Positions 1 to 64,000 of a stretch of 64,000 nt of DNA are shown one piece after another. Source of the stretch: Candidatus Kapaibacterium thiocyanatum (lineage in GTDB: Bacteria; Bacteroidota; Ignavibacteria; Kapaibacteriales; Kapaibacteriaceae); NCBI GenBank assembly GCA_001899175.1, contig MKVH01000024.1:62001-126000 (forward strand), read 5' to 3'. Under the pieces are notes generated by a model. That model was not told the origin of the DNA and ran no database searches. It was given only the letters and a program-made list of their open reading frames with translations. The first letter of the stretch is position 1. Every line of letters starts with the position of its first letter. Made by a program: the position numbers and the translations under genes.

Positions 1-740
1 AGTCGTGGATCCGTGCTGTAGATGCCGCTCACGTCCGTCCATACGTCGATCTCCCGCGCACCGCATGCGGCACCGAGGATCGCAGCGGAATAATCGCCAC
101 CCCCACGGCCGAGCGTCGTGGTACGGCCATCGGCCGTCGAGCCGAGGAAGCCCTGCGTCACGACGACGTCATGGGATTCGGCGACGGGCAGTAGCGTAGA
201 GGTGCACAGTGCGTTGATGGCCGTCATGTCGATGGCGGCTTCCACGAAGGTGTCGTCGGTACGGATGACGGTCCGTGCATCGAACCAAGCCGTGCGCAAT
301 CCTGCGGCCCTGCATGCACCCGCGAAGATCGTCGTACTCAGGCGTTCACCGAACGACGCTACTTCGTCGAGTGACTGCGGTGTGCATTCGCCGAGCATCG
401 CCATTCCGTCGAGGAATCTGTGCAACGTATCGCAGAGCGTATCGACGAGAGCGCCGGTCGCAGCCCGTTCCGTCTCCACGGTGATGAGCTCGTCCACGAT
501 CGCCCGGTGTCTGGTCCGTATCGCCGCCATGCCGTCCCTCACCATCGTATGCGCCGTCGTGCGGTTCACGTCGGTGGTGGCGCGTGCGAGGGCGAGAAGG
601 GCGTCCGTCGTGCGTGCCGTTGCGGACAGGACGACGACGAGACCGCCCGGTTCGGACGTGCGGTGACGGACGATGTCGAGGACGGAGCGCATGGAAACGG
701 CATCCTGAACGGAGGTGCCGCCGAATTTCATCACCAGCAT
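1..740 (-). CDS. lysC: Aspartate kinase, N-terminal part (3' end beyond window)
   Basis: Phosphorylates L-aspartate with ATP, the first step toward lysine, threonine and methionine. The 246 residues present are the amino-acid kinase domain: KFGGTS right after the start (residues 5-10), FGE at about 130-132 and GRGGGDYSAA at 211-220. Most relatives have GRGGSD there, so Gly replaces Ser. The C-terminal ACT regulatory domains would lie left of the window and cannot be judged. I start at 740 (Met-Leu-Val-Met), 2 nt after the upstream stop; a second ATG at 731 is possible. It is the third gene of a minus-strand operon after a YfhO-like protein and an unknown protein. The family call is firm; whether it is fused to homoserine dehydrogenase (thrA type) cannot be seen. 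Confidence 0.88.
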   Translation of the reverse strand, partial: MLVMKFGGTSVQDAVSMRSVLDIVRHRTSEPGGLVVVLSATARTTDALLALARATTDVNRTTAHTMVRDGMAAIRTRHRAIVDELITVETERAATGALVDTLCDTLHRFLDGMAMLGECTPQSLDEVASFGERLSTTIFAGACRAAGLRTAWFDARTVIRTDDTFVEAAIDMTAINALCTSTLLPVAESHDVVVTQGFLGSTADGRTTTLGRGGGDYSAAILGAACGAREIDVWTDVSGIYSTDPR

Positions 741-742
741 GA

Positions 743-1342
743 TCAGTGTACGTCGAAATAGTTTGCGAGATGTTCGGCACTCGGGACGTGGAGCAGGATG
801 CGGTCGTCCACCAGTTCCAGTACGGCACGTTTCGCCGTATCGAGGGAGAGGTTGTAGCGGTGGGCGAAGTGCCAGATGTCGATCGGGCCGTTGCTCGCCT
901 CGAGCGACAGGAGTTGTGCGGGAGTGAGCGACTGACGGTCGCGGAAACGGTCGCGGACGGCGGCGAGGTAGTCGTCCGATTCCTTCTCGATGATGAGATC
1001 GGGCGAGAAGTAGTAGTTGTCGGTCGATACCAGGTCGCAGATGACGAAGGCGCCGTTGGCATTGGCGCCGGAGAAGTCCTTCAGGTAGGCCATGCTCACG
1101 AGATAGGGGGCCTCGTTGCCTTCCCATAGGTCCTTCCACACGGTCTCGTCGGTCGTGCGGAGCCACTCGAAGAATGCGATTTCATGCGAGGGCAGACGCA
1201 GCAGGTACTTCGAGCCGTAGCGCGAGCGCACCGCGTCGATCTGATCCGGGTCGAGCAGGCGGAACGTGTCGTCGTCGAGGACGAGATGGCCGTTGGCCTC
1301 GATGGAGGTCTGGCATAGCGTCAGCAGTTCTTCCGTCGTCAT
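743..1342 (-). CDS. Hypothetical protein, 199 aa
   Basis: I do not recognise this family. The product is soluble, acidic and has no signal peptide or membrane segment. Its last 60 residues (from about LTPAQLLSLEA to the C terminus) look like a small helical, possibly winged-helix, module. The start at 1342 overlaps the stop of the upstream YfhO-like gene in an ATGA, and the stop lies 2 nt before aspartate kinase, so the three genes are very probably co-transcribed and translationally coupled. The frame stays open upstream to 2080, but that part is a shadow of the YfhO-like gene with unnatural composition. A regulatory or adaptor role is possible but nothing in the sequence proves it. Confidence 0.7.
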   Translation of the reverse strand: MTTEELLTLCQTSIEANGHLVLDDDTFRLLDPDQIDAVRSRYGSKYLLRLPSHEIAFFEWLRTTDETVWKDLWEGNEAPYLVSMAYLKDFSGANANGAFVICDLVSTDNYYFSPDLIIEKESDDYLAAVRDRFRDRQSLTPAQLLSLEASNGPIDIWHFAHRYNLSLDTAKRAVLELVDDRILLHVPSAEHLANYFDVH

Positions 1343-3834
1343 GCGGCCTTTCCTGTTGCGATGCGCTTGCGGTCCCGCAGCGTCAGCAGCAGTCCCAATG
1401 CCCCGATGGCGAGGATGATGCCGTTGGCGGCCATGCTGATGGTGCGGCCGGATTCGAATGCGGGGCTGATGAAGCGGAATTCGAGGGTATGCGATCCTGC
1501 CGGAATCCTGACACCGCGCAGGAGCGTGTTCGTGCGTACGATCTCCACTTCCTTGCCGTCGACGTAGGCATGCCATTCGGGATAGTACACCTCGCTGACG
1601 ACGAGGAAGTTGTCGCCGCTGGCCTTGACGTCGAAGGCGAGATGCTGGTTGCCGCGTCCGGTGATCCGGACGCTTGCCGTGCTGTCCGCGGCCACGACGC
1701 CATTCACGGCCTTGCTTACGTAGGCACGTTGACGGGGATTGAATGCCGCATCGCGCATGGCTTCGAGGACGACACGGTCGGACGTGCCGACGACGGTGCT
1801 GTCGACGAACCAGGCGCGGGGCAGAGCCATCGGATTGTCGTAGACGAGCTGCCCGGTCTGCTGCGACGTGAAGGCGGGAGGGACGTTCTGATAGATGGGC
1901 TGATCCGCCACGATGTACTTCACGTTGAGCAGGTTCCACATGAAGGGATTCACGATGAGAGAATTGCCGGGCATGGGCTTGGAGCCGGGGCTCACGCCTG
2001 CGATGTCGAGCATGTCCTGGTAGACGCGGAGTTTGGCCGAGCTGTAGCCGTGGACGTTCTCGATGAAGTGATAGGCCCATGCATTGGGCGCGTTGCGGGA
2101 GAGATCGGCGATCCGGAAGGCGCCCTTGTCCTGTTTCAGGAAGTCCACGACGTCCGTTCTGCGGAAGGTCGTCTGCTCGATCTTGGCCTTCGACGGTTCG
2201 TACGGACGCTTGTCCACACGCCAGAGGTCGATGATGAGCAGGACGATGAGGGCCGACGTCGAGAGGCCCGGCTTGATCGTGCCGCGGATCGTGAGGAAGG
2301 CGAGAAGTCCGAAGCCGATGGCCAGCAGTCCTGTCACCATCCAGTCGCTCTGCATGCTGTCGAACAGCTTTGACGTCATTTCGTCGGGTAGTTGCGAGGG
2401 ATCTGTGACGCGGTCCGGCATCTTGGCCATGTATGCTTCACCGATGGAACGCTTGTAGGACGACTCGAAGGTGTTGGTGTAGATGACGCCGACGATGAAG
2501 AAGGCGGCTGCTCCACCGAGAAGGGCGAGGCCCGTCTTCTTCTGCTGTGCCGTCGCCTTCGTGGACCAGCCGATGATGGACGTCAGGCCATATCCCGCGA
2601 GGACGGGTACTGCGAACTGCAACAGGCACAGGGCGATGGACGGCGCCCGGAACTTGTTGAACGACGGTACCAGGTTATAGAAGATGTCGTAGAGGATCGG
2701 GAAGTTCTTGCCGAAGGAGAGCAGGAGCGAGAAGACCGAGACGACGATGAGGAAGACGACGAACGGGTCGCGTCTGTTGGCCCAGGCCCCGACCAGTGCG
2801 AGCATCAGGATGCCGATGCCCATGTAGTTGGCGGCGTCGGTGAAGGGCATCTGACCCCAGTACGTCATCTCCATGCGGCCGCGTTCGTCCTTCGTTTTGC
2901 CGAACCCGTAGTAGTTGGGCACGAGGAAGGTCATCATCTCTTCCGGCGAGAAGGACCAGTTCGTGGCGTATTCGTAGTCGTTGCCGCCCGATCGATCCTG
3001 CTGGTTGCTGGTGTTCTGGACGAGAGGCGCGGAGCCGCGCGTGGAATACGGTGTGTATTCGCGTGTCGCGAGGAACATGTCCGCATGCGTGGCCAGGGCC
3101 AGGCCGCCCGCCACGGCGAGAGCGCCGGCGCTCTTCAGGACGTCCATTGCACCGTCCTTCGTGATGAGGCGATGGACGAGTTCGACGAGCATGTAGATGG
3201 CCAGACCGCATCCGATGTAGAACATCATCTGGGGGTGCGTGGCCGATACGAGAACGATGAGCGGCAGCGTCAGGATGAAGAGGTTCAGCAGGCTGAAGCG
3301 TTCGCGCAGGCGTTCCAGTGCGAGCAGTATCCACGGCAGCGTGGCCAGTGAGACGGGCTTCGTGGAGTGGCCGATCATGATCCAGACGATGACGAACGTG
3401 GAGAACACGGCGCCGAGGGCAGAGAAGATGCTGACGCCACGAAGATGCTTCTTGGCACGCATGAGCGTATAGACCCCCCAGCCGTAGATGCTGTACCAGA
3501 GTCCGATACGCGCCGTATCGTTGTTCATGACCTCTCCGAGCGTTCGCGGAATCGCGAACAGGATCTGCGCCACGATGTCCCACCCGCGTTCGCCTGCGGC
3601 GAGGAAGGAGGCGAGCGACGGCATGCCCGAAAAGATATAGGGTACCCACAACGGAAATTCACCCGACTGCTTGGCCTGATCCAGATAGGGGATGAAGCTG
3701 AAGAAGGCTACGTTGTCGCTTTCACCGAGAAAGGTCTTGCCACCGAACAATGCGTCGGCGAAGAACAGGATGACGGCGAGAAGTATCACGCCATAGGCGG
3801 CGAGATCGCGGTAGCGTTCCGGAATGAAATTCAT
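1339..3834 (-). CDS. YfhO-family multi-pass membrane protein
   Basis: An 831-residue integral membrane protein of the YfhO family, whose members are linked to glycosyl transfer or teichoic/lipid-linked sugar modification, mostly on weak evidence. An N-terminal membrane segment is followed by GGKTFLGESDN and a loop resembling the family (FPLWVPYIFSGMP), then many hydrophobic spans to about residue 520. A soluble C-terminal domain (about 550-790) follows, then a last membrane helix and a basic tail. The frame is open to 3930, but I choose 3834: the resulting N terminus matches the family, and an exact TAnnTTTG box on the minus strand at 3871-3878 would start the mRNA just upstream of it. The gene is divergent from the DUF1800 gene and leads a three-gene operon with the 199-aa protein and aspartate kinase. 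Confidence 0.8.
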   Translation of the reverse strand: MNFIPERYRDLAAYGVILLAVILFFADALFGGKTFLGESDNVAFFSFIPYLDQAKQSGEFPLWVPYIFSGMPSLASFLAAGERGWDIVAQILFAIPRTLGEVMNNDTARIGLWYSIYGWGVYTLMRAKKHLRGVSIFSALGAVFSTFVIVWIMIGHSTKPVSLATLPWILLALERLRERFSLLNLFILTLPLIVLVSATHPQMMFYIGCGLAIYMLVELVHRLITKDGAMDVLKSAGALAVAGGLALATHADMFLATREYTPYSTRGSAPLVQNTSNQQDRSGGNDYEYATNWSFSPEEMMTFLVPNYYGFGKTKDERGRMEMTYWGQMPFTDAANYMGIGILMLALVGAWANRRDPFVVFLIVVSVFSLLLSFGKNFPILYDIFYNLVPSFNKFRAPSIALCLLQFAVPVLAGYGLTSIIGWSTKATAQQKKTGLALLGGAAAFFIVGVIYTNTFESSYKRSIGEAYMAKMPDRVTDPSQLPDEMTSKLFDSMQSDWMVTGLLAIGFGLLAFLTIRGTIKPGLSTSALIVLLIIDLWRVDKRPYEPSKAKIEQTTFRRTDVVDFLKQDKGAFRIADLSRNAPNAWAYHFIENVHGYSSAKLRVYQDMLDIAGVSPGSKPMPGNSLIVNPFMWNLLNVKYIVADQPIYQNVPPAFTSQQTGQLVYDNPMALPRAWFVDSTVVGTSDRVVLEAMRDAAFNPRQRAYVSKAVNGVVAADSTASVRITGRGNQHLAFDVKASGDNFLVVSEVYYPEWHAYVDGKEVEIVRTNTLLRGVRIPAGSHTLEFRFISPAFESGRTISMAANGIILAIGALGLLLTLRDRKRIATGKAA

Positions 3835-3870
3835 GGACGACCCTATGAATGAAGCGTTGATTGCAAGAGA

Positions 3871-3878
3871 CAAAAGTA
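3871..3878 (-). promoter_or_regulatory. Promoter -7 box for the YfhO-like operon
   Basis: On the minus strand the bases read TACTTTTG, an exact match to the Bacteroidota -7 consensus TAnnTTTG. It sits about 37 nt before the ATG at 3834. No clear TTG is visible at the expected -33 distance, so this is only a half-site match. It supports the downstream start of the YfhO-like gene. Confidence 0.5.
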
Positions 3879-3974
3879 CAAAAAGCCATTCCGTGATGCA
3901 GGATGAAGCTGTTGGCTTCGGGATGGTCATTTCGTATGTTCCGGCGCTCGACCTGACCTACTCCGGGAGGACCC

Positions 3975-5366
3975 ATGGCTGACCTTGCCGAACGTACCTC
4001 GCCACTGACGTTCGATGACGCATTGCACCTGGTGCGACGCACCACATTCCATCCGACATTCAAGCTCGTCGGAAGCATGACGGGGAAGACGCCTGCACAG
4101 GCCGTCGATATACTGCTGGACATGGGGGCAGCACCGACTCCGCCCGACTGGGCCGCCGTGGCCCCGGATCCCGGAACACCGTTCGTGGACGTCGCCCGGC
4201 GCTGGCCCGAGGTGCAGACGTGGTGGATGCGTCATGTGCTGACGACGCCGTCCCTCCGCGAGCGACTGACGCTCTTCTGGCACAACGTGACGACGAGCGA
4301 CTACGTGACGGTCTACTATGGTCAGTATATCGTGCGCCAGCACGAGCTGCTGAGAACCTATGCCTACGGTCCGTTCGCGACGCTGTGCGAGAACATCGTC
4401 GGCGATCCTGCCATGTTGATCTACCTGAATGGCAACCAGAGCGTGAAGGGGAATCCGAACGAGAACTTCGCCCGCGAATTCTTCGAGCTGTTCACGCTCG
4501 GCGTGGGCAACTACACCGAACACGACATCGTCGAGGCGGCCCGCGCGTTCACGGGGTGGCGTATCTCCGGCATGAACGGCGTCTACAACGCGCAGCTTGC
4601 GGACACGGGGGCGAAGACGATCCTTGGCGAGACCGGATCGTGGGGATATCGTGACGTCGTGAGGATCACGCTCATGAAACCGGCCTGTGCGAGGTTCATC
4701 GCGGGGAAGTTGTACAGGACCTACGTGCAATCGACGCCCGACGCTACGGTCGTGGAGGTGATGGCCCAGGCATTGCTCGACACGCACTATGACATACGCG
4801 CGGTGTTGCGCAGCGTTCTCGTCTCGGATCATTTCTACGATGCCTCCATCCGCGGTGCCCTCATCAAGAGTCCTGCCGATCTCGTCATCGGCCTCGCTTC
4901 CCTGCTCGATGCGACGAAGCTCGATCCGGCCTATGCCGTGGCATCCATGACCAGGCTGGCACAGGAGCCGTTCTACCCTCCGACGGTGGAGGGATGGAAG
5001 GGACATCATGCATGGATCACGAGCTCGACCTTCCCGCAACGCCAGCGCTTCGGCGAGAATCTCGTGGCCGGACGCAAGACGGACGGATTGCCGTTGGCCG
5101 ACGATACGGGGCAGGTGCTCGCCGTCGACGTCGTGGCCTTCGCGAAGCAGTTCCCGGACCATGGCGATGCGACGAAGCTCGTGGCGAACATCGTCGGCCT
5201 GCTCCTGCCCGTTCCTGCGACGCCGCAACAGCTCGACGTCCTGCTCGACATCATGCTCGCCGGTGCTCCGGTCTATGAATGGGATATCGACGCACCGGGA
5301 AGCGTCGTCCGGTTGAGGAGCCTCCTGCAGGCCATCGTTCGTATGCCCGAATTCCAGTTGATGTAG
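3975..5366 (+). CDS. DUF1800 family protein
   Basis: A 463-residue DUF1800 protein of unknown biochemical function; the family often sits next to DUF1501 genes, as here. Family stretches are visible: RRTTFHPTF near residue 20, a WWMRHVL...LTLFWHN block near 85-110, and the conserved core with NPNENFAREFFELF and EAARAFTGWRI at about 160-200. A strong ribosome site (GGGAGG, 4 nt spacing) precedes the ATG and an in-frame TGA lies eight codons upstream, so the start is secure. The protein therefore has no signal peptide, which is odd for a partner of an exported DUF1501 protein. Its stop codon overlaps the ribosome site of the next gene (TAGGAGG), so the two are almost certainly co-translated. 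Confidence 0.9.
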   Translation: MADLAERTSPLTFDDALHLVRRTTFHPTFKLVGSMTGKTPAQAVDILLDMGAAPTPPDWAAVAPDPGTPFVDVARRWPEVQTWWMRHVLTTPSLRERLTLFWHNVTTSDYVTVYYGQYIVRQHELLRTYAYGPFATLCENIVGDPAMLIYLNGNQSVKGNPNENFAREFFELFTLGVGNYTEHDIVEAARAFTGWRISGMNGVYNAQLADTGAKTILGETGSWGYRDVVRITLMKPACARFIAGKLYRTYVQSTPDATVVEVMAQALLDTHYDIRAVLRSVLVSDHFYDASIRGALIKSPADLVIGLASLLDATKLDPAYAVASMTRLAQEPFYPPTVEGWKGHHAWITSSTFPQRQRFGENLVAGRKTDGLPLADDTGQVLAVDVVAFAKQFPDHGDATKLVANIVGLLLPVPATPQQLDVLLDIMLAGAPVYEWDIDAPGSVVRLRSLLQAIVRMPEFQLM

Positions 5367-5374
5367 GAGGACAC

Positions 5375-6940
5375 ATGAATCGCCGACGTTTTCTTCGCGC
5401 CGCCGGTACGTCCGGCCTCGCCCTTGCGACCCTGCCGGCCGTCGTGGACTCCTTCACGGTACGTGCACTTGCGGCCGGTGACGGGGGACTCGAGCGCCTC
5501 CTGGCCGCTTCGGACCGTATCCTGATCCTGATTCAGTTGCAGGGTGGGAACGATGGCCTCAACACCGTCGTTCCGTATGCCGATCCGCTCTACTACGAAC
5601 GCCGTCCGAACATCGCCATTCCGGCGGCGCAGACGCTTCGCATCGACGATACGCTCGGCTGGCATCCATCGCTGTCGGGTTTCGACGATCTCTACAAGGA
5701 CGGGAAGCTCGCCCTGGTACAGGGTGTGACCTATCCCAATCCCGACCGTTCGCACTTCCGTGGTACGGACATCTGGCTGACGGCGACCGATGCCGACGTC
5801 TTCGGCAGTACGGGCTGGGTGGGGCGATATCTCCAGACGCTCGCTCCCGGCTATCCGCAGGAGCTCCCGCCGCATCCGCTCGCAGTGCAGATCGGTACGT
5901 CGTTGTCGCTCGGCCTCCTGGGTGGTAACGGCCCGATGGGAATCAGCTTTCGCGATCCCGACGAATTCTATCGACTCGTCAACACGGGGGCGACGGACGA
6001 AGTGCCGGCCGCCCCGCCGTCGGATACGCCCGCAGGACGTGAAGTATCCTTCATGCGCAGTATCGCGCGTTCCGCCGACGTCTACGCCCGTGTGGTGAAG
6101 GACACCGCCGACAGGGGGAACATCGGTACGACGTTCCCGACGACGGACATCGGAGCCAAGCTGCGCGTCGTATCGCAACTGATCGCCGGAGGCCTGCAGT
6201 CGCGGGTCTACCTCGTGTCGTGGGCGAACAACAACTTCGACACCCATGCCGATCAGGGAGGCGTCACGGGAAATCATGCGCGTCTCCTGCGCGAACTCGG
6301 CGATGCCGTGAGTGCCCTGATGGCCGAGATGAAGCGTCAGGGACTGCAGGAGAAAGTGGCCGGGATGACCTTCAGCGAATTCGGGCGCCGTGTGGCGGAG
6401 AACGGAAGCCAGGGCACGGATCATGGAACGGCCGCACCGCTCTTCGTCTTCGGGCATTACGTGGCTGGAGGAAAGGTCTTCGGACGCAATCCCGACTTGC
6501 AGAATCTCGACGAGCGCGGTGACCTGCTCATGCAGTACGACTATCGCCATGTCTATGCGAGCGTCCTGCTGCAGTACTTCGGCGAGTCGCAGACGACGGC
6601 GCAGAACGTTCTCCTCAGGGATTTCTCCCAACAGGCATTGCCGCTGTTCCACGTGCCGGTATCCGTGCAGGAGGCTGGGCAGGGGATACATTGCGGATTC
6701 CGTTCGGTGTCGCCGAATCCCGCATCCACGACGGTGCAGGTGCGTGTCGACTGCGAGCCGTTCGCCGATGTCGGACTCCGGATAAGCGACATGCAGGGGC
6801 GTTTCGTCCGCGCAGTCCCCGTCGACGCCTGGAGTGGTATCGCCACGTTCGACGTACAGGGAATGAATCCCGGTACCTATCTGCTCACGTTGCATGCCGA
6901 CCGTGCGACGATGCACACGTTCCTCACCGTCAGCCGTTAA
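5375..6940 (+). CDS. DUF1501 protein with Tat-like leader and T9SS sorting domain
   Basis: A 521-residue DUF1501 protein; the family belongs to the alkaline phosphatase/sulfatase-like fold group but has no proven reaction. The N terminus NRRRFLRAAGTSG followed by a hydrophobic stretch is a twin-arginine (Tat) leader. Hallmarks follow: LQGGNDGLNTVVPY at about 50, RSHFRGTDIW at about 125, NNFDTHADQGG near 285 and a GMTFSEFGRRV...DHGT block at about 330-350. The last 75 residues (from SPNPAS) form a type A T9SS sorting domain ending LTVSR. The start at 5375 has a GGAGG site overlapping the preceding stop. Tat plus T9SS on one protein is unusual (see findings). Downstream is another T9SS protein, only 26 nt away. 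Confidence 0.9.
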   Translation: MNRRRFLRAAGTSGLALATLPAVVDSFTVRALAAGDGGLERLLAASDRILILIQLQGGNDGLNTVVPYADPLYYERRPNIAIPAAQTLRIDDTLGWHPSLSGFDDLYKDGKLALVQGVTYPNPDRSHFRGTDIWLTATDADVFGSTGWVGRYLQTLAPGYPQELPPHPLAVQIGTSLSLGLLGGNGPMGISFRDPDEFYRLVNTGATDEVPAAPPSDTPAGREVSFMRSIARSADVYARVVKDTADRGNIGTTFPTTDIGAKLRVVSQLIAGGLQSRVYLVSWANNNFDTHADQGGVTGNHARLLRELGDAVSALMAEMKRQGLQEKVAGMTFSEFGRRVAENGSQGTDHGTAAPLFVFGHYVAGGKVFGRNPDLQNLDERGDLLMQYDYRHVYASVLLQYFGESQTTAQNVLLRDFSQQALPLFHVPVSVQEAGQGIHCGFRSVSPNPASTTVQVRVDCEPFADVGLRISDMQGRFVRAVPVDAWSGIATFDVQGMNPGTYLLTLHADRATMHTFLTVSR

Positions 6941-6966
6941 CCGTCGTCCACGAATCGATCATCACG

Positions 6967-9876
6967 ATGCGCCATTCGCTCCTTTTCGTCCTTGCCTTCG
7001 TCTTCGTGCACGTCGCACAACAGGCCCAACCGCTTTCCCAGCCATTCGTCTTCTCCATGCCGGAAGGCGTGGAGCTGGATACGACATTGCTCGCCGTACC
7101 GCTCGAGCCCGCAGGCAGCCGTGGCCGTGTACGGCTGGATGCCGATGGTCACTTCGTCTTCGCCGATGGCGGCAGGCTGAGGATGGTGGGGACCGGGTTG
7201 CAATGGAGCGGCTGCTTCCCGGACAGCGTCGTGGCGGAACGTACGGCACGACGGCTCAGGGCCCTCGGAGTGAATACGGTGAAGTTCAATGCCTTCGACT
7301 ATCCGTACTTCCGTGGCGTGAGCATCCTGGCCGACGGCAATAGCACGGAACGGCTGGACGACGAACAGATGCGCAAGCTCGACTATCTCGTCTATCAGCT
7401 CAAGCGCAACGGTATCTACAGTGTCTTCACCTTTCATTCGGTATGGATGCCCCGGCCGGGCGACGGCGTGCGTCAACCCGACTCCGTCGGTTGGGGAACG
7501 CGCATGGGCCTCGTCTTCGATCCTGTCGTGCAGACCATCCACCGCCGTATCCTTCGCCTCTTCCTCGAACATGTAAACGAGTTCACGAACGTCGCCTACA
7601 AGGACGAAGCGGCAATTCCATTCATCATCGCCGCGGAAGATGCATCTGTCATGGCCTACTGGATGTATACGCAGAACGTTATACGTCCCAACGGCGGTGA
7701 TGCCTCCGTCGGTATGCAACATCTGCGTCTGATCGATTCGCTCTTCCTCGCTTCGTTGCGGAGCAAGGGGCTCACGACCGATGCCGCGCTGGACAGGGCA
7801 TGGAGTTCGACAGTCGCGGATACGTCGAACGTGCTGCGGAACGCCGGCTTCAACGATCCGTTCAACGCCGCATGGATTCTCGGCGTCAACACGAATGCAG
7901 GGGCGCAGGCCATCGTGCAGTACAGCGACGCCGACAGGAAGGAAGGCGAATCGTCGCTCCGCGTACGGATCGCCTCTCTCGATGCGAACAAACAGTCGTA
8001 TGGTATCCAGCTCGCCCAGATACTGCAGAAGATGAAGCGCCTGCATCGGTACAGGGTGGCCTTCTGGGCCAAGACTACGCCGCAACGCGGCTCGCGTGCG
8101 ATCGCCGTGAGCGTGCAGAACAGTACCTATCCGTACGATACCTATGGCCTCGCCGAAGTCGTGAATCTCACGGATCAATGGCAGCGGTTCGACTACACGT
8201 TCACGTGTTCGGCATCGGACTCCACGAGCGGCGCGGTGTCCTTTCTGCTCGGCTCCGACAGTGGCGACGTCTACATCGACGATGCCGTACTTCGTGAGAT
8301 ACCGTTCGGCGGTCTGTTCCCCGGCGAGTCCATCGTGAACGGTACGGTCGCACGGACGTCGGTCTTCGACGAGACGATATCGCCCGCACGCGCGCGGGAC
8401 AATGCCGAATTCTATATCGGAACACTGAAATCCCTCTTCGATGGTGTCCGTCGTCTCGTGCGCGATACGCTGCGCAGTGATGTGCTCCTGTGTCCCAGCG
8501 CCCGATTCACGACCTTCCCCGAGCTCCATGCCGCGAAGGACTACGATGTGTTCTCGTCGACGGACTGGAGAAGCAATGCCACGTCGATGCTGAGCGAATA
8601 CTATGGCGGCTCGGTATACGTGCCTGCGCAGAATGCCGTCAAGGGCAAGGCGATGGTGATCACGCATTCCGGTATCCAGTATCCGCGACCGTATCACGCG
8701 CAGGTGGCGACCATCTTCCCGGCCTATGCCGGACTGCATGATTGGGACGGTGTCTTCTTCAGCGTCTTCGCGAGTCGCCCTGCCGCAGGTTCCGAACGCG
8801 TGGATTCCAATGCGGCCTGGGAGATCATGGACAAGCCCGACGTCCTTGTCATGCTCCCGTCGACTGCGGCGATGATGCGTCGTGGCGACGTCCGCCCGTC
8901 ACCGAAGGTCGTCGAGATCACGGTACCCGACGAAGCGTTCACGTATCCGAGGCTCCATGCCCAGATGCCGTATTCGCTCGGTATCTATTCCGATGGACGT
9001 ATGCCGCTATTCCGCAGGATCAGGATGAATGCCGAACCCGCGGAAATCGGCAGCTTCCTGCCGCACCGTGAGATCTCCGCGCTCGCGAGCAACGACGTGG
9101 ACCTCCGCATGCTCAACGCCGAGAACGACCAGATATTCTGGGACGCATCGGCGGGTATCCTGCGCGTGCAGACCGATCGCTACATAGGTCTGTCCGGCAA
9201 GCTTCGGGGTGAACTGTTCACGCTGCCCGGAGCGGGCCTCCTCGTCGAACAACTCGATACCGTCGAGAACGTGACGATGTCCATCGTCGGCGAGGGCGCC
9301 GAGCCGATCAGGGAAGGCAGAACCGCCTTGCTGACGATCGCCACGCGCGTCCTGAACGAAGGTGCCACGTTCAGCGCCGACAATCTTTCACTCGTGACGT
9401 GGGGTACGGGGCGGCCCATGATGGAGGGAACGGCCTTCCGGATCACCATCACGCGCCCCGACGTCGACAGCGTCTTCGCACAGCCGCTGGGTCCCGATGG
9501 ACGTCCTGCGGGCGGGCGATTCGCCGCGACGAGGAGTCCGTCCGGCCGTTTCACGTTGACGGTGAGCACGGCGCAATGGAAGACGCCGTGGTTCAGGCTG
9601 CAGTTCGGTACGACGGCGACGTCGGTAGGGGAGGATCTGCCCGAAGGCGATATCGTGATCTCGCCCAATCCTGCCGGCGAAACCATGCGGATCGATGTTA
9701 GGAGCGATGCAGCGGTCGACATGGTCGATGCTCTCGGCCGGATCGTATGGTCCGGAGTACAAGCGGGTGGTACCGGTACGACGGTCGACGTCCATGCATT
9801 CCCTGCGGGGACCTATGCCGTCCGTGCCCGCACCGGAAGTGCCGTCCGTACGATTCCGGTAGTCGTCGCGCGGTAG
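6967..9876 (+). CDS. Glycoside-hydrolase-like TIM-barrel protein with T9SS sorting domain
   Basis: A 969-residue secreted protein. A signal peptide (about 1-20) is followed by a cellulase/GH5-like opening (DGGRLRMVGTGLQW, then RALGVNTVKFNAFDYPY) from about 55. A carbohydrate-binding-like beta insertion spans about 300-440, and the barrel resumes with GLHDWDGVFF near 585. Beta-sandwich sequence and a T9SS domain from SPNPAG to the end VVVAR follow. At the expected acid/base site the usual Asn-Glu pair reads Ala-Glu (E224), and at the expected nucleophile site my reading gives His (H567). It may thus be a binding protein rather than an active hydrolase. I place the start at 6967 because the leader begins there; the frame is open upstream to 6691 inside the previous gene. 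It follows the DUF1800-DUF1501 pair and is probably in that operon. Confidence 0.72.
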   Translation: MRHSLLFVLAFVFVHVAQQAQPLSQPFVFSMPEGVELDTTLLAVPLEPAGSRGRVRLDADGHFVFADGGRLRMVGTGLQWSGCFPDSVVAERTARRLRALGVNTVKFNAFDYPYFRGVSILADGNSTERLDDEQMRKLDYLVYQLKRNGIYSVFTFHSVWMPRPGDGVRQPDSVGWGTRMGLVFDPVVQTIHRRILRLFLEHVNEFTNVAYKDEAAIPFIIAAEDASVMAYWMYTQNVIRPNGGDASVGMQHLRLIDSLFLASLRSKGLTTDAALDRAWSSTVADTSNVLRNAGFNDPFNAAWILGVNTNAGAQAIVQYSDADRKEGESSLRVRIASLDANKQSYGIQLAQILQKMKRLHRYRVAFWAKTTPQRGSRAIAVSVQNSTYPYDTYGLAEVVNLTDQWQRFDYTFTCSASDSTSGAVSFLLGSDSGDVYIDDAVLREIPFGGLFPGESIVNGTVARTSVFDETISPARARDNAEFYIGTLKSLFDGVRRLVRDTLRSDVLLCPSARFTTFPELHAAKDYDVFSSTDWRSNATSMLSEYYGGSVYVPAQNAVKGKAMVITHSGIQYPRPYHAQVATIFPAYAGLHDWDGVFFSVFASRPAAGSERVDSNAAWEIMDKPDVLVMLPSTAAMMRRGDVRPSPKVVEITVPDEAFTYPRLHAQMPYSLGIYSDGRMPLFRRIRMNAEPAEIGSFLPHREISALASNDVDLRMLNAENDQIFWDASAGILRVQTDRYIGLSGKLRGELFTLPGAGLLVEQLDTVENVTMSIVGEGAEPIREGRTALLTIATRVLNEGATFSADNLSLVTWGTGRPMMEGTAFRITITRPDVDSVFAQPLGPDGRPAGGRFAATRSPSGRFTLTVSTAQWKTPWFRLQFGTTATSVGEDLPEGDIVISPNPAGETMRIDVRSDAAVDMVDALGRIVWSGVQAGGTGTTVDVHAFPAGTYAVRARTGSAVRTIPVVVAR

Positions 9877-9897
9877 ACGGGAGTCGGTCCCCAGCTC

Positions 9898-10407
9898 TCA
9901 GTCCATGAAGAGGTAGGGGCGCCAGGTCTCCTCAACCTTGCCGAGGTAGTGCTTCAGGAACAGCACGTGATGCGGCTTGCGCGGTATCGTGGCCAGGCGC
10001 ATTCCTGCTTCCTCCGGCGTCCGGTTGCCCTTCTTGTTGTTGCAGTGCACGCAGGCACAGACGAGATTCTCCCACTGATCCATGCCGCCTCTCGAGCGGG
10101 GGATCACGTGATCGATCGTCAACGGCGTCTGCGGCGTTCCGCAGTACATGCAACGGAAGCCGTCGCGGCGCAGGATGTTCTTGCGTGACAGTTCGATCTT
10201 GCGGAAGGGGACGCGCAGGTAGGCGCTGAGGCGGATGACGCTGGGGAACGGATAGGAAGAGCGGACGGTACGGATGGAAAGGGTCGTACGTTCTTCGACG
10301 ATTTCGGCCTTCGTGAGGACGAGCAGGAGCAGGGCTTTCTTCGTACTGCAGACACTGATCGGTTCGTAGGACTGGTTGAGGACCAGTACCTTCGTATTGA
10401 GAGACAC
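9898..10407 (-). CDS. HNH endonuclease family protein
   Basis: A 169-residue HNH nuclease-like protein of a type widespread in bacteria but poorly characterised. The N-terminal half ([13 protein letters not shown]) is the conserved lead-in of this subfamily. The HNH core is in the second half: CMYCG, then [11 protein letters not shown], then [13 protein letters not shown], giving two CxxC metal ligands and the catalytic His. I choose the GTG at 10407, which places [11 protein letters not shown] near the N terminus and has GGGAGG just upstream. The frame is open to an ATG at 10497, but that extension has no family resemblance and would overlap the carA promoter region. The gene is divergent from carA and convergent with the T9SS gene ending at 9876. 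No restriction or toxin partner is adjacent. Confidence 0.82.
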
Positions 10408-10506
10408 CAACCCTCCCGTCGGTGGACGGTGGTGTTCCTGGCGCAGATGGGCGTGCGTACTGAAGGCAACCCTCCTTTCTTCGGTGTCAAAATACACAGT
10501 AAAGGG

Positions 10507-10514
10507 TATTTTTG
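10507..10514 (+). promoter_or_regulatory. Promoter -7 box upstream of carA
   Basis: TATTTTTG matches TAnnTTTG exactly, 39 nt before the carA start. No clear -33 TTG is seen. The box lies in the loop of a small inverted repeat (GGGTA...TACCC), which could be an operator or chance. Confidence 0.5.
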
Positions 10515-10552
10515 TACCCCGAATAACAACTCTTCATACGTTAACGGGTTTC

Positions 10553-11686
10553 ATGGAACGACGTCCGGCTATTCTTGCGCTCGAAAACGGTGTCATCGTA
10601 CACGGTTCGGCCATCGGAGCTATCGGCACCGAGGCCACGGGCGAGCTGGTTTTCAACACTGCGATGTCTGGCTATCAGGAGGTCCTGACCGATCCGTCCT
10701 ATAAAGGGCAGGTCGTCACCTTCACCTATCCCCATATCGGCAATTACGGTACGAATCCGGAGGACGTCGAGAACGACGCCGTGCAGGCTTCGGGCCTCGT
10801 CGTTCACGAATTGTCGGACATCGCGTCGAACTTCCGTTCCACGCGGACGCTGCAGCGCTATCTCGAGGACAGTGGGATCGCTGGCATCGAAGGTGTCGAT
10901 ACACGGATGATCGTGCGGATTCTCCGCTCCGAGGGAGCGATGCGGTGCGTCATTTCCCACGATGCGTCGGCCGATCCCAAGGCTCTGGTGGAGAAGGCAC
11001 GGAACGTCCCTTCGATGGACGGCCTCGACCTCTGTCCGCTCGTCACGACGGGCAGCGTCTACGAATGGAAGGAAGCCACGACCTGGAACTACGGCGCACC
11101 CGAGCGCAGCCCTGCTCCTGCGGGCGGCAGGCGCTACAAGGTGGCGGCCGTGGATTACGGCATCAAGCGCAACATCCTGCGTCGTCTCGCGGCCCACGGA
11201 TGCGACGTCACCGTCTTCCCGGCCACGGCTACGGCCGAGGAAATCCTCGCCATCTCGCCCGACGGAGTCTTCCTTTCGAACGGTCCGGGCGATCCGGCGG
11301 CCGTCACCTACGGCATCGAAACCGTGCGGGGGCTGCTCGGCAAGCGTCCGATCTTCGGCATCTGCCTCGGACATCAGATCCTCGGTCTTGCCGTAGGAGC
11401 CTCGACCTACAAGCTCAAGTTCGGTCACCGAGGGGCGAATCATCCCGTGAAGAACCTCGTGTCGGGAAGCATCGAGATCACCTCGCAGAACCACGGGTTC
11501 GCCGTGGACGCGGCCACGCTGCCGCCGAATGCGGCGGTGACGCACATGAATCTCAACGACGATACCTGCGCCGGCATCAGCCTCACGGATGCGCCGGCTT
11601 TCGGCGTCCAGTACCATCCCGAAGCCTCGCCCGGCCCGCACGATTCGGACTATCTCTTCGAGCAGTTCGTGGCGATGATGGCATAA
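10553..11686 (+). CDS. carA: Carbamoyl-phosphate synthase small (glutaminase) subunit
   Basis: Hydrolyses glutamine and channels ammonia to the large subunit CarB to make carbamoyl phosphate for arginine and pyrimidines. The 377-residue product has the normal length. The N-terminal CarA domain carries [12 protein letters not shown] and [20 protein letters not shown]. The class I glutamine amidotransferase domain follows, with nucleophile C271 in GICLGHQ and the His/Glu pair H355 and E357 in YHPEASPGP. Start at 10553: the N terminus matches the family, while the open frame back to 10376 overlaps the HNH gene. carB is not adjacent; a tRNA-led operon follows. A hairpin with arms CCCGGA/TCCGGG just after the stop (about 11691-11713) lacks a T-run and is a doubtful terminator. 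Confidence 0.96.
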
Positions 11687-11783
11687 CCCGGACGGAATTT
11701 CCGGGGATGACGGAGCGGGGCGGCCGGAATCGCGTGTTCGGACGGCGGCGATACGAATTCCTGTCATGAATGCATGAACCCGC

Positions 11784-11813
11784 TTGCAGGTTTCCCAATC
11801 TCCCCTATATTTG
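11784..11813 (+). promoter_or_regulatory. Bacteroidota-type promoter for the tRNA-secE-nusG-rpl operon
   Basis: TTG at 11784-11786, 19 nt, then TATATTTG at 11806-11813. This is an exact TTG-N19-TAnnTTTG match, ending 15 nt before tRNA-Tyr. It is one of the two best promoters in the window and should drive the four tRNAs and probably the downstream genes. Confidence 0.85.
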
Positions 11814-11828
11814 CAGGCTCTGGTGATC

Positions 11829-11914
11829 GGGCAGGTACTCAAGCGGCCAACGAGGGCAGACTGTAAATCTGCTGGTGTACACCTACGGAGGTTCGAATCC
11901 TTCCCTGCCCACCA
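11829..11914 (+). tRNA. tRNA-Tyr (anticodon GTA)
   Basis: Acceptor arms GGGCAGG/CCTGCCC, anticodon GTA in the loop of a CAGA/TCTG stem, a long variable arm as expected for tRNA-Tyr, a TTCGAATCC T-loop, and an encoded ACCA 3' end. It is the first of four clustered tRNAs and the only one with an encoded CCA. Confidence 0.96.
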
Positions 11915-11931
11915 AGAACACGAGCGGTTAC

Positions 11932-12004
11932 GCGGGAGTAACTCAGTTGGTAGAGTCACAGCCTTCCAAGCTGTTGGTCGCGAGTTCGAGTCTCGTCTCC
12001 CGCT
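11932..12004 (+). tRNA. tRNA-Gly (anticodon TCC)
   Basis: Acceptor arms GCGGGAG/CTCCCGC and anticodon loop CTTCCAA on an ACAGC/GCTGT stem give TCC (Gly). The T-loop GTTCGAGTC is present. Discriminator T; CCA is not encoded (the bases after it are CAG). Confidence 0.95.
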
Positions 12005-12085
12005 CAGAGAAAGCGAACCCTGCGGCGATCTGGCATACTGTAGGCCGGTTTGTCGGAGGGCTTTGGCGTCTCCGCCGGTGAGTTC

Positions 12086-12158
12086 GCTGATGTAGCTCAG
12101 TTGGTAGAGCACCACCTTGGTAAGGTGGAGGTCACCGGTTCAATCCCGGTCATCAGCT
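12086..12158 (+). tRNA. tRNA-Thr (anticodon GGT)
   Basis: Acceptor arms GCTGATG/CATCAGC, D-arm GCTCAGTTGGTAGAGC, anticodon loop TTGGTAA on a CCACC/GGTGG stem (GGT, Thr), T-loop GGTTCAATCCC. CCA is not encoded. In many relatives tuf follows this tRNA; here tRNA-Trp follows directly. Confidence 0.95.
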
Positions 12159-12166
12159 CGAAACAT

Positions 12167-12239
<73 letters not shown>

Positions 12240-12268
12240 CAGTAGAAAATTTGTCCTGGAGTACGGCC

Positions 12269-12451
12269 ATGTTTGCACAGACGAAAGCGTTCTTCAACGA
12301 CGTGTCCAAGGAGATGAAGAAGGTCTCCTGGCCCACGCGGGAGCAGCTGCGCGAAAGTACCGTCGTGGTGATCGTTACCTGTCTGGTGCTGACGGCGATC
12401 GTGGCTCTCATCGACCTGGGCATGACGCAGCTCATGAAACTGGTCTACTAA
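12269..12451 (+). CDS. secE: Preprotein translocase subunit SecE
   Basis: The small subunit of the SecYEG channel, clamping SecY in the inner membrane. The 60-residue product is the short single-span form: an amphipathic part with the conserved VSKEMKKVSWPTREQL segment (about residues 11-26), then one membrane helix (VVVIVTCLVLTAIVALI). The start at 12269 has GGAG upstream; the earlier open frame lies inside tRNA-Trp. It sits between tRNA-Trp and nusG, the classic bacterial order. Confidence 0.95.
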   Translation: MFAQTKAFFNDVSKEMKKVSWPTREQLRESTVVVIVTCLVLTAIVALIDLGMTQLMKLVY

Positions 12452-12468
12452 GCCTGGGGCATATCGAT

Positions 12469-13038
12469 ATGATGGATACAGCAACAGGACAGACAACGGC
12501 ACTCGAACCCAAGTGGTACGCCATCCGGACGTTCACCGGCCATGAGGCCCGTGTGAAGACGTCGATCGAAACGGAGATGGTGCGTTTGGGGTTGCAGAAT
12601 CGCGTCAAGAGCATCGTCATCCCTCAGGAGACGGTGTACGAGGTGCGTAACGGCAAGCGCCGTACGAAGGTCAAGAACTTCCTGCCGGGATACATACTCA
12701 TCGAAGTTGCGCTGGACAAGCGGCTGAAGGAAATCATCCTCTCGCTGCCGTCCATCGTCAGTTTCGTCGGTACGAAGACCGAACCGCAGGCATTGCAGCC
12801 GGACGAAGTGGATCGCATCCTCGGCCGGGTGGAGGAGCGCAAGGACATCACGACGGTCGAAACCAGCTTCCGCGAGGGAGATCCGGTGAAGGTCATCGAT
12901 GGTCCGTTCTCGAACTTCTCCGGAACGGTCAAGGAAGTGAACGTCGAAAAGCAGAAGCTGAAGGTGGAGGTCGGTATTCTTGGCCGCAAGACGCCGATCG
13001 AATTGGACTTCCATCAGGTCGAACTCGAAAATCACTAA
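12469..13038 (+). CDS. nusG: Transcription termination/antitermination factor NusG
   Basis: NusG binds RNA polymerase through its NGN domain and links it to Rho or to ribosomal protein S10 through its KOW domain. The 189-residue product has the NGN opening KWYAIRTFTGHE and the family signature LPGYILIEV at about residues 70-80. The KOW motif (EGDPVKVIDGPFSNFSG) lies near 140. There are two adjacent ATGs (12469 and 12472); either could be used. It lies 17 nt after secE and 15 nt before rplK. Confidence 0.96.
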   Translation: MMDTATGQTTALEPKWYAIRTFTGHEARVKTSIETEMVRLGLQNRVKSIVIPQETVYEVRNGKRRTKVKNFLPGYILIEVALDKRLKEIILSLPSIVSFVGTKTEPQALQPDEVDRILGRVEERKDITTVETSFREGDPVKVIDGPFSNFSGTVKEVNVEKQKLKVEVGILGRKTPIELDFHQVELENH

Positions 13039-13053
13039 TCGAAGAGTCAGGTC

Positions 13054-13479
13054 ATGGCCAAAAAAGTAATGGGCACCTTCAAGCTCCAGCTGAAGGCTGG
13101 AGAGGCCACGATGGCGCCGCCGGTAGGTCCGGCGTTCGGTCAGCGCGGTCTTGCCGGTATGGAATTCGTGAAGCAGTTCAATGCCCGTTCGGCCAAGCAG
13201 CCCGGCATGATCCTGCCCGTGCTCGTCACGTTCTTCAGTGACAAGAGCTTCACGTTCGAAATCAAGTCGCCGCCGGCTCCCGTCCTTCTCAAGAAGGCCA
13301 TCGGCATCGAGTCCGGTTCCAAGGAGCCGAACAAGACGAAGGTGGGAACGGTCAAGCAGGCCCAGCTCGAAGAGATCGCCAAGATCAAGATGCAGGACCT
13401 CAACTGCCACACCATGGAGAGCGCCGTCAGCATGGTTGCCGGTACCGCACGCTCCATGGGTATCGTCGTCGAAGGCTAA
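13054..13479 (+). CDS. rplK: 50S ribosomal protein L11
   Basis: Binds 23S rRNA at the GTPase-associated centre and is needed for stringent-response signalling. At 141 residues it has the normal length. Family features are [18 protein letters not shown] at about 8-25, the proline-rich hinge region, and the C-terminal RNA-binding domain ending [12 protein letters not shown]. It is followed by rplA after 60 nt, in the standard rplK-rplA-rplJ-rplL order. Confidence 0.97.
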
Positions 13480-13539
13480 TTCAATCACGTTGGAGGCTGC
13501 GTATGCGGCCGTTCGCACAACGAATCAAGGAACACCCCG

Positions 13540-14238
13540 ATGAAGAACGCGGGCAAGCGTTTTGACAAGGCAGCGAAGTCCTACGACCGCACGCTGACCT
13601 ACGAATTCAAGAAGGCCATCGACCTCGTCAAGGCCAATGCAACGGCGAAGTTCGACGAATCCTTCGACCTCTCCATGAACCTCGGCGTTGACCCCCGCAA
13701 GGCGGATCAGCTCGTCCGCGGTACGGTGTCCCTGCCGCACGGTACGGGTAAGAGCGTCCGCGTTCTCGTACTGGCCAAGGCTCCCAAGGACAAGGAAGCC
13801 CTGGAAGCCGGTGCCGATCACGCGGGCTTCACGGAATACATCGAGAAGCTGCAGGGTGGCTGGGCCGACATCGACATCATCATCGCTACGCCCGACGTCA
13901 TGGGCGAAGTCGGCAAGCTCGGCCGTGTCCTCGGTCCGCGCGGTCTCATGCCGAACCCCAAGAGCGGTACGGTGACGTTCGACGTCGCGAAGGCCGTCAA
14001 CGAAGTCAAGGCAGGGAAGATCGAATTCCGCGTCGACAAGGCCGGTAACGTTCACGCTGCCGTAGGCAAGTGTTCGTTCACCGCGGCCCAGATCGCGGAG
14101 AACGCCCAGGCCCTCTACACGACCATCCTCCGCGCCAAGCCGGCAACGGCCAAGGGCAAGTACGTCAAGAGCGTGTTCTTCAGCTCGACGATGGGCCCCA
14201 GCGTCCGCGTCGACGAATACACGTTCACGCAGGAGTAA
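13540..14238 (+). CDS. rplA: 50S ribosomal protein L1
   Basis: Forms the mobile L1 stalk that releases E-site tRNA and in many bacteria represses its own operon. The 232-residue product has the usual length. The signature region [15 protein letters not shown] lies near residues 128-142, and [11 protein letters not shown] follows. The N terminus is slightly extended ([15 protein letters not shown]) in the normal way for the family. L1 often binds mRNA upstream of rplK, but I could not identify such a site with confidence. Confidence 0.97.
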
Positions 14239-14258
14239 GGTACCTGACAACGGTTATT

Positions 14259-14302
14259 ACGCATCGCTCCGCGTTCAGCTTCTAGCGTATCTCCGGATGC
14301 GT
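14259..14302 (+). promoter_or_regulatory. Candidate rplJ leader hairpin (L10 autoregulation)
   Basis: In the 95-nt gap between rplA and rplJ, ACGCATC (14259-14265) can pair with GATGCGT (14296-14302), enclosing a 30-nt structured loop. L10-L7/L12 complexes bind a leader at this position in many bacteria. The pairing is visible; the regulatory role is inference. Confidence 0.4.
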
Positions 14303-14333
14303 TGAACAACGGGCCCATCATCAAACGGGATCT

Positions 14334-14858
14334 ATGATTACGAAGGAACAAAAACAGGCTACCGTCGCCGAACTCGTGGAGAAGATCCAGGGTGCTTCGA
14401 GCCTGTATTTCATAGACTTCACCGGCATGACCGTCGCCCTCGATCAGGCGTTCCGCAAGGAACTGCGTGAGAAGGGTGTCGGCATCAAGGTCGCCAAGAA
14501 CACACTCGTTCTTCGTGCCCTTGCTGAAGTAGGTGGCTATGAGATAGAGGACAAGAAGCTGTTCGGTCAGACAGCGGTCATCTTCGGTGGCAAGGATCCG
14601 ATCGCACCGGCCAAGATCATTCGTCAGTACTTCGACAAGGGCGAGAAGCCCAAGTTGAAGGTGGCAGTGGTCGAAGGCCAGATGTTCGACGGTTCCCAGC
14701 TCAAGCAGGTATCGGAACTCCCGACCCGCGAAGACATGATCGCCGGTATCGTGGGCAGCCTGCATGCGCCGATTTCGGGCATCGTAGGCAGCGTCAATGC
14801 AGTGATGCGCGATCTCGCATCGCTCATCGAAGAAGTCGCCAAGAACAAGGCGGCCTGA
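14334..14858 (+). CDS. rplJ: 50S ribosomal protein L10
   Basis: Anchors the L7/L12 dimers to the 23S rRNA stalk base. The 174-residue product has the family opening TKEQKQATVAELVEKIQGA, the SLYFIDFTGMTV segment near residue 25, and KNTLVLRAL near 55. The C-terminal helix that binds L12 dimers follows. It is preceded by a 95-nt leader with a possible regulatory hairpin and followed 48 nt later by rplL, which fits coordinate expression. Confidence 0.96.
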   Translation: MITKEQKQATVAELVEKIQGASSLYFIDFTGMTVALDQAFRKELREKGVGIKVAKNTLVLRALAEVGGYEIEDKKLFGQTAVIFGGKDPIAPAKIIRQYFDKGEKPKLKVAVVEGQMFDGSQLKQVSELPTREDMIAGIVGSLHAPISGIVGSVNAVMRDLASLIEEVAKNKAA

Positions 14859-14906
14859 TTCACTCCCCGCACGGAACAAACAACAATATCAAACCTGGAG
14901 AACAAC

Positions 14907-15287
14907 ATGTCCGCAATCGTTGAAGAACTCGTCGAGAAGATCGGTAATCTTACCCTTCTCGAAGCTGCCGATCTCAAGAAGGCTCTCGAAGACAAGTTTG
15001 GCGTAACGGCTGCCGCACCGATCATGATGGCTGGTGGCCCGGTCGGTGGTGCACCTGCCGCCGCTGCCGAAGAAAAGACGGAATTCGACGTCGAACTGAC
15101 GGATGGCGGCGCTCAGAAGCTGAACGTCATCAAGGTCGTCCGCGAAGTCACGGGTCTGGGCCTCAAGGAAGCCAAGGACCTCGTGGAAGGCGCTCCGAAG
15201 CTCGTCAAGGAAGCTGTGCCGAAGGCCGATGCCGATGCTCTCAAGAAGAAGCTCGAAGAAGCCGGCGCCAAGGTTACGCTCAAGTAA
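14907..15287 (+). CDS. rplL: 50S ribosomal protein L7/L12
   Basis: The multicopy stalk protein that recruits translational GTPases (EF-Tu, EF-G, IF-2). The 126-residue product has the helical dimerisation domain (about 1-35), an alanine/glycine-rich hinge (about 38-56), and the C-terminal domain with [20 protein letters not shown] near 75-92, ending KVTLK. A good ribosome site (GGAG) precedes it. A hairpin immediately downstream and a second one before rpoB suggest that L12 is made in excess over the polymerase subunits. Confidence 0.97.
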
Positions 15288-15307
15288 GCAAGCCTGTATC
15301 GGACAGC

Positions 15308-15335
15308 CCCGGGACGGTCGTTGTGCCGTCCCGGG
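15308..15335 (+). terminator. GC-rich hairpin after rplL
   Basis: Perfect 10-bp arms CCCGGGACGG/CCGTCCCGGG around an 8-nt loop, followed by CGTTGTCGTTTTC, only a weak T-run. It could be a partial terminator or an mRNA-end stabiliser. Confidence 0.55.
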
Positions 15336-15407
15336 CGTTGTCGTTTTCTCCGCCACCATCGGAACCGTTCCATGATCGACCGCGATTCGTACGGAATCGA
15401 TAGCTGA

Positions 15408-15460
15408 GGGTTTTTTGATGGATGAGTCAAGGCTCGCCCATCAAAAAATCCTTGTTTTTT
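15408..15460 (+). terminator. Attenuator-like hairpin before rpoB
   Basis: GGGTTTTTTGATGG (15408-15421) pairs with CCATCAAAAAATCC (15438-15451) with one G-T wobble and a 16-nt loop, then TTGTTTTTTC. It looks like an intrinsic terminator 22 nt before the rpoB start, so some readthrough is needed for rpoBC unless a separate promoter exists. None is obvious. Confidence 0.6.
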
Positions 15461-15482
15461 CTGCATTCGGGAGTCCTCTCCT

Positions 15483-18400
15483 ATGAATGATGTTCAGGAA
15501 ACGTCAATCTTCTCGATGCCGCTCGTGCGGCTGCGCAACCGGATCACCTTCGGAAGCGTGGAGAAGGAGCATTCCTACCAAGATCTTCTTGGCATCCAAC
15601 TGGACGCATACCACGAGTTCCTCCAGGAGAACGTTTCGTCGTCTGAACGCAAGCCTACGGGCCTGCAGATGGCCTTCCAGACGAACTTCCCCATCGAGGA
15701 CAATTCGGGTATCTACGAACTGAGTTTCCTCGAGTACCTGGTCGAAAAGCCCAAGTATACCGAGGAAGAATGCCGCGAACGTGAGTTGACCTATGCGAAG
15801 ACGCTGAAGGCCAAGCTCCGTCTGTCCTCCAAGGCCGATCCGAGCTCCGAAGACTACATCGAAGCCATCGACCAGGAAGTCTACCTTGGCAACATCCCAG
15901 CGATGACGCCGCGCGGTACCTTCATCATCAACGGTGCCGAACGCGTCATCGTTGCGCAGCTCCACCGCTCGCCGGGCGTGTTCTTCGACGATGCCGTTCA
16001 CCCGAACGGTACGAAGATCTTCTCGGCCCGTATCATTCCGTTCAAGGGTTCGTGGGTGGAATTCACCACCGACATCCATGACGTGATGTATGCCTATATC
16101 GACCGGAAGAAGAAGTTCCCCGTGACCACGCTGCTGCGTGCCCTGGGATATTCGAGCGACGAAGAATTGCTCGATCTCTTCGACCTCTCCGGTGAGGTCG
16201 CCGTCGCCGATCTGGATGACGACTACCTCGGCCGCCGCGTAGCGGCCGATGCCATCGACATGTCGACAGGCGAAATCGTGGCCACGCGCGACAACATCCT
16301 GAGCGACGACCTGATCGCCGTGCTCAGGAACTCGGACGTCGAGAGCATCAAACTCTACAAGTACGAGAACTCGAACGACGAACCGATCATCGCCAAGACC
16401 CTCGCCAAGGACACGTCCCGCACGCGCGAAGACGCTCTCGAAAGCATCTACCGCCAGCTCCGCTCCAGCGATCCGCCCGATCTCGATACGGCATGGAGCC
16501 TGCTGGACAAGTTGTTCTTCAACGAGAAGCGCTACGATCTCGGTGTCGTCGGACGCTATCGCATCAACGAGAAGCTTGGTATGGGCATTCCGCTCGACAA
16601 GACGACGTTGACGATCGAAGACATCGTGGCCATCATCCGCTACCTCATCGATCTGCGTGATGGCAAGGTGCCGGTGGATGACATCGACCACCTCGGCAAT
16701 CGCCGTGTCCGTACGGTAGGCGAGCAGCTCACCGCACAATTCAACCTCGGTCTGACGCGTATGGCGCGTACGATCAAGGAACGCCTGAGCGTGCGCGACA
16801 GCGAGAACATCACGCCGAGCGAACTGGTGAACGCCCGTACCATCACGAGCGTCATCAACCAGTTCTTCGGTACGAACCAGCTGTCGCAGTTCATGGACCA
16901 GACGAATCCGCTCTCCGAGCTCACCCACAAGCGCCGTACGTCGGCACTCGGTCCGGGTGGTCTTACGCGTGAGCGGGCAGGCTTCGAAGTCCGTGACGTT
17001 CACTACACCCACTATGGCCGTCTTTGCCCGATCGAGACCCCCGAAGGTCCGAACATCGGTCTCATCTCGTCGCTGGCCATCCATTCGCGCGTGAACAAGT
17101 TCGGCTTCATCGAGACGCCGTACTACAAGGTCGTCAATGGTGTGGTCACGGATACCATCGAACATCTTCCTGCCGAGAAGGAAGAAGGGATGATCATCGT
17201 TCCGGCCTCCACGCCGATGGATGTGAACCGCAAACTCAGCGGCGACCGCGTCAAGGCCCGCGTGAGCGGCGACTTCAAGGTGCTGTCGCCCCTCGAAGTG
17301 AACTACATGGAAGTCACGACGGATCAGATCACGTCGCCGGCCGCCTCGCTGATTCCCTTCCTCGAGCATGACGACGCCAACCGCGCACTCATGGGCTCGA
17401 ACATGCAACGGCAGGGCGTGCCCCTGCTCCGTCCGAAGGCTCCCGTCGTCGGTACCGGTATGGAAGCCCGCGTCGCGCGCGACTCGCGCGCACTCGTCCT
17501 CGCCGAGGACGATGGCGTGGTCGAATACGTATGCGGTGACTACATCCGCGTGCGCTACGACGACAAGCGCTCCGACGACGACAAGCTGGTCTCGTTCGAC
17601 GAAGACCGTGTCAAGACCTATCCGCTGCTCAAGTTCTACCGCACCAACCAGGACACGTGCGTCAACCACCGCCCGGTCGTCTATTATGGCCAGAAGGTGA
17701 AGAAGGGGCAACCCCTCATCGACGGTGCGTCGACGGAAATGGGCGAGCTCGCGCTCGGCCGTAACGTCATGGTCGCCTTCATGCCCTGGCGCGGTTACAA
17801 CTTCGAAGACGCCATCATCATCAGCGAACGCATGGTGGCCGAGGACGTCTTCACGTCCGTCCACATCGAAGAGTACACGCTGCAGGTCCGGGACACCAAG
17901 CGCGGTGAAGAAGAGTTCACGCGTGAAATTCCCAACGTCAGCGAAGAAGCCACGAAGGACCTCGACGATCGCGGTATCGTTCGCATCGGCGCCAAGGTTC
18001 GCGAAGGCGACATCCTCATCGGCAAGATCACGCCGAAGGGCGAAACGGATCCCACGCCGGAAGAGAAGCTGCTCCGCGCCATCTTCGGCGACAAGGCAGG
18101 CGACGTCAAGGATGTGTCCCTCAAGGCGCCTCCAGGACTGAAGGGTACGGTGATCAACACCAAGCTCTTCGCACGCCGCGTGCTCACGAGCGACAGCGAA
18201 TTCCGTCAGGAAGAGAAGAAGCGCCAGGACCTCATCACGAAGCGCGAGCAGCAGACGCTCCGCTCGCTCGATGCCGACTGCGTGGACCGCATGAGCACGC
18301 TGCTCGATGGCGAAACCAGCCTCGGCATCCGCTCGGCGAACGACTCCGTCGTCTATCGCTCCGGCGCCAAGCTCACGAAGAAGGACATCCTCTCCAAGTT

Positions 18401-19307
18401 CGAGGCCGGTACCTTCGTGCCGTCGATGATGGCCTACGACAACGACTGGGTGGCCGACAAGAAGATCATGAAGCTCCTGCACCGTCTGGTGGAGAGCTAC
18501 AATAACCGTCGCAACAACATCATGGCCGATGCGCGCATCGAGCGCAACAAGATCGCCGCAGGCGACGAGTTGCAGCCCGGCATCCTGCAGATGGCCAAGG
18601 TCTACGTCGCCAAGAAACGCAAGCTGCAGGTCGGTGACAAGATGGCCGGTCGCCACGGAAACAAGGGTATCGTGTCCAAGATCGTTCCGCTCGAGGACAT
18701 GCCCTTCCTTCCCGATGGACAGCCCGTCGACATCGTCCTCAACCCGCTCGGCGTACCCTCGCGTATGAATCTCGGCCAGCTCTACGAGACCGCTCTCGGA
18801 TGGGCTGCCGAAAAGCTCGGCGTACACTTCGCCACGCCCATCTTCGATGGTGCATCGTGGGATGAAGTCGGCGACTATCTGGAGAAGGCCGGTCTGCCCC
18901 GCACGGGCAAGACGATTCTGCACGATGGCCGTTCCGGCGAGCCGTTCGAGAACGAGATCACGGTAGGCCAGATCTACATGATGAAGCTGAGCCACCTTGT
19001 GGAAGACAAGATCCACGCTCGCTCCATCGGACCGTACTCCCTCATCACGCAGCAGCCGTTGGGCGGCAAGGCCCAGTTCGGCGGTCAACGTCTCGGGGAA
19101 ATGGAAGTGTGGGCTCTCGAAGCCTACGGTGCTGCACACACGCTGCAGGAAATGATCACGGTGAAGTCCGACGACGTGACGGGCCGTGCCAAGATGTATG
19201 AATCGCTCGTCAAGGGCGAGAACATGCCGGCACCCAATATCCCGGAATCGTTCAACGTACTCGTCCGCGAGCTGCAGGGTCTGTGTCTCGACGTCAAGAT
19301 CGACTAA
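15483..19307 (+). CDS. rpoB: DNA-directed RNA polymerase subunit beta
   Basis: The catalytic beta subunit, 1274 residues, within the Bacteroidota-like range. Visible landmarks are the rifampicin-pocket segment ([20 protein letters not shown] then SALGPGG, about residues 460-490), [14 protein letters not shown] near 770, and [12 protein letters not shown] near 1050. The C-terminal clamp has [21 protein letters not shown], near residue 1200. The resistance-hotspot positions look wild type; one usual Ile reads Thr (THKRRTSAL). The N terminus ([12 protein letters not shown]) is short. rpoC follows after 28 nt. Confidence 0.98.
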
Positions 19308-19335
19308 AGAAAAAGAACACGACATCGGAGTTACG

Positions 19336-22300
19336 ATGCAATACCAATTCATCCCGAAGCGCGGGTTCTCGCAGATCACCATCCGCATCTCGTCGCCGGA
19401 CGACATCCTGAACCGTTCGCACGGTGAAGTGACGAAGCCGGAAACGATCAACTACCGGTCTTTCCGACCGGAGAAGGATGGTCTCTTCTGCGAAAAGATC
19501 TTCGGCCCCATTCGCGACTGGGAATGCGCTTGCGGCAAGTACAAGCGCATCCGGTACAAGGGAATCGTCTGTGACCGTTGCGGTGTGGAAGTCACGCAGA
19601 AGAGCGTGCGCCGCGAACGCATGGGTCACATCATGCTGGCCGTGCCCGTCGTCCACATCTGGTTCCTTCGCTCGCTGCCGAGCAAGATCTCCGGTGTTAT
19701 CGGCATGCCTACCAAGGACGTCGAACGGATCGTCTATTACGAATCGTACGTCGTGATCCAGCCCGGTTCCACGGGTCTGCAACCGAAGGACCTGCTCACG
19801 GAAGACCAGTACCTCGAAGTACTGGCCAACCTGCGTCCGGAAGAGCGAAACATGGACGACGACGATCCGCGCAAGTTCATCGCTCTCATCGGTGGCGAAG
19901 CCATCAAGGAGCTGCTGCGCCGCGTCGATCCCGACGAAGATTACTACAGGCTGCGTGAAGCGGTCAAGGAGGACATGTCGCAGCAGAAGAAGGCCGACCT
20001 TCTCAAGCGCCTGCGCATCCTCGACGCATTCCGTTCCGGCGAAGGCAAGGAGCCGAACCGCCCCGAGTGGATGGTGCTCGACATCATCCCGGTCATCCCT
20101 CCGGACCTGCGCCCGCTGGTGCCGCTCGAAGGTGGCCGTTTCGCGACGTCCGACCTCAACGATCTCTATCGCCGCGTCATCATCCGTAACAACCGTCTCA
20201 AGCGCCTGATCGACATCAAGGCGCCCGAAGTGATCCTTCGTAACGAGAAGCGGATGTTGCAGGAGGCTGTCGACGCCCTGTTCGACAACTCCCGCCGCGC
20301 CGTCCGCAGCGAATCGCAACGCGCACTCAAGTCGCTGGCCGACACGCTCAAGGGCAAGACGGGTCGTTTCCGTCAGAACCTGCTCGGTAAGCGCGTCGAC
20401 TATTCGGGTCGTTCCGTCATCGTCGTGGGTCCCGAACTCAAGATCCACGAGTGCGGTCTGCCCAAGGACATGGCCGTTGAGCTCTTCAAGCCGCTCATCA
20501 TCAGGAAGCTGATCGAGCGTGGCCACTGCAAGACCGTCAAGAGTGCCAAGAAGCAGGTGGAAAAGAAGACGACGGAAGTATGGGATATCCTGGACAAGGT
20601 GATCGACGGACACCCGGTTCTCCTGAACCGTGCTCCCACGCTGCACCGTCTCGGCATCCAGGCCTTCCAGCCCCGTCTGATCGAAGGTAAGGCCATCCAG
20701 CTTCACCCGCTCGTGACGACCGCCTTCAACGCCGACTTCGACGGTGACCAGATGGCCGTACACGTGCCGCTGAGCCACGAAGCGCAGCTCGAAGCCCTGC
20801 TCCTCATCCTGTCCAGCCACAACATCATGCACACGCAGAACGGTGAACCGATCGCCGTTCCGTCGCAGGACATGGTTCTCGGCGTCTACTACCTCACGAA
20901 GAAGCGTCGTGGCGCCAAGGGTGAAGGCAAGATCTTCTCCTCGTCCGAAGAAGTCATCATCGCCCATAACACGGGCCGTATCAGCATGCACGCCTCCATC
21001 AAGGTGCGTATCGGCGGACAGCTCGTGGAAACGACGACGGGACGCATCCTGTTCAATCAGATCGTACCGTTCGAACTGGGCTATCTCAACGAAATGCTCG
21101 GCAAGAAGCGTCTGCGTCAGGTCATCGCCCTCTGCTTCCGCAAGGCAGGTCTGGCCAAGACGGTGGAATTCCTCGACAAGCTGAAGGAAGCGGGCTTCCT
21201 CACCGCTACGCGTGGTGGTCTGTCCGTATCCATCGCCGACGTCGTGGTACCGGCCGAAAAGGTCACGATCATCGACAAGGCCCAGAAGGAAGTCGACAAG
21301 ATCGAAGACTACTATCACTCCGGTGTCATCACCGAAGGTGAGCGCTACAACAAGATCATCGATACGTGGTCCACTGCCACCAACCGTGTCGCCGACAAGC
21401 TCTACACCGAGCTGCAGATGCACAAGGACGGCTTCAACACGTTCTGGATGATGATGGACTCGCAGGCACGGGGTTCGAAGGAACAGATCCGTCAGCTTGC
21501 GGGCATGCGTGGTCTCATGGCCAAGCCGCAGAAGACGGCTGCCGCTTCCAGCGCCGAGTTGATCGAGAACCCGATCATCTCGAACTTCAAGGAAGGTCTG
21601 ACCGTTCTCGAATACTTCATCTCCACGCACGGTGCCCGTAAGGGTCTTGCCGATACGGCTCTCAAGACGGCCGATGCCGGCTATCTGACGCGTCGTCTGC
21701 ATGACGTCGCGCAGGATGTCGTGATCGGTGACGATGACTGCGGTACGATCCGTGGCGTCGAAATGCGTGCACTGAAGGATGGCGAAGAAGTGAAGGAGCC
21801 GCTGGGCGAGCGCATTCTCGGCCGCGTGGGACTCACGGACGTCATCGATCCCGTGGACAGCACCGTCCTCGCCCGCAAGGGAGATCTGGTGACGGAAGAG
21901 ATCGCCGACAACATCGAGAAGTCGCACGTCGAAGCCGTCATGATCCGCTCCGTACTCACGTGCGAATCGCGTCGTGGTGTCTGTGCCAAGTGCTATGGCC
22001 GCAACCTCGCTACCGGTCAGATGACCGATACGGGCGAGGCTGTCGGTACCATCGCTTCGCAGTCCATCGGTGAGCCGGGTACACAGCTTACGCTCCGTAC
22101 GTTCCACACCGGTGGTACGGCCTCGCTCTCGCTCTCGCAGAGCGTCGCGACGGCCAAGTTCGACGGTGTCATCCAGTTCGAGAACGTCAAGTTCGTGACG
22201 TACGAAGGCGAAACCGAAGAAGTCAGCGTCGTGGTCAGCCGTTCCGGTGTCATCAGCATCATCGAGCCGGATTCCAATCGCGTTCTCACGAAGTACGACG

Positions 22301-23610
22301 CCATCTACGGTGCCGAACTCAAGGTCCGCGAAGGCCAGGCCGTCAAGAAGGGTGACATGCTGTACGACTGGGACCCCTACAACTCCGTCATCATCACGGA
22401 GAAGTCGGGCCGCGTCCGCTATCGCGACCTCGTGCTCAACCTCACCTACAAGGAAGCCAACGACGAACAGACGGGTCACACGACGAAGATCGTCATCGAC
22501 TCGCGCGATCGTACGAAGAGCCCTGCAATCGAAATCGTCGACGAAGAAGGTAACATCATCCAGTCCTACATCATCCCGACGCGCGCACAGATCGTCGTGG
22601 ATGACGACGAAGTGGTGTCGGTCGGTTCCAAGCTCGTCAAGATGCCGCGCGACCTCGGACGTTTGCGCGACATCACGGGCGGTCTGCCCCGCGTAACGGA
22701 GCTCTTCGAAGCACGTTCGCCGCAGGCTCCCGCGACGGTCACGGAAATCGATGGCATCATCTCGATCGACAAGCCGAAGCGCGGTTCGCGCGTGATCACG
22801 GTGACGTCGCTCGACGGTGAGCTCAAGCGCGACTACAGTGTGCCGATCGGTCGCCACGTCCTCGTACAGGAAGGTGACCTCGTCCGCGCCGGCGATCGTA
22901 TCTCGGAAGGCGCCATCAACCCGCACGACATCCTGCACATCAAGGGTATCAACGAAGTGCAGGCCTACCTGGTGAACGAAATCCAGGAAGTGTATCGCAT
23001 GCAGGGTGTGAAGATCAACGACAAGCACATCGAGATCATCGTCCGCCAGATGCTCCAGAAGGTCCGCATCACGGATGCAGGGGACTCGCAGTTCCTCGAA
23101 GGAGACCAGATCGACCGTATCCGGTTCAACGACGAGAACGAGCACCTCAAGAGCTGCGTCGTCGTGACCGATAAGGGCGACTCCAAGCTCAAGGTCGGCC
23201 AGATCGTCGAGAAGCGGAAGCTCAAGGAACTGAACGACGAGCTGAAGAAGAAGGAGAAGGAAGGCATCAAGAGCCGCAAGGCGGAGCCGGCGATCGGCGA
23301 ACCCCTGCTCCTCGGTATCACGCAGGCATCGTTGACGACGGAATCGTGGCTGTCCGCAGCCTCGTTCCAGGAAACGACGCGCGTACTCGCAGACGCTTCG
23401 GCGGCAGCGAAGGCCGACCGCCTTCAGGGCCTGAAGGAGAACATCATTCTCGGCCAGCTCATCCCTGCAGGTACGGGTCTGCGTACCTATCAGGACCTTA
23501 TCGTCACCAGCGAAGTCGGCAACATCTTCGGTGCGGCCGCCATCATCCCCGAAGTCAAGGAAGAGGAAGTCGCACCCAAACGCGCTCCTCGCCGCAAGAC
23601 CACGGTCTGA
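19336..23610 (+). CDS. rpoC: DNA-directed RNA polymerase subunit beta'
   Basis: The largest polymerase subunit, 1424 residues. The N terminus [19 protein letters not shown] fits Bacteroidota-like homologues. The zinc site 1 cysteines ([20 protein letters not shown]) lie near 60-80, and the active-site Mg motif [12 protein letters not shown] lies near 465. The second zinc cluster ([15 protein letters not shown]) is near 880 and the trigger-loop region near 910-935 ([17 protein letters not shown]). The start at 19336 matches the family; the frame is open earlier only as an overlap inside rpoB. A strong terminator follows the stop. Confidence 0.98.
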
Positions 23611-23640
23611 TATGGCCGGGCGTCCTGCCTGAATGTTATG

Positions 23641-23679
23641 AGAGCCCCTGCGTTCCGCGTATGGGGCTCTTTCTTTTTT
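23641..23679 (+). terminator. Intrinsic terminator after rpoC
   Basis: Perfect 8-bp arms AGAGCCCC/GGGGCTCT around a 14-nt loop, followed by TTCTTTTTT. This is a classical intrinsic terminator closing the secE-rpoC operon. Confidence 0.9.
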
Positions 23680-23700
23680 CGATGAATGGAGCGTCATGAC

Positions 23701-24426
23701 ATGAACGGTTTCTATGGTCCCGATCTCGCGATGGTGCATGCCGATGGATACGAATCCACTGCCCGACACGGAGCGCGATACGTCGTTGAAGCTCTCGCAG
23801 CTCGTGGAGTCCGTAACGGGACGATCGTCGACCTGGGTTGCGGCAGCGGCGCTTCATCGCTGATCTTCACCGAGGCGGGATTCGACGTCGTCGGCATCGA
23901 TGTTTCCGCTGCTATGATCGATATCGCGAAAAGTCGCAATCCCGGTGCGACCTTCATCGTCGGCGACATGCACGGAGCGGAACTGCCGCAGGCCGCCGCC
24001 GTCGTATCCTTCAATGAATGCCTCGCCTACGTCATCGAGGAAGGGGATCACGGACCCACCTTGCAGTCCTTGTTCCGGCGGCTGCGCCATGCCCTGGGGC
24101 CGGGCGGTCTGTTCGTCTTCGATATGCTCGACGAAACCCCTCACGCAGGCTCGGATCGCAACGTCCGTTTCGTGGAAACGGAGAACTCGTCCATCGTCGT
24201 CGAAGCCACGCGGAGGGGAAACCTGCTGATGCGGGATATCACGTTGTTCCGGAAGGACGGCGCCTCGTACCGTCGCACACGGGAAACGCACGTGCAGAGA
24301 TTGTACGATCCGGCTTCGATCATCGCGTCGTTGACGAAGGAAGGATTCGCCACGCGTATCGATAGATCGTACGGTGAGCATCCCTTGCGTCCGGGTGGCT
24401 TCATGATGGAATGTACCGTCGACTGA
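23701..24426 (+). CDS. Class I SAM-dependent methyltransferase
   Basis: A 241-residue Rossmann-fold methyltransferase of unknown substrate. Motif I is DLGCGSGASS at about residues 43-52, motif II acidic residue in VVGIDVSAAMI near 65, and FNECLAYVIEEGD near 105 replaces the usual motif IV. LGPGGLFVFDML near 135 is the typical post-I strand. There is no membrane segment or signal. I choose the ATG at 23701, 9 nt after a GGAG; an in-frame ATG at 23686 is also possible but nearly touches the rpoC terminator T-run. It is probably monocistronic. The closest general resemblance is to small-molecule methyltransferases, with no firm assignment. Confidence 0.85.
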   Translation: MNGFYGPDLAMVHADGYESTARHGARYVVEALAARGVRNGTIVDLGCGSGASSLIFTEAGFDVVGIDVSAAMIDIAKSRNPGATFIVGDMHGAELPQAAAVVSFNECLAYVIEEGDHGPTLQSLFRRLRHALGPGGLFVFDMLDETPHAGSDRNVRFVETENSSIVVEATRRGNLLMRDITLFRKDGASYRRTRETHVQRLYDPASIIASLTKEGFATRIDRSYGEHPLRPGGFMMECTVD

Positions 24427-24572
24427 ACATCGTCCGCATGCCGGAACGCGCGCATGGCGTTGGGATGTAGTTTAGGGCGTCGGACAAGAGCGCACCGACA
24501 GGTGCCGGCTTCGTGTCACATTCACACGGCCGTACGCTCGATACGGATCATGAACGTAGCATGGAGTGAACG

Positions 24573-26699
24573 ATGATGGAACGATCGGAAGGGCGGACGT
24601 CGCATCTGCAGGCGATGCTCCATCTATGGCTGTCGCTGGCCGTGTGCATCGTCGTGTCCGATTCCGCACTGTTCGCGCAGCAGCGTCTACCGGTCGGCGA
24701 CGGTGCGTCGGTGGTGACGTCGGCACTGGTTTGGGATGGGCGCACTTATGCCACGTCGGTGAATCAGCTCTATCGTCAGAACGACGCTGGAATCATGGAG
24801 CGCATGACGCAGGCGAACGACGTCGTCGAAGTCCGGCTTTACGACGCGAACGGCGATGCCATCCTTGCCCATATCGTGCGAACGGATGGTTCGCGGAGGA
24901 CCGCCTCCATCGCACTGACGACGGATGGCGTCTCCTGGAATCATGTCATGACCATCGCATCGGGAGAAGCTCCCGTATCGGCCGTCATGACGAACGACGA
25001 GATCGCGGTCGTCACCGTTTCGACGATCGATCCTGCTTTCCAGGCCATCCTGATGACCTATCCGCTGCATGGCGGAGATCGGCGTACGATAACGTTGCCG
25101 CTCTCGGGTCGGAGCGGTGTGAAGGTCCATCGCAAGGCCGCGGGAATCGTGGTCAGCGGCTATGTTTCCGACGATACTCTTGCCGCATTCGGATTGACAG
25201 ACGTGGAACCATACGTCGAGCGGCTGTATCCCGAGGCACGACGCGTCCTCGTCCCGACGGGCGATATCGGTGGTCCGGTCTACTTCCACGGTTCGGGTGA
25301 CACACTTGCCGTCGATGGTCTGCCGTCCCGTTCGCGGATCATCCTGCCCGAAGGGGCATCGGAGATTCCGTACGAACTTTCCCTCGTCGATACGACCATT
25401 CTGATCGAAGCGGCAGGACGATTCCTCGTCAGCACGGACGGTGCGACATGGACGAGAATGGTCAAGCGGCCAGCACGATTCACGGAACAGGGCGATGAAG
25501 CGCTCTATGCCAACGACAGTATCATGCTGTTCTCGCAGCGATCCGTCGGTCTCTGGACCTATCGCCGCGATTCCAATGCCGCCGTGATCGGACCGTCGGG
25601 CATGCAGAGTTCGGCAGGCTTCGTCATGGGTACGGCCGGTGGACACGTACTGCTCGCCAATAGCATCATCGACGGCAGGTATGCACTGGAGATATGGAAG
25701 CCGGACGACGTGGCGGGCAGTCGAGTCGTCATCCATACCGACGCCTACGTGTCGAAGATCTTCAGCACATCTGATGGGGCGTTCATCGGCGATCCTGTCA
25801 ACGGATTGCGGGAAGTGAACATCGAAGGGGCATCCCTCGAATCGAGGGGCCTCGTCGGCCGTACCGTTACGTCCGTCGCCACGAGTGATGGCGTCCGCCT
25901 CGCGGCGGCCGATGGCCGTCTCTACGGACAGCGACCTGCCGTATCGGACGAGTGGGCGCTGGTCGATATCGGGGAGGGTCAGCCGGTCGATATGGTCGTG
26001 CGCAACGACACTGCCTACGTCGTCATGCGTGTCATCGATCACGAAGAGGGGCTGCAGTCCTACGTGCTTGCCGTCGTCGATCTGCGAACGATGGCGGAAT
26101 CGCAGCGTTACATGCTGGTGCGGGATGGTGACGGCCTGGCCTTCCACTGGATGATCGGAACGAAGTCCACGCTCGTCGTCTATCTCGGCGACATGCTGCT
26201 GTCGAGCAGGAACGGTGGTGAGAGCTGGGGAGGCAATCCCACGGACATCGGCTTCGCCGGTGTGCCGGCCGCCGACGGTACGGGATGGTGTGTGCCGTGC
26301 CGGAATGCGATGTCGATCGGTATCTGCGTTTCCGCCGATGCCGAAACGTGGTACGGATATGCGCTGGACATTCCGGACGTCGACAAGGGTATCGCCGTCA
26401 TTTCGGCATCCGGCTACACGGTAGGTACCGTCGATGGTGTCTACGCCGTGGCGGGACCGCTGACGTCGGTGGATGAGTGGCGTCACGAAGGCGGTATCGC
26501 AACGAACGACGATCTGTCGGGTCCTGGTACCGTAACCATCGTCGACGTGCGTGGAAACGTCATTCTGCGCGAGCACCTTTCCGCGATCACGACGGATCAC
26601 GTTGTGGCGATGATGGATGGTCTGGGTGCAGGTCCGTACATATGCGTCGTCGACAATGGTGCGCGGCGTGTGGTGCGGAAGATCGTGAGGTATCGGTGA
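24573..26699 (+). CDS. Secreted Asp-box protein with probable T9SS sorting domain
   Basis: A 708-residue exported protein with no recognised enzyme family. A hydrophobic leader (HLWLSLAVCIVVSDSALFA, about 17-35) is followed by beta-rich sequence. Asp-box/BNR-like motifs such as STDGATWTRM (about 290) and SSRNGGESWGG (about 550) suggest a propeller fold. The last 70 residues (GPGTVTIVDVRGNVIL to the end KIVRYR) resemble a T9SS sorting domain but lack the usual PNP entry, so that call is only probable. The start at 24573 has GGAG 6 nt upstream; a second ATG follows at once. The 146-nt upstream gap holds no strong promoter. Confidence 0.65.
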   Translation: MMERSEGRTSHLQAMLHLWLSLAVCIVVSDSALFAQQRLPVGDGASVVTSALVWDGRTYATSVNQLYRQNDAGIMERMTQANDVVEVRLYDANGDAILAHIVRTDGSRRTASIALTTDGVSWNHVMTIASGEAPVSAVMTNDEIAVVTVSTIDPAFQAILMTYPLHGGDRRTITLPLSGRSGVKVHRKAAGIVVSGYVSDDTLAAFGLTDVEPYVERLYPEARRVLVPTGDIGGPVYFHGSGDTLAVDGLPSRSRIILPEGASEIPYELSLVDTTILIEAAGRFLVSTDGATWTRMVKRPARFTEQGDEALYANDSIMLFSQRSVGLWTYRRDSNAAVIGPSGMQSSAGFVMGTAGGHVLLANSIIDGRYALEIWKPDDVAGSRVVIHTDAYVSKIFSTSDGAFIGDPVNGLREVNIEGASLESRGLVGRTVTSVATSDGVRLAAADGRLYGQRPAVSDEWALVDIGEGQPVDMVVRNDTAYVVMRVIDHEEGLQSYVLAVVDLRTMAESQRYMLVRDGDGLAFHWMIGTKSTLVVYLGDMLLSSRNGGESWGGNPTDIGFAGVPAADGTGWCVPCRNAMSIGICVSADAETWYGYALDIPDVDKGIAVISASGYTVGTVDGVYAVAGPLTSVDEWRHEGGIATNDDLSGPGTVTIVDVRGNVILREHLSAITTDHVVAMMDGLGAGPYICVVDNGARRVVRKIVRYR

Positions 26700-26823
26700 G
26701 TGAAGGCGGGCCGTTCGAGCCGTGCCATGTGACATGGCTGAATGGATCGGATACGCAGTCCCTGGGACGTCGGGTCCCTCCGTGCTTCATCAAGGGAGCC
26801 GTATTACCGTACCGAAATCTGGA

Positions 26824-26831
26824 TATTTTTG
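26824..26831 (+). promoter_or_regulatory. Promoter -7 box upstream of the beta-helix/phosphatase gene
   Basis: TATTTTTG, an exact TAnnTTTG match. No TTG is seen at -33. It would give a 5' leader of about 125 nt that includes a small hairpin (CGGCAC/GTGCCG, 26912-26928). The 26700-26962 gap otherwise shows nothing recognisable. Confidence 0.4.
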
Positions 26832-26962
26832 ATCGGTAACGAAACCGGTCGTTTGCAGTTCCTTGCGTGGCTCATGACAGGCACGATCGGGAGCGTCCTG
26901 GCCATCCTTGTCGGCACGGAAGGTGCCGCTATCATCTTTACAATCTGGATCGGAGAAAACTC

Positions 26963-29086
26963 ATGACGTTGTTCCGTCGTGTCGTCGTACTGGTCGTCGC
27001 CGTCATCGGACTTTGCCTTTCGGCGAAGGCCGACACGCTCTACGTCAACATCCAGGCCGAGCCCGGTGGGGACGGCCGTAGCTGGAATACCGCCTACCGT
27101 CATCTCAACGACGCGCTCACGGCAAGCCGCCAGGGCGACGAACTGTGGGTTGCGAAGGGAACGTACAAGCCCGATCAGGGAACGGATCGCACCGCCGGGG
27201 ACAAGAACGCTACGTTCCGCATCCTGAACCGCAGACAGGTCTACGGTGGATTCAAGGGCACGGAGACACTGCGCGAAACGCGCGACTGGTATCGTAACCG
27301 GACGATCCTCAGCGGCGATCTTCTGGGGAACGATGCCGAGGTGATCGACGTGAGCGACGTTACGCGCTTCGACAACAGCATGAACGTCGTGACCATGACG
27401 AGCGGTGATCTCGACTCGATGACGATCATCGACGGTCTGGTGATCACGGCCGGCTTCAATCCTCTTGGCGAGGGTGCCGGTATCCTCGTCGGTGCCGACT
27501 CCCCGATCTTCCGCAACTGCGAATTCCTGCGGAACGGGGCGAGCAAGGGTGGCGCCGCATACGTGACGGGAACGGGACAGGCGAAGTTCGAATACTGCAC
27601 CTTCATCGAGAACATGGCCCTGCGTGAAGGTGGCGCCATCTGCTACGAAGGCAGGAAGGACAGTCTTACGCGTCCGGCCGTATCGCAGTCGCACTTCATC
27701 GGCAACAGGGCGGGATCGCGTGGAGGTGCCATCAGCTTCGTCGATGCAGGTACTCCCCGCGTCGCCAGCTCGGTCTTCTACGGCAATCGCGTCGAAGGGA
27801 TCGGTGGCGCCGGTGGTGCCATCCATGCCGACGAGAGGACGATTCCCTACGTCGTGAACACGACGTTCGTGCGCAACCTGTACGGTGACAGCTCGGGAGT
27901 CGGTGCGGCCGTGGCCATGCATGGAGCAGGTGTCCTCAACAGCATCTTCTGGGGAACCGAGGAAGAGAATCAGCGTCAGATCGCACAACTGGATACGACG
28001 GGTCTCGATACGATGATCGCTGCCAGGGCCTGTCTGGTACGTAACGACTTCGACTTCGGCTTCTGGCAGAACGATCCGATGTTCATCGATATCGAACATC
28101 CTGCCGGTCCCGACGGCTTCCTGGGAACGGACGACGATGGACTTCGCGTCGATGCGATGTCGACTGCGCATGATGCAGGAGTCATCGACGGATTCGTGAA
28201 CCACTGGCGTACCGACTGCATCGGCAATCCTCGTCTGGTCGAGCGCAAGATCGATCTCGGCGCCTACGAGTGGCAGCGTCCTGGGCACGAACGCTATCGT
28301 GAGATCGTACGTGAAATGCGCGAAGACGGTCTCGTCTACATGTATCGTCACATGACGACGGACTGGGATCAGAAGGATCCGGGCCCGGCACCGGAATGCT
28401 TCCCCGGTCGTAACCTCAGTTATGAAGGACGTCAGCAAGGGATCACCATCGGCAAACACAGCCGTGCACTCGGTATCGACGTGACGGAAGTCCTGGCCAG
28501 TCCGGTATGCAGGTGCTGGGAGACGGCCTTCCTCATCTACGGTACCTACGAGAAGGTGGCATACTGGGGTAGTGGCGGAGGCGCCAGCAACGATGCCGGT
28601 CGCCGTGCCGATCTGTCCAGACTGGTGCTGCCTGCGGGTACGTCGCGTGCGATCGCCACGCACGATGCCGTCATCCTCACGCTGATCGATTTCACGTCGG
28701 CGGAAGTCATGGAAGGCGATGCCGTCATCATCCGTCCCCTCGGCGATACCTTCGAAGTCATCGGCCACTTCTGTTCCGACACATGGGAGCGCTATCATGT
28801 GCGCTTCCCGGATTCGACGTCGACGGGTGTCGATGGTGATGTCGATGTCGTTGCAGGCAACGGTATCCATGACGTCCATCCGAATCCCGTACAGTCGGAA
28901 CTGGCTTTCTCGCTGTCGATGGGCGGTATGGTCCAGGTCATCGACGTGAACGGGGGCATCGTTCTCACGCAACGGATGACGCAAGGACGTCAGTCGTTGT
29001 CCGTTTCATCCCTGACGGCGGGCGTCTATGCCCTGCGTGTCGTCAGCGAACGCGGCGTTTCGACAGCGATGTTCGTCAAGCGGTGA
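26963..29086 (+). CDS. Beta-helix / histidine phosphatase fusion with T9SS sorting domain
   Basis: A 707-residue secreted fusion. A signal peptide (about 1-23) leads into a right-handed parallel beta-helix region (about 25-440) with repeats such as GGAAYVTGTGQ, GGAICYEG and GGAISFVD, typical of surface adhesin-like proteins. Residues about 450-625 read as a histidine phosphatase domain: the catalytic RH is at 462-463 (YRHMTTDW), followed by RNLSYEGRQQ, the SPVCRCWETA block with R517, and the second catalytic His at 567 (ATHDAV). The C-terminal 75 residues (from HPNPVQ to MFVKR) form a T9SS domain. The usual RHG or RHA reads RHM. The start at 26963 has GGAG upstream. The gene converges with the symporter gene and overlaps its end by 11 bp. 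Confidence 0.8.
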   Translation: MTLFRRVVVLVVAVIGLCLSAKADTLYVNIQAEPGGDGRSWNTAYRHLNDALTASRQGDELWVAKGTYKPDQGTDRTAGDKNATFRILNRRQVYGGFKGTETLRETRDWYRNRTILSGDLLGNDAEVIDVSDVTRFDNSMNVVTMTSGDLDSMTIIDGLVITAGFNPLGEGAGILVGADSPIFRNCEFLRNGASKGGAAYVTGTGQAKFEYCTFIENMALREGGAICYEGRKDSLTRPAVSQSHFIGNRAGSRGGAISFVDAGTPRVASSVFYGNRVEGIGGAGGAIHADERTIPYVVNTTFVRNLYGDSSGVGAAVAMHGAGVLNSIFWGTEEENQRQIAQLDTTGLDTMIAARACLVRNDFDFGFWQNDPMFIDIEHPAGPDGFLGTDDDGLRVDAMSTAHDAGVIDGFVNHWRTDCIGNPRLVERKIDLGAYEWQRPGHERYREIVREMREDGLVYMYRHMTTDWDQKDPGPAPECFPGRNLSYEGRQQGITIGKHSRALGIDVTEVLASPVCRCWETAFLIYGTYEKVAYWGSGGGASNDAGRRADLSRLVLPAGTSRAIATHDAVILTLIDFTSAEVMEGDAVIIRPLGDTFEVIGHFCSDTWERYHVRFPDSTSTGVDGDVDVVAGNGIHDVHPNPVQSELAFSLSMGGMVQVIDVNGGIVLTQRMTQGRQSLSVSSLTAGVYALRVVSERGVSTAMFVKR

Positions 29087-30362
29087 TTTCGCCGAAGGCG
29101 CGGGCCTTCTCTTCGTCGAAGACACCTTCCCATCGTGCCATGACGGCCGCGGCCAGGCAGTTGCCGAGCAGGTTGACGCTCGACCGGGCCATGTCCATGA
29201 TCTCGTCGACACCGAAGATCATGGCTACGCCGATGGCTCCGTAGGGCGCGGGAAGGAAGGAATTGACGCAGGCGAGAAGGATGACGAGCGAAGCGCGCGG
29301 CACAGCGGCTACGCCCTTCGACGTGATCATCAGGGTGATCATCATCGCGATCTGCTGATCGATACCGAAGGTGAAGCCAGGTACGGTGCCCGCTACGGCC
29401 TGGGCGATGAAGACGCTGGCCATGGCGAGATAGAGCGTCGTGCCATCGAGATTGAAACTGTATCCCGTCGGCATCACGAAGCCGACGATGCGCTTCGGAA
29501 CACCGAACTGCTCCATGTTTTCCATTGCCTTCGGCAGGGCGGATTCGCTCGACGTCGTGACGAAGGCAATGGTGAACGGTTCGCGTACGGCGCGGATGAA
29601 CTGCTTCACCGGAATGCGGGCGATGCGCATGACGAAGCCGAGAACGATGACGACGAAGACGAGCAGGGCGATATAGAGCGAAGCGATGAGCATGCCCAGA
29701 TTCTTCAGGACTTCCACACCCTGATGGCCGATGGTCGCCGCCATCGCCGCACCCACGCCGATGGGCGCATACATCATGACGTAGCCGGTGAACTTGAACA
29801 TCACCGAGGCCAGACTTTCACACCACTGCACGATGGGTCTGCCCCTGTCGCCACTGGCCGAAACACCAAGACCGAAGAGCACGGAGAAGACGACGATCTG
29901 CAGGACGTCACCCTTGACCATGGCTTCGATGATGCTCGATGGGAAGATGTGGACCAGCGTTTCGATCAGCGTCTTCGGATGCGTCTGTCCGACCGTTCCC
30001 AATATTCCGGCATCCCCCTGGAGAACGACGCCCGCGCCGGGCTGGATGACGTTGACGACGAGCAGACCCAGGAAAAGAGCGACGGTGGTGATGATCTCGA
30101 AGTAGAGCAACGACTTCACGCCGAGCCTGCCGATCTTCTTTACATCTCCTCCGCCTGCGATTCCTGCCACGACCGTGGCGAAGACCAGCGGTGCGATGAT
30201 GGACTTGATCATATGCAGGAAGATGTCACGCAACCAGGACAGGCTGGTGCCGAATTCAGGGGCGAAGTGGCCGATGAGTCCGCCGACGACGAGGCCGATC
30301 AGGATCTGTTTCGTGAGTGAAAGGTGCCACCAGGGCTTGGGCGAAGTATCGTGTGTCATCAT
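29076..30362 (-). CDS. Dicarboxylate/amino acid:cation symporter (DAACS family)
   Basis: A 428-residue secondary transporter of the GltP/DctA family, which takes up glutamate, aspartate or C4-dicarboxylates with Na+ or H+. Multiple membrane segments and the family regions are present: IIAPLVFATVVAGIA near 60, the HP1-like SSSESALPKAM at about 280, and GYSFNLDGTTLYLA near 310. The HP2 region follows near 345-365. The substrate cannot be set from sequence alone. I start at 30362, 8 nt from an AGGA; ATGs at 30368 and 30359 are alternatives. It is divergent from the MFS gene across a 67-nt gap and overlaps the previous gene's end by 11 bp on the opposite strand. Confidence 0.92.
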   Translation of the reverse strand: MMTHDTSPKPWWHLSLTKQILIGLVVGGLIGHFAPEFGTSLSWLRDIFLHMIKSIIAPLVFATVVAGIAGGGDVKKIGRLGVKSLLYFEIITTVALFLGLLVVNVIQPGAGVVLQGDAGILGTVGQTHPKTLIETLVHIFPSSIIEAMVKGDVLQIVVFSVLFGLGVSASGDRGRPIVQWCESLASVMFKFTGYVMMYAPIGVGAAMAATIGHQGVEVLKNLGMLIASLYIALLVFVVIVLGFVMRIARIPVKQFIRAVREPFTIAFVTTSSESALPKAMENMEQFGVPKRIVGFVMPTGYSFNLDGTTLYLAMASVFIAQAVAGTVPGFTFGIDQQIAMMITLMITSKGVAAVPRASLVILLACVNSFLPAPYGAIGVAMIFGVDEIMDMARSSVNLLGNCLAAAVMARWEGVFDEEKARAFGEITA

Positions 30363-30429
30363 GGGCATGGTCCTGTTGGATGACGAAGATAGTATTTTCG
30401 TCCGCTGACCACACGTACCTGGATGATCG

Positions 30430-31665
30430 ATGACGTCACCACTTCAACTGCCCGAGTATCGGGCCTTCCTGCAACTGCGGTTCTTTCTGGCGACGGGTTG
30501 GCACATGCAGGGAGTCGTCATCGCCTGGTATGTCTATGCGATCACGAAGGATCCGTTCATGCTGGGAATGGTGGGGCTGGCCGAGGCCATTCCCGCCATC
30601 GGTGCGGCACTGCCGATGGGATACGTGATCGAACGCATGGAGAAACGTCGTGCCGTGCGCATCGCCCTGACGCTCATCGTGGTGTCGGCCATGATCTCGG
30701 CCGTCCTCCTGCAGCCTTCCATGCTTCCTGCGCTGGGCAAGCCGACGGTGATCGGCGGACTGCTCGCCATGATCATGGTGAATGGCTTCGCCCGCAGCAT
30801 GTATTCGCCGTCGATGTTCTCCATGCTGTCGGCCATCGTTCCGCGTGATCTCATTCCGCAAGGAACGGCGCTGAGCAGTACGGTCTGGCAAGGTGCCGTG
30901 ATCTCCGGTCCGTTGGCCGCAGGCCTCGTCTACGGTCACTTCGGTGTCACGGTGGCGTCCATTACCTATGTCCTCTTCATGATCATCGGTTCGCTCGGCG
31001 TGTTACGACTCACGCCGAAACCCGCCTTGCTCAAGGGGCGCGGCAGTTCGATGAAGGATGATCTGACGAAGGGACTCGATTTCATCTTCGCGAACAAGAT
31101 CATCCTCGGTGCACTGTCCCTGGATCTCTTCGCCGTGCTGTTCGGTGGCGTGACGGCACTGCTGCCTGTCTTCGCCGATACCGTCCTCCACGTCGGTGAA
31201 TCCGGGCTCGGCCTCCTGCGCGCATCGATGTCCATCGGCTCGGTGGTCATGATGGCGTGGCTGAGTTATCGGCCGCCGGCACGGAATGCCGGACGCAACA
31301 TGTTGCTGAGCGTTGCCGCCTATGGCGGGTGCATGCTGAGCTTCGCCATGAGTACATCCTTCGCATTGTCCGTAGGGTTGCTCGTCCTTGCCGGTATCTT
31401 CGACAGCGTGAGCGTCGTGACGCGGCAGACGATCCTGCAACTCTATACGCCGGAAGACATGAAGGGGCGGGTCGCCGCTGCGAATACGATGTTCGTGTCG
31501 TCCAGCAACGAGCTCGGTGCAGTCGAAAGCGGTATCAGTGCCAAGCTGTTCGGTACCGTTCCGAGTGTTCTCATCGGCGGTACCATCACGCTGATCGTCG
31601 TCGCAGTCGTCACCCTCACGTCGCCTGCGCTCCGTGCCATGGATCTGTCCCAGAACGAAATCTGA
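30430..31665 (+). CDS. MFS transporter (DHA3/EntS-like)
   Basis: A 411-residue major facilitator with about 12 hydrophobic spans and no signal peptide. The opening (PEYRAFLQLRFFLATGWHMQ) and the ALPMGYVIERMEKRR loop after the second span fit the DHA3 group that includes EntS-like exporters and many uncharacterised proteins. The second half has a parallel RPPARNAGRN loop. The substrate is unknown. It is divergent from the DAACS gene; near-consensus -7 boxes on both strands (TATTTTCG at 30393-30400 plus, TATCTTCG at 30384-30391 minus) suggest a shared control region. Confidence 0.87.
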   Translation: MTSPLQLPEYRAFLQLRFFLATGWHMQGVVIAWYVYAITKDPFMLGMVGLAEAIPAIGAALPMGYVIERMEKRRAVRIALTLIVVSAMISAVLLQPSMLPALGKPTVIGGLLAMIMVNGFARSMYSPSMFSMLSAIVPRDLIPQGTALSSTVWQGAVISGPLAAGLVYGHFGVTVASITYVLFMIIGSLGVLRLTPKPALLKGRGSSMKDDLTKGLDFIFANKIILGALSLDLFAVLFGGVTALLPVFADTVLHVGESGLGLLRASMSIGSVVMMAWLSYRPPARNAGRNMLLSVAAYGGCMLSFAMSTSFALSVGLLVLAGIFDSVSVVTRQTILQLYTPEDMKGRVAAANTMFVSSSNELGAVESGISAKLFGTVPSVLIGGTITLIVVAVVTLTSPALRAMDLSQNEI

Positions 31666-31766
31666 GCGGCGCCGGCCGCCGCCTGCCCATCGCGGGGACT
31701 GTGGTCCTCTTCCGCGAGTCATCGCGTGCCTTCGAACGAACATCATCCATTCACTGATCCATCGTC

Positions 31767-33281
31767 ATGAAATCATTGTTGTCGTATTGCTGTGCGTTCG
31801 TGATCGCCTGCGCCGGAATGAGTGCACAGGTCGTACCCGCCGATGGCGACGAGGTCCCGTCGTTGCGTGCCCTCGATACGTTCATGCTGCGTACCATGGA
31901 GCGCTGGAACATGCCGGGTGGCCAGCTCGCCGTCACGAAGAACGGACGTCTCGTCTATTCCCGTGCCTTCGGCTATGCCGACACCATGGCGAAGATTCCT
32001 GCGACCCGTCGCAACCTGTTCCGGATCGCATCGAGTTCGAAGCCGGTCACGGGAACGGCCATCCAGAAGCTCGTTGCCGGTGGCAGGCTGCATCTGGACG
32101 ACAAGGTCGTGGATATCCTCGCAGGCATCGCGCCGGTGCCGGGGGCGACGAGACATGCGGACTGGGACAAGATCACCGTCCGTCATCTCATGATGCATAG
32201 CGCCGGTTTCGCCAACTCGAACGGCGATCCGCAGTATGAATACCTGCGTACTGCGGCCCGGGCCTGCGCCGTTCCCGTACCTGCAGATCCTGCTTCCATC
32301 ATTCGGTATATGCTGGACAAGCCACTCGACTATCAGCCCGGAACGGCCATCTCCTATTCCAACTTCGGATTCAACCTCCTGGGTCGCATCATCGAGGCCG
32401 TGACCGGTATGCCGTACGAACGCTACGTTCGCGACAGCATCTTCGCACCGGCAGGGATCACCGCGGCGTATATCGGAAAGACCAGGCGCATCGAACGCAT
32501 GGAAGGGGAAGTCGTCTACTACGTCGGCAACGACCTGCCTGACGGGTGGAGCGTGATGGGCGATGAGGATGCGCGGGTGAGCATGGCTTATGGGGCGGAC
32601 TATCATCTGCCGACGACCGATGCCCACGGTGGATGGGTCACCACGGCCACCGATCTGGTGCGCTATCTCACGTCGCTCGATCCTACGACGTCGCGCCCGC
32701 ACATCCTGCCCGCGGATCAGATCGATACCATGGTTGTCGTTCCTGCGATTTCCGGTGAGAACGATCCGCAGCGGTATCAGGGGCTGGCCTTCCGCTGCGA
32801 AGCGAACGGTCAGGTATGGACGCATGCGGGCATTCTCGCGGGCGCATCCAGCCTCATCTGGCGGGACGGCCGTACTGGTGTGACATTCACATGGATCTTC
32901 AACAGCTCTCCCATCACGACGATCGGCGAGTTCGCCCAGGATACGCGCGTACGGATGGATGCGGCCCTGGCTGCCATCGAGGCCACGAACGGCTGGCCGG
33001 ACATCGACCTCTTCGGAGCCGTCTCCGTCAAGGCGGGTCAGGCCGACAAGCCCGGCATCGACGCCCGACCCAATCCCGCGGAAGGTCACGTGACGTTGAC
33101 CTTCGGAATGGAAGGCAGTGCCGGTGCGGACCTCATCGTTGCCGATTCCGCGGGCCGTATCGTGGTACGGCGCAAGGTCGGCCTCGATACGGCGTCCGTC
33201 GTACTCCAGACGTCCGGCTGGATGCGAGGAGCCTATTCGGTCCGGATCGGCGACCGCACGTCGGCCTTCGTCGTGCGATAA
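31767..33281 (+). CDS. Secreted serine hydrolase (class C beta-lactamase fold) with T9SS tail
   Basis: A 504-residue exported serine hydrolase of the beta-lactamase/D-aminopeptidase/esterase family. A signal peptide (about 1-20) precedes the catalytic domain. The three active-site motifs are intact: SxxK at S89-K92, YSN at Y197-N199 and HAG at H353-G355 in place of KTG. HxG is common in esterase/peptidase members, so this is not good evidence of antibiotic resistance. The C-terminal 75 residues (from RPNPAE to AFVVR) form a T9SS domain, placing the protein on the cell surface or outside. It is probably monocistronic. A promoter box for the next gene begins 17 nt after its stop. Confidence 0.88.
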   Translation: MKSLLSYCCAFVIACAGMSAQVVPADGDEVPSLRALDTFMLRTMERWNMPGGQLAVTKNGRLVYSRAFGYADTMAKIPATRRNLFRIASSSKPVTGTAIQKLVAGGRLHLDDKVVDILAGIAPVPGATRHADWDKITVRHLMMHSAGFANSNGDPQYEYLRTAARACAVPVPADPASIIRYMLDKPLDYQPGTAISYSNFGFNLLGRIIEAVTGMPYERYVRDSIFAPAGITAAYIGKTRRIERMEGEVVYYVGNDLPDGWSVMGDEDARVSMAYGADYHLPTTDAHGGWVTTATDLVRYLTSLDPTTSRPHILPADQIDTMVVVPAISGENDPQRYQGLAFRCEANGQVWTHAGILAGASSLIWRDGRTGVTFTWIFNSSPITTIGEFAQDTRVRMDAALAAIEATNGWPDIDLFGAVSVKAGQADKPGIDARPNPAEGHVTLTFGMEGSAGADLIVADSAGRIVVRRKVGLDTASVVLQTSGWMRGAYSVRIGDRTSAFVVR

Positions 33282-33297
33282 ATCCGGAAAAATTCAC

Positions 33298-33305
33298 TAC
33301 ATTTG
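33298..33305 (+). promoter_or_regulatory. Promoter -7 box for the free-standing EF-G gene
   Basis: TACATTTG, an exact TAnnTTTG match, 98 nt before the EF-G start. No clear -33 TTG. The long leader shows no obvious hairpin. Confidence 0.55.
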
Positions 33306-33403
33306 ATGTCTTTTTCGGGAAGTGTCTGCCGCATGGCGGTAGCTCACCGATCGGAAAAGCTGTCGAAGCGAATCAGTCTCTCCACTTATACCAATGAACG
33401 GCC

Positions 33404-35503
33404 ATGGCAGATCTGTCAAAGGTTCGGAACATCGGGATCTCGGCCCACATCGATTCCGGCAAGACCACACTGTCCGAGCGTATCCTGTATTACACGGGTA
33501 AAATCCACGCAATTCACGAAGTCCGCGGTAAGGACGGTGTCGGCGCCAAGATGGACTCGATGGACCTCGAACGTGAAAAGGGTATCACCATCCAGTCGGC
33601 CGCCACGTACTGCACGTGGGGCGACTACAACATCAACCTGATCGACACTCCCGGTCACGTGGACTTCACGGTGGAAGTAGAGCGCGCCCTGCGCGTACTC
33701 GATGGCGCCGTCCTGGTTCTGTGCTCGGTTGCAGGTGTGCAGTCGCAGTCGATCACGGTAGACCGTCAGATGCGCCGCTACAGCGTACCCCGTCTGGCCT
33801 TCATCAACAAGGCCGACCGTCAGGGTGCCAATCCGGACAAGGTCGTCGACCAGCTTCGCGAGAAGCTCCAGCACAATCCTGCCTTCGTGACGTATCCGAT
33901 CGGTCTCGAAGACAAGCTCCAGGGCTGCCTCAACCTCGTGACCATGAAGGCCGTCTATTTCGACGGCGATTCGGGTGACGACATCCGTATCGAAGAAATT
34001 CCGGCCGACCTCATGCCGAAGGCCAAGGAACTGCGCCATCACCTGATCGAAGTCGCCGCCGACTTCGAAGACAGTCTGATGGAGAAGTTCCTCATGGACG
34101 AAGAACCCACGGAAGCGGAACTCAAGTCCGCCATCCGCAAGGGTGCCCTCAGCATGAAGATGACGCCCGTCTTCTGTGGCTCCGCCTACAAGAACAAGGG
34201 CGTTCAGCTGTTGCTCGATGGTGTCGTGGACTTCCTTCCGTCGCCCGACCAGATCAAGAACGAAGCGCTCGACCAGGACAACAACGAAGAGAAAGTCACC
34301 CTCGATCCCGATCCCAACAAGCCGCTCGTCATGCTTGCCTTCAAGCTCGAGGACGGCCGGTACGGACAGCTCACCTACATGCGTATCTATCAGGGTTCGG
34401 TAGGTAAGGGCGATACGATCTTCAACGTCGCCAACGGCAAGAAGGTCAAGGTTCCCCGCCTCGTGCGCATGCACTCCAGCGAAATGCACGAACTCGAGGA
34501 AAAATCGGTCGCCGGTGACATCGTGGCCCTGTTCGGCGTGGACTGCGCCTCGGGCGACACGTTCACCGATGGCAACGTCCGCTATTCGATGACGTCGATG
34601 TTCGTTCCCGAGCCTGTGATCGAACTTGCCGTAGCTCCGAAGGACAAGGCAGGTCAGGTGAACTTCTCGAAGGCCCTGAACCGCTTCACCAAGGAAGACC
34701 CGACGTTCCGCGTGATGCGAGACGAAGAGTCCGGCGAAACGATCATCAAGGGCATGGGTGAACTTCACCTCGAGATCTACATCGAGCGTATCCGTCGTGA
34801 ATACAACACGGAAATCACCGTCGGTCGTCCGAAGGTAGCTTTCCGCGAAACGATCACGGCGCGCGCCGACTTCAACTACACGCACAAGAAGCAGACGGGT
34901 GGTTCGGGTCAGTTCGCCCGCGTGGGCGGTTTCATCGATCCGCTTCCGAGCGACGCTGTGGAAATGTATGAATTCGTGGACGACATCGTCGGCGGCGTGA
35001 TTCCCCGTGAGTACGTTCCTGCCTGTGACAAGGGCTTCCGTGAAGCCGTCAAGGAGGGTACGCTGATCGGTCAGCCGGTCGTCGGTGTACGCGTGACGAT
35101 CAACGACGGTGCGACGCACGCGGTCGACTCGTCGGAAATGGCGTTCAAGACGGCTGCCATCCAGGCTTTCCGCGAATCGTACTCGGCCTGCAAGCCGGTG
35201 ATCCTCGAGCCGATCATGAAGCTCGAAGTGAGCGCACCGGAAGAGTTCCAGGGTACGGTGATCGGCCAGATCAACCAGCGCCGTGGCGTCATCCTCGGCA
35301 CGGAAACGGACATGGGCTACGTCACGATCGAATCGGAAGTACCGCTGTCCGAAATGTTCGGATACTCCACGGACCTCCGTTCCGTGACGCAAGGTAAGGG
35401 CGAGTTCTCGATGGAATTCGAGAAGTACCAACCCGTACCGCGCAACGTCCAGGAAGAGATGGTCAAGGAATATCAGAAGCGTCGCGCCGAAGGTAACAAG
35501 TAA
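33404..35503 (+). CDS. fusA: Elongation factor G, mtEFG1/spdEFG1-like (free-standing copy)
   Basis: A 699-residue translational GTPase with all five EF-G domains. G motifs are [14 protein letters not shown] and NKAD. The body resembles mitochondrial EFG1 (GFM1) more than standard bacterial EF-G, with [29 protein letters not shown] and [12 protein letters not shown]. Domain IV keeps the intact tip: GGVIPREY, and H572 in THAVDSSE, the equivalent of the E. coli His needed for translocation. It therefore looks like the translocating EF-G. It sits outside the str operon with its own -7 box upstream and a strong terminator downstream. A second, different EF-G is in the str operon (46523-48574). Confidence 0.9.
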
Positions 35504-35532
35504 GCGTCGGACGATCGGTTCGAAAATCCAGA

Positions 35533-35569
35533 CTCCGTGCATCGGCAACGATGCACGGAGTTTTCTTTT
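35533..35569 (+). terminator. Intrinsic terminator after the free-standing EF-G
   Basis: Perfect 11-bp arms CTCCGTGCATC/GATGCACGGAG around GGCAAC, then TTTTCTTTTT. This is a classical terminator and shows that the EF-G gene is monocistronic. Confidence 0.92.
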
Positions 35570-35635
35570 TGCGGGTAGTCCCACGGCATCCGATCCTGTC
35601 CGCGGCCATGGCGGATCGCTCGTTCGGATCGAATA

Positions 35636-37162
35636 TTATATCGATACCTGGTATTTCGACTGCGCCGCCGTTGCCAGACTTCTGAGCCAGTGTTCGGTAC
35701 CGGCCGTCTCGACCACGTCGGCGATATCAGTCGACGCAGGGTAGTTGGACAGGGCATTCAGCGCCTCCTGTACCAGGGCTTTCCTCCGCTTGGGAGGAGC
35801 CTGACCGACTCTCGAGAAATAGGACAACATGATGTCCGTACGCCTGCTGGCGAAACCCGATTTCTTCAGGAACCGCTTCGCCGTCCGCACGGCATTGGTC
35901 AGGTAGTCCCAGTCCTGCCGCTCCACGGCCTGCTGCATCTGCTGGATGCGGACGGCGGCATGGATGTCGACGCGTACGTCTTCGGGAACGCGGCTGAACA
36001 GGCGCATGGCCGCATCGGCCTCCCTGATCCTTCCCACGGGCCTGCACAGTTGGGCGATCGTGAAGGTCGATGTCGCCTGGTAGTGCGCCGGAATGGAGTC
36101 CCACAGATCGTTGAGCTGGTGCAGGATGAAGGGGAGGCGATCGAGGATGCGCTCCATGTTTCCGGTCACTCCGGCATACCGCAGTTCGACCGTAAGGGCG
36201 CGGTAGAATTTCTTGACGCTGATGTTCCTGGTCAGTGCAGTCGTTCCAGCGTCCCCCCATAGCTCGTCGATGTGGGCCAGGTATTCGTCGTACCGCTTCG
36301 TCGCGACACAGGTCGTGAGGTAGGCGAGTTGCGCCACCATGAGATAGTTCGGATGGCCGGTGGCGAGTCCGGGAGTGGCGTGGATGAAGTCTATCAGATT
36401 CCGCGCGTGGACGTAGGCCTGTTCGTTGTCGTCGTGATACAGCGACTCGTAGCCGTACTGCATGAGGTGGAAGTTGCAGCGGGCGAGGGGAGATGTGGCA
36501 TGGGCTTCGTCCTTGATCTCTTCGAGATCCGGGAAGGCGTCCAGCCATTTGCGGGCGTCAGGGTCGTTCGACGACGAAAGCCGGTGGAGTTGCAATTGCA
36601 GCATGTTCCCGATGCTTTCATAGGCGATGGTATTCAGGAGGTGGGCTGCGATGCGCTCCTGTTCGCTGGACAGGACGTCCCGCCCGTTCTCCTCCTGTAC
36701 CATGCCCCTGACCAGATACCAGTAGTTCTTCTCCCAGGAGATGATCTTGAGCCAGAAGGCGTATTCGAAATGGCGTTCCGCAAGGTCCTTGGCCTTCACG
36801 ATCCGTTTGTAGGCGAGATCGTAGAGCGCTTTCTCCCACAGGAAGTCGGCATCGACCAGGAGCTCGACGATCTGCCGTTCCGCCGACTTCGCGGCATGAT
36901 AGGCCCGCATCGCCTCCAGGATCTGCTGGAAGAGGTAGTTCTTGACGGAGGGCAGTCGTTTCACCATCGGCGAGTCGCTGAGGGATTCCTTCAGCCGCCG
37001 TTCGTCGTACTCGTCCATGGCATCGACTGCGTCGAACAGGCGCAGATAATCGTTGCCGTCGCCGAGGACGTGGCGGGAGCAATACTTCTTGACGTAGCCT
37101 TTCTCCGTGCGGTGCAACGACGTGATCAGGCGATGCAATGAGTCCGAAGCATTCGAGGGCAT
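35636..37162 (-). CDS. Hypothetical helical protein, 508 aa
   Basis: I do not recognise a named family. The product is cytoplasmic (no leader, no membrane span) and almost wholly alpha-helical, with regular aromatic and leucine spacing such as YHAAKSAERQIVELL and AKDLAERHFEYAFWLK, reminiscent of TPR-like solenoids but without clean TPR consensus. The N terminus (LHRLITSLHRTEKGYVKKYC) is basic. The frame is open to 37759, but that extension would run into the divergent T9SS gene; the ATG at 37162 fits and a near-match -7 box (CATTTTTG, minus strand, 37200-37207) lies just upstream. It is divergent from the tandem T9SS pair. A scaffold or adaptor role is possible, unproven. Confidence 0.72.
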   Translation of the reverse strand: MPSNASDSLHRLITSLHRTEKGYVKKYCSRHVLGDGNDYLRLFDAVDAMDEYDERRLKESLSDSPMVKRLPSVKNYLFQQILEAMRAYHAAKSAERQIVELLVDADFLWEKALYDLAYKRIVKAKDLAERHFEYAFWLKIISWEKNYWYLVRGMVQEENGRDVLSSEQERIAAHLLNTIAYESIGNMLQLQLHRLSSSNDPDARKWLDAFPDLEEIKDEAHATSPLARCNFHLMQYGYESLYHDDNEQAYVHARNLIDFIHATPGLATGHPNYLMVAQLAYLTTCVATKRYDEYLAHIDELWGDAGTTALTRNISVKKFYRALTVELRYAGVTGNMERILDRLPFILHQLNDLWDSIPAHYQATSTFTIAQLCRPVGRIREADAAMRLFSRVPEDVRVDIHAAVRIQQMQQAVERQDWDYLTNAVRTAKRFLKKSGFASRRTDIMLSYFSRVGQAPPKRRKALVQEALNALSNYPASTDIADVVETAGTEHWLRSLATAAQSKYQVSI

Positions 37163-37286
37163 GTGGCTGAGGGGGTCCGTTCGACTTGGAAGAATACTGC
37201 AAAAATGGTGTGAACCTATCGATTCCGAGCACGTCCTTGCATTTGAATCCACACAATGCCATTCCTTCGGAATACGAACGATCATC

Positions 37287-39875
37287 ATGAACACGAAACA
37301 GGAACTCCTCTCGCAACTCGTAGGAGCAGGTCTGGGGCAGTACAGGACCGCGTTATGGTCGGCCACCCTGGCGCTCGCTCTTCTCCTCGTCGGAACCTCC
37401 GCCCGGGCCCAGGGCGGCTGGCAGCCCGTCGACATGCATACGACGCAGACGCTGCGCGACGCGGCCTTCGCCGATTCCCTGCACGGCTGGGCCGTGGGTG
37501 AACACGGTACGCTGACGTCGACGACGGACGGCGGGGCGGTATGGTCGCCCCTGGTTTCCAATGCCCGCGAACACCTGCGGGGCGTGGCCGTTTCTCCATC
37601 GGGAACGGTGGTGGTCGTAGGTGAGGGCGGAAGACTTCTGCGCTCGGAGGATGGAATACAGTTCACCTCGGCCGTTCTCGATTCGGAGTGGAATCTCGTC
37701 TCCGTCGTCTTCTCGTCGGATACGGAAGCGACCATCGTGGGAACGATGTCCGAATCCATGCGGGGGCTGATCCTTCATAGCGTGGATGCCGGACGTACAT
37801 GGGCGACCGTGGGCAATCCGGTCGAAGGCGTCCCTCATAACTACGCAGCCATACACTTCCACGACCCGTTGCGCGGCGCCATCGCCGGAACGACGTGGCA
37901 AAGCGTCTCCGAACACCATGCCCTCGTGCTGACGACCACCGATGGTGGGCGGACCTGGCAGCATCGATATACGTCTGCGGAACGGTTCGAAGCGAATGCG
38001 ATAGCCCGAACGACATCGGACGCTATCCTCGTTCTCGGTACCGTGGATCCCGATGATGCGGCCGGCTTCTTCGCGTCGGACGACGGCGGTGAGCAATGGC
38101 GTTTCGAAGCCAACGAACATCTGCGGGACGTGCGCGACCTCGTCTTCCTCGGAACCACGAACGGCGTGGCCGTAGGAGTGGTGACGGACGTCATCGGTCA
38201 GGAAGTCCGCAAGATGCCGAGCGCCATCTATACGTGGAATGGTGGCATGGCGTGGGGACGCGAGACGATCTCGCCCATGAAGTTCGCTCCTTCCACCGTG
38301 GCCGTTGCGGGTACCACACGTGTCCTCGCTGCAGGCGTCGAGGGTGAGGGGGCGCATGTGGCGTATCAGTGCCCTGCAACGTCGATTGTCCGCGATCTGC
38401 CCGATTCGGCGACGATGCCGTACGGAGCGACGATGGCCCTGTCCGTCGAAAGCGAGCGGGAATCCGATCGCTTCCTCTGGTATCACAACGACGTCGCCAT
38501 TCCCGGTGCCGTACACAGGATCTATCCCATCATCGGTGCGGAGATCAAGGATTCGGGGATGTATCGCGTCGACGTGATCTCGGACTGCAATACCGTCAGG
38601 AGTAACGTGTGTACGCTTGCCGTGACGCTTCCGTCCCGTCTGGTGGCGATGGCGAAGCATCTCGAATGCGGTGCCACGCAACGGGGTGAAACGCGCGATA
38701 CGGTCTTCACGGGTGCCTTCCTGAATGGTGGTCAAACATCCGTCCGTATCGTCGATGTACGGATCGCCGGTGAATCGTCCTTCTTCTCCATCGTCGGTAA
38801 TCACGCCAACACTCTCGTCGCTCCCGGGGCTTCCGTCGATGTGCATGTCCGGTATCGTCCGGAGGAAGTCGGAACGCACTGGGCCGCACTGCAGTTGTTG
38901 ACGGAAGGTGCGGACAATCCCGTCGTCCATGTCAGTGGTAGTGCCGGTGCGGAACGACAAGGTCTGCCCGTGCTGTATTCCAGACGCATGGTCGATTTCG
39001 GTGTGGTCGACATGGGGCAGACAAAGGATACGGTGTTGCCGGATCTTATCGTGAACGACTTCGCCGAACCGATGACCATCGACACGATGTATCTGAGCGG
39101 TGACGATATCTTCAGCTTCAGCCTCGAAGGCTACGATGGTCTGCCCATCCCGCTGGAGTCCGGTGCCGGTCGTGGTGTCGGTCTCTCCTTCTCTCCGTCC
39201 ATTCCGAGAACCTATCATGCCGTGCTCGTCATCGGACAGGGCGGTGTCGAACGACGTCTGCCGATCGTCGGCGTATCGCGTCCGACGTGGTATACGGACG
39301 TCGTGGACTACGGCCGTGTCGGCGTGGGAATAAGCAGGGATACGACGCTCTATTTCGAACACGTACTCGACGATGAACTGATATGCCGGGCCATCGATCT
39401 TCAGGACGGCGATTTCTCCCTCCAGGAGGTCAATCCGCGTCTCCCTGCCACCGTCGGTGCCGACGGTCTTCTGGAAGTCGTCGTGCGGTACAGGCCTACC
39501 AAGCCAGGAGCAGGTCTTACGGGACTTCGTCTCTCATGGGAATCTCCGGAAGGTGTCGTCGTGCAGACGGAGCGCAGGCTTCTCACCGGCCGCACACCTA
39601 TCGTGGCGACCGTCGAGGAGGCCCCTGCCGGCAGGCTCCAGCTGCGGCCCATTCCCGCCGATGACCGACTGTGGATCGATGCGCCCGGGCCTGGCGGTCG
39701 CGTACGCATCTCCATCACCGATATGTTCGGACGCACGGTGCGGACGCTCGACGTCGACGCAGGCATGGACGGTATCCATGCCGCCATCGATATAGAGGAT
39801 GTTCCCTCAGGAGCCTATACGGTCTCACTCGTGTCGGACGGCAAGCGCAGTACATCACGTATGGTCAAGAGGTAG
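37287..39875 (+). CDS. Asp-box propeller / Ig-like / T9SS surface protein, copy 1
   Basis: An 862-residue secreted protein. A long signal-like leader ends near residue 43 (TSARAQ). Repeats with Asp-box motifs (SVDAGRTW, TTDGGRTW, SDDGGEQW and similar) over about 45-350 resemble the Ycf48/BNR propeller. An Ig-like domain follows (FLWYHND...DSGMYRVDV, about 380-450), then two or three beta-sandwich repeats of the ASH/choice-of-anchor type (DFGVVDMGQTKDTVLP near 570). The T9SS domain ends RMVKR. It stands 2 nt upstream of a close architectural paralogue and is probably co-transcribed with it. A near-match -7 box (TGCATTTG) is at 37238-37245. Function unknown; the domains suggest cell-surface binding. 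Confidence 0.8.
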   Translation: MNTKQELLSQLVGAGLGQYRTALWSATLALALLLVGTSARAQGGWQPVDMHTTQTLRDAAFADSLHGWAVGEHGTLTSTTDGGAVWSPLVSNAREHLRGVAVSPSGTVVVVGEGGRLLRSEDGIQFTSAVLDSEWNLVSVVFSSDTEATIVGTMSESMRGLILHSVDAGRTWATVGNPVEGVPHNYAAIHFHDPLRGAIAGTTWQSVSEHHALVLTTTDGGRTWQHRYTSAERFEANAIARTTSDAILVLGTVDPDDAAGFFASDDGGEQWRFEANEHLRDVRDLVFLGTTNGVAVGVVTDVIGQEVRKMPSAIYTWNGGMAWGRETISPMKFAPSTVAVAGTTRVLAAGVEGEGAHVAYQCPATSIVRDLPDSATMPYGATMALSVESERESDRFLWYHNDVAIPGAVHRIYPIIGAEIKDSGMYRVDVISDCNTVRSNVCTLAVTLPSRLVAMAKHLECGATQRGETRDTVFTGAFLNGGQTSVRIVDVRIAGESSFFSIVGNHANTLVAPGASVDVHVRYRPEEVGTHWAALQLLTEGADNPVVHVSGSAGAERQGLPVLYSRRMVDFGVVDMGQTKDTVLPDLIVNDFAEPMTIDTMYLSGDDIFSFSLEGYDGLPIPLESGAGRGVGLSFSPSIPRTYHAVLVIGQGGVERRLPIVGVSRPTWYTDVVDYGRVGVGISRDTTLYFEHVLDDELICRAIDLQDGDFSLQEVNPRLPATVGADGLLEVVVRYRPTKPGAGLTGLRLSWESPEGVVVQTERRLLTGRTPIVATVEEAPAGRLQLRPIPADDRLWIDAPGPGGRVRISITDMFGRTVRTLDVDAGMDGIHAAIDIEDVPSGAYTVSLVSDGKRSTSRMVKR

Positions 39876-39877
39876 TC

Positions 39878-42421
39878 ATGAAGCGTCTGCTGGCGATTCT
39901 GGTTCTGCTCGCATCGTTCGCCTGCATACCCGTGCAGGCACAATGGAAGGTCGTCGTCGAAGGAGGGAGCTTCGCCCTGGTCGACGTTTCGTTCGCTGGC
40001 GAAACGGCCGGATATGCCGTCGGCGTCTACGGTACCGTCCGGAGGAGCGTGGACGGCGGGAAGACATGGTCCGAGCGGCTGACCGTTCCGACGACGGATG
40101 ACTTCAGGGCCGTGCAGGCAGTGAGTCCCGACATCGCAGTCGCAGTCACGCGTGATGGCGATATCTGGCGCACGACGAACGGTGGTGCTTCGTGGCGGGC
40201 CATTCCGAGCGGCCATCCGGAGTCGTTCATGGCGATGGAAATGGACATCAGTCCGTCGGGCGTCGGGCTCATCGTCGGCATGACGGCAGACTGGAACGAC
40301 GGTGTGATCCTGCGCACGACGGATGCGGGACTGACGTGGACCGAAGTGGTGGATCCGTTGCGTGGGCAGCGCGCGCATCTGTATCGTGGTGCCGATATGT
40401 TCGATGCCGGCCATGGTTGTATCGTGGGCAGTGTCGTGCTGGCCAGCGGCGTCGACGTCCATCTCGTATGCACCACGGACGACGGTGGTGCCACATGGAC
40501 GGTTGCCTATGAAGGACCGCGTGAACGGCCTGGCTTCCTGACCTCCGTCATCATGACGTCGAAGAGCGACATCGTGGCCGGTGGGGAATCGCTGCTGTCC
40601 ATTCCGCCGCCGTTGCTGCGGTCGACGGATGGCGGCCGGACCTTCGTCGTGCTGGGGCATCAGGCGGGAACGTTCGTCGATGCGGCCATGGGGCCGAGTG
40701 GCGAAATCGCTCTCGCGGGCAACAAGGTGATGGAAGAAGGCCATATCGCCTTCGGGAGGCATACGTTCCTGACGAGCAAGGACCGTGGTGCGACGTGGTC
40801 GCCTGCGACGAGCACGCTGCCGAATCTCCAGGCGGTCGCCCTGGATTTCGCGGGTTCCGCCATCGTCGTCGTGGGTGCCGATGGAATGATCGTCCGTCGG
40901 ACGGAGGGATGCATCGCTCCCGTCGTCACGACGGATCTTCCAGGTACGAGGAAGGGAGCCATCGGCAGCCGTATCGAACTCGGGGTCGCGGCAACGGGTG
41001 CTACGTCGTTCCAGTGGCGGAAGGATCTCGTTCCTATCTACGATGCGACGAAACCACACTACGTCATCGAGAACGCACGGCGTTCGGATTCGGGACAGTA
41101 CGATGTAGTGATCGGGAATGGATGTTCGGACGTCCAGACGGTAATGTGCATGCTGACGGTGGAGCCGGATAGAGGATTGTTGCGTCTTGCCCGGCGCGTC
41201 GTCGACATCGGTGTCGTGAATATCGGGCAGGCGCTCGATCGAACGCTGGGCGGCATTCTCGAGAATGAAGGGGTATCCGCCCTTACGGTGCGTAACATCG
41301 CCGTTGAAGGTCCCGATGCCGCGGGCCTCGCCGTCGTCACTCCCGATGGATCGTTCCGGATCGAAGCCGGTGCGGCTTCGGATGTGGAGTTCCGTGCCAC
41401 TGCGACGCACGCCGGTATCCATCGTGCGCATTGCGTCATCGCGAACGACGGTCCGATCGTGGACACGATCACGGTAACATGGTGTGGAACGAGCGGAGCC
41501 AGTGGTCTGCAGTCGCGTGTCGGTCATGTGTTCTTCGGTGCGATCCCTGCTGGCCGTACGCGCGATACGGTGCTGCCAGGACAGTTGTACAACGGAACGG
41601 ACCGGCGTGTTATGATCACCTCCGTGGACTTCGTCGGGGACGACTACGATCAGTTCGCCTTGTCGGAAACGCTGGAACTGCCCATCGTGCTGGGGCCCGG
41701 TATGTCGCGGGATCTTCTGTTCCGATATGATCCCCGTCGTGGGGGAGCGCACAATGCATGGCTCGTCGTTACTACGTCTGCAGGCGTCGAACGCCTGCAC
41801 GTCGGTGGTATATGTCCCATAGGATCTACCGGGGTGCCGTTCGGGACGGTGGCTGTTGGGGGGTCGGCGGAGATGGTGCTGACTTTCAAGCATAACGTCA
41901 ACATGGAGATGACGGTGAATGGCATCGAGGGTGTGGTTGCGCCTTTCACCATCGTCGATGTCGTACCTCGCCTGCCGGCAGTCGTTCAGGCTGATGAGCG
42001 GATCGAAGTTCGGATCCGCTTCACTCCGGAACAGGAAGGGACGCATGCGAGCGCCTTGCGCCTCTCCTTCGTCCTGCCCGATGGCGATGTCTACAGTACG
42101 TCGAAGCGGACGCTCTACGGCGATGCCGTACGCGTCACGACGGTGGAAGAAGGACGGCCTCATCCCGGAGGAAATACGCTCGCCGATGTCCATCCCAATC
42201 CCGCATCCGATATCCTTCGCATCGCCGACGCTTCCATCGTGGATGCGACGTCATTGACCATCATCGATATCCTCGGACGTATCGTCGTCGACCGTCCGAT
42301 CGTACGTGGTGCAGGCGTGCTCGACGAAACGGTGTCCGTGCAGGCGCTTCCGCCAGGCCTTTACACCGTCATGGTATCCGCTGCCGGCCGCACGGCAGCA
42401 CGAAGCTTCGTGAAGCGATAA
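39878..42421 (+). CDS. Asp-box propeller / Ig-like / T9SS surface protein, copy 2
   Basis: An 847-residue paralogue of the preceding gene with the same order of modules. A clear signal peptide (KRLLAILVLLASFACIPVQA) is followed by six visible Asp-boxes (SVDGGKTW, TTNGGASW, TTDAGLTW, TTDDGGATW, STDGGRTF, SKDRGATW). An Ig-like domain (FQWRKD...DSGQYDVV) and ASH-like repeats (DIGVVNIGQALDRTL, then VFFGAIPAGRTRDTVLPG) precede the T9SS domain (HPNPAS to SFVKR). The start at 39878 is 2 nt after the stop of copy 1, so translation is likely coupled. The open frame back to 39671 overlaps copy 1. The two products have diverged well beyond recent duplication. No enzyme motif is seen. Confidence 0.8.
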   Translation: MKRLLAILVLLASFACIPVQAQWKVVVEGGSFALVDVSFAGETAGYAVGVYGTVRRSVDGGKTWSERLTVPTTDDFRAVQAVSPDIAVAVTRDGDIWRTTNGGASWRAIPSGHPESFMAMEMDISPSGVGLIVGMTADWNDGVILRTTDAGLTWTEVVDPLRGQRAHLYRGADMFDAGHGCIVGSVVLASGVDVHLVCTTDDGGATWTVAYEGPRERPGFLTSVIMTSKSDIVAGGESLLSIPPPLLRSTDGGRTFVVLGHQAGTFVDAAMGPSGEIALAGNKVMEEGHIAFGRHTFLTSKDRGATWSPATSTLPNLQAVALDFAGSAIVVVGADGMIVRRTEGCIAPVVTTDLPGTRKGAIGSRIELGVAATGATSFQWRKDLVPIYDATKPHYVIENARRSDSGQYDVVIGNGCSDVQTVMCMLTVEPDRGLLRLARRVVDIGVVNIGQALDRTLGGILENEGVSALTVRNIAVEGPDAAGLAVVTPDGSFRIEAGAASDVEFRATATHAGIHRAHCVIANDGPIVDTITVTWCGTSGASGLQSRVGHVFFGAIPAGRTRDTVLPGQLYNGTDRRVMITSVDFVGDDYDQFALSETLELPIVLGPGMSRDLLFRYDPRRGGAHNAWLVVTTSAGVERLHVGGICPIGSTGVPFGTVAVGGSAEMVLTFKHNVNMEMTVNGIEGVVAPFTIVDVVPRLPAVVQADERIEVRIRFTPEQEGTHASALRLSFVLPDGDVYSTSKRTLYGDAVRVTTVEEGRPHPGGNTLADVHPNPASDILRIADASIVDATSLTIIDILGRIVVDRPIVRGAGVLDETVSVQALPPGLYTVMVSAAGRTAARSFVKR

Positions 42422-42432
42422 ACGAAGAAGTC

Positions 42433-43674
42433 CTACCTGTCATAGACGGGCACGATGATGGTTGCCGTCGTGCCCGATCCTTCCACACTGCTGATCTGCA
42501 ACTCGCCGCCGAATAGCGTGATGAGCCTGTCCGCGAGCGGTATGCCGATTCCGTATCCCCTGATCGGACGCACACTGGCCGCTCGGAAGAATGGTTCCGT
42601 CAGACGCATGAGATCCTCGGGAGCGATGCCCAGGCCCTTGTCGCGCACGATCAGCCGCACGGTATGGCTGTCGGACTGCAGCGTGATCTCCACGATTTCA
42701 TTTCCCGAATACTTCAGCGCGTTGTCGATGATGTTCGTGATGACCACCCTCATCATCATCGGATGCGCCATGACCGTGACGGAGTGCGCATCGTTCGGTA
42801 CGTCGAATTCCACACGCATGCGCCGCGCCTCGTGATGTCGTTGCATCATGGCCAGGACGTCGAACAGGATGTCGTCCATACGTACCGGCTCGCGCTGGAT
42901 GCTGTCGGGTTTGGCGTTGGCCTGCGACAGCATGAGCATGCCGTTGACGATGTCGTTCAGACGCTCGGCGTCCATGAGGACGGATCGAAGCGTTTCGCGA
43001 TACTCCTCATCCGTACGTTCACGGGAAAGCCGTACCTGCAACTCGCCGATCATCGTCGTCAGTGGCGTGCGCAACTCGTGCGAAGCGTTGGCGAGGAACA
43101 GGCGTTCACGGGCGATGCTCTGCTCCCACGGCTGCATGGCGCCCTTGGCGAACCAGGAACCCGCGAGGGCGAGTACGACGAGGCCCATCGAATACCCACC
43201 TGCCATCAGCAGCAGTAGCGTCGACAGTTTTTCGTTGCCTGCGCGGTCGACCGCCGATACCACGACGATGAAGTTGCCGCCTGCGTCGTGATAGTATTCC
43301 GCCACGAGTTGCCGTTCACCGTATTGACGCTGGATGACGCCGTGCTGGCGAGCCTCTGCCTGGAGCTCTTCCGACGTATTCAACGCGCCATGCTGGTCCA
43401 CGACCTGTTTCCGGCCGTTGTCGCGAAGGACGGCTGCGGATTCGTCGGTGAGGTCTTCGTGATAGCGTTGGTTGAAGTCGAGCAGTTTCGCTCTCGACAA
43501 TGTATCGTGCTCGAGGAAGACCGTCGCGACGGACGTCGTGCGTTCGCGCAGCCGGCCGTAGAAGTCGTGACGCGTGGACTGTGCCGTGAGCACGTAGATC
43601 AGGACCAGGACGCCTGCGAGGATGACGGCCGTGATGGCCGTGAACGTCGCTGTGAGTCGTACGCGGATCGTCAC
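42433..43674 (-). CDS. Two-component sensor histidine kinase
   Basis: A 413-residue membrane kinase. One membrane helix (about 8-30), a periplasmic sensor of about 120 residues with no named fold, and a second helix (about 153-175) lead through a short linker with no clear HAMP. The H-box follows, with phospho-acceptor H199 (NASHELRTPL). The N-box (NIIDNALKYS), G1 (DKGLGIA) and G2 (GYGIGIPLA) follow in normal order. It overlaps the response-regulator stop by 4 nt (ATGA), so the pair is co-translated. It is convergent with the T9SS pair, with 11 bp between the stops. The signal it senses is unknown; the partner resembles metal-responsive regulators. Confidence 0.93.
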   Translation of the reverse strand: MTIRVRLTATFTAITAVILAGVLVLIYVLTAQSTRHDFYGRLRERTTSVATVFLEHDTLSRAKLLDFNQRYHEDLTDESAAVLRDNGRKQVVDQHGALNTSEELQAEARQHGVIQRQYGERQLVAEYYHDAGGNFIVVVSAVDRAGNEKLSTLLLLMAGGYSMGLVVLALAGSWFAKGAMQPWEQSIARERLFLANASHELRTPLTTMIGELQVRLSRERTDEEYRETLRSVLMDAERLNDIVNGMLMLSQANAKPDSIQREPVRMDDILFDVLAMMQRHHEARRMRVEFDVPNDAHSVTVMAHPMMMRVVITNIIDNALKYSGNEIVEITLQSDSHTVRLIVRDKGLGIAPEDLMRLTEPFFRAASVRPIRGYGIGIPLADRLITLFGGELQISSVEGSGTTATIIVPVYDR

Positions 43675-44351
43675 GGCTGCTCCTTCGTTTCCTTCAGGAC
43701 GTAGCCGGTGCCGAAGACCGTATGGATCAGTCGGGGCGAGAACGGCTTGTCCACCTTGTTGCGCAGATAGTTCACGTAGACGTCGATGACGTTCGTGCCG
43801 GTATCGAAGGTGATGCCCCAGACGCGTTCCGCGAGTTCGGAGCGGCTGCGGGTGGCGCCCGGTTCGCGGATGAGCTCGACGAGCAGGCCGTATTCCCGCG
43901 GCGTGAGGGCGATGTCCTTGCCGCCGCGCGACACCGTGCGTTTGCCGGCATCCACGACGAGGTCCGCGACCTGATATATCTGCTGCGATGCGGGCTGGGA
44001 GCGTCTGGCGAGGGCCCGGAGGCGAGCTACCAGCTCTTCGAACTGGAAGGGTTTGACGAGATAGTCGTCGGCTCCCGATTCCAGGCCGGTCACCTTGTCG
44101 TCGGTCGTTCCCAGGGCCGTCAGCATCAGGATCGGTACGGTCGAGAAGGTGCGGATCTCGCGGCAGACGTCCAGGCCGTGCAGGCCAGGCAGGAGGAGAT
44201 CCAGGACGATCACCTCCGGGTGCAGGTCGCGTGCTGCCTGGCAGCCCAGGGGACCATCCGTGGCCACGTGCGTCGTCCAGCCGTGTTCCTCCAGGCCCTG
44301 GCTGATGAAGGCCGCCAGTTTCGGTTCGTCTTCGATGATGAGGACTGTCAT
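43671..44351 (-). CDS. OmpR/PhoB-family response regulator
   Basis: A 226-residue DNA-binding regulator: receiver domain (about 1-115) with the EDE acidic pocket, phospho-acceptor D51 (VIVLDLLLPGLHG) and a conserved K in LVKPFQ, then a winged-helix output domain (about 130-220). The output part (FDTGTNVIDVYVNYLRNKVD, then IHTVFGTGYVL) resembles CusR/CopR-type metal-response regulators. No metal efflux genes lie nearby, so this resemblance is only a hint. It is upstream of, and overlaps, its cognate kinase gene. The 144-nt gap to the DinD-like gene holds a hairpin (GACGGA/TCCGTC, 44417-44433) that could be an operator. Confidence 0.94.
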   Translation of the reverse strand: MTVLIIEDEPKLAAFISQGLEEHGWTTHVATDGPLGCQAARDLHPEVIVLDLLLPGLHGLDVCREIRTFSTVPILMLTALGTTDDKVTGLESGADDYLVKPFQFEELVARLRALARRSQPASQQIYQVADLVVDAGKRTVSRGGKDIALTPREYGLLVELIREPGATRSRSELAERVWGITFDTGTNVIDVYVNYLRNKVDKPFSPRLIHTVFGTGYVLKETKEQP

Positions 44352-44495
44352 GCTGCGAACATCAGCAATTCGGCGGACGTGGGTGGGGTAGGGTAGTGCC
44401 AGGGGCTGTAGTCGTTGACGGATATGGTCCGTCGGTAAATTCCCTCAACTTCGATACCCTGTCAAATAGTGGATAGTTCGCCATATTCGTAACCT

Positions 44496-45389
44496 ATGGC
44501 CGAGCAATCAACATCGCAGCATGTATTCCATTTCAACGAAGACGAACCGAACTTCGAGTCTTTCGCCGAGGAGAATGGTTTCAGGTTCTGGTACGCCCGC
44601 ACATTGATGTCTTGTCTGGGATATACTGGATGGGATTCCTTTCAACGGGTGATGAATCAAGCGATGCAGATCCTGAATACCCTGGGTATGCCAATTCAGG
44701 ATCATATCATGTTCGTTGGTAGGACCATCGATGGGAAGCAGGAGACGGATGCGAAGTTGTCCAGAGTGGCCTGTTATTATATAGCCATGCGAGCAGATGC
44801 CAGAAAGCCTGAGGTGGCTGGGGCAATTAACTATTTCGCGACCATAGCCGGGGCGATCAGGGACCATTTCGAACAAATCGAAAATGCTGATCGCATAGCG
44901 TTCCGAGGTGAGATTACCGAGCGGGAAAAGTCGCTGACCAGCACTGCGAAACAGGCTGGTGTTGTCAATTACGCATATTTCCAGAATGCCCGCTATGTCG
45001 GTCTCTACAACAGGTCGATTGCCCAACTGCGACAATTGCGAGGCATCGATTCCAGTAGAACACCACTGGACTATATGGGGAAGGATGAATTGGCTGCGAA
45101 TCTCTTCGCCATGTCTCAGACGGAGTTGAAGATCAAGGCAGACAGGGTCAGCGGGCAAGGACAGGCGGAGGAAATAGCTCGTGAAGTCGGGAAGAAGGTC
45201 CGGGAATCGATGATCAGTATAAGTGGAGTTGCCCCCGAGGCATTGCCGAGGATGGAAGATATCAATGAAGCGAAAAAGGACCTGAAACGCCAGTCGAAGG
45301 CGTTACAGAAAGCGGATTCATCCAAGAAAAAATCGACTAGGAAAGCTCCAAAACTCCCGCCTGCCGCCGATACTCCGGCTGAGCCATAG
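44496..45389 (+). CDS. DinD-like protein (DNA damage-inducible protein D family)
   Basis: A 297-residue relative of E. coli DinD, a LexA-regulated protein reported to affect RecA filaments. Shared blocks include ACYYIAMRADARKPEVAG with NYFA near 90-110, FQNARYVGLY near 165, LDYMGKDELAANLF near 190, and GKKVRES near 230. The lysine-rich C-terminal tail (about 265-297) is an addition. The N-terminal part resembles BRO-N-like modules. Base composition is lower in GC than the surroundings (29 and 31 of 60 in two counted samples), a sign of recent transfer. No LexA-like box is evident. It lies alone between the two-component genes and the str promoter. Confidence 0.8.
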   Translation: MAEQSTSQHVFHFNEDEPNFESFAEENGFRFWYARTLMSCLGYTGWDSFQRVMNQAMQILNTLGMPIQDHIMFVGRTIDGKQETDAKLSRVACYYIAMRADARKPEVAGAINYFATIAGAIRDHFEQIENADRIAFRGEITEREKSLTSTAKQAGVVNYAYFQNARYVGLYNRSIAQLRQLRGIDSSRTPLDYMGKDELAANLFAMSQTELKIKADRVSGQGQAEEIAREVGKKVRESMISISGVAPEALPRMEDINEAKKDLKRQSKALQKADSSKKKSTRKAPKLPPAADTPAEP

Positions 45390-45431
45390 TTTCGTGAAGA
45401 GGTCAGCCGCGACGCAAATCCCACATTGCAT

Positions 45432-45462
45432 TTGGTTTGTCCACATGAACCCCTTATCTTTG
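45432..45462 (+). promoter_or_regulatory. Bacteroidota-type promoter of the str operon
   Basis: TTG at 45432-45434, 20 nt, then TATCTTTG at 45455-45462, a near-perfect TTG-N19/20-TAnnTTTG promoter. The 100-nt leader to rpsL contains a hairpin listed separately. Confidence 0.8.
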
Positions 45463-45482
45463 CGGGCTCTGGAAGATTCGAC

Positions 45483-45513
45483 GCGCTCCGTGCGAACGGA
45501 AGGGTCGGAGCGC
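45483..45513 (+). promoter_or_regulatory. Leader hairpin of the str mRNA
   Basis: Arms GCGCTCC (45483-45489) and GGAGCGC (45507-45513) pair perfectly over a 17-nt loop. It lies between promoter and rpsL and may serve feedback control by a ribosomal protein; that role is inference. Confidence 0.4.
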
Positions 45514-45565
45514 CGGAGTTCAGGTCAGAATCCAGTATCGTAACTCAATAGAAGTCGGAGATCAC

Positions 45566-45973
45566 GTGCCAACGATCAGCCAGCTTGTCCGCAAGGGCCG
45601 TGAGGCAGTCATCACGAAGAGCAAGTCGCCCGCTCTGGACTCGTGTCCGCAGAAGCGCGGTGTTTGCACGCGTGTTTACACGACAACGCCGAAGAAGCCG
45701 AACTCGGCTCTCCGGAAGGTTGCCCGTGTGCGCTTGACGAACAACATCGAAGTGACCGCCTACATCCCTGGCGAAGGTCACAACCTTCAGGAACACTCGA
45801 TCGTGCTGATTCGCGGCGGCCGTGTGAAGGACCTTCCCGGTGTTCGCTACCACATCGTTCGCGGTGCGGCGGACACGCAGGGTGTCAACAAACGCAACCA
45901 GGCCCGTTCCAAGTACGGCGCCAAGAAGCCCAAGCCCGGCGCTCCGGCACCTGCAGGCAAGGGCAAGAAGTAA
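45566..45973 (+). CDS. rpsL: 30S ribosomal protein S12
   Basis: The decoding-centre protein. The 135-residue product keeps both streptomycin-related regions in wild-type form: [16 protein letters not shown] near 40 and [13 protein letters not shown] near 85-97. It starts with GTG at 45566 (giving MPTISQL, the family N terminus) after GGAG. The C-terminal tail ([19 protein letters not shown]) is longer and richer in Lys/Ala/Pro than in E. coli. First gene of the str operon; rpsG follows after 41 nt. Confidence 0.97.
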
Positions 45974-46014
45974 CAACGAAATTCATCGACGAACACACTT
46001 GATCAGCAGTCGTT

Positions 46015-46482
46015 ATGCGTAAGAAACGTGCAGAGAAACGCCGCGTGGCCCCGGATCCCCGGTTCAATGATGTCATCGTGGCCAAGTTCGTGAACAACGT
46101 CATGGACGAAGGCAAGAAGGCTACGGCCCGCACGCTCGTCTACAATGCGTTGGACATGATCGGTAAGAAGACCGAACAGAATCCGCTGGACGTCTTCCGC
46201 AAGGCGATTCAGAACGCTTCGCCGGCACTCGAGATCCGTCCGCGCCGCGTCGGTGGTGCTACGTATCAGGTCCCGATGGAAGTGCGTGAAGAGCGCCGCG
46301 TCGCCCTGGCGATCCGCTGGATCAAGAAGTTCGCCTCCGAGCGCCGTGACCGTTCGATGGCTGCCAAGCTCGCTTCCGAGCTCATGGCCGCTGCCAACGG
46401 TGAAGGCGGAGCAATCAAGCGTCGTGACGAAATGCACCGCATGGCCGATGCCAACCGTGCCTTCGCCCACTTCAAGTGGTAA
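46015..46482 (+). CDS. rpsG: 30S ribosomal protein S7
   Basis: Organises the 3' domain of 16S rRNA and lies near the E site; in E. coli it represses the str mRNA. The 155-residue product is of normal length. Visible family features: RKKRAEKRRVAPDPRF at the N terminus, VARFVNN-like KFVNNVMDEGKKATA near 25, and a central RPRRVGGATYQVP near 80. The C-terminal AFAHFKW is typical. It lies between rpsL and the str EF-G. Confidence 0.97.
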   Translation: MRKKRAEKRRVAPDPRFNDVIVAKFVNNVMDEGKKATARTLVYNALDMIGKKTEQNPLDVFRKAIQNASPALEIRPRRVGGATYQVPMEVREERRVALAIRWIKKFASERRDRSMAAKLASELMAAANGEGGAIKRRDEMHRMADANRAFAHFKW

Positions 46483-46522
46483 TTGATCCTTGTTCCTTGA
46501 CAACTAAGGTTTAACGACCGAC

Positions 46523-48574
46523 ATGCCCCGTACCGTCGCCATCGACCTCGTGCGTAACATCGGCATCATGGCTCACATCGATGCCGGGAAGACGACGACC
46601 ACGGAGCGCATCCTGTTCTATACCGGGGTGCTGCACCGCATGGGCGAAGTGCATGAAGGCACTGCCTTCATGGACTACATGGATCAGGAAAAGGAGCGGG
46701 GGATAACCATCACCTCCGCAGCCACGACCTGTGCATGGCACGGATACACGATCAATATCATCGATACTCCCGGGCATGTCGACTTCACGGCAGAAGTTCA
46801 ACGTTCGTTGCGCGTTCTCGACGGAGCCATCGCACTCTTCTGTGCGGTAGCCGGAGTCGAGCCGCAGAGTGAAACGGTATGGCATCAGGCCAGCCAGTAT
46901 CACGTTCCGCGCATCGCCTTCGTGAACAAGATGGATCGCATCGGCGCCAACTTCCCCCGCGTACTCGACATGATGCGCGAGCGGTTGCAGGCCCGCCCGG
47001 TTGCGATACAGATACCGTGGGGTGCTGAAGATACCTTCAAGGGTGTCGTCGATCTTGTCGATCGGGCACTCGTCGTCTACAACGAAGCCGATGGTGGTGT
47101 GACCTACGAAACGCTGCCGCTTCCCGACGATATGAAGGAAGAAACCGAGCGCTACCGGATGATGCTCGTCGAAGCCGTGGCGGAACATGATGACGCCATG
47201 CTCGAACGGTATCTCAACGGTGAAGAAATCGGCGCGGAAGAACTGAAGCGTGTCCTCAGGCACGTCACGCTGCACAACAAGCTCACGCCTGTCCTGTGCG
47301 GTTCGTCCTTCAAGAACAAGGGCGTTCAGCAGCTTCTCGACGCCGTCATCGCCTATCTCCCGTCGCCACTCGACGTCGGCCATGTCCATGGCTTCGATGT
47401 CAGGAATCCCGACAGGGAACTCACACGCAAGCCCGACGATGCCGAGCCCTTTTCGGCGCTGGCATTCAAGATCCTTACCGATCCCTTCGTAGGGCGTCTC
47501 ACGTTCATACGGATCTACTCCGGAACGGTCAAGGCCGGTGAGCAGATCTTCAACGTCACCAACGACAAGAAGGAACGCGCGGGCAAGCTTCTTCGCATGC
47601 GTGCGAACAAGCGCGACGAGATCGACGAAGCATATGCCGGCGACATCGTCGCCATCCCCGCACTGCGATTCACGCGTACGGGCGATACTCTCTGCGACCA
47701 GAAACACCCCATCCTGCTTGAAAGCATTCGTTTTGCCGAGCCGGTCATCAACCAGGCGGTTGAGGCCAGGACCTTGGCAGATCAGGACAAACTGACGGAA
47801 TCCTTACATCGGCTCTCTGAAGAAGATCCGACGTTTCGATTCCATACGGATGCCGAAACCGGACAGATCATCATCTCGGGTGTCGGCGAGCTCCATCTGG
47901 AGATCATCGTCGATCGCCTCAAGCGGGAATTCAACGTCCCGGTCAAGGTCGGCAAGCCTCAGGTAGCATATCGCGAGACGATTACTACCCCTGCTCGGCA
48001 CGAAGGAAAGTTCATCCGCAGTGCCACGGGGAAGAATCAATTCGGACAGGTTACAATCGAATTGCGTCCGAACGGAACTGGAAAAGGCTTCGAGTTCATC
48101 AATGAACTGGGACCGAACGTACTTCCGGCGCCGTACGTGAAAAGTGCTGAACAGGGCGCACTGGAAGCCCTGAAGGTAGGCCCCATCGCAGGGTATCCCA
48201 TGATCGACATCGTGGCGGCCCTGGTCGGTGCGGAATATCAGGAAGAAGATTCGACGGAGATGGCATATGCGATCTCCGCCTCGATGGCAGCGAAGGATGC
48301 GGCAAGGATGGCCAATCCGGTCATCATGGAGCCCGTCTTCCACGTCGAGGTCGTTACGCCCGAGGAATACGTGGGCGAGGTCATTGCAGACCTCAGCTCG
48401 CGAAGTGGAAGGGTTGAAGGCATTCAGGTGCGTGATATCCTCCAGGTTGTTACGGCGGTCGTACCGCTGTCACAGCTATTCGGCTACGTAACGCAGTTGC
48501 GATCGCTCACACAGGGTCGTGGTTCGTATACGATGACGTTTTCGCATTACGAACCATCGACCACGCGCCGGTAA
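46523..48574 (+). CDS. fusA: Elongation factor G, str-operon copy with altered domain IV tip (recycling-type candidate)
   Basis: A 683-residue translational GTPase with intact G motifs ([18 protein letters not shown]) and all domains. In domain IV, however, the tip loop that normally reads GGVIP reads GPNVLPAPY, and the residue equivalent to the translocation His is Gln (Q573 in EYQEEDSTE). The SGG-type segment before it reads [10 protein letters not shown]. These changes resemble EF-G2/mtEFG2-type recycling factors more than translocases. It occupies the normal str position after rpsG, so annotation by position alone would call it the main EF-G. It is followed by a hairpin terminator and a separate tuf promoter. 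The functional split is inference. Confidence 0.9.
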
Positions 48575-48624
48575 TTCTGCTACCGGAACGCGTGAGCGGT
48601 ATAGACTCCGTTATGTGGTACCGG

Positions 48625-48645
48625 AAACGCCCAATGCGTTTTTTT
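48625..48645 (+). terminator. Intrinsic terminator after the str EF-G
   Basis: AAACGC/GCGTTT arms around CCAAT with a continuing run of seven T. The stem is short but the T-run is strong. It separates the str genes from tuf. Confidence 0.65.
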
Positions 48646-48666
48646 CGGGAAAGTGGATTCGTGTGC

Positions 48667-48696
48667 TTGCCAGTATCAGAACTTTTCGTATCTTTG
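48667..48696 (+). promoter_or_regulatory. Bacteroidota-type promoter of tuf
   Basis: TTG at 48667-48669, 19 nt, then TATCTTTG at 48689-48696: exact TTG-N19-TAnnTTTG, 93 nt before the tuf start. Confidence 0.85.
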
Positions 48697-48789
48697 AAGT
48701 CTATCTTCGGCTGAACGAGAAGCAACCGCAAGAAACTCTAGTAAATAACTCTCAACACAAACCTTCCTGCATCCAGAGGAGTTTGACCC

Positions 48790-49998
48790 ATGGCAAAGGA
48801 AAAATTCGAGCGGAACAAACCGCACGTGAACGTAGGCACGATTGGCCACGTTGACCACGGCAAAACAACGTTGACGGCAGCGATCACCATGTCGCTAGCT
48901 GTGCAAGGTTTGGCTGAAAAGCGTTCGTTTGACTCCATTGACAACGCTCCCGAAGAAAAGGCACGCGGGATCACAATCGCCACGGCGCACGTCGAGTACG
49001 AGACGGAGAACCGTCACTATGCTCACGTCGACTGCCCTGGTCACGCCGACTATGTGAAGAACATGATCACGGGTGCCGCTCAGATGGACGGCGCCATCCT
49101 CGTGGTAGCCGCTACGGACGGCCCGATGCCCCAGACGCGTGAGCATATCCTGCTCGCTCGCCAGGTCGGTGTGCCCCGTATCGTCGTCTTCATGAACAAG
49201 GTTGACATCGCCGATCCTGAACTCGTCGACCTCGTGGAACTCGAAATCCGCGAACTGCTGTCGAAGTACGAATTCCCCGGCGACGACATTCCGATCATCA
49301 AGGGCTCTGCTCTCAAGGCTCTCGAAGCCGCTTCCGCAGACGGAACGACGTCGAGCCATCCCGACCTGCAGTGCATCTATGAACTCATGGCCGCCGTCGA
49401 CAGCTACATCCCCACGCCGAAGCGCGATGTGGACAAGCCCTTCCTCATGCCTGTCGAAGACGTGTTCTCGATCACGGGTCGCGGTACGGTAGGTACGGGT
49501 CGTATCGAGCGCGGTATCGTCAAGGTCAACGATGAAGTCGAAATCGTAGGCTTCGGTCTTCAGAAGAAGTCCACGGTAACGGGTATCGAAATGTTCCGCA
49601 AGCTGCTGGATGAAGGACAAGCCGGTGACAACGTCGGTCTTCTTCTCCGCGGTGTGGACAAGGAAGAACTCGAGCGCGGTATGGTTATCTCGAAGCCGGG
49701 ATCCATCACGCCGCACCACAAGTTCAAGGCTCAGGCCTACGTACTCACGAAGGAAGAAGGCGGCCGTCACACGCCGTTCTTCACGAACTATCGCCCGCAG
49801 TTCTACTTCCGTACGACGGACGTAACGGGTGTTCTCAACCTGCCGGCCGGCATGGAAATGATCATGCCTGGCGACAACGTCGACAACCTTGAAGTTGAGC
49901 TCATCACGCCGGTCGCTATGGAAGAAGGTCTTCGCTTCGCTATCCGCGAAGGTGGCCGTACCGTAGGTGCTGGTGTCGTGACAGGGATCATCGAATAA
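48790..49998 (+). CDS. tuf: Elongation factor Tu
   Basis: Delivers aminoacyl-tRNA to the ribosome. The 402-residue product has the standard [10 protein letters not shown]-loop (residues about 17-25), DCPGH, NKVD, and the ARGITI switch region, followed by domains II and III. Kirromycin-pocket sequence looks conventional. It has its own strong promoter, so it can be expressed apart from the str genes; a hairpin follows it. It is the only tuf in the window; the copy often found between tRNA-Thr and tRNA-Trp is absent. Confidence 0.98.
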
Positions 49999-50027
49999 GC
50001 AATAGCGAAGACAGCAATGAACGGACC

Positions 50028-50050
50028 GAGGGAAGGTCACCCCTTCCCTC
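50028..50050 (+). terminator. Hairpin between tuf and rpsJ
   Basis: Perfect 9-bp arms GAGGGAAGG/CCTTCCCTC around TCACC, followed by GTTGTCGTCTC, with no true T-run. The same GTTGTCGT follows the rplL hairpin. Partial terminator or mRNA-end element. Confidence 0.5.
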
Positions 50051-50095
50051 GTTGTCGTCTCAGGACCTGAACACGCCAACCAGGAGAACAATCGA

Positions 50096-50404
50096 GTGGC
50101 AACGCAACGCATTCGCATCAAGCTTCGCTCATACGATCACAATCTGATCGACCGTTCGGCGGAGCGCATCGTGCGCACGGTGAAGCAGACCGGAGCCGTG
50201 GTTTCGGGACCCATCCCGCTGCCGACGGAGAAGAGCATCTACACGGTGCTGCGGTCGCCCCACGTGGACAAGAAGTCGCGCGAGCAATTTGAAGCTCGTG
50301 TGCACAAGCGGCTCATCGACATCTTCAGCTCGACGCAGAAGACAATTGATGCGCTCATGCGCCTGGAACTACCGGCAGGCGTTGATGTGGAAGTGAAAGT
50401 CTAA
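50096..50404 (+). CDS. rpsJ: 30S ribosomal protein S10
   Basis: Also acts as NusE in antitermination, binding NusG/NusB. The 102-residue product has normal length; family segments are [15 protein letters not shown] at the N terminus and [29 protein letters not shown] at about 38-66 (given here only in part as [10 protein letters not shown]). Starts with GTG at 50096 after AGGAG. It is the first gene of the S10-spc-alpha series. No promoter match was seen between tuf and this gene, so readthrough from tuf is possible. Confidence 0.97.
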
Positions 50405-50419
50405 AAGTGATCTAGAGCC

Positions 50420-51040
50420 ATGAGTGCTATTCTTGGACGAAAAATAGGCATGACGAGCATCTTCACGGAAGACGGTCAATTCGTACCGTGCACCGTGATC
50501 GAAGCCGGCCCCTGCCCCGTCACCCAGGTGAAAACCATGGAGAGCGACGGATACGAGGCAGTGCAGATCGGATTCGGAGCTCTTGCCGAACGTAAACTCA
50601 ACAAGCCGAAGGCGGGACACCTCGCCAAGGCCGGAACGGCGCCCGTGCGCCATCTCAAGGAGTTCCGCCAGCTGTTCAACAAGGTTGCCGTAGGCGACGT
50701 TGTGACGGTTGACAACTTTGCCGAAGGCGACAAGATCAAAGTGTCTGCCACGAGCAAAGGACGCGGTTTCCAGGGCGTCGTGAAACGCCACCACTTCGGT
50801 GGTGTGGGTATGACGACGCACGGTCAGAGCGACCGTCCGCGCGCCCCTGGTTCGATCGGCTCCTCGTCCTTCCCGTCGCGTGTCTTCAAGGGCATGCGCA
50901 TGGCAGGCCGGATGGGCGGAACGCGGATCACCGTACGCAATCTCACGATCGTGCGCGTGATTCCCGGATCGAATCTGCTGATGGTGAAGGGGAGCATCCC
51001 TGGTGCGCCCAACGGTGTGGTGGAAATTGTCAAGCTTTAA
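50420..51040 (+). CDS. rplC: 50S ribosomal protein L3
   Basis: An early-assembly protein near the peptidyl transferase centre. The 206-residue product has the signature ILGRKIGMTSIF at the start and the conserved KGRGFQGVVKRHHFGG at about 114-129 with the following THGQSDRPRAPGSIG. It starts 15 nt after rpsJ. Nothing unusual. Confidence 0.97.
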   Translation: MSAILGRKIGMTSIFTEDGQFVPCTVIEAGPCPVTQVKTMESDGYEAVQIGFGALAERKLNKPKAGHLAKAGTAPVRHLKEFRQLFNKVAVGDVVTVDNFAEGDKIKVSATSKGRGFQGVVKRHHFGGVGMTTHGQSDRPRAPGSIGSSSFPSRVFKGMRMAGRMGGTRITVRNLTIVRVIPGSNLLMVKGSIPGAPNGVVEIVKL

Positions 51041-51052
51041 TCGAACACGACC

Positions 51053-51682
51053 ATGACAGTGGAAGTAGTAACCAAGGACGGTGCGAAGTCAGGCACGATC
51101 GAACTCCCGGCAACGGTGTTCGGCGTAGAGCCTAACGAGCACGCGATGTATCTGGCGGTGCGGGCGTATCTCGCTCATCGTCGCCAGGGTACTCACAAGA
51201 ACAAGACGCGCTCGGAAGTTTCGGGCGGCGGCAAGAAGCCCTTCAAGCAGAAGGGGACTGGTGGCGCACGTCGTGGCACGAGCCGTTCTCCGCTGCAGCC
51301 TGGTGGTGGCAAGATTCACGGCCCCATTCCCCACCTCTACCGTGTGGAACTGCCGGTGAAGGTCAAGCGCCTCGCACGCAAGTCGGCGCTGGCTCTCCGC
51401 GCTCGTGAGAACAACGTGCACGTGGTGGAAGACTTCACCCTCCAGCAGGCCAAGACGAAGGACATCGCCTCCATGATGAAGGCGCTGAACCTCGATGGTT
51501 CGAAGGTCCTCGTCCTCCTGCCGCAGACCGACACGAACGTCGTTCGTTCGGCGCGCAACATCCCGGGCGTGACGACATTCCCCGCAGACAAGATCTCGGC
51601 ATACGATGTGCTGAGCCACGGCAAGCTCCTGATCTTCAAGAGCGCCGTACAGACCCTCGAACAGTCATTCGGAAGCAACTAA
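51053..51682 (+). CDS. rplD: 50S ribosomal protein L4
   Basis: Lines the peptide exit tunnel and in E. coli regulates the S10 operon. The 209-residue product keeps the tunnel loop region KTRSEVSGGGKKPFKQKGTG at about 47-66 with GGARRGTSRSPLQPGG after it. The C-terminal part (DVLSHGKLLIFKSAV) is typical. It starts 12 nt after rplC. I saw no obvious S10-type leader upstream of rpsJ for L4 regulation. Confidence 0.97.
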   Translation: MTVEVVTKDGAKSGTIELPATVFGVEPNEHAMYLAVRAYLAHRRQGTHKNKTRSEVSGGGKKPFKQKGTGGARRGTSRSPLQPGGGKIHGPIPHLYRVELPVKVKRLARKSALALRARENNVHVVEDFTLQQAKTKDIASMMKALNLDGSKVLVLLPQTDTNVVRSARNIPGVTTFPADKISAYDVLSHGKLLIFKSAVQTLEQSFGSN

Positions 51683-51698
51683 GGTACGGGCGGCTATC

Positions 51699-52001
51699 AT
51701 GATCACAGTACTCAGAAAACCGGTGATTACCGAGAAGGCCACGAAGGTGGGTCACCTCCGCCAGTATGTCTTCGAAGTTGATCCGAACTCGAACAAGCTT
51801 CAGATCCAGGCTGCCCTCAAGCAGATGTTCGACGTGGAAGTCGAAAGCATCCGCACCGTACGGATCAAGGGCAAGGTGAAGTCGCGCTTCACGAAGCGTG
51901 GCCTGCAGGTTGGACGGACGAACCTCCGCAAGAAGGCCTATGTCACGCTGAAGGAAGGCCAGACGCTTGACATCGTTGCCGGCGAAGGTGGCGAGAACTA
52001 A
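51699..52001 (+). CDS. rplW: 50S ribosomal protein L23
   Basis: Sits at the tunnel exit and docks trigger factor and SRP. The 100-residue product has the family pattern LRKPVITEKATKV at the N terminus and the loop-rich region VKSRFTKRGLQVGRTNLRKK near 65-84. It lies 16 nt after rplD and 39 nt before rplB. Confidence 0.96.
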   Translation: MITVLRKPVITEKATKVGHLRQYVFEVDPNSNKLQIQAALKQMFDVEVESIRTVRIKGKVKSRFTKRGLQVGRTNLRKKAYVTLKEGQTLDIVAGEGGEN

Positions 52002-52040
52002 GGGCTCCATCAAGAACACGACGACTAGAAGAGAACGACA

Positions 52041-52877
52041 ATGGCAATTCGCACACTCAAACCGATCACACCAGGCACGCGGTTCTACTCCGTCAGCGCC
52101 TTCGATGAGATCACGGCCGCCAAGCCGGAGAAGTCCCTCACGGTGCCTCTCAAGAAGTCTGGTGGACGGAACAACACGGGTCGCGTAACGTCGCGTCACC
52201 GTGGCGGCGGACACAAGCGTCTGTATCGCATCATCGACTTCAAGCGGAACAAGAAGGATATTCCGGCCACGGTTCTCACGATCGAGTACGATCCCAACCG
52301 TACCTGCCGTATCGCTCTGCTCGAGTATGCCGATGGAGAGAAGCGCTACATCCTCGCACCGGCGAAGATCAAGGTCGGCGACGTCCTGATCTCCAGCGAG
52401 ACCGCCGAACTGCGTGACGGCAACTGCCTTCCCCTTCGCAAGATCCCGTTCGGCATGTTCGTGCACAACATCGAGATGAAGCCCGGCAAGGGTGGACAGA
52501 TGGTACGTACGGCTGGCGCTTCGGCCCAGCTCGTCGGTGTGGACGGAAACAAGGCCCAGCTCAAGCTGCCTTCAGGCGAGATCCGCATGGTTCCTTCGGA
52601 ATGCATGGCGACGCTCGGAGTGCTGAGCAACGGCGATCACGAGAACATCCTGTACGGCAAGGCCGGCCGCAAGCGCTGGCTGGGTGTACGCCCGCAGACG
52701 CGCGGTATGGCCATGAATCCGATCGACCACCCGAACGGTGGTGGTGAAGGTCGCTCGAAGTCGGGTGGTGGACGTCAGCACCTGCGTTCGCCGTGGGGTC
52801 AGCTCGCCAAGGGGCTGAAGACGCGCAAGAAGAAGAAGGCGTCGGATGACATGATCATTCGTCGTCGGACCAAGTAA
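52041..52877 (+). CDS. rplB: 50S ribosomal protein L2
   Basis: Required for subunit association and peptidyl transfer. The 278-residue product has [20 protein letters not shown] near 41-60 and the C-terminal signature [19 protein letters not shown] near 220-238, including the conserved His of NPIDHP. Normal length. rpsS follows after 23 nt. Confidence 0.98.
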
Positions 52878-52900
52878 GAAGCGATCAAGAAGGATACACC

Positions 52901-53188
52901 ATGCCTCGTTCCCTCAAGAAAGAACCGTTTATCAGCTACAAGCTGGTGAAGAAGGTCGACACGATGAATCAGAGCGGCAAGAAGACCGTGATCAAGACAT
53001 GGTCGCGCGCTTCGGTAATCGCACCGGACTTCGTGGGTCATACCTTCGCGGTACACAACGGCAACAAGTTCATCCCGGTATACGTGTCGGAAAACATGGT
53101 AGGCCACAAGCTCGGTGAGTTCTCGCCGACGCGTAACTACCGCGGCCATTCCGGCAACCGCAAGGATCTCAAGACAGGCAAGAAATAA
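52901..53188 (+). CDS. rpsS: 30S ribosomal protein S19
   Basis: A head protein of the small subunit. The 95-residue product has [10 protein letters not shown] at the start, the [23 protein letters not shown] block near 30-52 (here abbreviated to its ends), and [13 protein letters not shown] near 72. The start lies 23 nt after rplB. Nothing unusual. Confidence 0.97.
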
Positions 53189-53198
53189 CGGACGAACG

Positions 53199-53537
53199 AT
53201 GGAAGCAAGAGCAGTAAAACGCTACACACGGTCCTCGCCCCGCAAGATGCGGCTTGTGATCGACCTTATCCGCGGCAAATCGGTGGTGCAGGCCCTCAAC
53301 ATCCTGCAGTTCCATGAAAAGCATGCGGCGAAGGCAGCCGAACTCACACTGAAGTCGGCCATCAACAACCTCACGCAGAAGGATGCCGGAATCAATCCGG
53401 AATCGATCATCGTGAAGGAATGCTTCGTCGATCCGGGACCGACGCTGAAGCGGATTTCGCCCGCGCCAATGGGCCGTGCGTACCGGATCCGCAAGCGTTC
53501 GCACCATCTCACCATCGTTGTAACCACGAAACAGTAA
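53199..53537 (+). CDS. rplV: 50S ribosomal protein L22
   Basis: Its beta-hairpin lines the exit tunnel. The 112-residue product has SSPRKMRLVIDLIRGKSV near 12-29 and ends with the tunnel hairpin GPTLKRISPAPMGRAYRIRK near 80-99, in normal form at macrolide-related positions. Start at 53199 (EARAVKRYTRSSPRK); the earlier open frame is inside rpsS. It is 10 nt after rpsS. Confidence 0.97.
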   Translation: MEARAVKRYTRSSPRKMRLVIDLIRGKSVVQALNILQFHEKHAAKAAELTLKSAINNLTQKDAGINPESIIVKECFVDPGPTLKRISPAPMGRAYRIRKRSHHLTIVVTTKQ

Positions 53538-53551
53538 GCAGGAGAGCAACC

Positions 53552-54199
53552 TTGGGTCAGAAAACACATCCGATCGGGCTGCGCCTCGGCATTATCCGCC
53601 AGTGGGAAGCCAACTGGTTCGATGAGAAGAACGTTGCGGAGAAGCTTCAGGAAGACCTGATGGTCCGCAACTACATCAAGAGTCGTCTGAAGAAGGCCGG
53701 CGTGGCACGTGTCATCGTCGAGCGTACGGCCAAGCAACTGCGGATCACGATCAACACGTCGCGTCCCGGTGTCATCATCGGTCGTTCGGGCAAGGATATC
53801 TCGCAGCTCGAGGAAGAACTCCGCAAGCTGACGAAGAAGGAAGTGAAGATTCTCATCAGTGAGATCAAGCGCCCCGAACTCGATGCCCAGCTCGTTGCCG
53901 ACAACATCGCGCAGCAGCTCGAAGGGCGTATCTCGTTCCGCCGTGCGATGAAGAATGCCGTCAGCAGCACCATGCGTGTTGGCGCGGAAGGTGTCCGTAT
54001 CATGTGCTCCGGCCGTCTCGGTGGAGCGGACATGTCCCGGACCGAACAGTACAAAGAAGGTCGTGTGCCGCTGCACACGCTACGAGCCGACATCGACTAT
54101 GCGCAGTCCCGTGCCGAAACCGTGTACGGATCCCTGGGCATCAAGGTATGGATCTGCCGTGGCGAAGTCATCGGCAAGCAACAGAACAAGGAACAGTGA
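53552..54199 (+). CDS. rpsC: 30S ribosomal protein S3
   Basis: Binds mRNA at the entry channel and has helicase activity with S4 and S5. The 215-residue product has the KH domain with GRSGKDISQLEEEL near 72-85 and the C-terminal domain (GADMSRTEQYKEGRVPLHTL). The start is a TTG at 53552 (giving MGQKTHPIGLRLG) after AGGAG with 7 nt spacing; no closer ATG matches the family. The long open frame upstream overlaps rplV. Confidence 0.96.
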   Translation: MGQKTHPIGLRLGIIRQWEANWFDEKNVAEKLQEDLMVRNYIKSRLKKAGVARVIVERTAKQLRITINTSRPGVIIGRSGKDISQLEEELRKLTKKEVKILISEIKRPELDAQLVADNIAQQLEGRISFRRAMKNAVSSTMRVGAEGVRIMCSGRLGGADMSRTEQYKEGRVPLHTLRADIDYAQSRAETVYGSLGIKVWICRGEVIGKQQNKEQ

Positions 54200-54223
54200 A
54201 CCAGTAGCTGACGGGTCAGAGCA

Positions 54224-54643
54224 ATGCTTATTCCTAAAAGAGTAAAACACCGGAAGACCCAGCGCGGACGTCGCCGCGGCAAGGCCTATCGTGGATCGCA
54301 GGTAGCGTTCGGCTCCTTCGGTCTCAAGGCCCTCGAGGGTGCCTGGATCACCAATCGCCAGATCGAATCGGCGCGTATCGCGATCAATCGCTACCTGCGT
54401 CGTGACGGTAAGGTGTGGATCCGGATTTTCCCCGACAAGCCCGTGACGAAGAAGCCTGCCGAAACCCGGATGGGTTCGGGTAAGGGTAATCCCGAAATGT
54501 GGGTAGCGGTGGTCAAGGCCGGCCGTATCCTCTTCGAGATCGACGGTGTAACCAAGGAACGTGCGCAGGAGGCTATCCGCCTTGCGATGCACAAGCTTCC
54601 GATCAAGTGCAAGTTTGTCCAACGCGTGGACCTGGAGGGCTAA
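54224..54643 (+). CDS. rplP: 50S ribosomal protein L16
   Basis: Stabilises A-site tRNA in the large subunit. The 139-residue product opens [18 protein letters not shown], with the [20 protein letters not shown] region near 82-101 and FVQRVDLEG at the end. Normal length; 24 nt after rpsC. Confidence 0.97.
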
Positions 54644-54646
54644 GCA

Positions 54647-54853
54647 ATGAAGGCAAGAAAGGCAGAGGACCTGCGCGGCCTCCCGACACATGAGCTCGAC
54701 ACCTTCCTCAAGGAAAGTGAAGAGAACGTAACCAGGCTGCGCTTCCAGCTCACGCTGGGCCAATTGCAGGATACGTCGAGCATCCGCACGCTCCGCAAGG
54801 ACATTGCGCGTATGAAGACGATTCTCCAGGAACGTAAGAATAACGCTAACTGA
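54647..54853 (+). CDS. rpmC: 50S ribosomal protein L29
   Basis: A small helical hairpin protein at the tunnel exit. The 68-residue product has [20 protein letters not shown] and the family [20 protein letters not shown] in its middle. It starts 3 nt after the rplP stop, implying translational coupling. Confidence 0.94.
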
Positions 54854-54867
54854 GAACTGACAGACCC

Positions 54868-55149
54868 ATGCCAGACGTGACTACAGAAGCAGCAACCTCG
54901 ACCGGACGCAAGAAAGCGCGCACGGGCAAGGTCGTGAGCAATAAGGCGGACAAGACGATCGTGGTGAGCATCGAACGCCAGGTCATCCACCCGCTCTACA
55001 AGAAGTACTTCAAGCAGACGAAGAAGATCATGGCACATGATGAACAGAATCAGTGCCAGATCGGCGACACCGTGAAGGTGATCGAATGCCGTCCGTTGAG
55101 CGCACGCAAGCGCTGGACGCTCGTTGAAATCATCGAACGTGCGCAGTAA
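54868..55149 (+). CDS. rpsQ: 30S ribosomal protein S17
   Basis: A primary 16S rRNA binder. The 93-residue product has an N-terminal extension of about 14 residues ([14 protein letters not shown]) before the family [14 protein letters not shown], then [19 protein letters not shown] near 42-60 and a normal C-terminal part. It starts 14 nt after rpmC. Confidence 0.96.
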
Positions 55150-55161
55150 GGGAGAAGGCTC

Positions 55162-55530
55162 ATGATCCAGGAAGAAAGTAATCTCGTCGTCGCCGACAAC
55201 TCCGGAGCTCGCAAGCTGCGCTGCATCCGCGTCCTCGGTGGTCACGGCAAACGCACCGCTACCGTCGGTGACATCGTGGTGTGCTCGGTCAAGGCAGCCT
55301 TGCCTTCCGGCACCGTCAAGAAAGGCGAAGTGTGCAAGGCCGTGATCGTGCGCACGAAGAAGGAAGTTCGCCGCCGTGATGGCTCATTCATCCGCTTCGA
55401 CGAGAATGCAGCCGTCATCATCAACAACAACGGCGACCCGCGTGGCACACGGATCTTCGGACCCGTCGCTCGCGAGCTGCGCGAAAAGAACTTCATGAAG
55501 ATCATTTCGTTGGCACCTGAGGTGCTCTGA
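55162..55530 (+). CDS. rplN: 50S ribosomal protein L14
   Basis: Forms part of an intersubunit bridge and is the RsfS site. The 122-residue product has [16 protein letters not shown] at the start, [20 protein letters not shown] near 52-71 and [23 protein letters not shown] at the end (last part PEVL). It lies 12 nt after rpsQ. Normal length. Confidence 0.97.
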
Positions 55531-55537
55531 GGTACGT

Positions 55538-55861
55538 ATGAAGCTGAAGATCAAAAAAGGCGACACCGTCAAGGTCATCGCAGGTAACGACAACGGCAAG
55601 ACCGGCCGCGTTCTCATGGTCTTTCCCGACCAGATGAAGGTCCTTGTCGAAGGTGTGAACATCCGTTCCAAGGCCGTGCGCCCGTCGCAGTCCAATCCGA
55701 ACGGTGGCATCGTCAAGCAGGAAGTGCCGATCCACTACAGCAACGTGATGTTGGTGGACAAGAACGGCAAGCCGACGCGTACGCGCATCGAACGTACGGC
55801 TGCGCCCGGTGGCAAGGCAACCGTCAAGCGTGTGGCCAAGACCACGAACGAAGAACTCTAA
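55538..55861 (+). CDS. rplX: 50S ribosomal protein L24
   Basis: An assembly initiator with a KOW domain. The 107-residue product has the KOW segment [20 protein letters not shown] near 5-24 and [15 protein letters not shown] near 46-60. It starts 7 nt after rplN. Confidence 0.96.
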
Positions 55862-55885
55862 GCTGATAATCAGGTAGACGAAACC

Positions 55886-56509
55886 ATGGCGAAAACACCA
55901 ACGAAGAAGATCGATTTCAAGCCGGACGGCCCTCGCCTCGAAGAGGTGAGCGTAGCCCCCGCGGCACCGCGTCTGTATGCCTTCTACAAGGACAACGTGG
56001 TACCGGCGCTCATGAAGCGATTCTCGTATGGCACCCTCATGCAAGTGCCCAAGCTCGAAAAGATCACGATCAACATCGGAGTCGGTGCTGCCTCGCAGGA
56101 CACCAAGTTGCTCCAGGCTGCCGTGAACGAACTCGAGCTGATCACCGGCCAGCGTCCGGCTGTCACGCGAGCCAAGAAGTCCATCGCTAACTTCAAGCTC
56201 CGCGAAGGCATGCCCATCGGCGCCCGAGTGACCCTGCGTCGCGCTCGCATGTTCGAGTTCCTCGACCGCTTCATCAACATCGCCGCTCCCCGTATCCGCG
56301 ACTTCCGCGGATTCTCGGACAAGAGCTTCGACGGTCGCGGTAACTTCACGATCGGCATCAAGGAGCAGATCATCTTCCCGGAAATCGACGTCGATAAGGT
56401 CGGCAGGATCACGGGTATGGACATCACCTTCGTGACGTCGGCTGCCTCGGATGAAGAGGCCTACGCTCTTCTCCAGGAATTCGGTTTTCCATTCCGCAAA
56501 CGGGACTAA
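55886..56509 (+). CDS. rplE: 50S ribosomal protein L5
   Basis: Contacts 5S rRNA and P-site tRNA. The 207-residue product is longer than the usual about 180 because of an N-terminal extension of about 27 residues (from [14 protein letters not shown] to about the family start [14 protein letters not shown]). The conserved core ([13 protein letters not shown] near 53, [20 protein letters not shown] near 85-104, [18 protein letters not shown] near 150) is intact. Start chosen at 55886 because it is the only ATG between the rplX stop and the family core that gives normal spacing. Confidence 0.96.
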
Positions 56510-56514
56510 TCGCA

Positions 56515-56784
56515 ATGGCTAAGAAGTGTATCATCGCTCGTAACGAGAAGCGCCAACGCCTCGCCGCCAAGTACGCTGTCAAGCGTGCCGAGCTCAAGGC
56601 TGCCGGTGACATGGTAGGACTGCAGAAGCTTCCCCGGAACAGTGCACCTACGCGCATTCGTTCCCGCTGCAAGATGACCGGGCGCGGCAAGGCCGTGTAT
56701 CGCAAGTTCGGACTTTGCCGGAACATGTTCCGGCTCCTCGCCCTCGAGGGCAAGATTCCGGGCATCCGGAAATCCAGCTGGTAA
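56515..56784 (+). CDS. rpsN: 30S ribosomal protein S14 (zinc-free form)
   Basis: A head protein of the small subunit. The 89-residue product is the C-minus form: the region that would carry a zinc-binding CxxC pair instead reads [15 protein letters not shown]...FGLCRNMFR, and family length (89 rather than 61) fits. It lies 5 nt after rplE. Confidence 0.96.
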
Positions 56785-56829
56785 TCGGAGTTCCGACGAC
56801 ATTCTGACAACGACCATTCGACGACCACT

Positions 56830-57225
56830 ATGCCAGTAACAGACACCATCGCCGACTTTATCACGCGCATCCGCAATGCGTCCGCCGCAAAGCACAAGAC
56901 CCTGGATGTGCCGTGCTCGAACCTGAAGATCTCGATCGCCTCGATTCTCAAGGATCAGGGGTTCATTGCGGACTTCGAGAAGATCGAGAACGCCCATCAG
57001 GGTGTGCTGCACATCAAGTTGCGCTACTATCTCGGCCAGCCCGTGATCCGCGAGATCCGCCGAATCAGCAAGCCTGGTCGTCGTCTCTATGCGCCGGTCG
57101 ACAAGCTTCCGCGCGTACGCAACGGCCTGGGTATCGCCATCGTCTCCACGCCTCGTGGCGTGATGACGGACAAGCAGGCCCGCCGTGAAAATGTCGGCGG
57201 CGAAGTTCTCTGCACGATCTGGTAA
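56830..57225 (+). CDS. rpsH: 30S ribosomal protein S8
   Basis: Binds the central domain of 16S rRNA and in E. coli regulates the spc operon. The 131-residue product has [14 protein letters not shown] at the start, RIKLRY-like [20 protein letters not shown] near 61-80, and the terminal [20 protein letters not shown] then GEVLCTIW. It lies 45 nt after rpsN. Confidence 0.97.
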
Positions 57226-57248
57226 CGCGAAGCTAAGGAGCATTCAAC

Positions 57249-57788
57249 ATGTCACGAGTTGGGAAGAAACTGATCAACGTCCCCGCCAACGTCCAGGTAA
57301 CGTTCGATGGCGGCAACTGCAAGGTCAAGGGCCCGAAGGGCGAACTGACGTGCGCGGTAAGCGATGAGATCACCCATCACCTCAATGGATCCGAACTGAC
57401 CTTCAGCCGCTCGTCGGATGACAAGAAGGTACGTTCCGTACACGGTCTTACGCGTGCCACCATCGCGTGGATGGTCGAAGGCGTGTCCAACGGATTCACG
57501 CGGAATCTGCAAATCGAAGGTGTCGGTTACAAGGTCGAAATGCGCGGCAAGAACCTGCTGCTCAACCTCGGCTTCTCGCATCCGATCCTCTTCATCCCCC
57601 CGGATGGCGTCGAGTTCGCCGTCGCATCTCCCACGGTCTTCGCCGTGAAGGGCGTCAACAAGCAACTCGTGGGCGAAGTGGCCGCCAAGGTCCGCAAGCT
57701 GCGTCCCCCCGAGCCGTACAAGGGCAAGGGCATCCGTTACGAAGGCGAATACATCCGTCGTAAGGCCGGTAAGTCGGCAGGCAAGTAA
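57249..57788 (+). CDS. rplF: 50S ribosomal protein L6
   Basis: Binds at the base of the L12 stalk near the sarcin-ricin loop. The 179-residue product has [16 protein letters not shown] at the start, and the family C-terminal signature [20 protein letters not shown] near 154-173. Standard length. rplR follows after 14 nt. Confidence 0.97.
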
Positions 57789-57802
57789 GGAACGAAAAGA
57801 CT

Positions 57803-58171
57803 ATGAAACGCAATCAACTGAAGAATGCACGCCGCATGCGCCGCAAGATGAGCGTGCGCCGCAAGGTTCACGGTACGCCGGAGCGCTATCGCCTGTCGAT
57901 CTTCCGCTCGGTGAATCACATCTATGCGCAGATCGTGGATGACACGACGGCCAAGACGCTCGTCAGCGCTTCCACGAACGACAAGGAAGTCCGCGCGAAG
58001 ATCGATGGTCTTTCGCGTGTCGAGCAGAGCCGTGTCGTCGGTACCGTTCTCGCGGAACGTGCCAAGGCAGGCAAGATCGCTACCGTCGCCTTCGACCGTG
58101 GCGGCTTCCTCTACCACGGCCGTGTGAAGGCCCTGGCCGACGCAGCTCGTGAACACGGACTGCAATTCTAA
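57803..58171 (+). CDS. rplR: 50S ribosomal protein L18
   Basis: Brings 5S rRNA into the large subunit with L5. The 122-residue product has a basic N terminus ([19 protein letters not shown]), [18 protein letters not shown] near 32-49, and [20 protein letters not shown] at the end. It starts 14 nt after rplF. Confidence 0.97.
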
Positions 58172-58199
58172 TCGAACGACGACAACAGGAGAACTGTCA

Positions 58200-58703
58200 G
58201 TGGCAAAGCAAAAAGTCTCGGAACTGAACCTGAAGGACAAGATCGTCTACGTAGGCCGGACGGCGAAGGTCGTCAAGGGCGGACGTCGGTTCAACTTCTC
58301 GGCCATCGTCGTGGTGGGCGATGAGAACGGACACGTCGGCTATGGCCTCGGTAAGGCTGGCGAAGTATCCGATGCGGTAACGAAGGCAACAGAAGCAGCG
58401 AAGAAGGCTGTCGTCAAGGTCCGCGTGCAGGATGGAACCATTCCTCACCAGATCATCGGCAAGTTCGGTGCGGCCAAGGTCCTGATCCGCCCTGCAACGC
58501 CGGGTACGGGTGTCATCGCCGCCGGTGGCGTGCGTGCCATCCTCGAACTCGCCGGTGTCAAGGACGTGCTCACGAAGAGCCAGGGATCGTCGAATCCGCA
58601 CAACACGGTGAAGGCTACCATGCAGGCGCTCACGGCACTCGATGATGCATCGGCCGTCGCAGCTCGCCGCGGTGTCGGCATCGAGAAGGTTCTCCACGGT
58701 TAA
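58200..58703 (+). CDS. rpsE: 30S ribosomal protein S5
   Basis: Involved in decoding accuracy and mRNA unwinding. The 167-residue product has [20 protein letters not shown] near 10-29 in the spectinomycin loop area, then [14 protein letters not shown] near 42-55. A C-terminal [20 protein letters not shown] is typical. The start is GTG at 58200 (giving [10 protein letters not shown]) after AGGAG; the open frame 51 nt upstream overlaps rplR. Confidence 0.96.
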
Positions 58704-58727
58704 GCCAGGTAGAAAGGACCCATACCC

Positions 58728-58910
58728 ATGAAATTGAAGATCACACAAGTCCGTAGCGTCATCGGTTCGCTGGAAAAGCACAAGGCCACGATCAAGGCCT
58801 TGGGCCTCGGACGTCCGAACTACGTATCGATCAAGCCGAAGAACATCCAGACGCTCGGCATGGTCAACGTGGTACGACACCTTGTTAAAGTGGAAGAAAT
58901 TGCTGACTAA
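58728..58910 (+). CDS. rpmD: 50S ribosomal protein L30
   Basis: A small large-subunit protein. The 60-residue product has LKITQVRSVIGSLEKHKATI at the start and the family GLGRPNYV...IQTLGMVNVVRHLVKVEE to the end. The ATG at 58728 follows AAGGA. It is 13 nt before rplO. Confidence 0.95.
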   Translation: MKLKITQVRSVIGSLEKHKATIKALGLGRPNYVSIKPKNIQTLGMVNVVRHLVKVEEIAD

Positions 58911-58923
58911 ACTGCGAACGACA

Positions 58924-59385
58924 ATGAAACACGTAGGAAATCTGAGCCCCGCTCCGGGCTCGCGCCACAAGAAGAAACGCGTCGGTCGTGGTGCAGGCTC
59001 CGGTCACGGTGGCACTGCCACGCGTGGCCACAAGGGTCACCAGTCGCGTAGCGGCTTCAGCCAAAGTCCCGGATTCGAAGGCGGTCAAATGCCTCTCATC
59101 CGTCGCGTACCCAAGTTTGGCTTCACCAGCATCAACCGCGTCGAGTATCAGGAAGTGAACGTTGCCACGCTGCAGCGCCTTGTTGATGAACGCCGTATCT
59201 CCGATGGTGTCGTCAATGCCTCCGTACTCTATGATCTGGGTGTTGTACGCAAGAAATCGGCACCGGTAAAGATCCTCGGTAACGGCGATCTGTCGGCCAA
59301 GTTGACCGTGACGGTCGACAAGGTCTCCGCCTCCGCCAAGGAGAAGATCGAGTCGGCCGGAGGAGTGGTAAGCGCCAATGTCTAA
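58924..59385 (+). CDS. rplO: 50S ribosomal protein L15
   Basis: A late assembly protein contacting 23S rRNA through its extended N terminus. The 153-residue product has GNLSPAPGSRHKKKRVGRG and the Gly-rich GSGHGGTATRGHKGHQSR region near 25-50, with FEGGQMPLIRRVPKFGF near 55-71. The start at 58924 is set by this N terminus; the frame upstream overlaps rpmD. Its end overlaps the secY start by 8 nt, so translation is coupled. Confidence 0.97.
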   Translation: MKHVGNLSPAPGSRHKKKRVGRGAGSGHGGTATRGHKGHQSRSGFSQSPGFEGGQMPLIRRVPKFGFTSINRVEYQEVNVATLQRLVDERRISDGVVNASVLYDLGVVRKKSAPVKILGNGDLSAKLTVTVDKVSASAKEKIESAGGVVSANV

Positions 59386-60727
59386 TATCGTTACCACTCT
59401 CCGTAACATCTTTCGGATCGAAGAGCTCCGCACGCGGATCATCTTCACCCTCGTGGTGTTGCTGGCCGTGCGGATCGGCTCGTTTATCACGATCCCCGGT
59501 GTTGACGTCGACCTTCTGAGTTCCGCATCGTCCCTCGGCGATTCGGGGACGATCTTCGGTCTCTACGACATGTTCGTCGGAGGGGCCTTCTCGAATGCGG
59601 CCTTGTTCGCCCTGGGCATCATGCCCTACATCTCGGCCAGCATCATCCTGCAGATCGCCGGCGTCGTACTCCCGTCGTTGCAGAAGATGCAGCGCGAGGG
59701 TGAGGACGGGCGCCGCAAGATCAACCAGTACACACGATATCTGACGGTATTTGTAGCCGTCCTGCAGGCGTATGGCGTCACGTTGAAGATCGCCCAGACG
59801 ACGGCAGGCCCCGGTGGCCTCTCCGTCGTACCGGATGCGGGATTCTTGTGGACGGCATCGTCGGTCATCATCCTGACGGCAGGAACGATCGTGCTGATGT
59901 GGCTCGGTGAACAGATCACGGATCGCGGTATCGGCAACGGTATCTCGCTCATCATCTTCATCGGTATCATCGCACGGTTCCCCACGGCCATCCAGCAGGA
60001 AATCTCGCTGATCTCCGCCGGTTCGAGAAACGTCGTCGTCGACCTCGTCCTCGTCGCCCTTCTCGCCGGTATCATCGCAGCGGTCATCCTCGTCACACAG
60101 GGCGCGCGCCGGATTCCGGTCCAGTACGCCAAGCGTGTCGTCGGCCGCAAGGTCTACGGTGGTACGACGCAGTACATTCCTCTGCGCGTGAATACGGCCG
60201 GCGTCATGCCGATCATCTTCGCCCAGTCGATCCTCTTCGTACCGGCTACGATCGCCAGCTTCTTCCCCGAAAGCACGGGTCTGCAGGAGTTCGCACGACT
60301 GTTCAGCGACCAATCTGTGGTCTATGCAATCGTCTACGGCCTGATGATCCTGTTCTTCACGTACTTCTATACGGCTATCGCCTTCAATCCGAAGGAAGTG
60401 GCCGATAATATGAAGCGCAACGGCGGCTTCGTTCCGGGTGTACGCCCTGGACAGCCGACGTCGGACTACATCGAGAACATCCTTACCCGGATCACGCTCC
60501 CGGGCGCCGTCTTCCTCGCGCTCATCGCCATCCTGCCCACGTTCGCTATCCGCGTTCTGCAGGTGCCGCCGCTGTTCGCGTCGTTCTTCGGCGGAACGAG
60601 CTTGCTGATCATCGTCGGCGTAGCCCTCGATACGCTGCAGCAGATCGAATCCTATCTTCTCATGCGTCACTATGACGGCTTCATGAAGACGGGCAAGATC
60701 CGTGGTCGTGCAGGAGCGATGTCCTGA
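59378..60727 (+). CDS. secY: Protein translocase subunit SecY
   Basis: The channel subunit of SecYEG in the inner membrane. The 449-residue product has about ten membrane segments. Family motifs are visible, including GIMPYISASIILQI near 87 (TM2), GIGNGISLIIFIGI near 185 and GVMPIIFAQSIL near 270. The C-terminal part ends with RGRAGAMS. It overlaps rplO by 8 nt and map by 1 nt. secE is encoded separately at 12269. adk, often next, is absent. Confidence 0.97.
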   Translation: MSNIVTTLRNIFRIEELRTRIIFTLVVLLAVRIGSFITIPGVDVDLLSSASSLGDSGTIFGLYDMFVGGAFSNAALFALGIMPYISASIILQIAGVVLPSLQKMQREGEDGRRKINQYTRYLTVFVAVLQAYGVTLKIAQTTAGPGGLSVVPDAGFLWTASSVIILTAGTIVLMWLGEQITDRGIGNGISLIIFIGIIARFPTAIQQEISLISAGSRNVVVDLVLVALLAGIIAAVILVTQGARRIPVQYAKRVVGRKVYGGTTQYIPLRVNTAGVMPIIFAQSILFVPATIASFFPESTGLQEFARLFSDQSVVYAIVYGLMILFFTYFYTAIAFNPKEVADNMKRNGGFVPGVRPGQPTSDYIENILTRITLPGAVFLALIAILPTFAIRVLQVPPLFASFFGGTSLLIIVGVALDTLQQIESYLLMRHYDGFMKTGKIRGRAGAMS

Positions 60728-61533
60728 TGATGATGGCCTCCGTCGTCGATATTGCGCCTACTGTGCATTCGGCCGATGATATCCGGAAGCTCGAGGCGGC
60801 TGGCCGCCTCGTCGCCGATACGCTGGCCATGCTCAAGCCGCATATCGTACCTGGTGTGGCGACGCAGGACCTCGATACCATGGCGGAGGAGTTCATCCGC
60901 AGCCGTGGTGGAGAGCCTGCCTTCAAGGGACATGTGGTGAACGGGTTGACGTTCCCGTATTCGTTGTGCGTAAGCATCGACGAAGAAGTGGTTCACGGCA
61001 TGCCGGGGAATCGCACGCTGAAGGCCGGACAGATCGTGTCGGTCGACTGCGGTGTCCGCAAGGACGGATTCTACGGCGACAGCGCGCATACGTTCGCCGT
61101 CGGTGAGATTTCCACCGACAAGCAGCGTCTGCTGGACGTCACGCAGGAAGCCCTTATGCTCGGTATCGAGCAGGCGGTGGATGGCAACAAGGTATACGAC
61201 ATCGCGAGAGCGATTCAGACGCACGTTGAAAAGCATGGATTTTCGGTGGTGAGGGAACTCGTGGGGCACGGCATCGGCCGTCACCTCCATGAAGAGCCTC
61301 CCGTCCCGAACTTCGTACCGGGCCTGTTGCACCGGTCGCGGTATCCCAACGTCAAGCTGCGCAGCGGCATGGCGCTCGCGATCGAGCCGATGGTGAACAT
61401 GGGCATGTTCCATGTGCATACGGCCAGCGACGGTTGGACGATCTATGCCGCTGACGGCAAGGCGTCGGCACATTTTGAACACACAGTGATTGTGAGCGGT
61501 GACAAGCCGGTCATTCTCACGTTGATGAACTAA
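60727..61533 (+). CDS. map: Methionine aminopeptidase, type I
   Basis: Removes the initiator Met from new proteins. The 268-residue product has the pita-bread fold ligands in order: two Asp in [17 protein letters not shown], the [12 protein letters not shown] His region, a Glu in AIEPMVNMG and a C-terminal Glu in FEHTVIV. There are three adjacent in-frame ATGs (60727, 60730, 60733); the first overlaps the secY stop by one base (TGATG). It is in the usual secY-map-infA order. Confidence 0.97.
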
Positions 61534-61546
61534 CGCAAGGGAACGC

Positions 61547-61765
61547 ATGGCGAGGGCAGACCTCATCCGCGTTGACGGCGTGATCGAAGACACGCTGCCG
61601 AACACCCAGTTCATCGTGAAACTGGAGAACGGCCACAAGATTCTGGCTCACGTCTCGGGAAAGATGCGCATGAACTTCATCCGCATCTTCCTTGGTGACA
61701 AGGTGACGGTAGAGATGTCCCCCTACGATCTCACGAAGGGTCGCATCGTCTACCGGTACAAGTAA
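61547..61765 (+). CDS. infA: Translation initiation factor IF-1
   Basis: Occupies the ribosomal A site during initiation. The 72-residue OB-fold protein has the normal length: [20 protein letters not shown], then [20 protein letters not shown] and [12 protein letters not shown] at the end. It is 13 nt after map and 33 nt before rpmJ. Confidence 0.97.
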
Positions 61766-61798
61766 CGAAGAATAGATTGTAACAAAGGGAGTATTGTC

Positions 61799-61915
61799 AT
61801 GAAGGTACAGGCATCCGTCAAGAAACGGAACCCCGACGACAAGATCGTGCGTCGCAAGGGTAAGGTGTACATCATCAACAAGAAGAATCCCCGCTTCAAG
61901 CAACGTCAAGGGTAA
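61799..61915 (+). CDS. rpmJ: 50S ribosomal protein L36 (zinc-free form)
   Basis: A 38-residue protein: [20 protein letters not shown], then the lysine-rich [18 protein letters not shown]. The cysteines and histidine that hold zinc in the common form are absent (MCRNCK is replaced by RNPDDK), which is the Bacteroidota-type C-minus version. It is 33 nt after infA and 14 nt before rpsM, the usual place. Too short for a standard length cut-off but certain from position and sequence. Confidence 0.96.
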
Positions 61916-61929
61916 TTGGGAGACTAACT

Positions 61930-62307
61930 GTGGCTCGTATCGCAGGTATTGATCTGCCGAAGAACAAGCGCGGCATCATTGCACTGACCTACATCTACGG
62001 TATCGGAGACAAGTTGTCGGGCCAGGTCCTCGAAAAGGCCGGAATGGACCCGAACAAGCGTGTGTCGACCTGGACCGACGATGAAGTAGCGCGGATCCGC
62101 CAAGTACTTGGCGACATCAAGGTAGAAGGGCAGTTGCGCTCCGAAGTGCAACTGAACATCAAGCGCCTCATGGATATCGGCTGTTACCGTGGGCTGCGTC
62201 ACCGCCGTGGGCTGCCCGTACGCGGACAGCGCACGCGTACGAACGCACGTACCCGCAAGGGCAAGCGCAAGACGGTGGCCGGTAAGAAGAAGGCAGCGAA
62301 GAAGTAA
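61930..62307 (+). CDS. rpsM: 30S ribosomal protein S13
   Basis: Sits in the head and contacts P-site tRNA. The 125-residue product begins [20 protein letters not shown] and ends with the family [18 protein letters not shown] and a basic tail. It starts with GTG at 61930. rpsK follows after 22 nt. Confidence 0.97.
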
Positions 62308-62329
62308 CGACAACTAGGATAACGGAACA

Positions 62330-62716
62330 ATGGCAGCAGCGAAAAAGCGCGTGAAGCGCAAGATCGTCGCGGACGTACACGGCAAGGTGTTCGTTCGCGC
62401 TACGTTCAACAACGTGATCGTAACGATCACGGACACGTACGGTAACACGCTTGCCTGGTCGTCGGCCGGCAAGAACGGTTTCCGCGGCTCCAAGAAGAAC
62501 ACGCCGTATGCATCCCAGGTGTCGGCCGACAAGGCCGCACGCGAGGCCTTCGAAATGGGCCTGCGCAAGGTGGATGTCGTCGTGAAGGGCCCGGGAAGTG
62601 GTCGTGAAGCCGCCATCCGCGCATTGACGCAAGCCGGTCTGGAAGTGCTTTCGATCATGGATCAGACGCCCCTTCCGCACAACGGCTGCCGTCCGCCGAA
62701 GCGCCGCCGCGTATAA
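62330..62716 (+). CDS. rpsK: 30S ribosomal protein S11
   Basis: Part of the platform near the Shine-Dalgarno helix. The 128-residue product has [20 protein letters not shown] near 24-43, [20 protein letters not shown] near 58, and ends with [10 protein letters not shown]. The next gene in most bacteria would be rpsD; here rpoA comes instead (see findings). Confidence 0.97.
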
Positions 62717-62789
62717 TCCCGTTCCATGCCATGCGTGGGCGTGCGTGATGCTTCGCGCTCCGCTCGTCGATGCATTGCCGATTGTGCCA

Positions 62790-62811
62790 GTGAAATGATA
62801 TTTCACTTTTT
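62790..62811 (+). promoter_or_regulatory. 17-bp palindrome before rpoA
   Basis: GTGAAAT-GAT-ATTTCAC (62790-62806) is a perfect inverted repeat followed by TTTTT. It stands 17 nt before the rpoA start, in the 111-nt gap where rpsD is expected. It could be an operator, a short terminator or an RNA-binding hairpin; nothing here decides. Confidence 0.45.
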
Positions 62812-62827
62812 GCGAGACCCTGAGCTT

Positions 62828-63835
62828 ATGAATACAACCATGCAGATGCCGGAGAAGGTCCAGATCGATGAGGTCACCGGTCCGTATCACTCCAAGTTCG
62901 TCCTCAACCCGCTTGAGGAAGGATATGGTGTGACGATCGGTAACGCGTTCCGTCGCGTACTCCTCTCGTCGATCCAGGGTGCCGCCATCGTTGGTGTGAA
63001 AATCAGCGACGTACAACACGAGTTCCAGACCATTCCCGGTGTGACCGAGGACATGTGCGAGATCATCCTCAACCTGAAGGAAGTTCGCCTTGCCCTCAAC
63101 GACAAGAAGGCCGCAAACCGCATCACCTTCCGTATGAAGGGCCCCGGGATCTGGTACGGTAAGGACATCGAAGCCGCAAATCCCGGTATCACCGTTCTCG
63201 ATCCCGAAAAGAAGATCGCCACGCTCGCCGATGATGCGGACTTCGACGTCGAACTCCGTATCGGCAAGGGCAAGGGCTACGTTCCTTCCGAAGATCAGAA
63301 CAGCTCGGACTTCCCGGTGGGTATGATCGCCATCGACGCGATCTTCACGCCGATCAAGAACGTCGTCTTCACCGTCGAACCCTATCGTGTCGGTCAGAAG
63401 ACGGACTACGAGCGCCTGATCCTCGACGTCCAGACGGACGGATCGATCACGGCACAGGAATCCGTGCAGCATGCTGCCGAGATCCTCAGCGAACACATCG
63501 CACTCTTCCTCGGCGTCCGCAAGGAAGTCGCGGTGGCCGAGAACACTCCTTCCGAGAACAGCAATGCGAATTCGGACTTCATCCGCATCCGTCGTGTCCT
63601 CATGACGTCGGTGGATGATCTCGAACTCTCCGTACGTGCACACAACTGCCTCAAGGCAGCCAGCATCAAGACGATGGCCGACCTCGTCAGCCTGCAGGAA
63701 TCGGAACTCCTCAAGTTCCGCAACTTCGGCCGCAAGTCGCTGGCCGAGCTGGCGGACGTCGTCCAGGTTGCCGGACTGACCTTCGGTATGGATGTCGAGC
63801 CCTACCTGCGTGAAGAACCCAAATCGGCCGAATAA
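62828..63835 (+). CDS. rpoA: DNA-directed RNA polymerase subunit alpha
   Basis: Assembles the polymerase and contacts promoters and activators. The 335-residue product has the alpha-NTD with NPLEEGYGVTIGNAFRRVLL at about 27-46, a flexible linker near 235-255, and the alpha-CTD with DDLELSVRAHNCLKAASIKT and LLKFRNFGRKSLAEL. Start at 62828: the N terminus fits and upstream frame sequence (62726 on) is unnatural. rplQ follows after 50 nt. Confidence 0.98.
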   Translation: MNTTMQMPEKVQIDEVTGPYHSKFVLNPLEEGYGVTIGNAFRRVLLSSIQGAAIVGVKISDVQHEFQTIPGVTEDMCEIILNLKEVRLALNDKKAANRITFRMKGPGIWYGKDIEAANPGITVLDPEKKIATLADDADFDVELRIGKGKGYVPSEDQNSSDFPVGMIAIDAIFTPIKNVVFTVEPYRVGQKTDYERLILDVQTDGSITAQESVQHAAEILSEHIALFLGVRKEVAVAENTPSENSNANSDFIRIRRVLMTSVDDLELSVRAHNCLKAASIKTMADLVSLQESELLKFRNFGRKSLAELADVVQVAGLTFGMDVEPYLREEPKSAE

Positions 63836-63885
63836 CTCGCCGTACACCGAACAAGAAGACGAACAACGATTAAGAGATCTGAGCC

Positions 63886-64000
63886 ATGAGACACAACGTA
63901 GCAGGACGCAAGCTGAAGCGCACGGCGAGCCACAGGCGCGCACTGTTGTGCAACCTTGCAACCTCCTTGTTCGAGCACAAGCGCCTCGTGACGACCGAAG
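63886..64000 (+). CDS. rplQ: 50S ribosomal protein L17 (5' part, cut by window end)
   Basis: The first 38 residues are present, [20 protein letters not shown] then [14 protein letters not shown], the family N terminus. It follows rpoA as in all bacteria. The rest lies beyond the window. Confidence 0.95.

Follow-up and report, generated by a model that had tools for sequence, protein, structure and literature searches.

The window analysed here, a 64,000-nucleotide stretch of the Candidatus Kapaibacterium thiocyanatum genome, contains on its forward strand a 707-codon open reading frame (positions 26963–29086) whose product joins three parts in one chain: a right-handed parallel beta-helix, a domain of the branch 1 histidine phosphatase type, and a T9SS type A C-terminal sorting domain. 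From its sequence and predicted folds we regard this protein as probably a T9SS substrate, attached to the cell surface and carrying an active branch-1 histidine phosphatase, with a likely role in freeing phosphate from organic phosphorus outside the cell. All of the parts belong to known kinds; what is new is their combination and its conservation in one family.

Organization of the fusion gene

The reading frame, as defined by translation and by orthologues in relatives, has no internal stop, and a GTG at 26867 provides an alternative start upstream in the same frame. Residues 1 to about 23 (26963–27031) form a putative signal peptide—read by eye from the translation as a basic start, a hydrophobic core, and small residues ahead of D24—and both D24 and T25 are invariant in an alignment of 17 fusion proteins. 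The beta-helix occupies residues 25–440 (27035–28282) and was recognised with Pfam, NCBIfam, the structural model, and fold alignment; it is followed by the phosphatase-type domain (residues 441–620; 28283–28822), recognised with NCBIfam, a domain profile, the predicted fold, and hhalign, and by the sorting domain (residues 638–707; 28874–29083), recognised with Pfam, NCBIfam, and a tail search of the organism's own genome. All three lie on the forward strand, and Pfam, NCBIfam, and the predicted folds agree on the order that the original prediction had proposed.

Orthologues and conservation

A whole-protein search of 60 relatives returned 16 further full-length matches, all from the same taxonomic family and 41–48% identical; the same domain order, which was to be sought in other genomes, is thus present at full length in 16 further genomes of the family. 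Among 23 genomes of this family, 17 (including that of the window) have the full-length fusion, four have it cut by contig ends (truncated in G012 and G015, and represented in G007 and G021 by an N-terminal part at the contig end with no phosphatase), and two are without helix or phosphatase. The latter two, G010 (100% complete) and G017 (80%), gave tail matches only and none to the phosphatase domain, with one weak match for G017 in the order-wide search. With no domain match in G010, which is rated as complete, the gene is dispensable within the group. A single copy is present in every one of the 19 genomes that match the domain.

That the fusion arose in this genome from a lost stop codon or from assembly has a vanishingly small probability; an assembly or frameshift artefact is ruled out by the 16 full-length orthologues, which have no stop inside. 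The distance from the GAYE/GVYE motif at the helix end to the RH motif of the phosphatase is moreover constant at 25–26 residues in 16 of the 17 proteins as measured by script, the script pattern having matched an earlier GAYE in L014. Since the catalytic residues are invariant in all 17 proteins, across orthologues that are 40–47% identical, we conclude that the fusion is more than a chance event.

The 17-sequence alignment has 84 invariant positions, and these are unevenly spread: 33 of 165 positions are invariant in residues 456–620, versus five of 140 in the mid-helix (161–300). Mean pairwise identity is 59% for the phosphatase segment, 47% for the helix (25–440), and 28% for the tail, which makes the phosphatase domain the most strongly constrained stretch of the protein.

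Chromosomal location

We compared 17 named loci containing the gene. In all 12 with enough upstream DNA, rpoC lies upstream of the fusion, and in 13 of the 17 a sodium:dicarboxylate symporter gene (68–80% identical) lies convergently downstream; an MFS gene is found in 11 loci and fusA in five. Part of the missing downstream neighbours is explained by locus length. L039, L044, and L048 extend about 3.5 kb past the symporter with no MFS match, L036 and L037 have no matched symporter and an MFS gene closely behind the fusion, and in L042 and L047 the sole symporter is a distant one, with about 29% identity, on the opposite strand. This conserved neighbourhood, with rpoC upstream and the symporter downstream, indicates that the gene has been inherited in place and is not mobile. 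The neighbours identified are rpoBC, a methyltransferase, the dicarboxylate symporter, an MFS protein, and fusA, and no recognised phosphate-uptake gene is among them. Matches to regulatory signals between 26600 and 29200 amounted to one promoter-like and one terminator-like, close to the shuffle means of 0.7 and 1.2.

The gap between rpoC and the fusion is 2.15–2.3 kb in eight of the 12 loci, 106–250 bases in L036, L037, and L042, and 689 bases in L040. In the window the gene at 24573–26699 encodes an exported-looking protein of 708 aa with no Pfam match at E ≤ 0.001, and a gene of 687–701 aa lies between rpoC and the fusion in five other loci (L032, L035, L038, L044, and L048). Only that of L032 is recognisably similar to the protein of the window (phmmer, 1.9e-13), so this protein may evolve fast.

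The phosphatase domain

The RH motif that contains the presumed phospho-accepting histidine is at residues 462–463 (28346–28351), the second phosphate-binding arginine, R517 (28511–28513), lies within PVCRCWETA (514–522), and the second active-site histidine, H567 (28661–28663), lies within ATHD (565–568). These are the positions given in the original prediction, and all of them (R462, H463, R517, and H567) are invariant in the protein of the window and its 16 orthologues. RH and R517 align to the corresponding residues of E. coli SixA and Ais, and H567 to the histidine of Ais. As judged from these alignments, the domain has the complete catalytic residue set of a branch-1 histidine phosphatase.

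Family models place the domain in this superfamily at scores below their thresholds. The PRK06193 subfamily model of NCBIfam (NF004842) matches residues 445–603 with an E-value of 1.3e-15, but its 57.4 bits fall far short of the curated cut-off (325); at E ≤ 0.01 it matches all 17 members. Pfam His_Phos_1 (PF00300) matches residues 458–525 weakly (15.3 bits for the whole protein and 18.6 for the domain; cut-off 21.7), and the same model is matched by 17 of 17 member domains at E ≤ 0.1. The PmrG model (NF052369) matches the 707-aa protein with an E-value of 0.0011 and 18.5 bits against a cut-off of 170, and 13 of the 17 members at E ≤ 0.01. With every NCBIfam phosphatase match far under its curated cut-off, the substrate is not readable from family membership. 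Elsewhere in the own genome three His_Phos_1 loci, in frames of 186–246 aa, score above the Pfam cut-off, and the fused gene is absent from the list of that search at E ≤ 0.001.

Against the sequences of solved structures the whole protein has no match at E ≤ 1, and the domain profile has ten weak matches (best E-value 0.095), all of them phosphatases or bisphosphoglycerate mutases by name with the exception of one uncharacterised yeast protein. In profile alignments, RH and R are matched to those of E. coli SixA at a low probability of 8.6, and RH, R, and H to those of Ais (hhalign) at a probability of 60.6. The low family scores would suit a domain that no longer catalyses and instead binds phosphate or a phosphoglycan; we consider this very improbable, given that all of the recognised catalytic residues are invariant in 17 of 17 proteins, as are the nearby E581, E584, and D586.

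The segment was also predicted to fold as a branch-1 histidine phosphatase, the check that had been suggested for it. A model of residues 441–620, built from 18 sequences, has a mean pLDDT of 82.2 and a pTM of 0.81. In domain numbering RH is at 22–23, where strand 18–22 ends; R77 lies after strand 67–72 and just ahead of helix 78–86; and H127 directly follows strand 121–126. An RH after strand 1, an arginine before the helix that follows strand 2, and a histidine after the next strand constitute the layout of the histidine phosphatase superfamily. The original prediction had H463, R517, and H567 meeting in one pocket, and the strand and helix topology of the model is consistent with this; the agreement is one of topology, not of distances.

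The best Foldseek match of the domain model in the PDB is 3f2i (5.6e-08), the Nostoc protein alr0221, and in VIA-align 3f2i and SixA (1ujb) share the highest Z-score of 14.6, the latter with 2.7 Å over 138 residues; RosC, PGAM5, MutT1, and PhoE are among the matches that come after. A Z-score of 8 or more was obtained for 336 of the 999 aligned chains. SixA and alr0221 have the same fold as the domain, but they are single-domain proteins of about 160 aa with 14–16% identity to it, and SixA is cytoplasmic.

Relationship to other phosphatases

The closest relatives in sequence are the PRK06193 phosphatases (NF004842/NF004841) and those of locus L049, which share with the fusion the DC..RNL..EG and SPVCRCWETA blocks and the same RH, R, and H. 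Unlike the fusion they have neither helix nor T9SS tail, the PRK06193 models being 209 and 232 positions long and the L049 frames about 190–200 aa.

A second comparison is with PmrG/Ais, the LPS core heptose(II)-phosphate phosphatase, which is of the branch-1 type like the fusion and in which RH, R, and H align. It bears on the chief rival to a role in phosphate release: an envelope-modifying enzyme whose phosphatase acts on the cell's own surface glycan or LPS, as PmrG/Ais does on core heptose, with the helix binding the glycan. PmrG is given in PMC8129183 as dephosphorylating heptose II of the LPS core. The best match of the PmrG model among the 13 members that it reaches has an E-value of 8.9e-10, Ais aligns over RH, R, and H, and the constant housekeeping location and single copy in the 19 matched genomes also agree with an envelope enzyme. 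We nonetheless think such an enzyme rather unlikely here: the PmrG score of this protein is about a tenth of the cut-off, there is no LPS gene among the identified neighbours, and PmrG/Ais is an extracytoplasmic enzyme acting from the periplasmic side, whereas the fusion has a T9SS tail. PmrG/Ais is, moreover, a protein of 200 aa without helix or T9SS tail, and its gene in E. coli adjoins the arn genes.

A third group comes from f7, a sister family in the same taxonomic order (L026–L030), in which a phosphatase of the same kind is joined to a T9SS tail. An RH...CR(C/A)Y...TH set is present in all five proteins; they are about 300 aa long and, unlike the fusion, have no beta-helix. In the two that were tested (L027 and L030) Por_Secre_tail scores above its cut-off, and Pfam gave the tail only at E ≤ 0.001. 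Two neighbouring copies of a gene for a phosphatase with T9SS tail occur in G028, and two in G054.

Among the extracellular phosphatases known from Bacteroidota, the PhoA, PhoX, and PafA types predominate. PafA and PhoX also appear in PMC8115612, a source whose phosphate-depletion table for Flavobacterium johnsoniae includes the T9SS-domain outer-membrane proteins Fjoh_3854 and Fjoh_3855, and whose Pi-deplete exoproteome figure marks exoproteins with weak homology to pectate lyases. These F. johnsoniae table and figure entries are a parallel by analogy and not evidence for the fusion gene.

The beta-helix

Two Pfam models match the helix above their cut-offs, Beta_helix at residues 170–267 (27.4 bits; cut-off 25.9) and the Chlam_PMP repeat (24.7 bits; cut-off 20.6). 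The choice-of-anchor Q model (NF041518) matches weakly at 398–438, with 18.4 bits against a cut-off of 25, and is matched by 15 of the 17 members at E ≤ 0.01, the other two having no match. The N-terminal GGF.G.E..R..RDW and GTDDDGL element of the fusion presumably also resembles that group of right-handed beta-helix surface proteins, which includes T9SS proteins. In the usual choice-of-anchor Q members the anchor comes directly after the helix, and the fusion differs from them in having the phosphatase inserted between helix and sorting domain.

Compared with the model of the phosphatase domain, that of the full-length protein is less confident, with a pLDDT of 73.4 and segments 15–42, 405–421, and 617–644 below 50, and the best 50 Foldseek matches obtained with it cover the phosphatase domain only. 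Model residues 23–439 align with the pectate lyase Pel9A (1ru4) with a Z-score of 25.2 and 3.9 Å over 329 residues, and in the model a right-handed parallel beta-helix fold of the Pel9A type is thus present, but it is a fold common to many other families.

The closest solved folds are mostly lyases and depolymerases, including alginate lyase 6kfn (Z 23.5) and rhamnogalacturonan lyase 5olr (Z 23.0) in addition to Pel9A, an enzyme with a catalytic lysine and a calcium site, and it is conceivable that the helix is itself a pectate- or alginate-lyase-like enzyme, in which case a two-step protein would cut a phosphorylated polysaccharide and then dephosphorylate it. We judge this improbable, because rhombotarget A, at Z 24.6, and the adhesin PfbA, at Z 18.9, stand in the same fold list, and because the 17-sequence alignment has no invariant charged residue (Asp, Glu, Lys, Arg, or His) from residue 161 to residue 360; the positions closest to it are E210 (16 of 17) and one where 16 of the 17 proteins have R and that of the window has Q206. 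Lacking such a residue in this region, the helix more probably serves for binding or as a spacer than as a lyase, and its ligand would probably be a polysaccharide.

Tailspike folds do occur among the helix matches, beside the many lyases. A phage origin of the helix was considered and rejected, there being no PHROGs match at E ≤ 0.001 and the gene lying in a housekeeping region.

Predicted export and orientation

The sorting domain is recognised by Pfam Por_Secre_tail at residues 638–700 (30.6 bits; cut-off 27) and by NCBIfam TIGR04183 (T9SS type A sorting domain; 30.4 bits, cut-off 23), and the tail is matched in 15 of the 17 members at E ≤ 0.01, with two lacking a match. The own genome encodes SprA (856.6 bits), PorU (825.5), and PorV (305.6), all above cut-off, and has 91 Por_Secre_tail matches at E ≤ 0.001, from which it follows that a T9SS is present.

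In T9SS cargo the tail is cleaved off, and anchoring is by the C-terminal end of the protein. Given the order of helix, phosphatase, and C-terminal anchor, the phosphatase should by analogy lie between the anchor and the helix, proximal to the membrane, with the helix distal. This reverses one element of the original prediction, in which a surface-bound phosphatase was presented on a fibre-like helix: the helix, the branch-1 fold with its catalytic set, and the T9SS tail all stand, whereas presentation on a fibre is given up, with the phosphatase placed near the surface. The strand period in the full-length model is 26–30 residues between about 182 and 325 and the rise of a beta-helix is 4.8 Å per coil; from these values the helix is estimated at some ten coils and a length of about 5 nm, a short rod and not a fibre.

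Four more T9SS tails above the Pfam cut-off are encoded on the forward strand of the window, at 6710–6907, 9658–9843, 39648–39863, and 42188–42397, and the region is accordingly rich in genes for T9SS cargo. A beta-lactamase-family protein at 31767–33281 (PF00144, 3.1e-61) has a tail match of 21.3/25.8 bits, under the cut-off of 27.

Distribution

One genome per species from 84,980 species was scanned with two short peptide patterns, which together with a plasmid search constitutes the survey beyond the phylum. The scan returned 19 loci, of which 17 are of the fusion kind; 15 of these are full length, and the other two (L043 and L047) begin inside the fusion gene at a contig end. Fifteen of the 16 orthologues from relatives recur unchanged as the full-length proteins of the scan, which therefore adds names and neighbourhoods rather than new copies. 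The record titles of 14 of the 17 read Ignavibacteria bacterium, Candidatus Kapaibacterium, or Bacteroidetes bacterium, and the rest Bradyrhizobiaceae bacterium, Melioribacter roseus, and 'bacterium'. The 'Bradyrhizobiaceae bacterium' locus (L040; JAGFIZ010000063.1) has the fusion gene beside an rpoC whose protein is 84% identical to that of the window, and with the family's gene in this setting the title is probably wrong.

The remaining two loci, L049 and L050, encode single-domain, exported-looking histidine phosphatases with the same SPVCRCWETA block, arranged in tandem at 4128–5265 and 2631–3768, respectively; their contigs are labelled Pelagibacter / uncultured bacterium.

Among the matches listed for 123 genomes of the order there is no full fusion outside the family, and the best matches listed there extend over no more than the helix, the tail, or the phosphatase with the tail; up to nine candidates per genome were scored. 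No full fusion outside the family was found either among the matches scored, up to eight candidates per genome, in a sample of 395 genomes of the phylum. With the own genome included, at least 13 of these have a match to the domain profile at E ≤ 1e-5: nine belong to the same family, two to family f7, and the other two are G236, with a frame of 313 aa, and G272, with one of 267 aa. In the plasmid search no record covers 80% of the query, and six records have the helix or the phosphatase alone. We found no paper in the open-licence PubMed Central literature that describes a histidine phosphatase, beta-helix, and T9SS order.

A proposed role at the cell surface

We favour the reading that the protein is a phosphatase of the cell surface with phosphorylated extracellular material as its substrate, because the catalytic set is intact, the helix resembles a binding or spacer part, and the T9SS anchor is C-terminal. 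The protein would leave the cytoplasm by Sec and then cross the outer membrane by the T9SS, after which the tail would be lost and the protein anchored at its C-terminal end. H463 would take the phosphoryl group from an extracellular phosphomonoester while R462, R517, and H567 hold that group, and water would then release phosphate; the beta-helix may bring a phosphorylated polymer or matrix to the enzyme.

More tentatively, and as a possibility we would not put at even odds, the fusion may represent an undescribed class of composite surface enzyme in one Kapabacteria-like family, at a fixed place near rpoBC, in which a polysaccharide-binding helix captures phosphorylated polymer and a membrane-proximal phosphatase strips the phosphate from it. 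If this is true, uncultivated Bacteroidota would have another route by which to obtain phosphate or to remodel surface glycans, and for one of the many beta-helix surface proteins the fusion suggests a function that can be put to the test.
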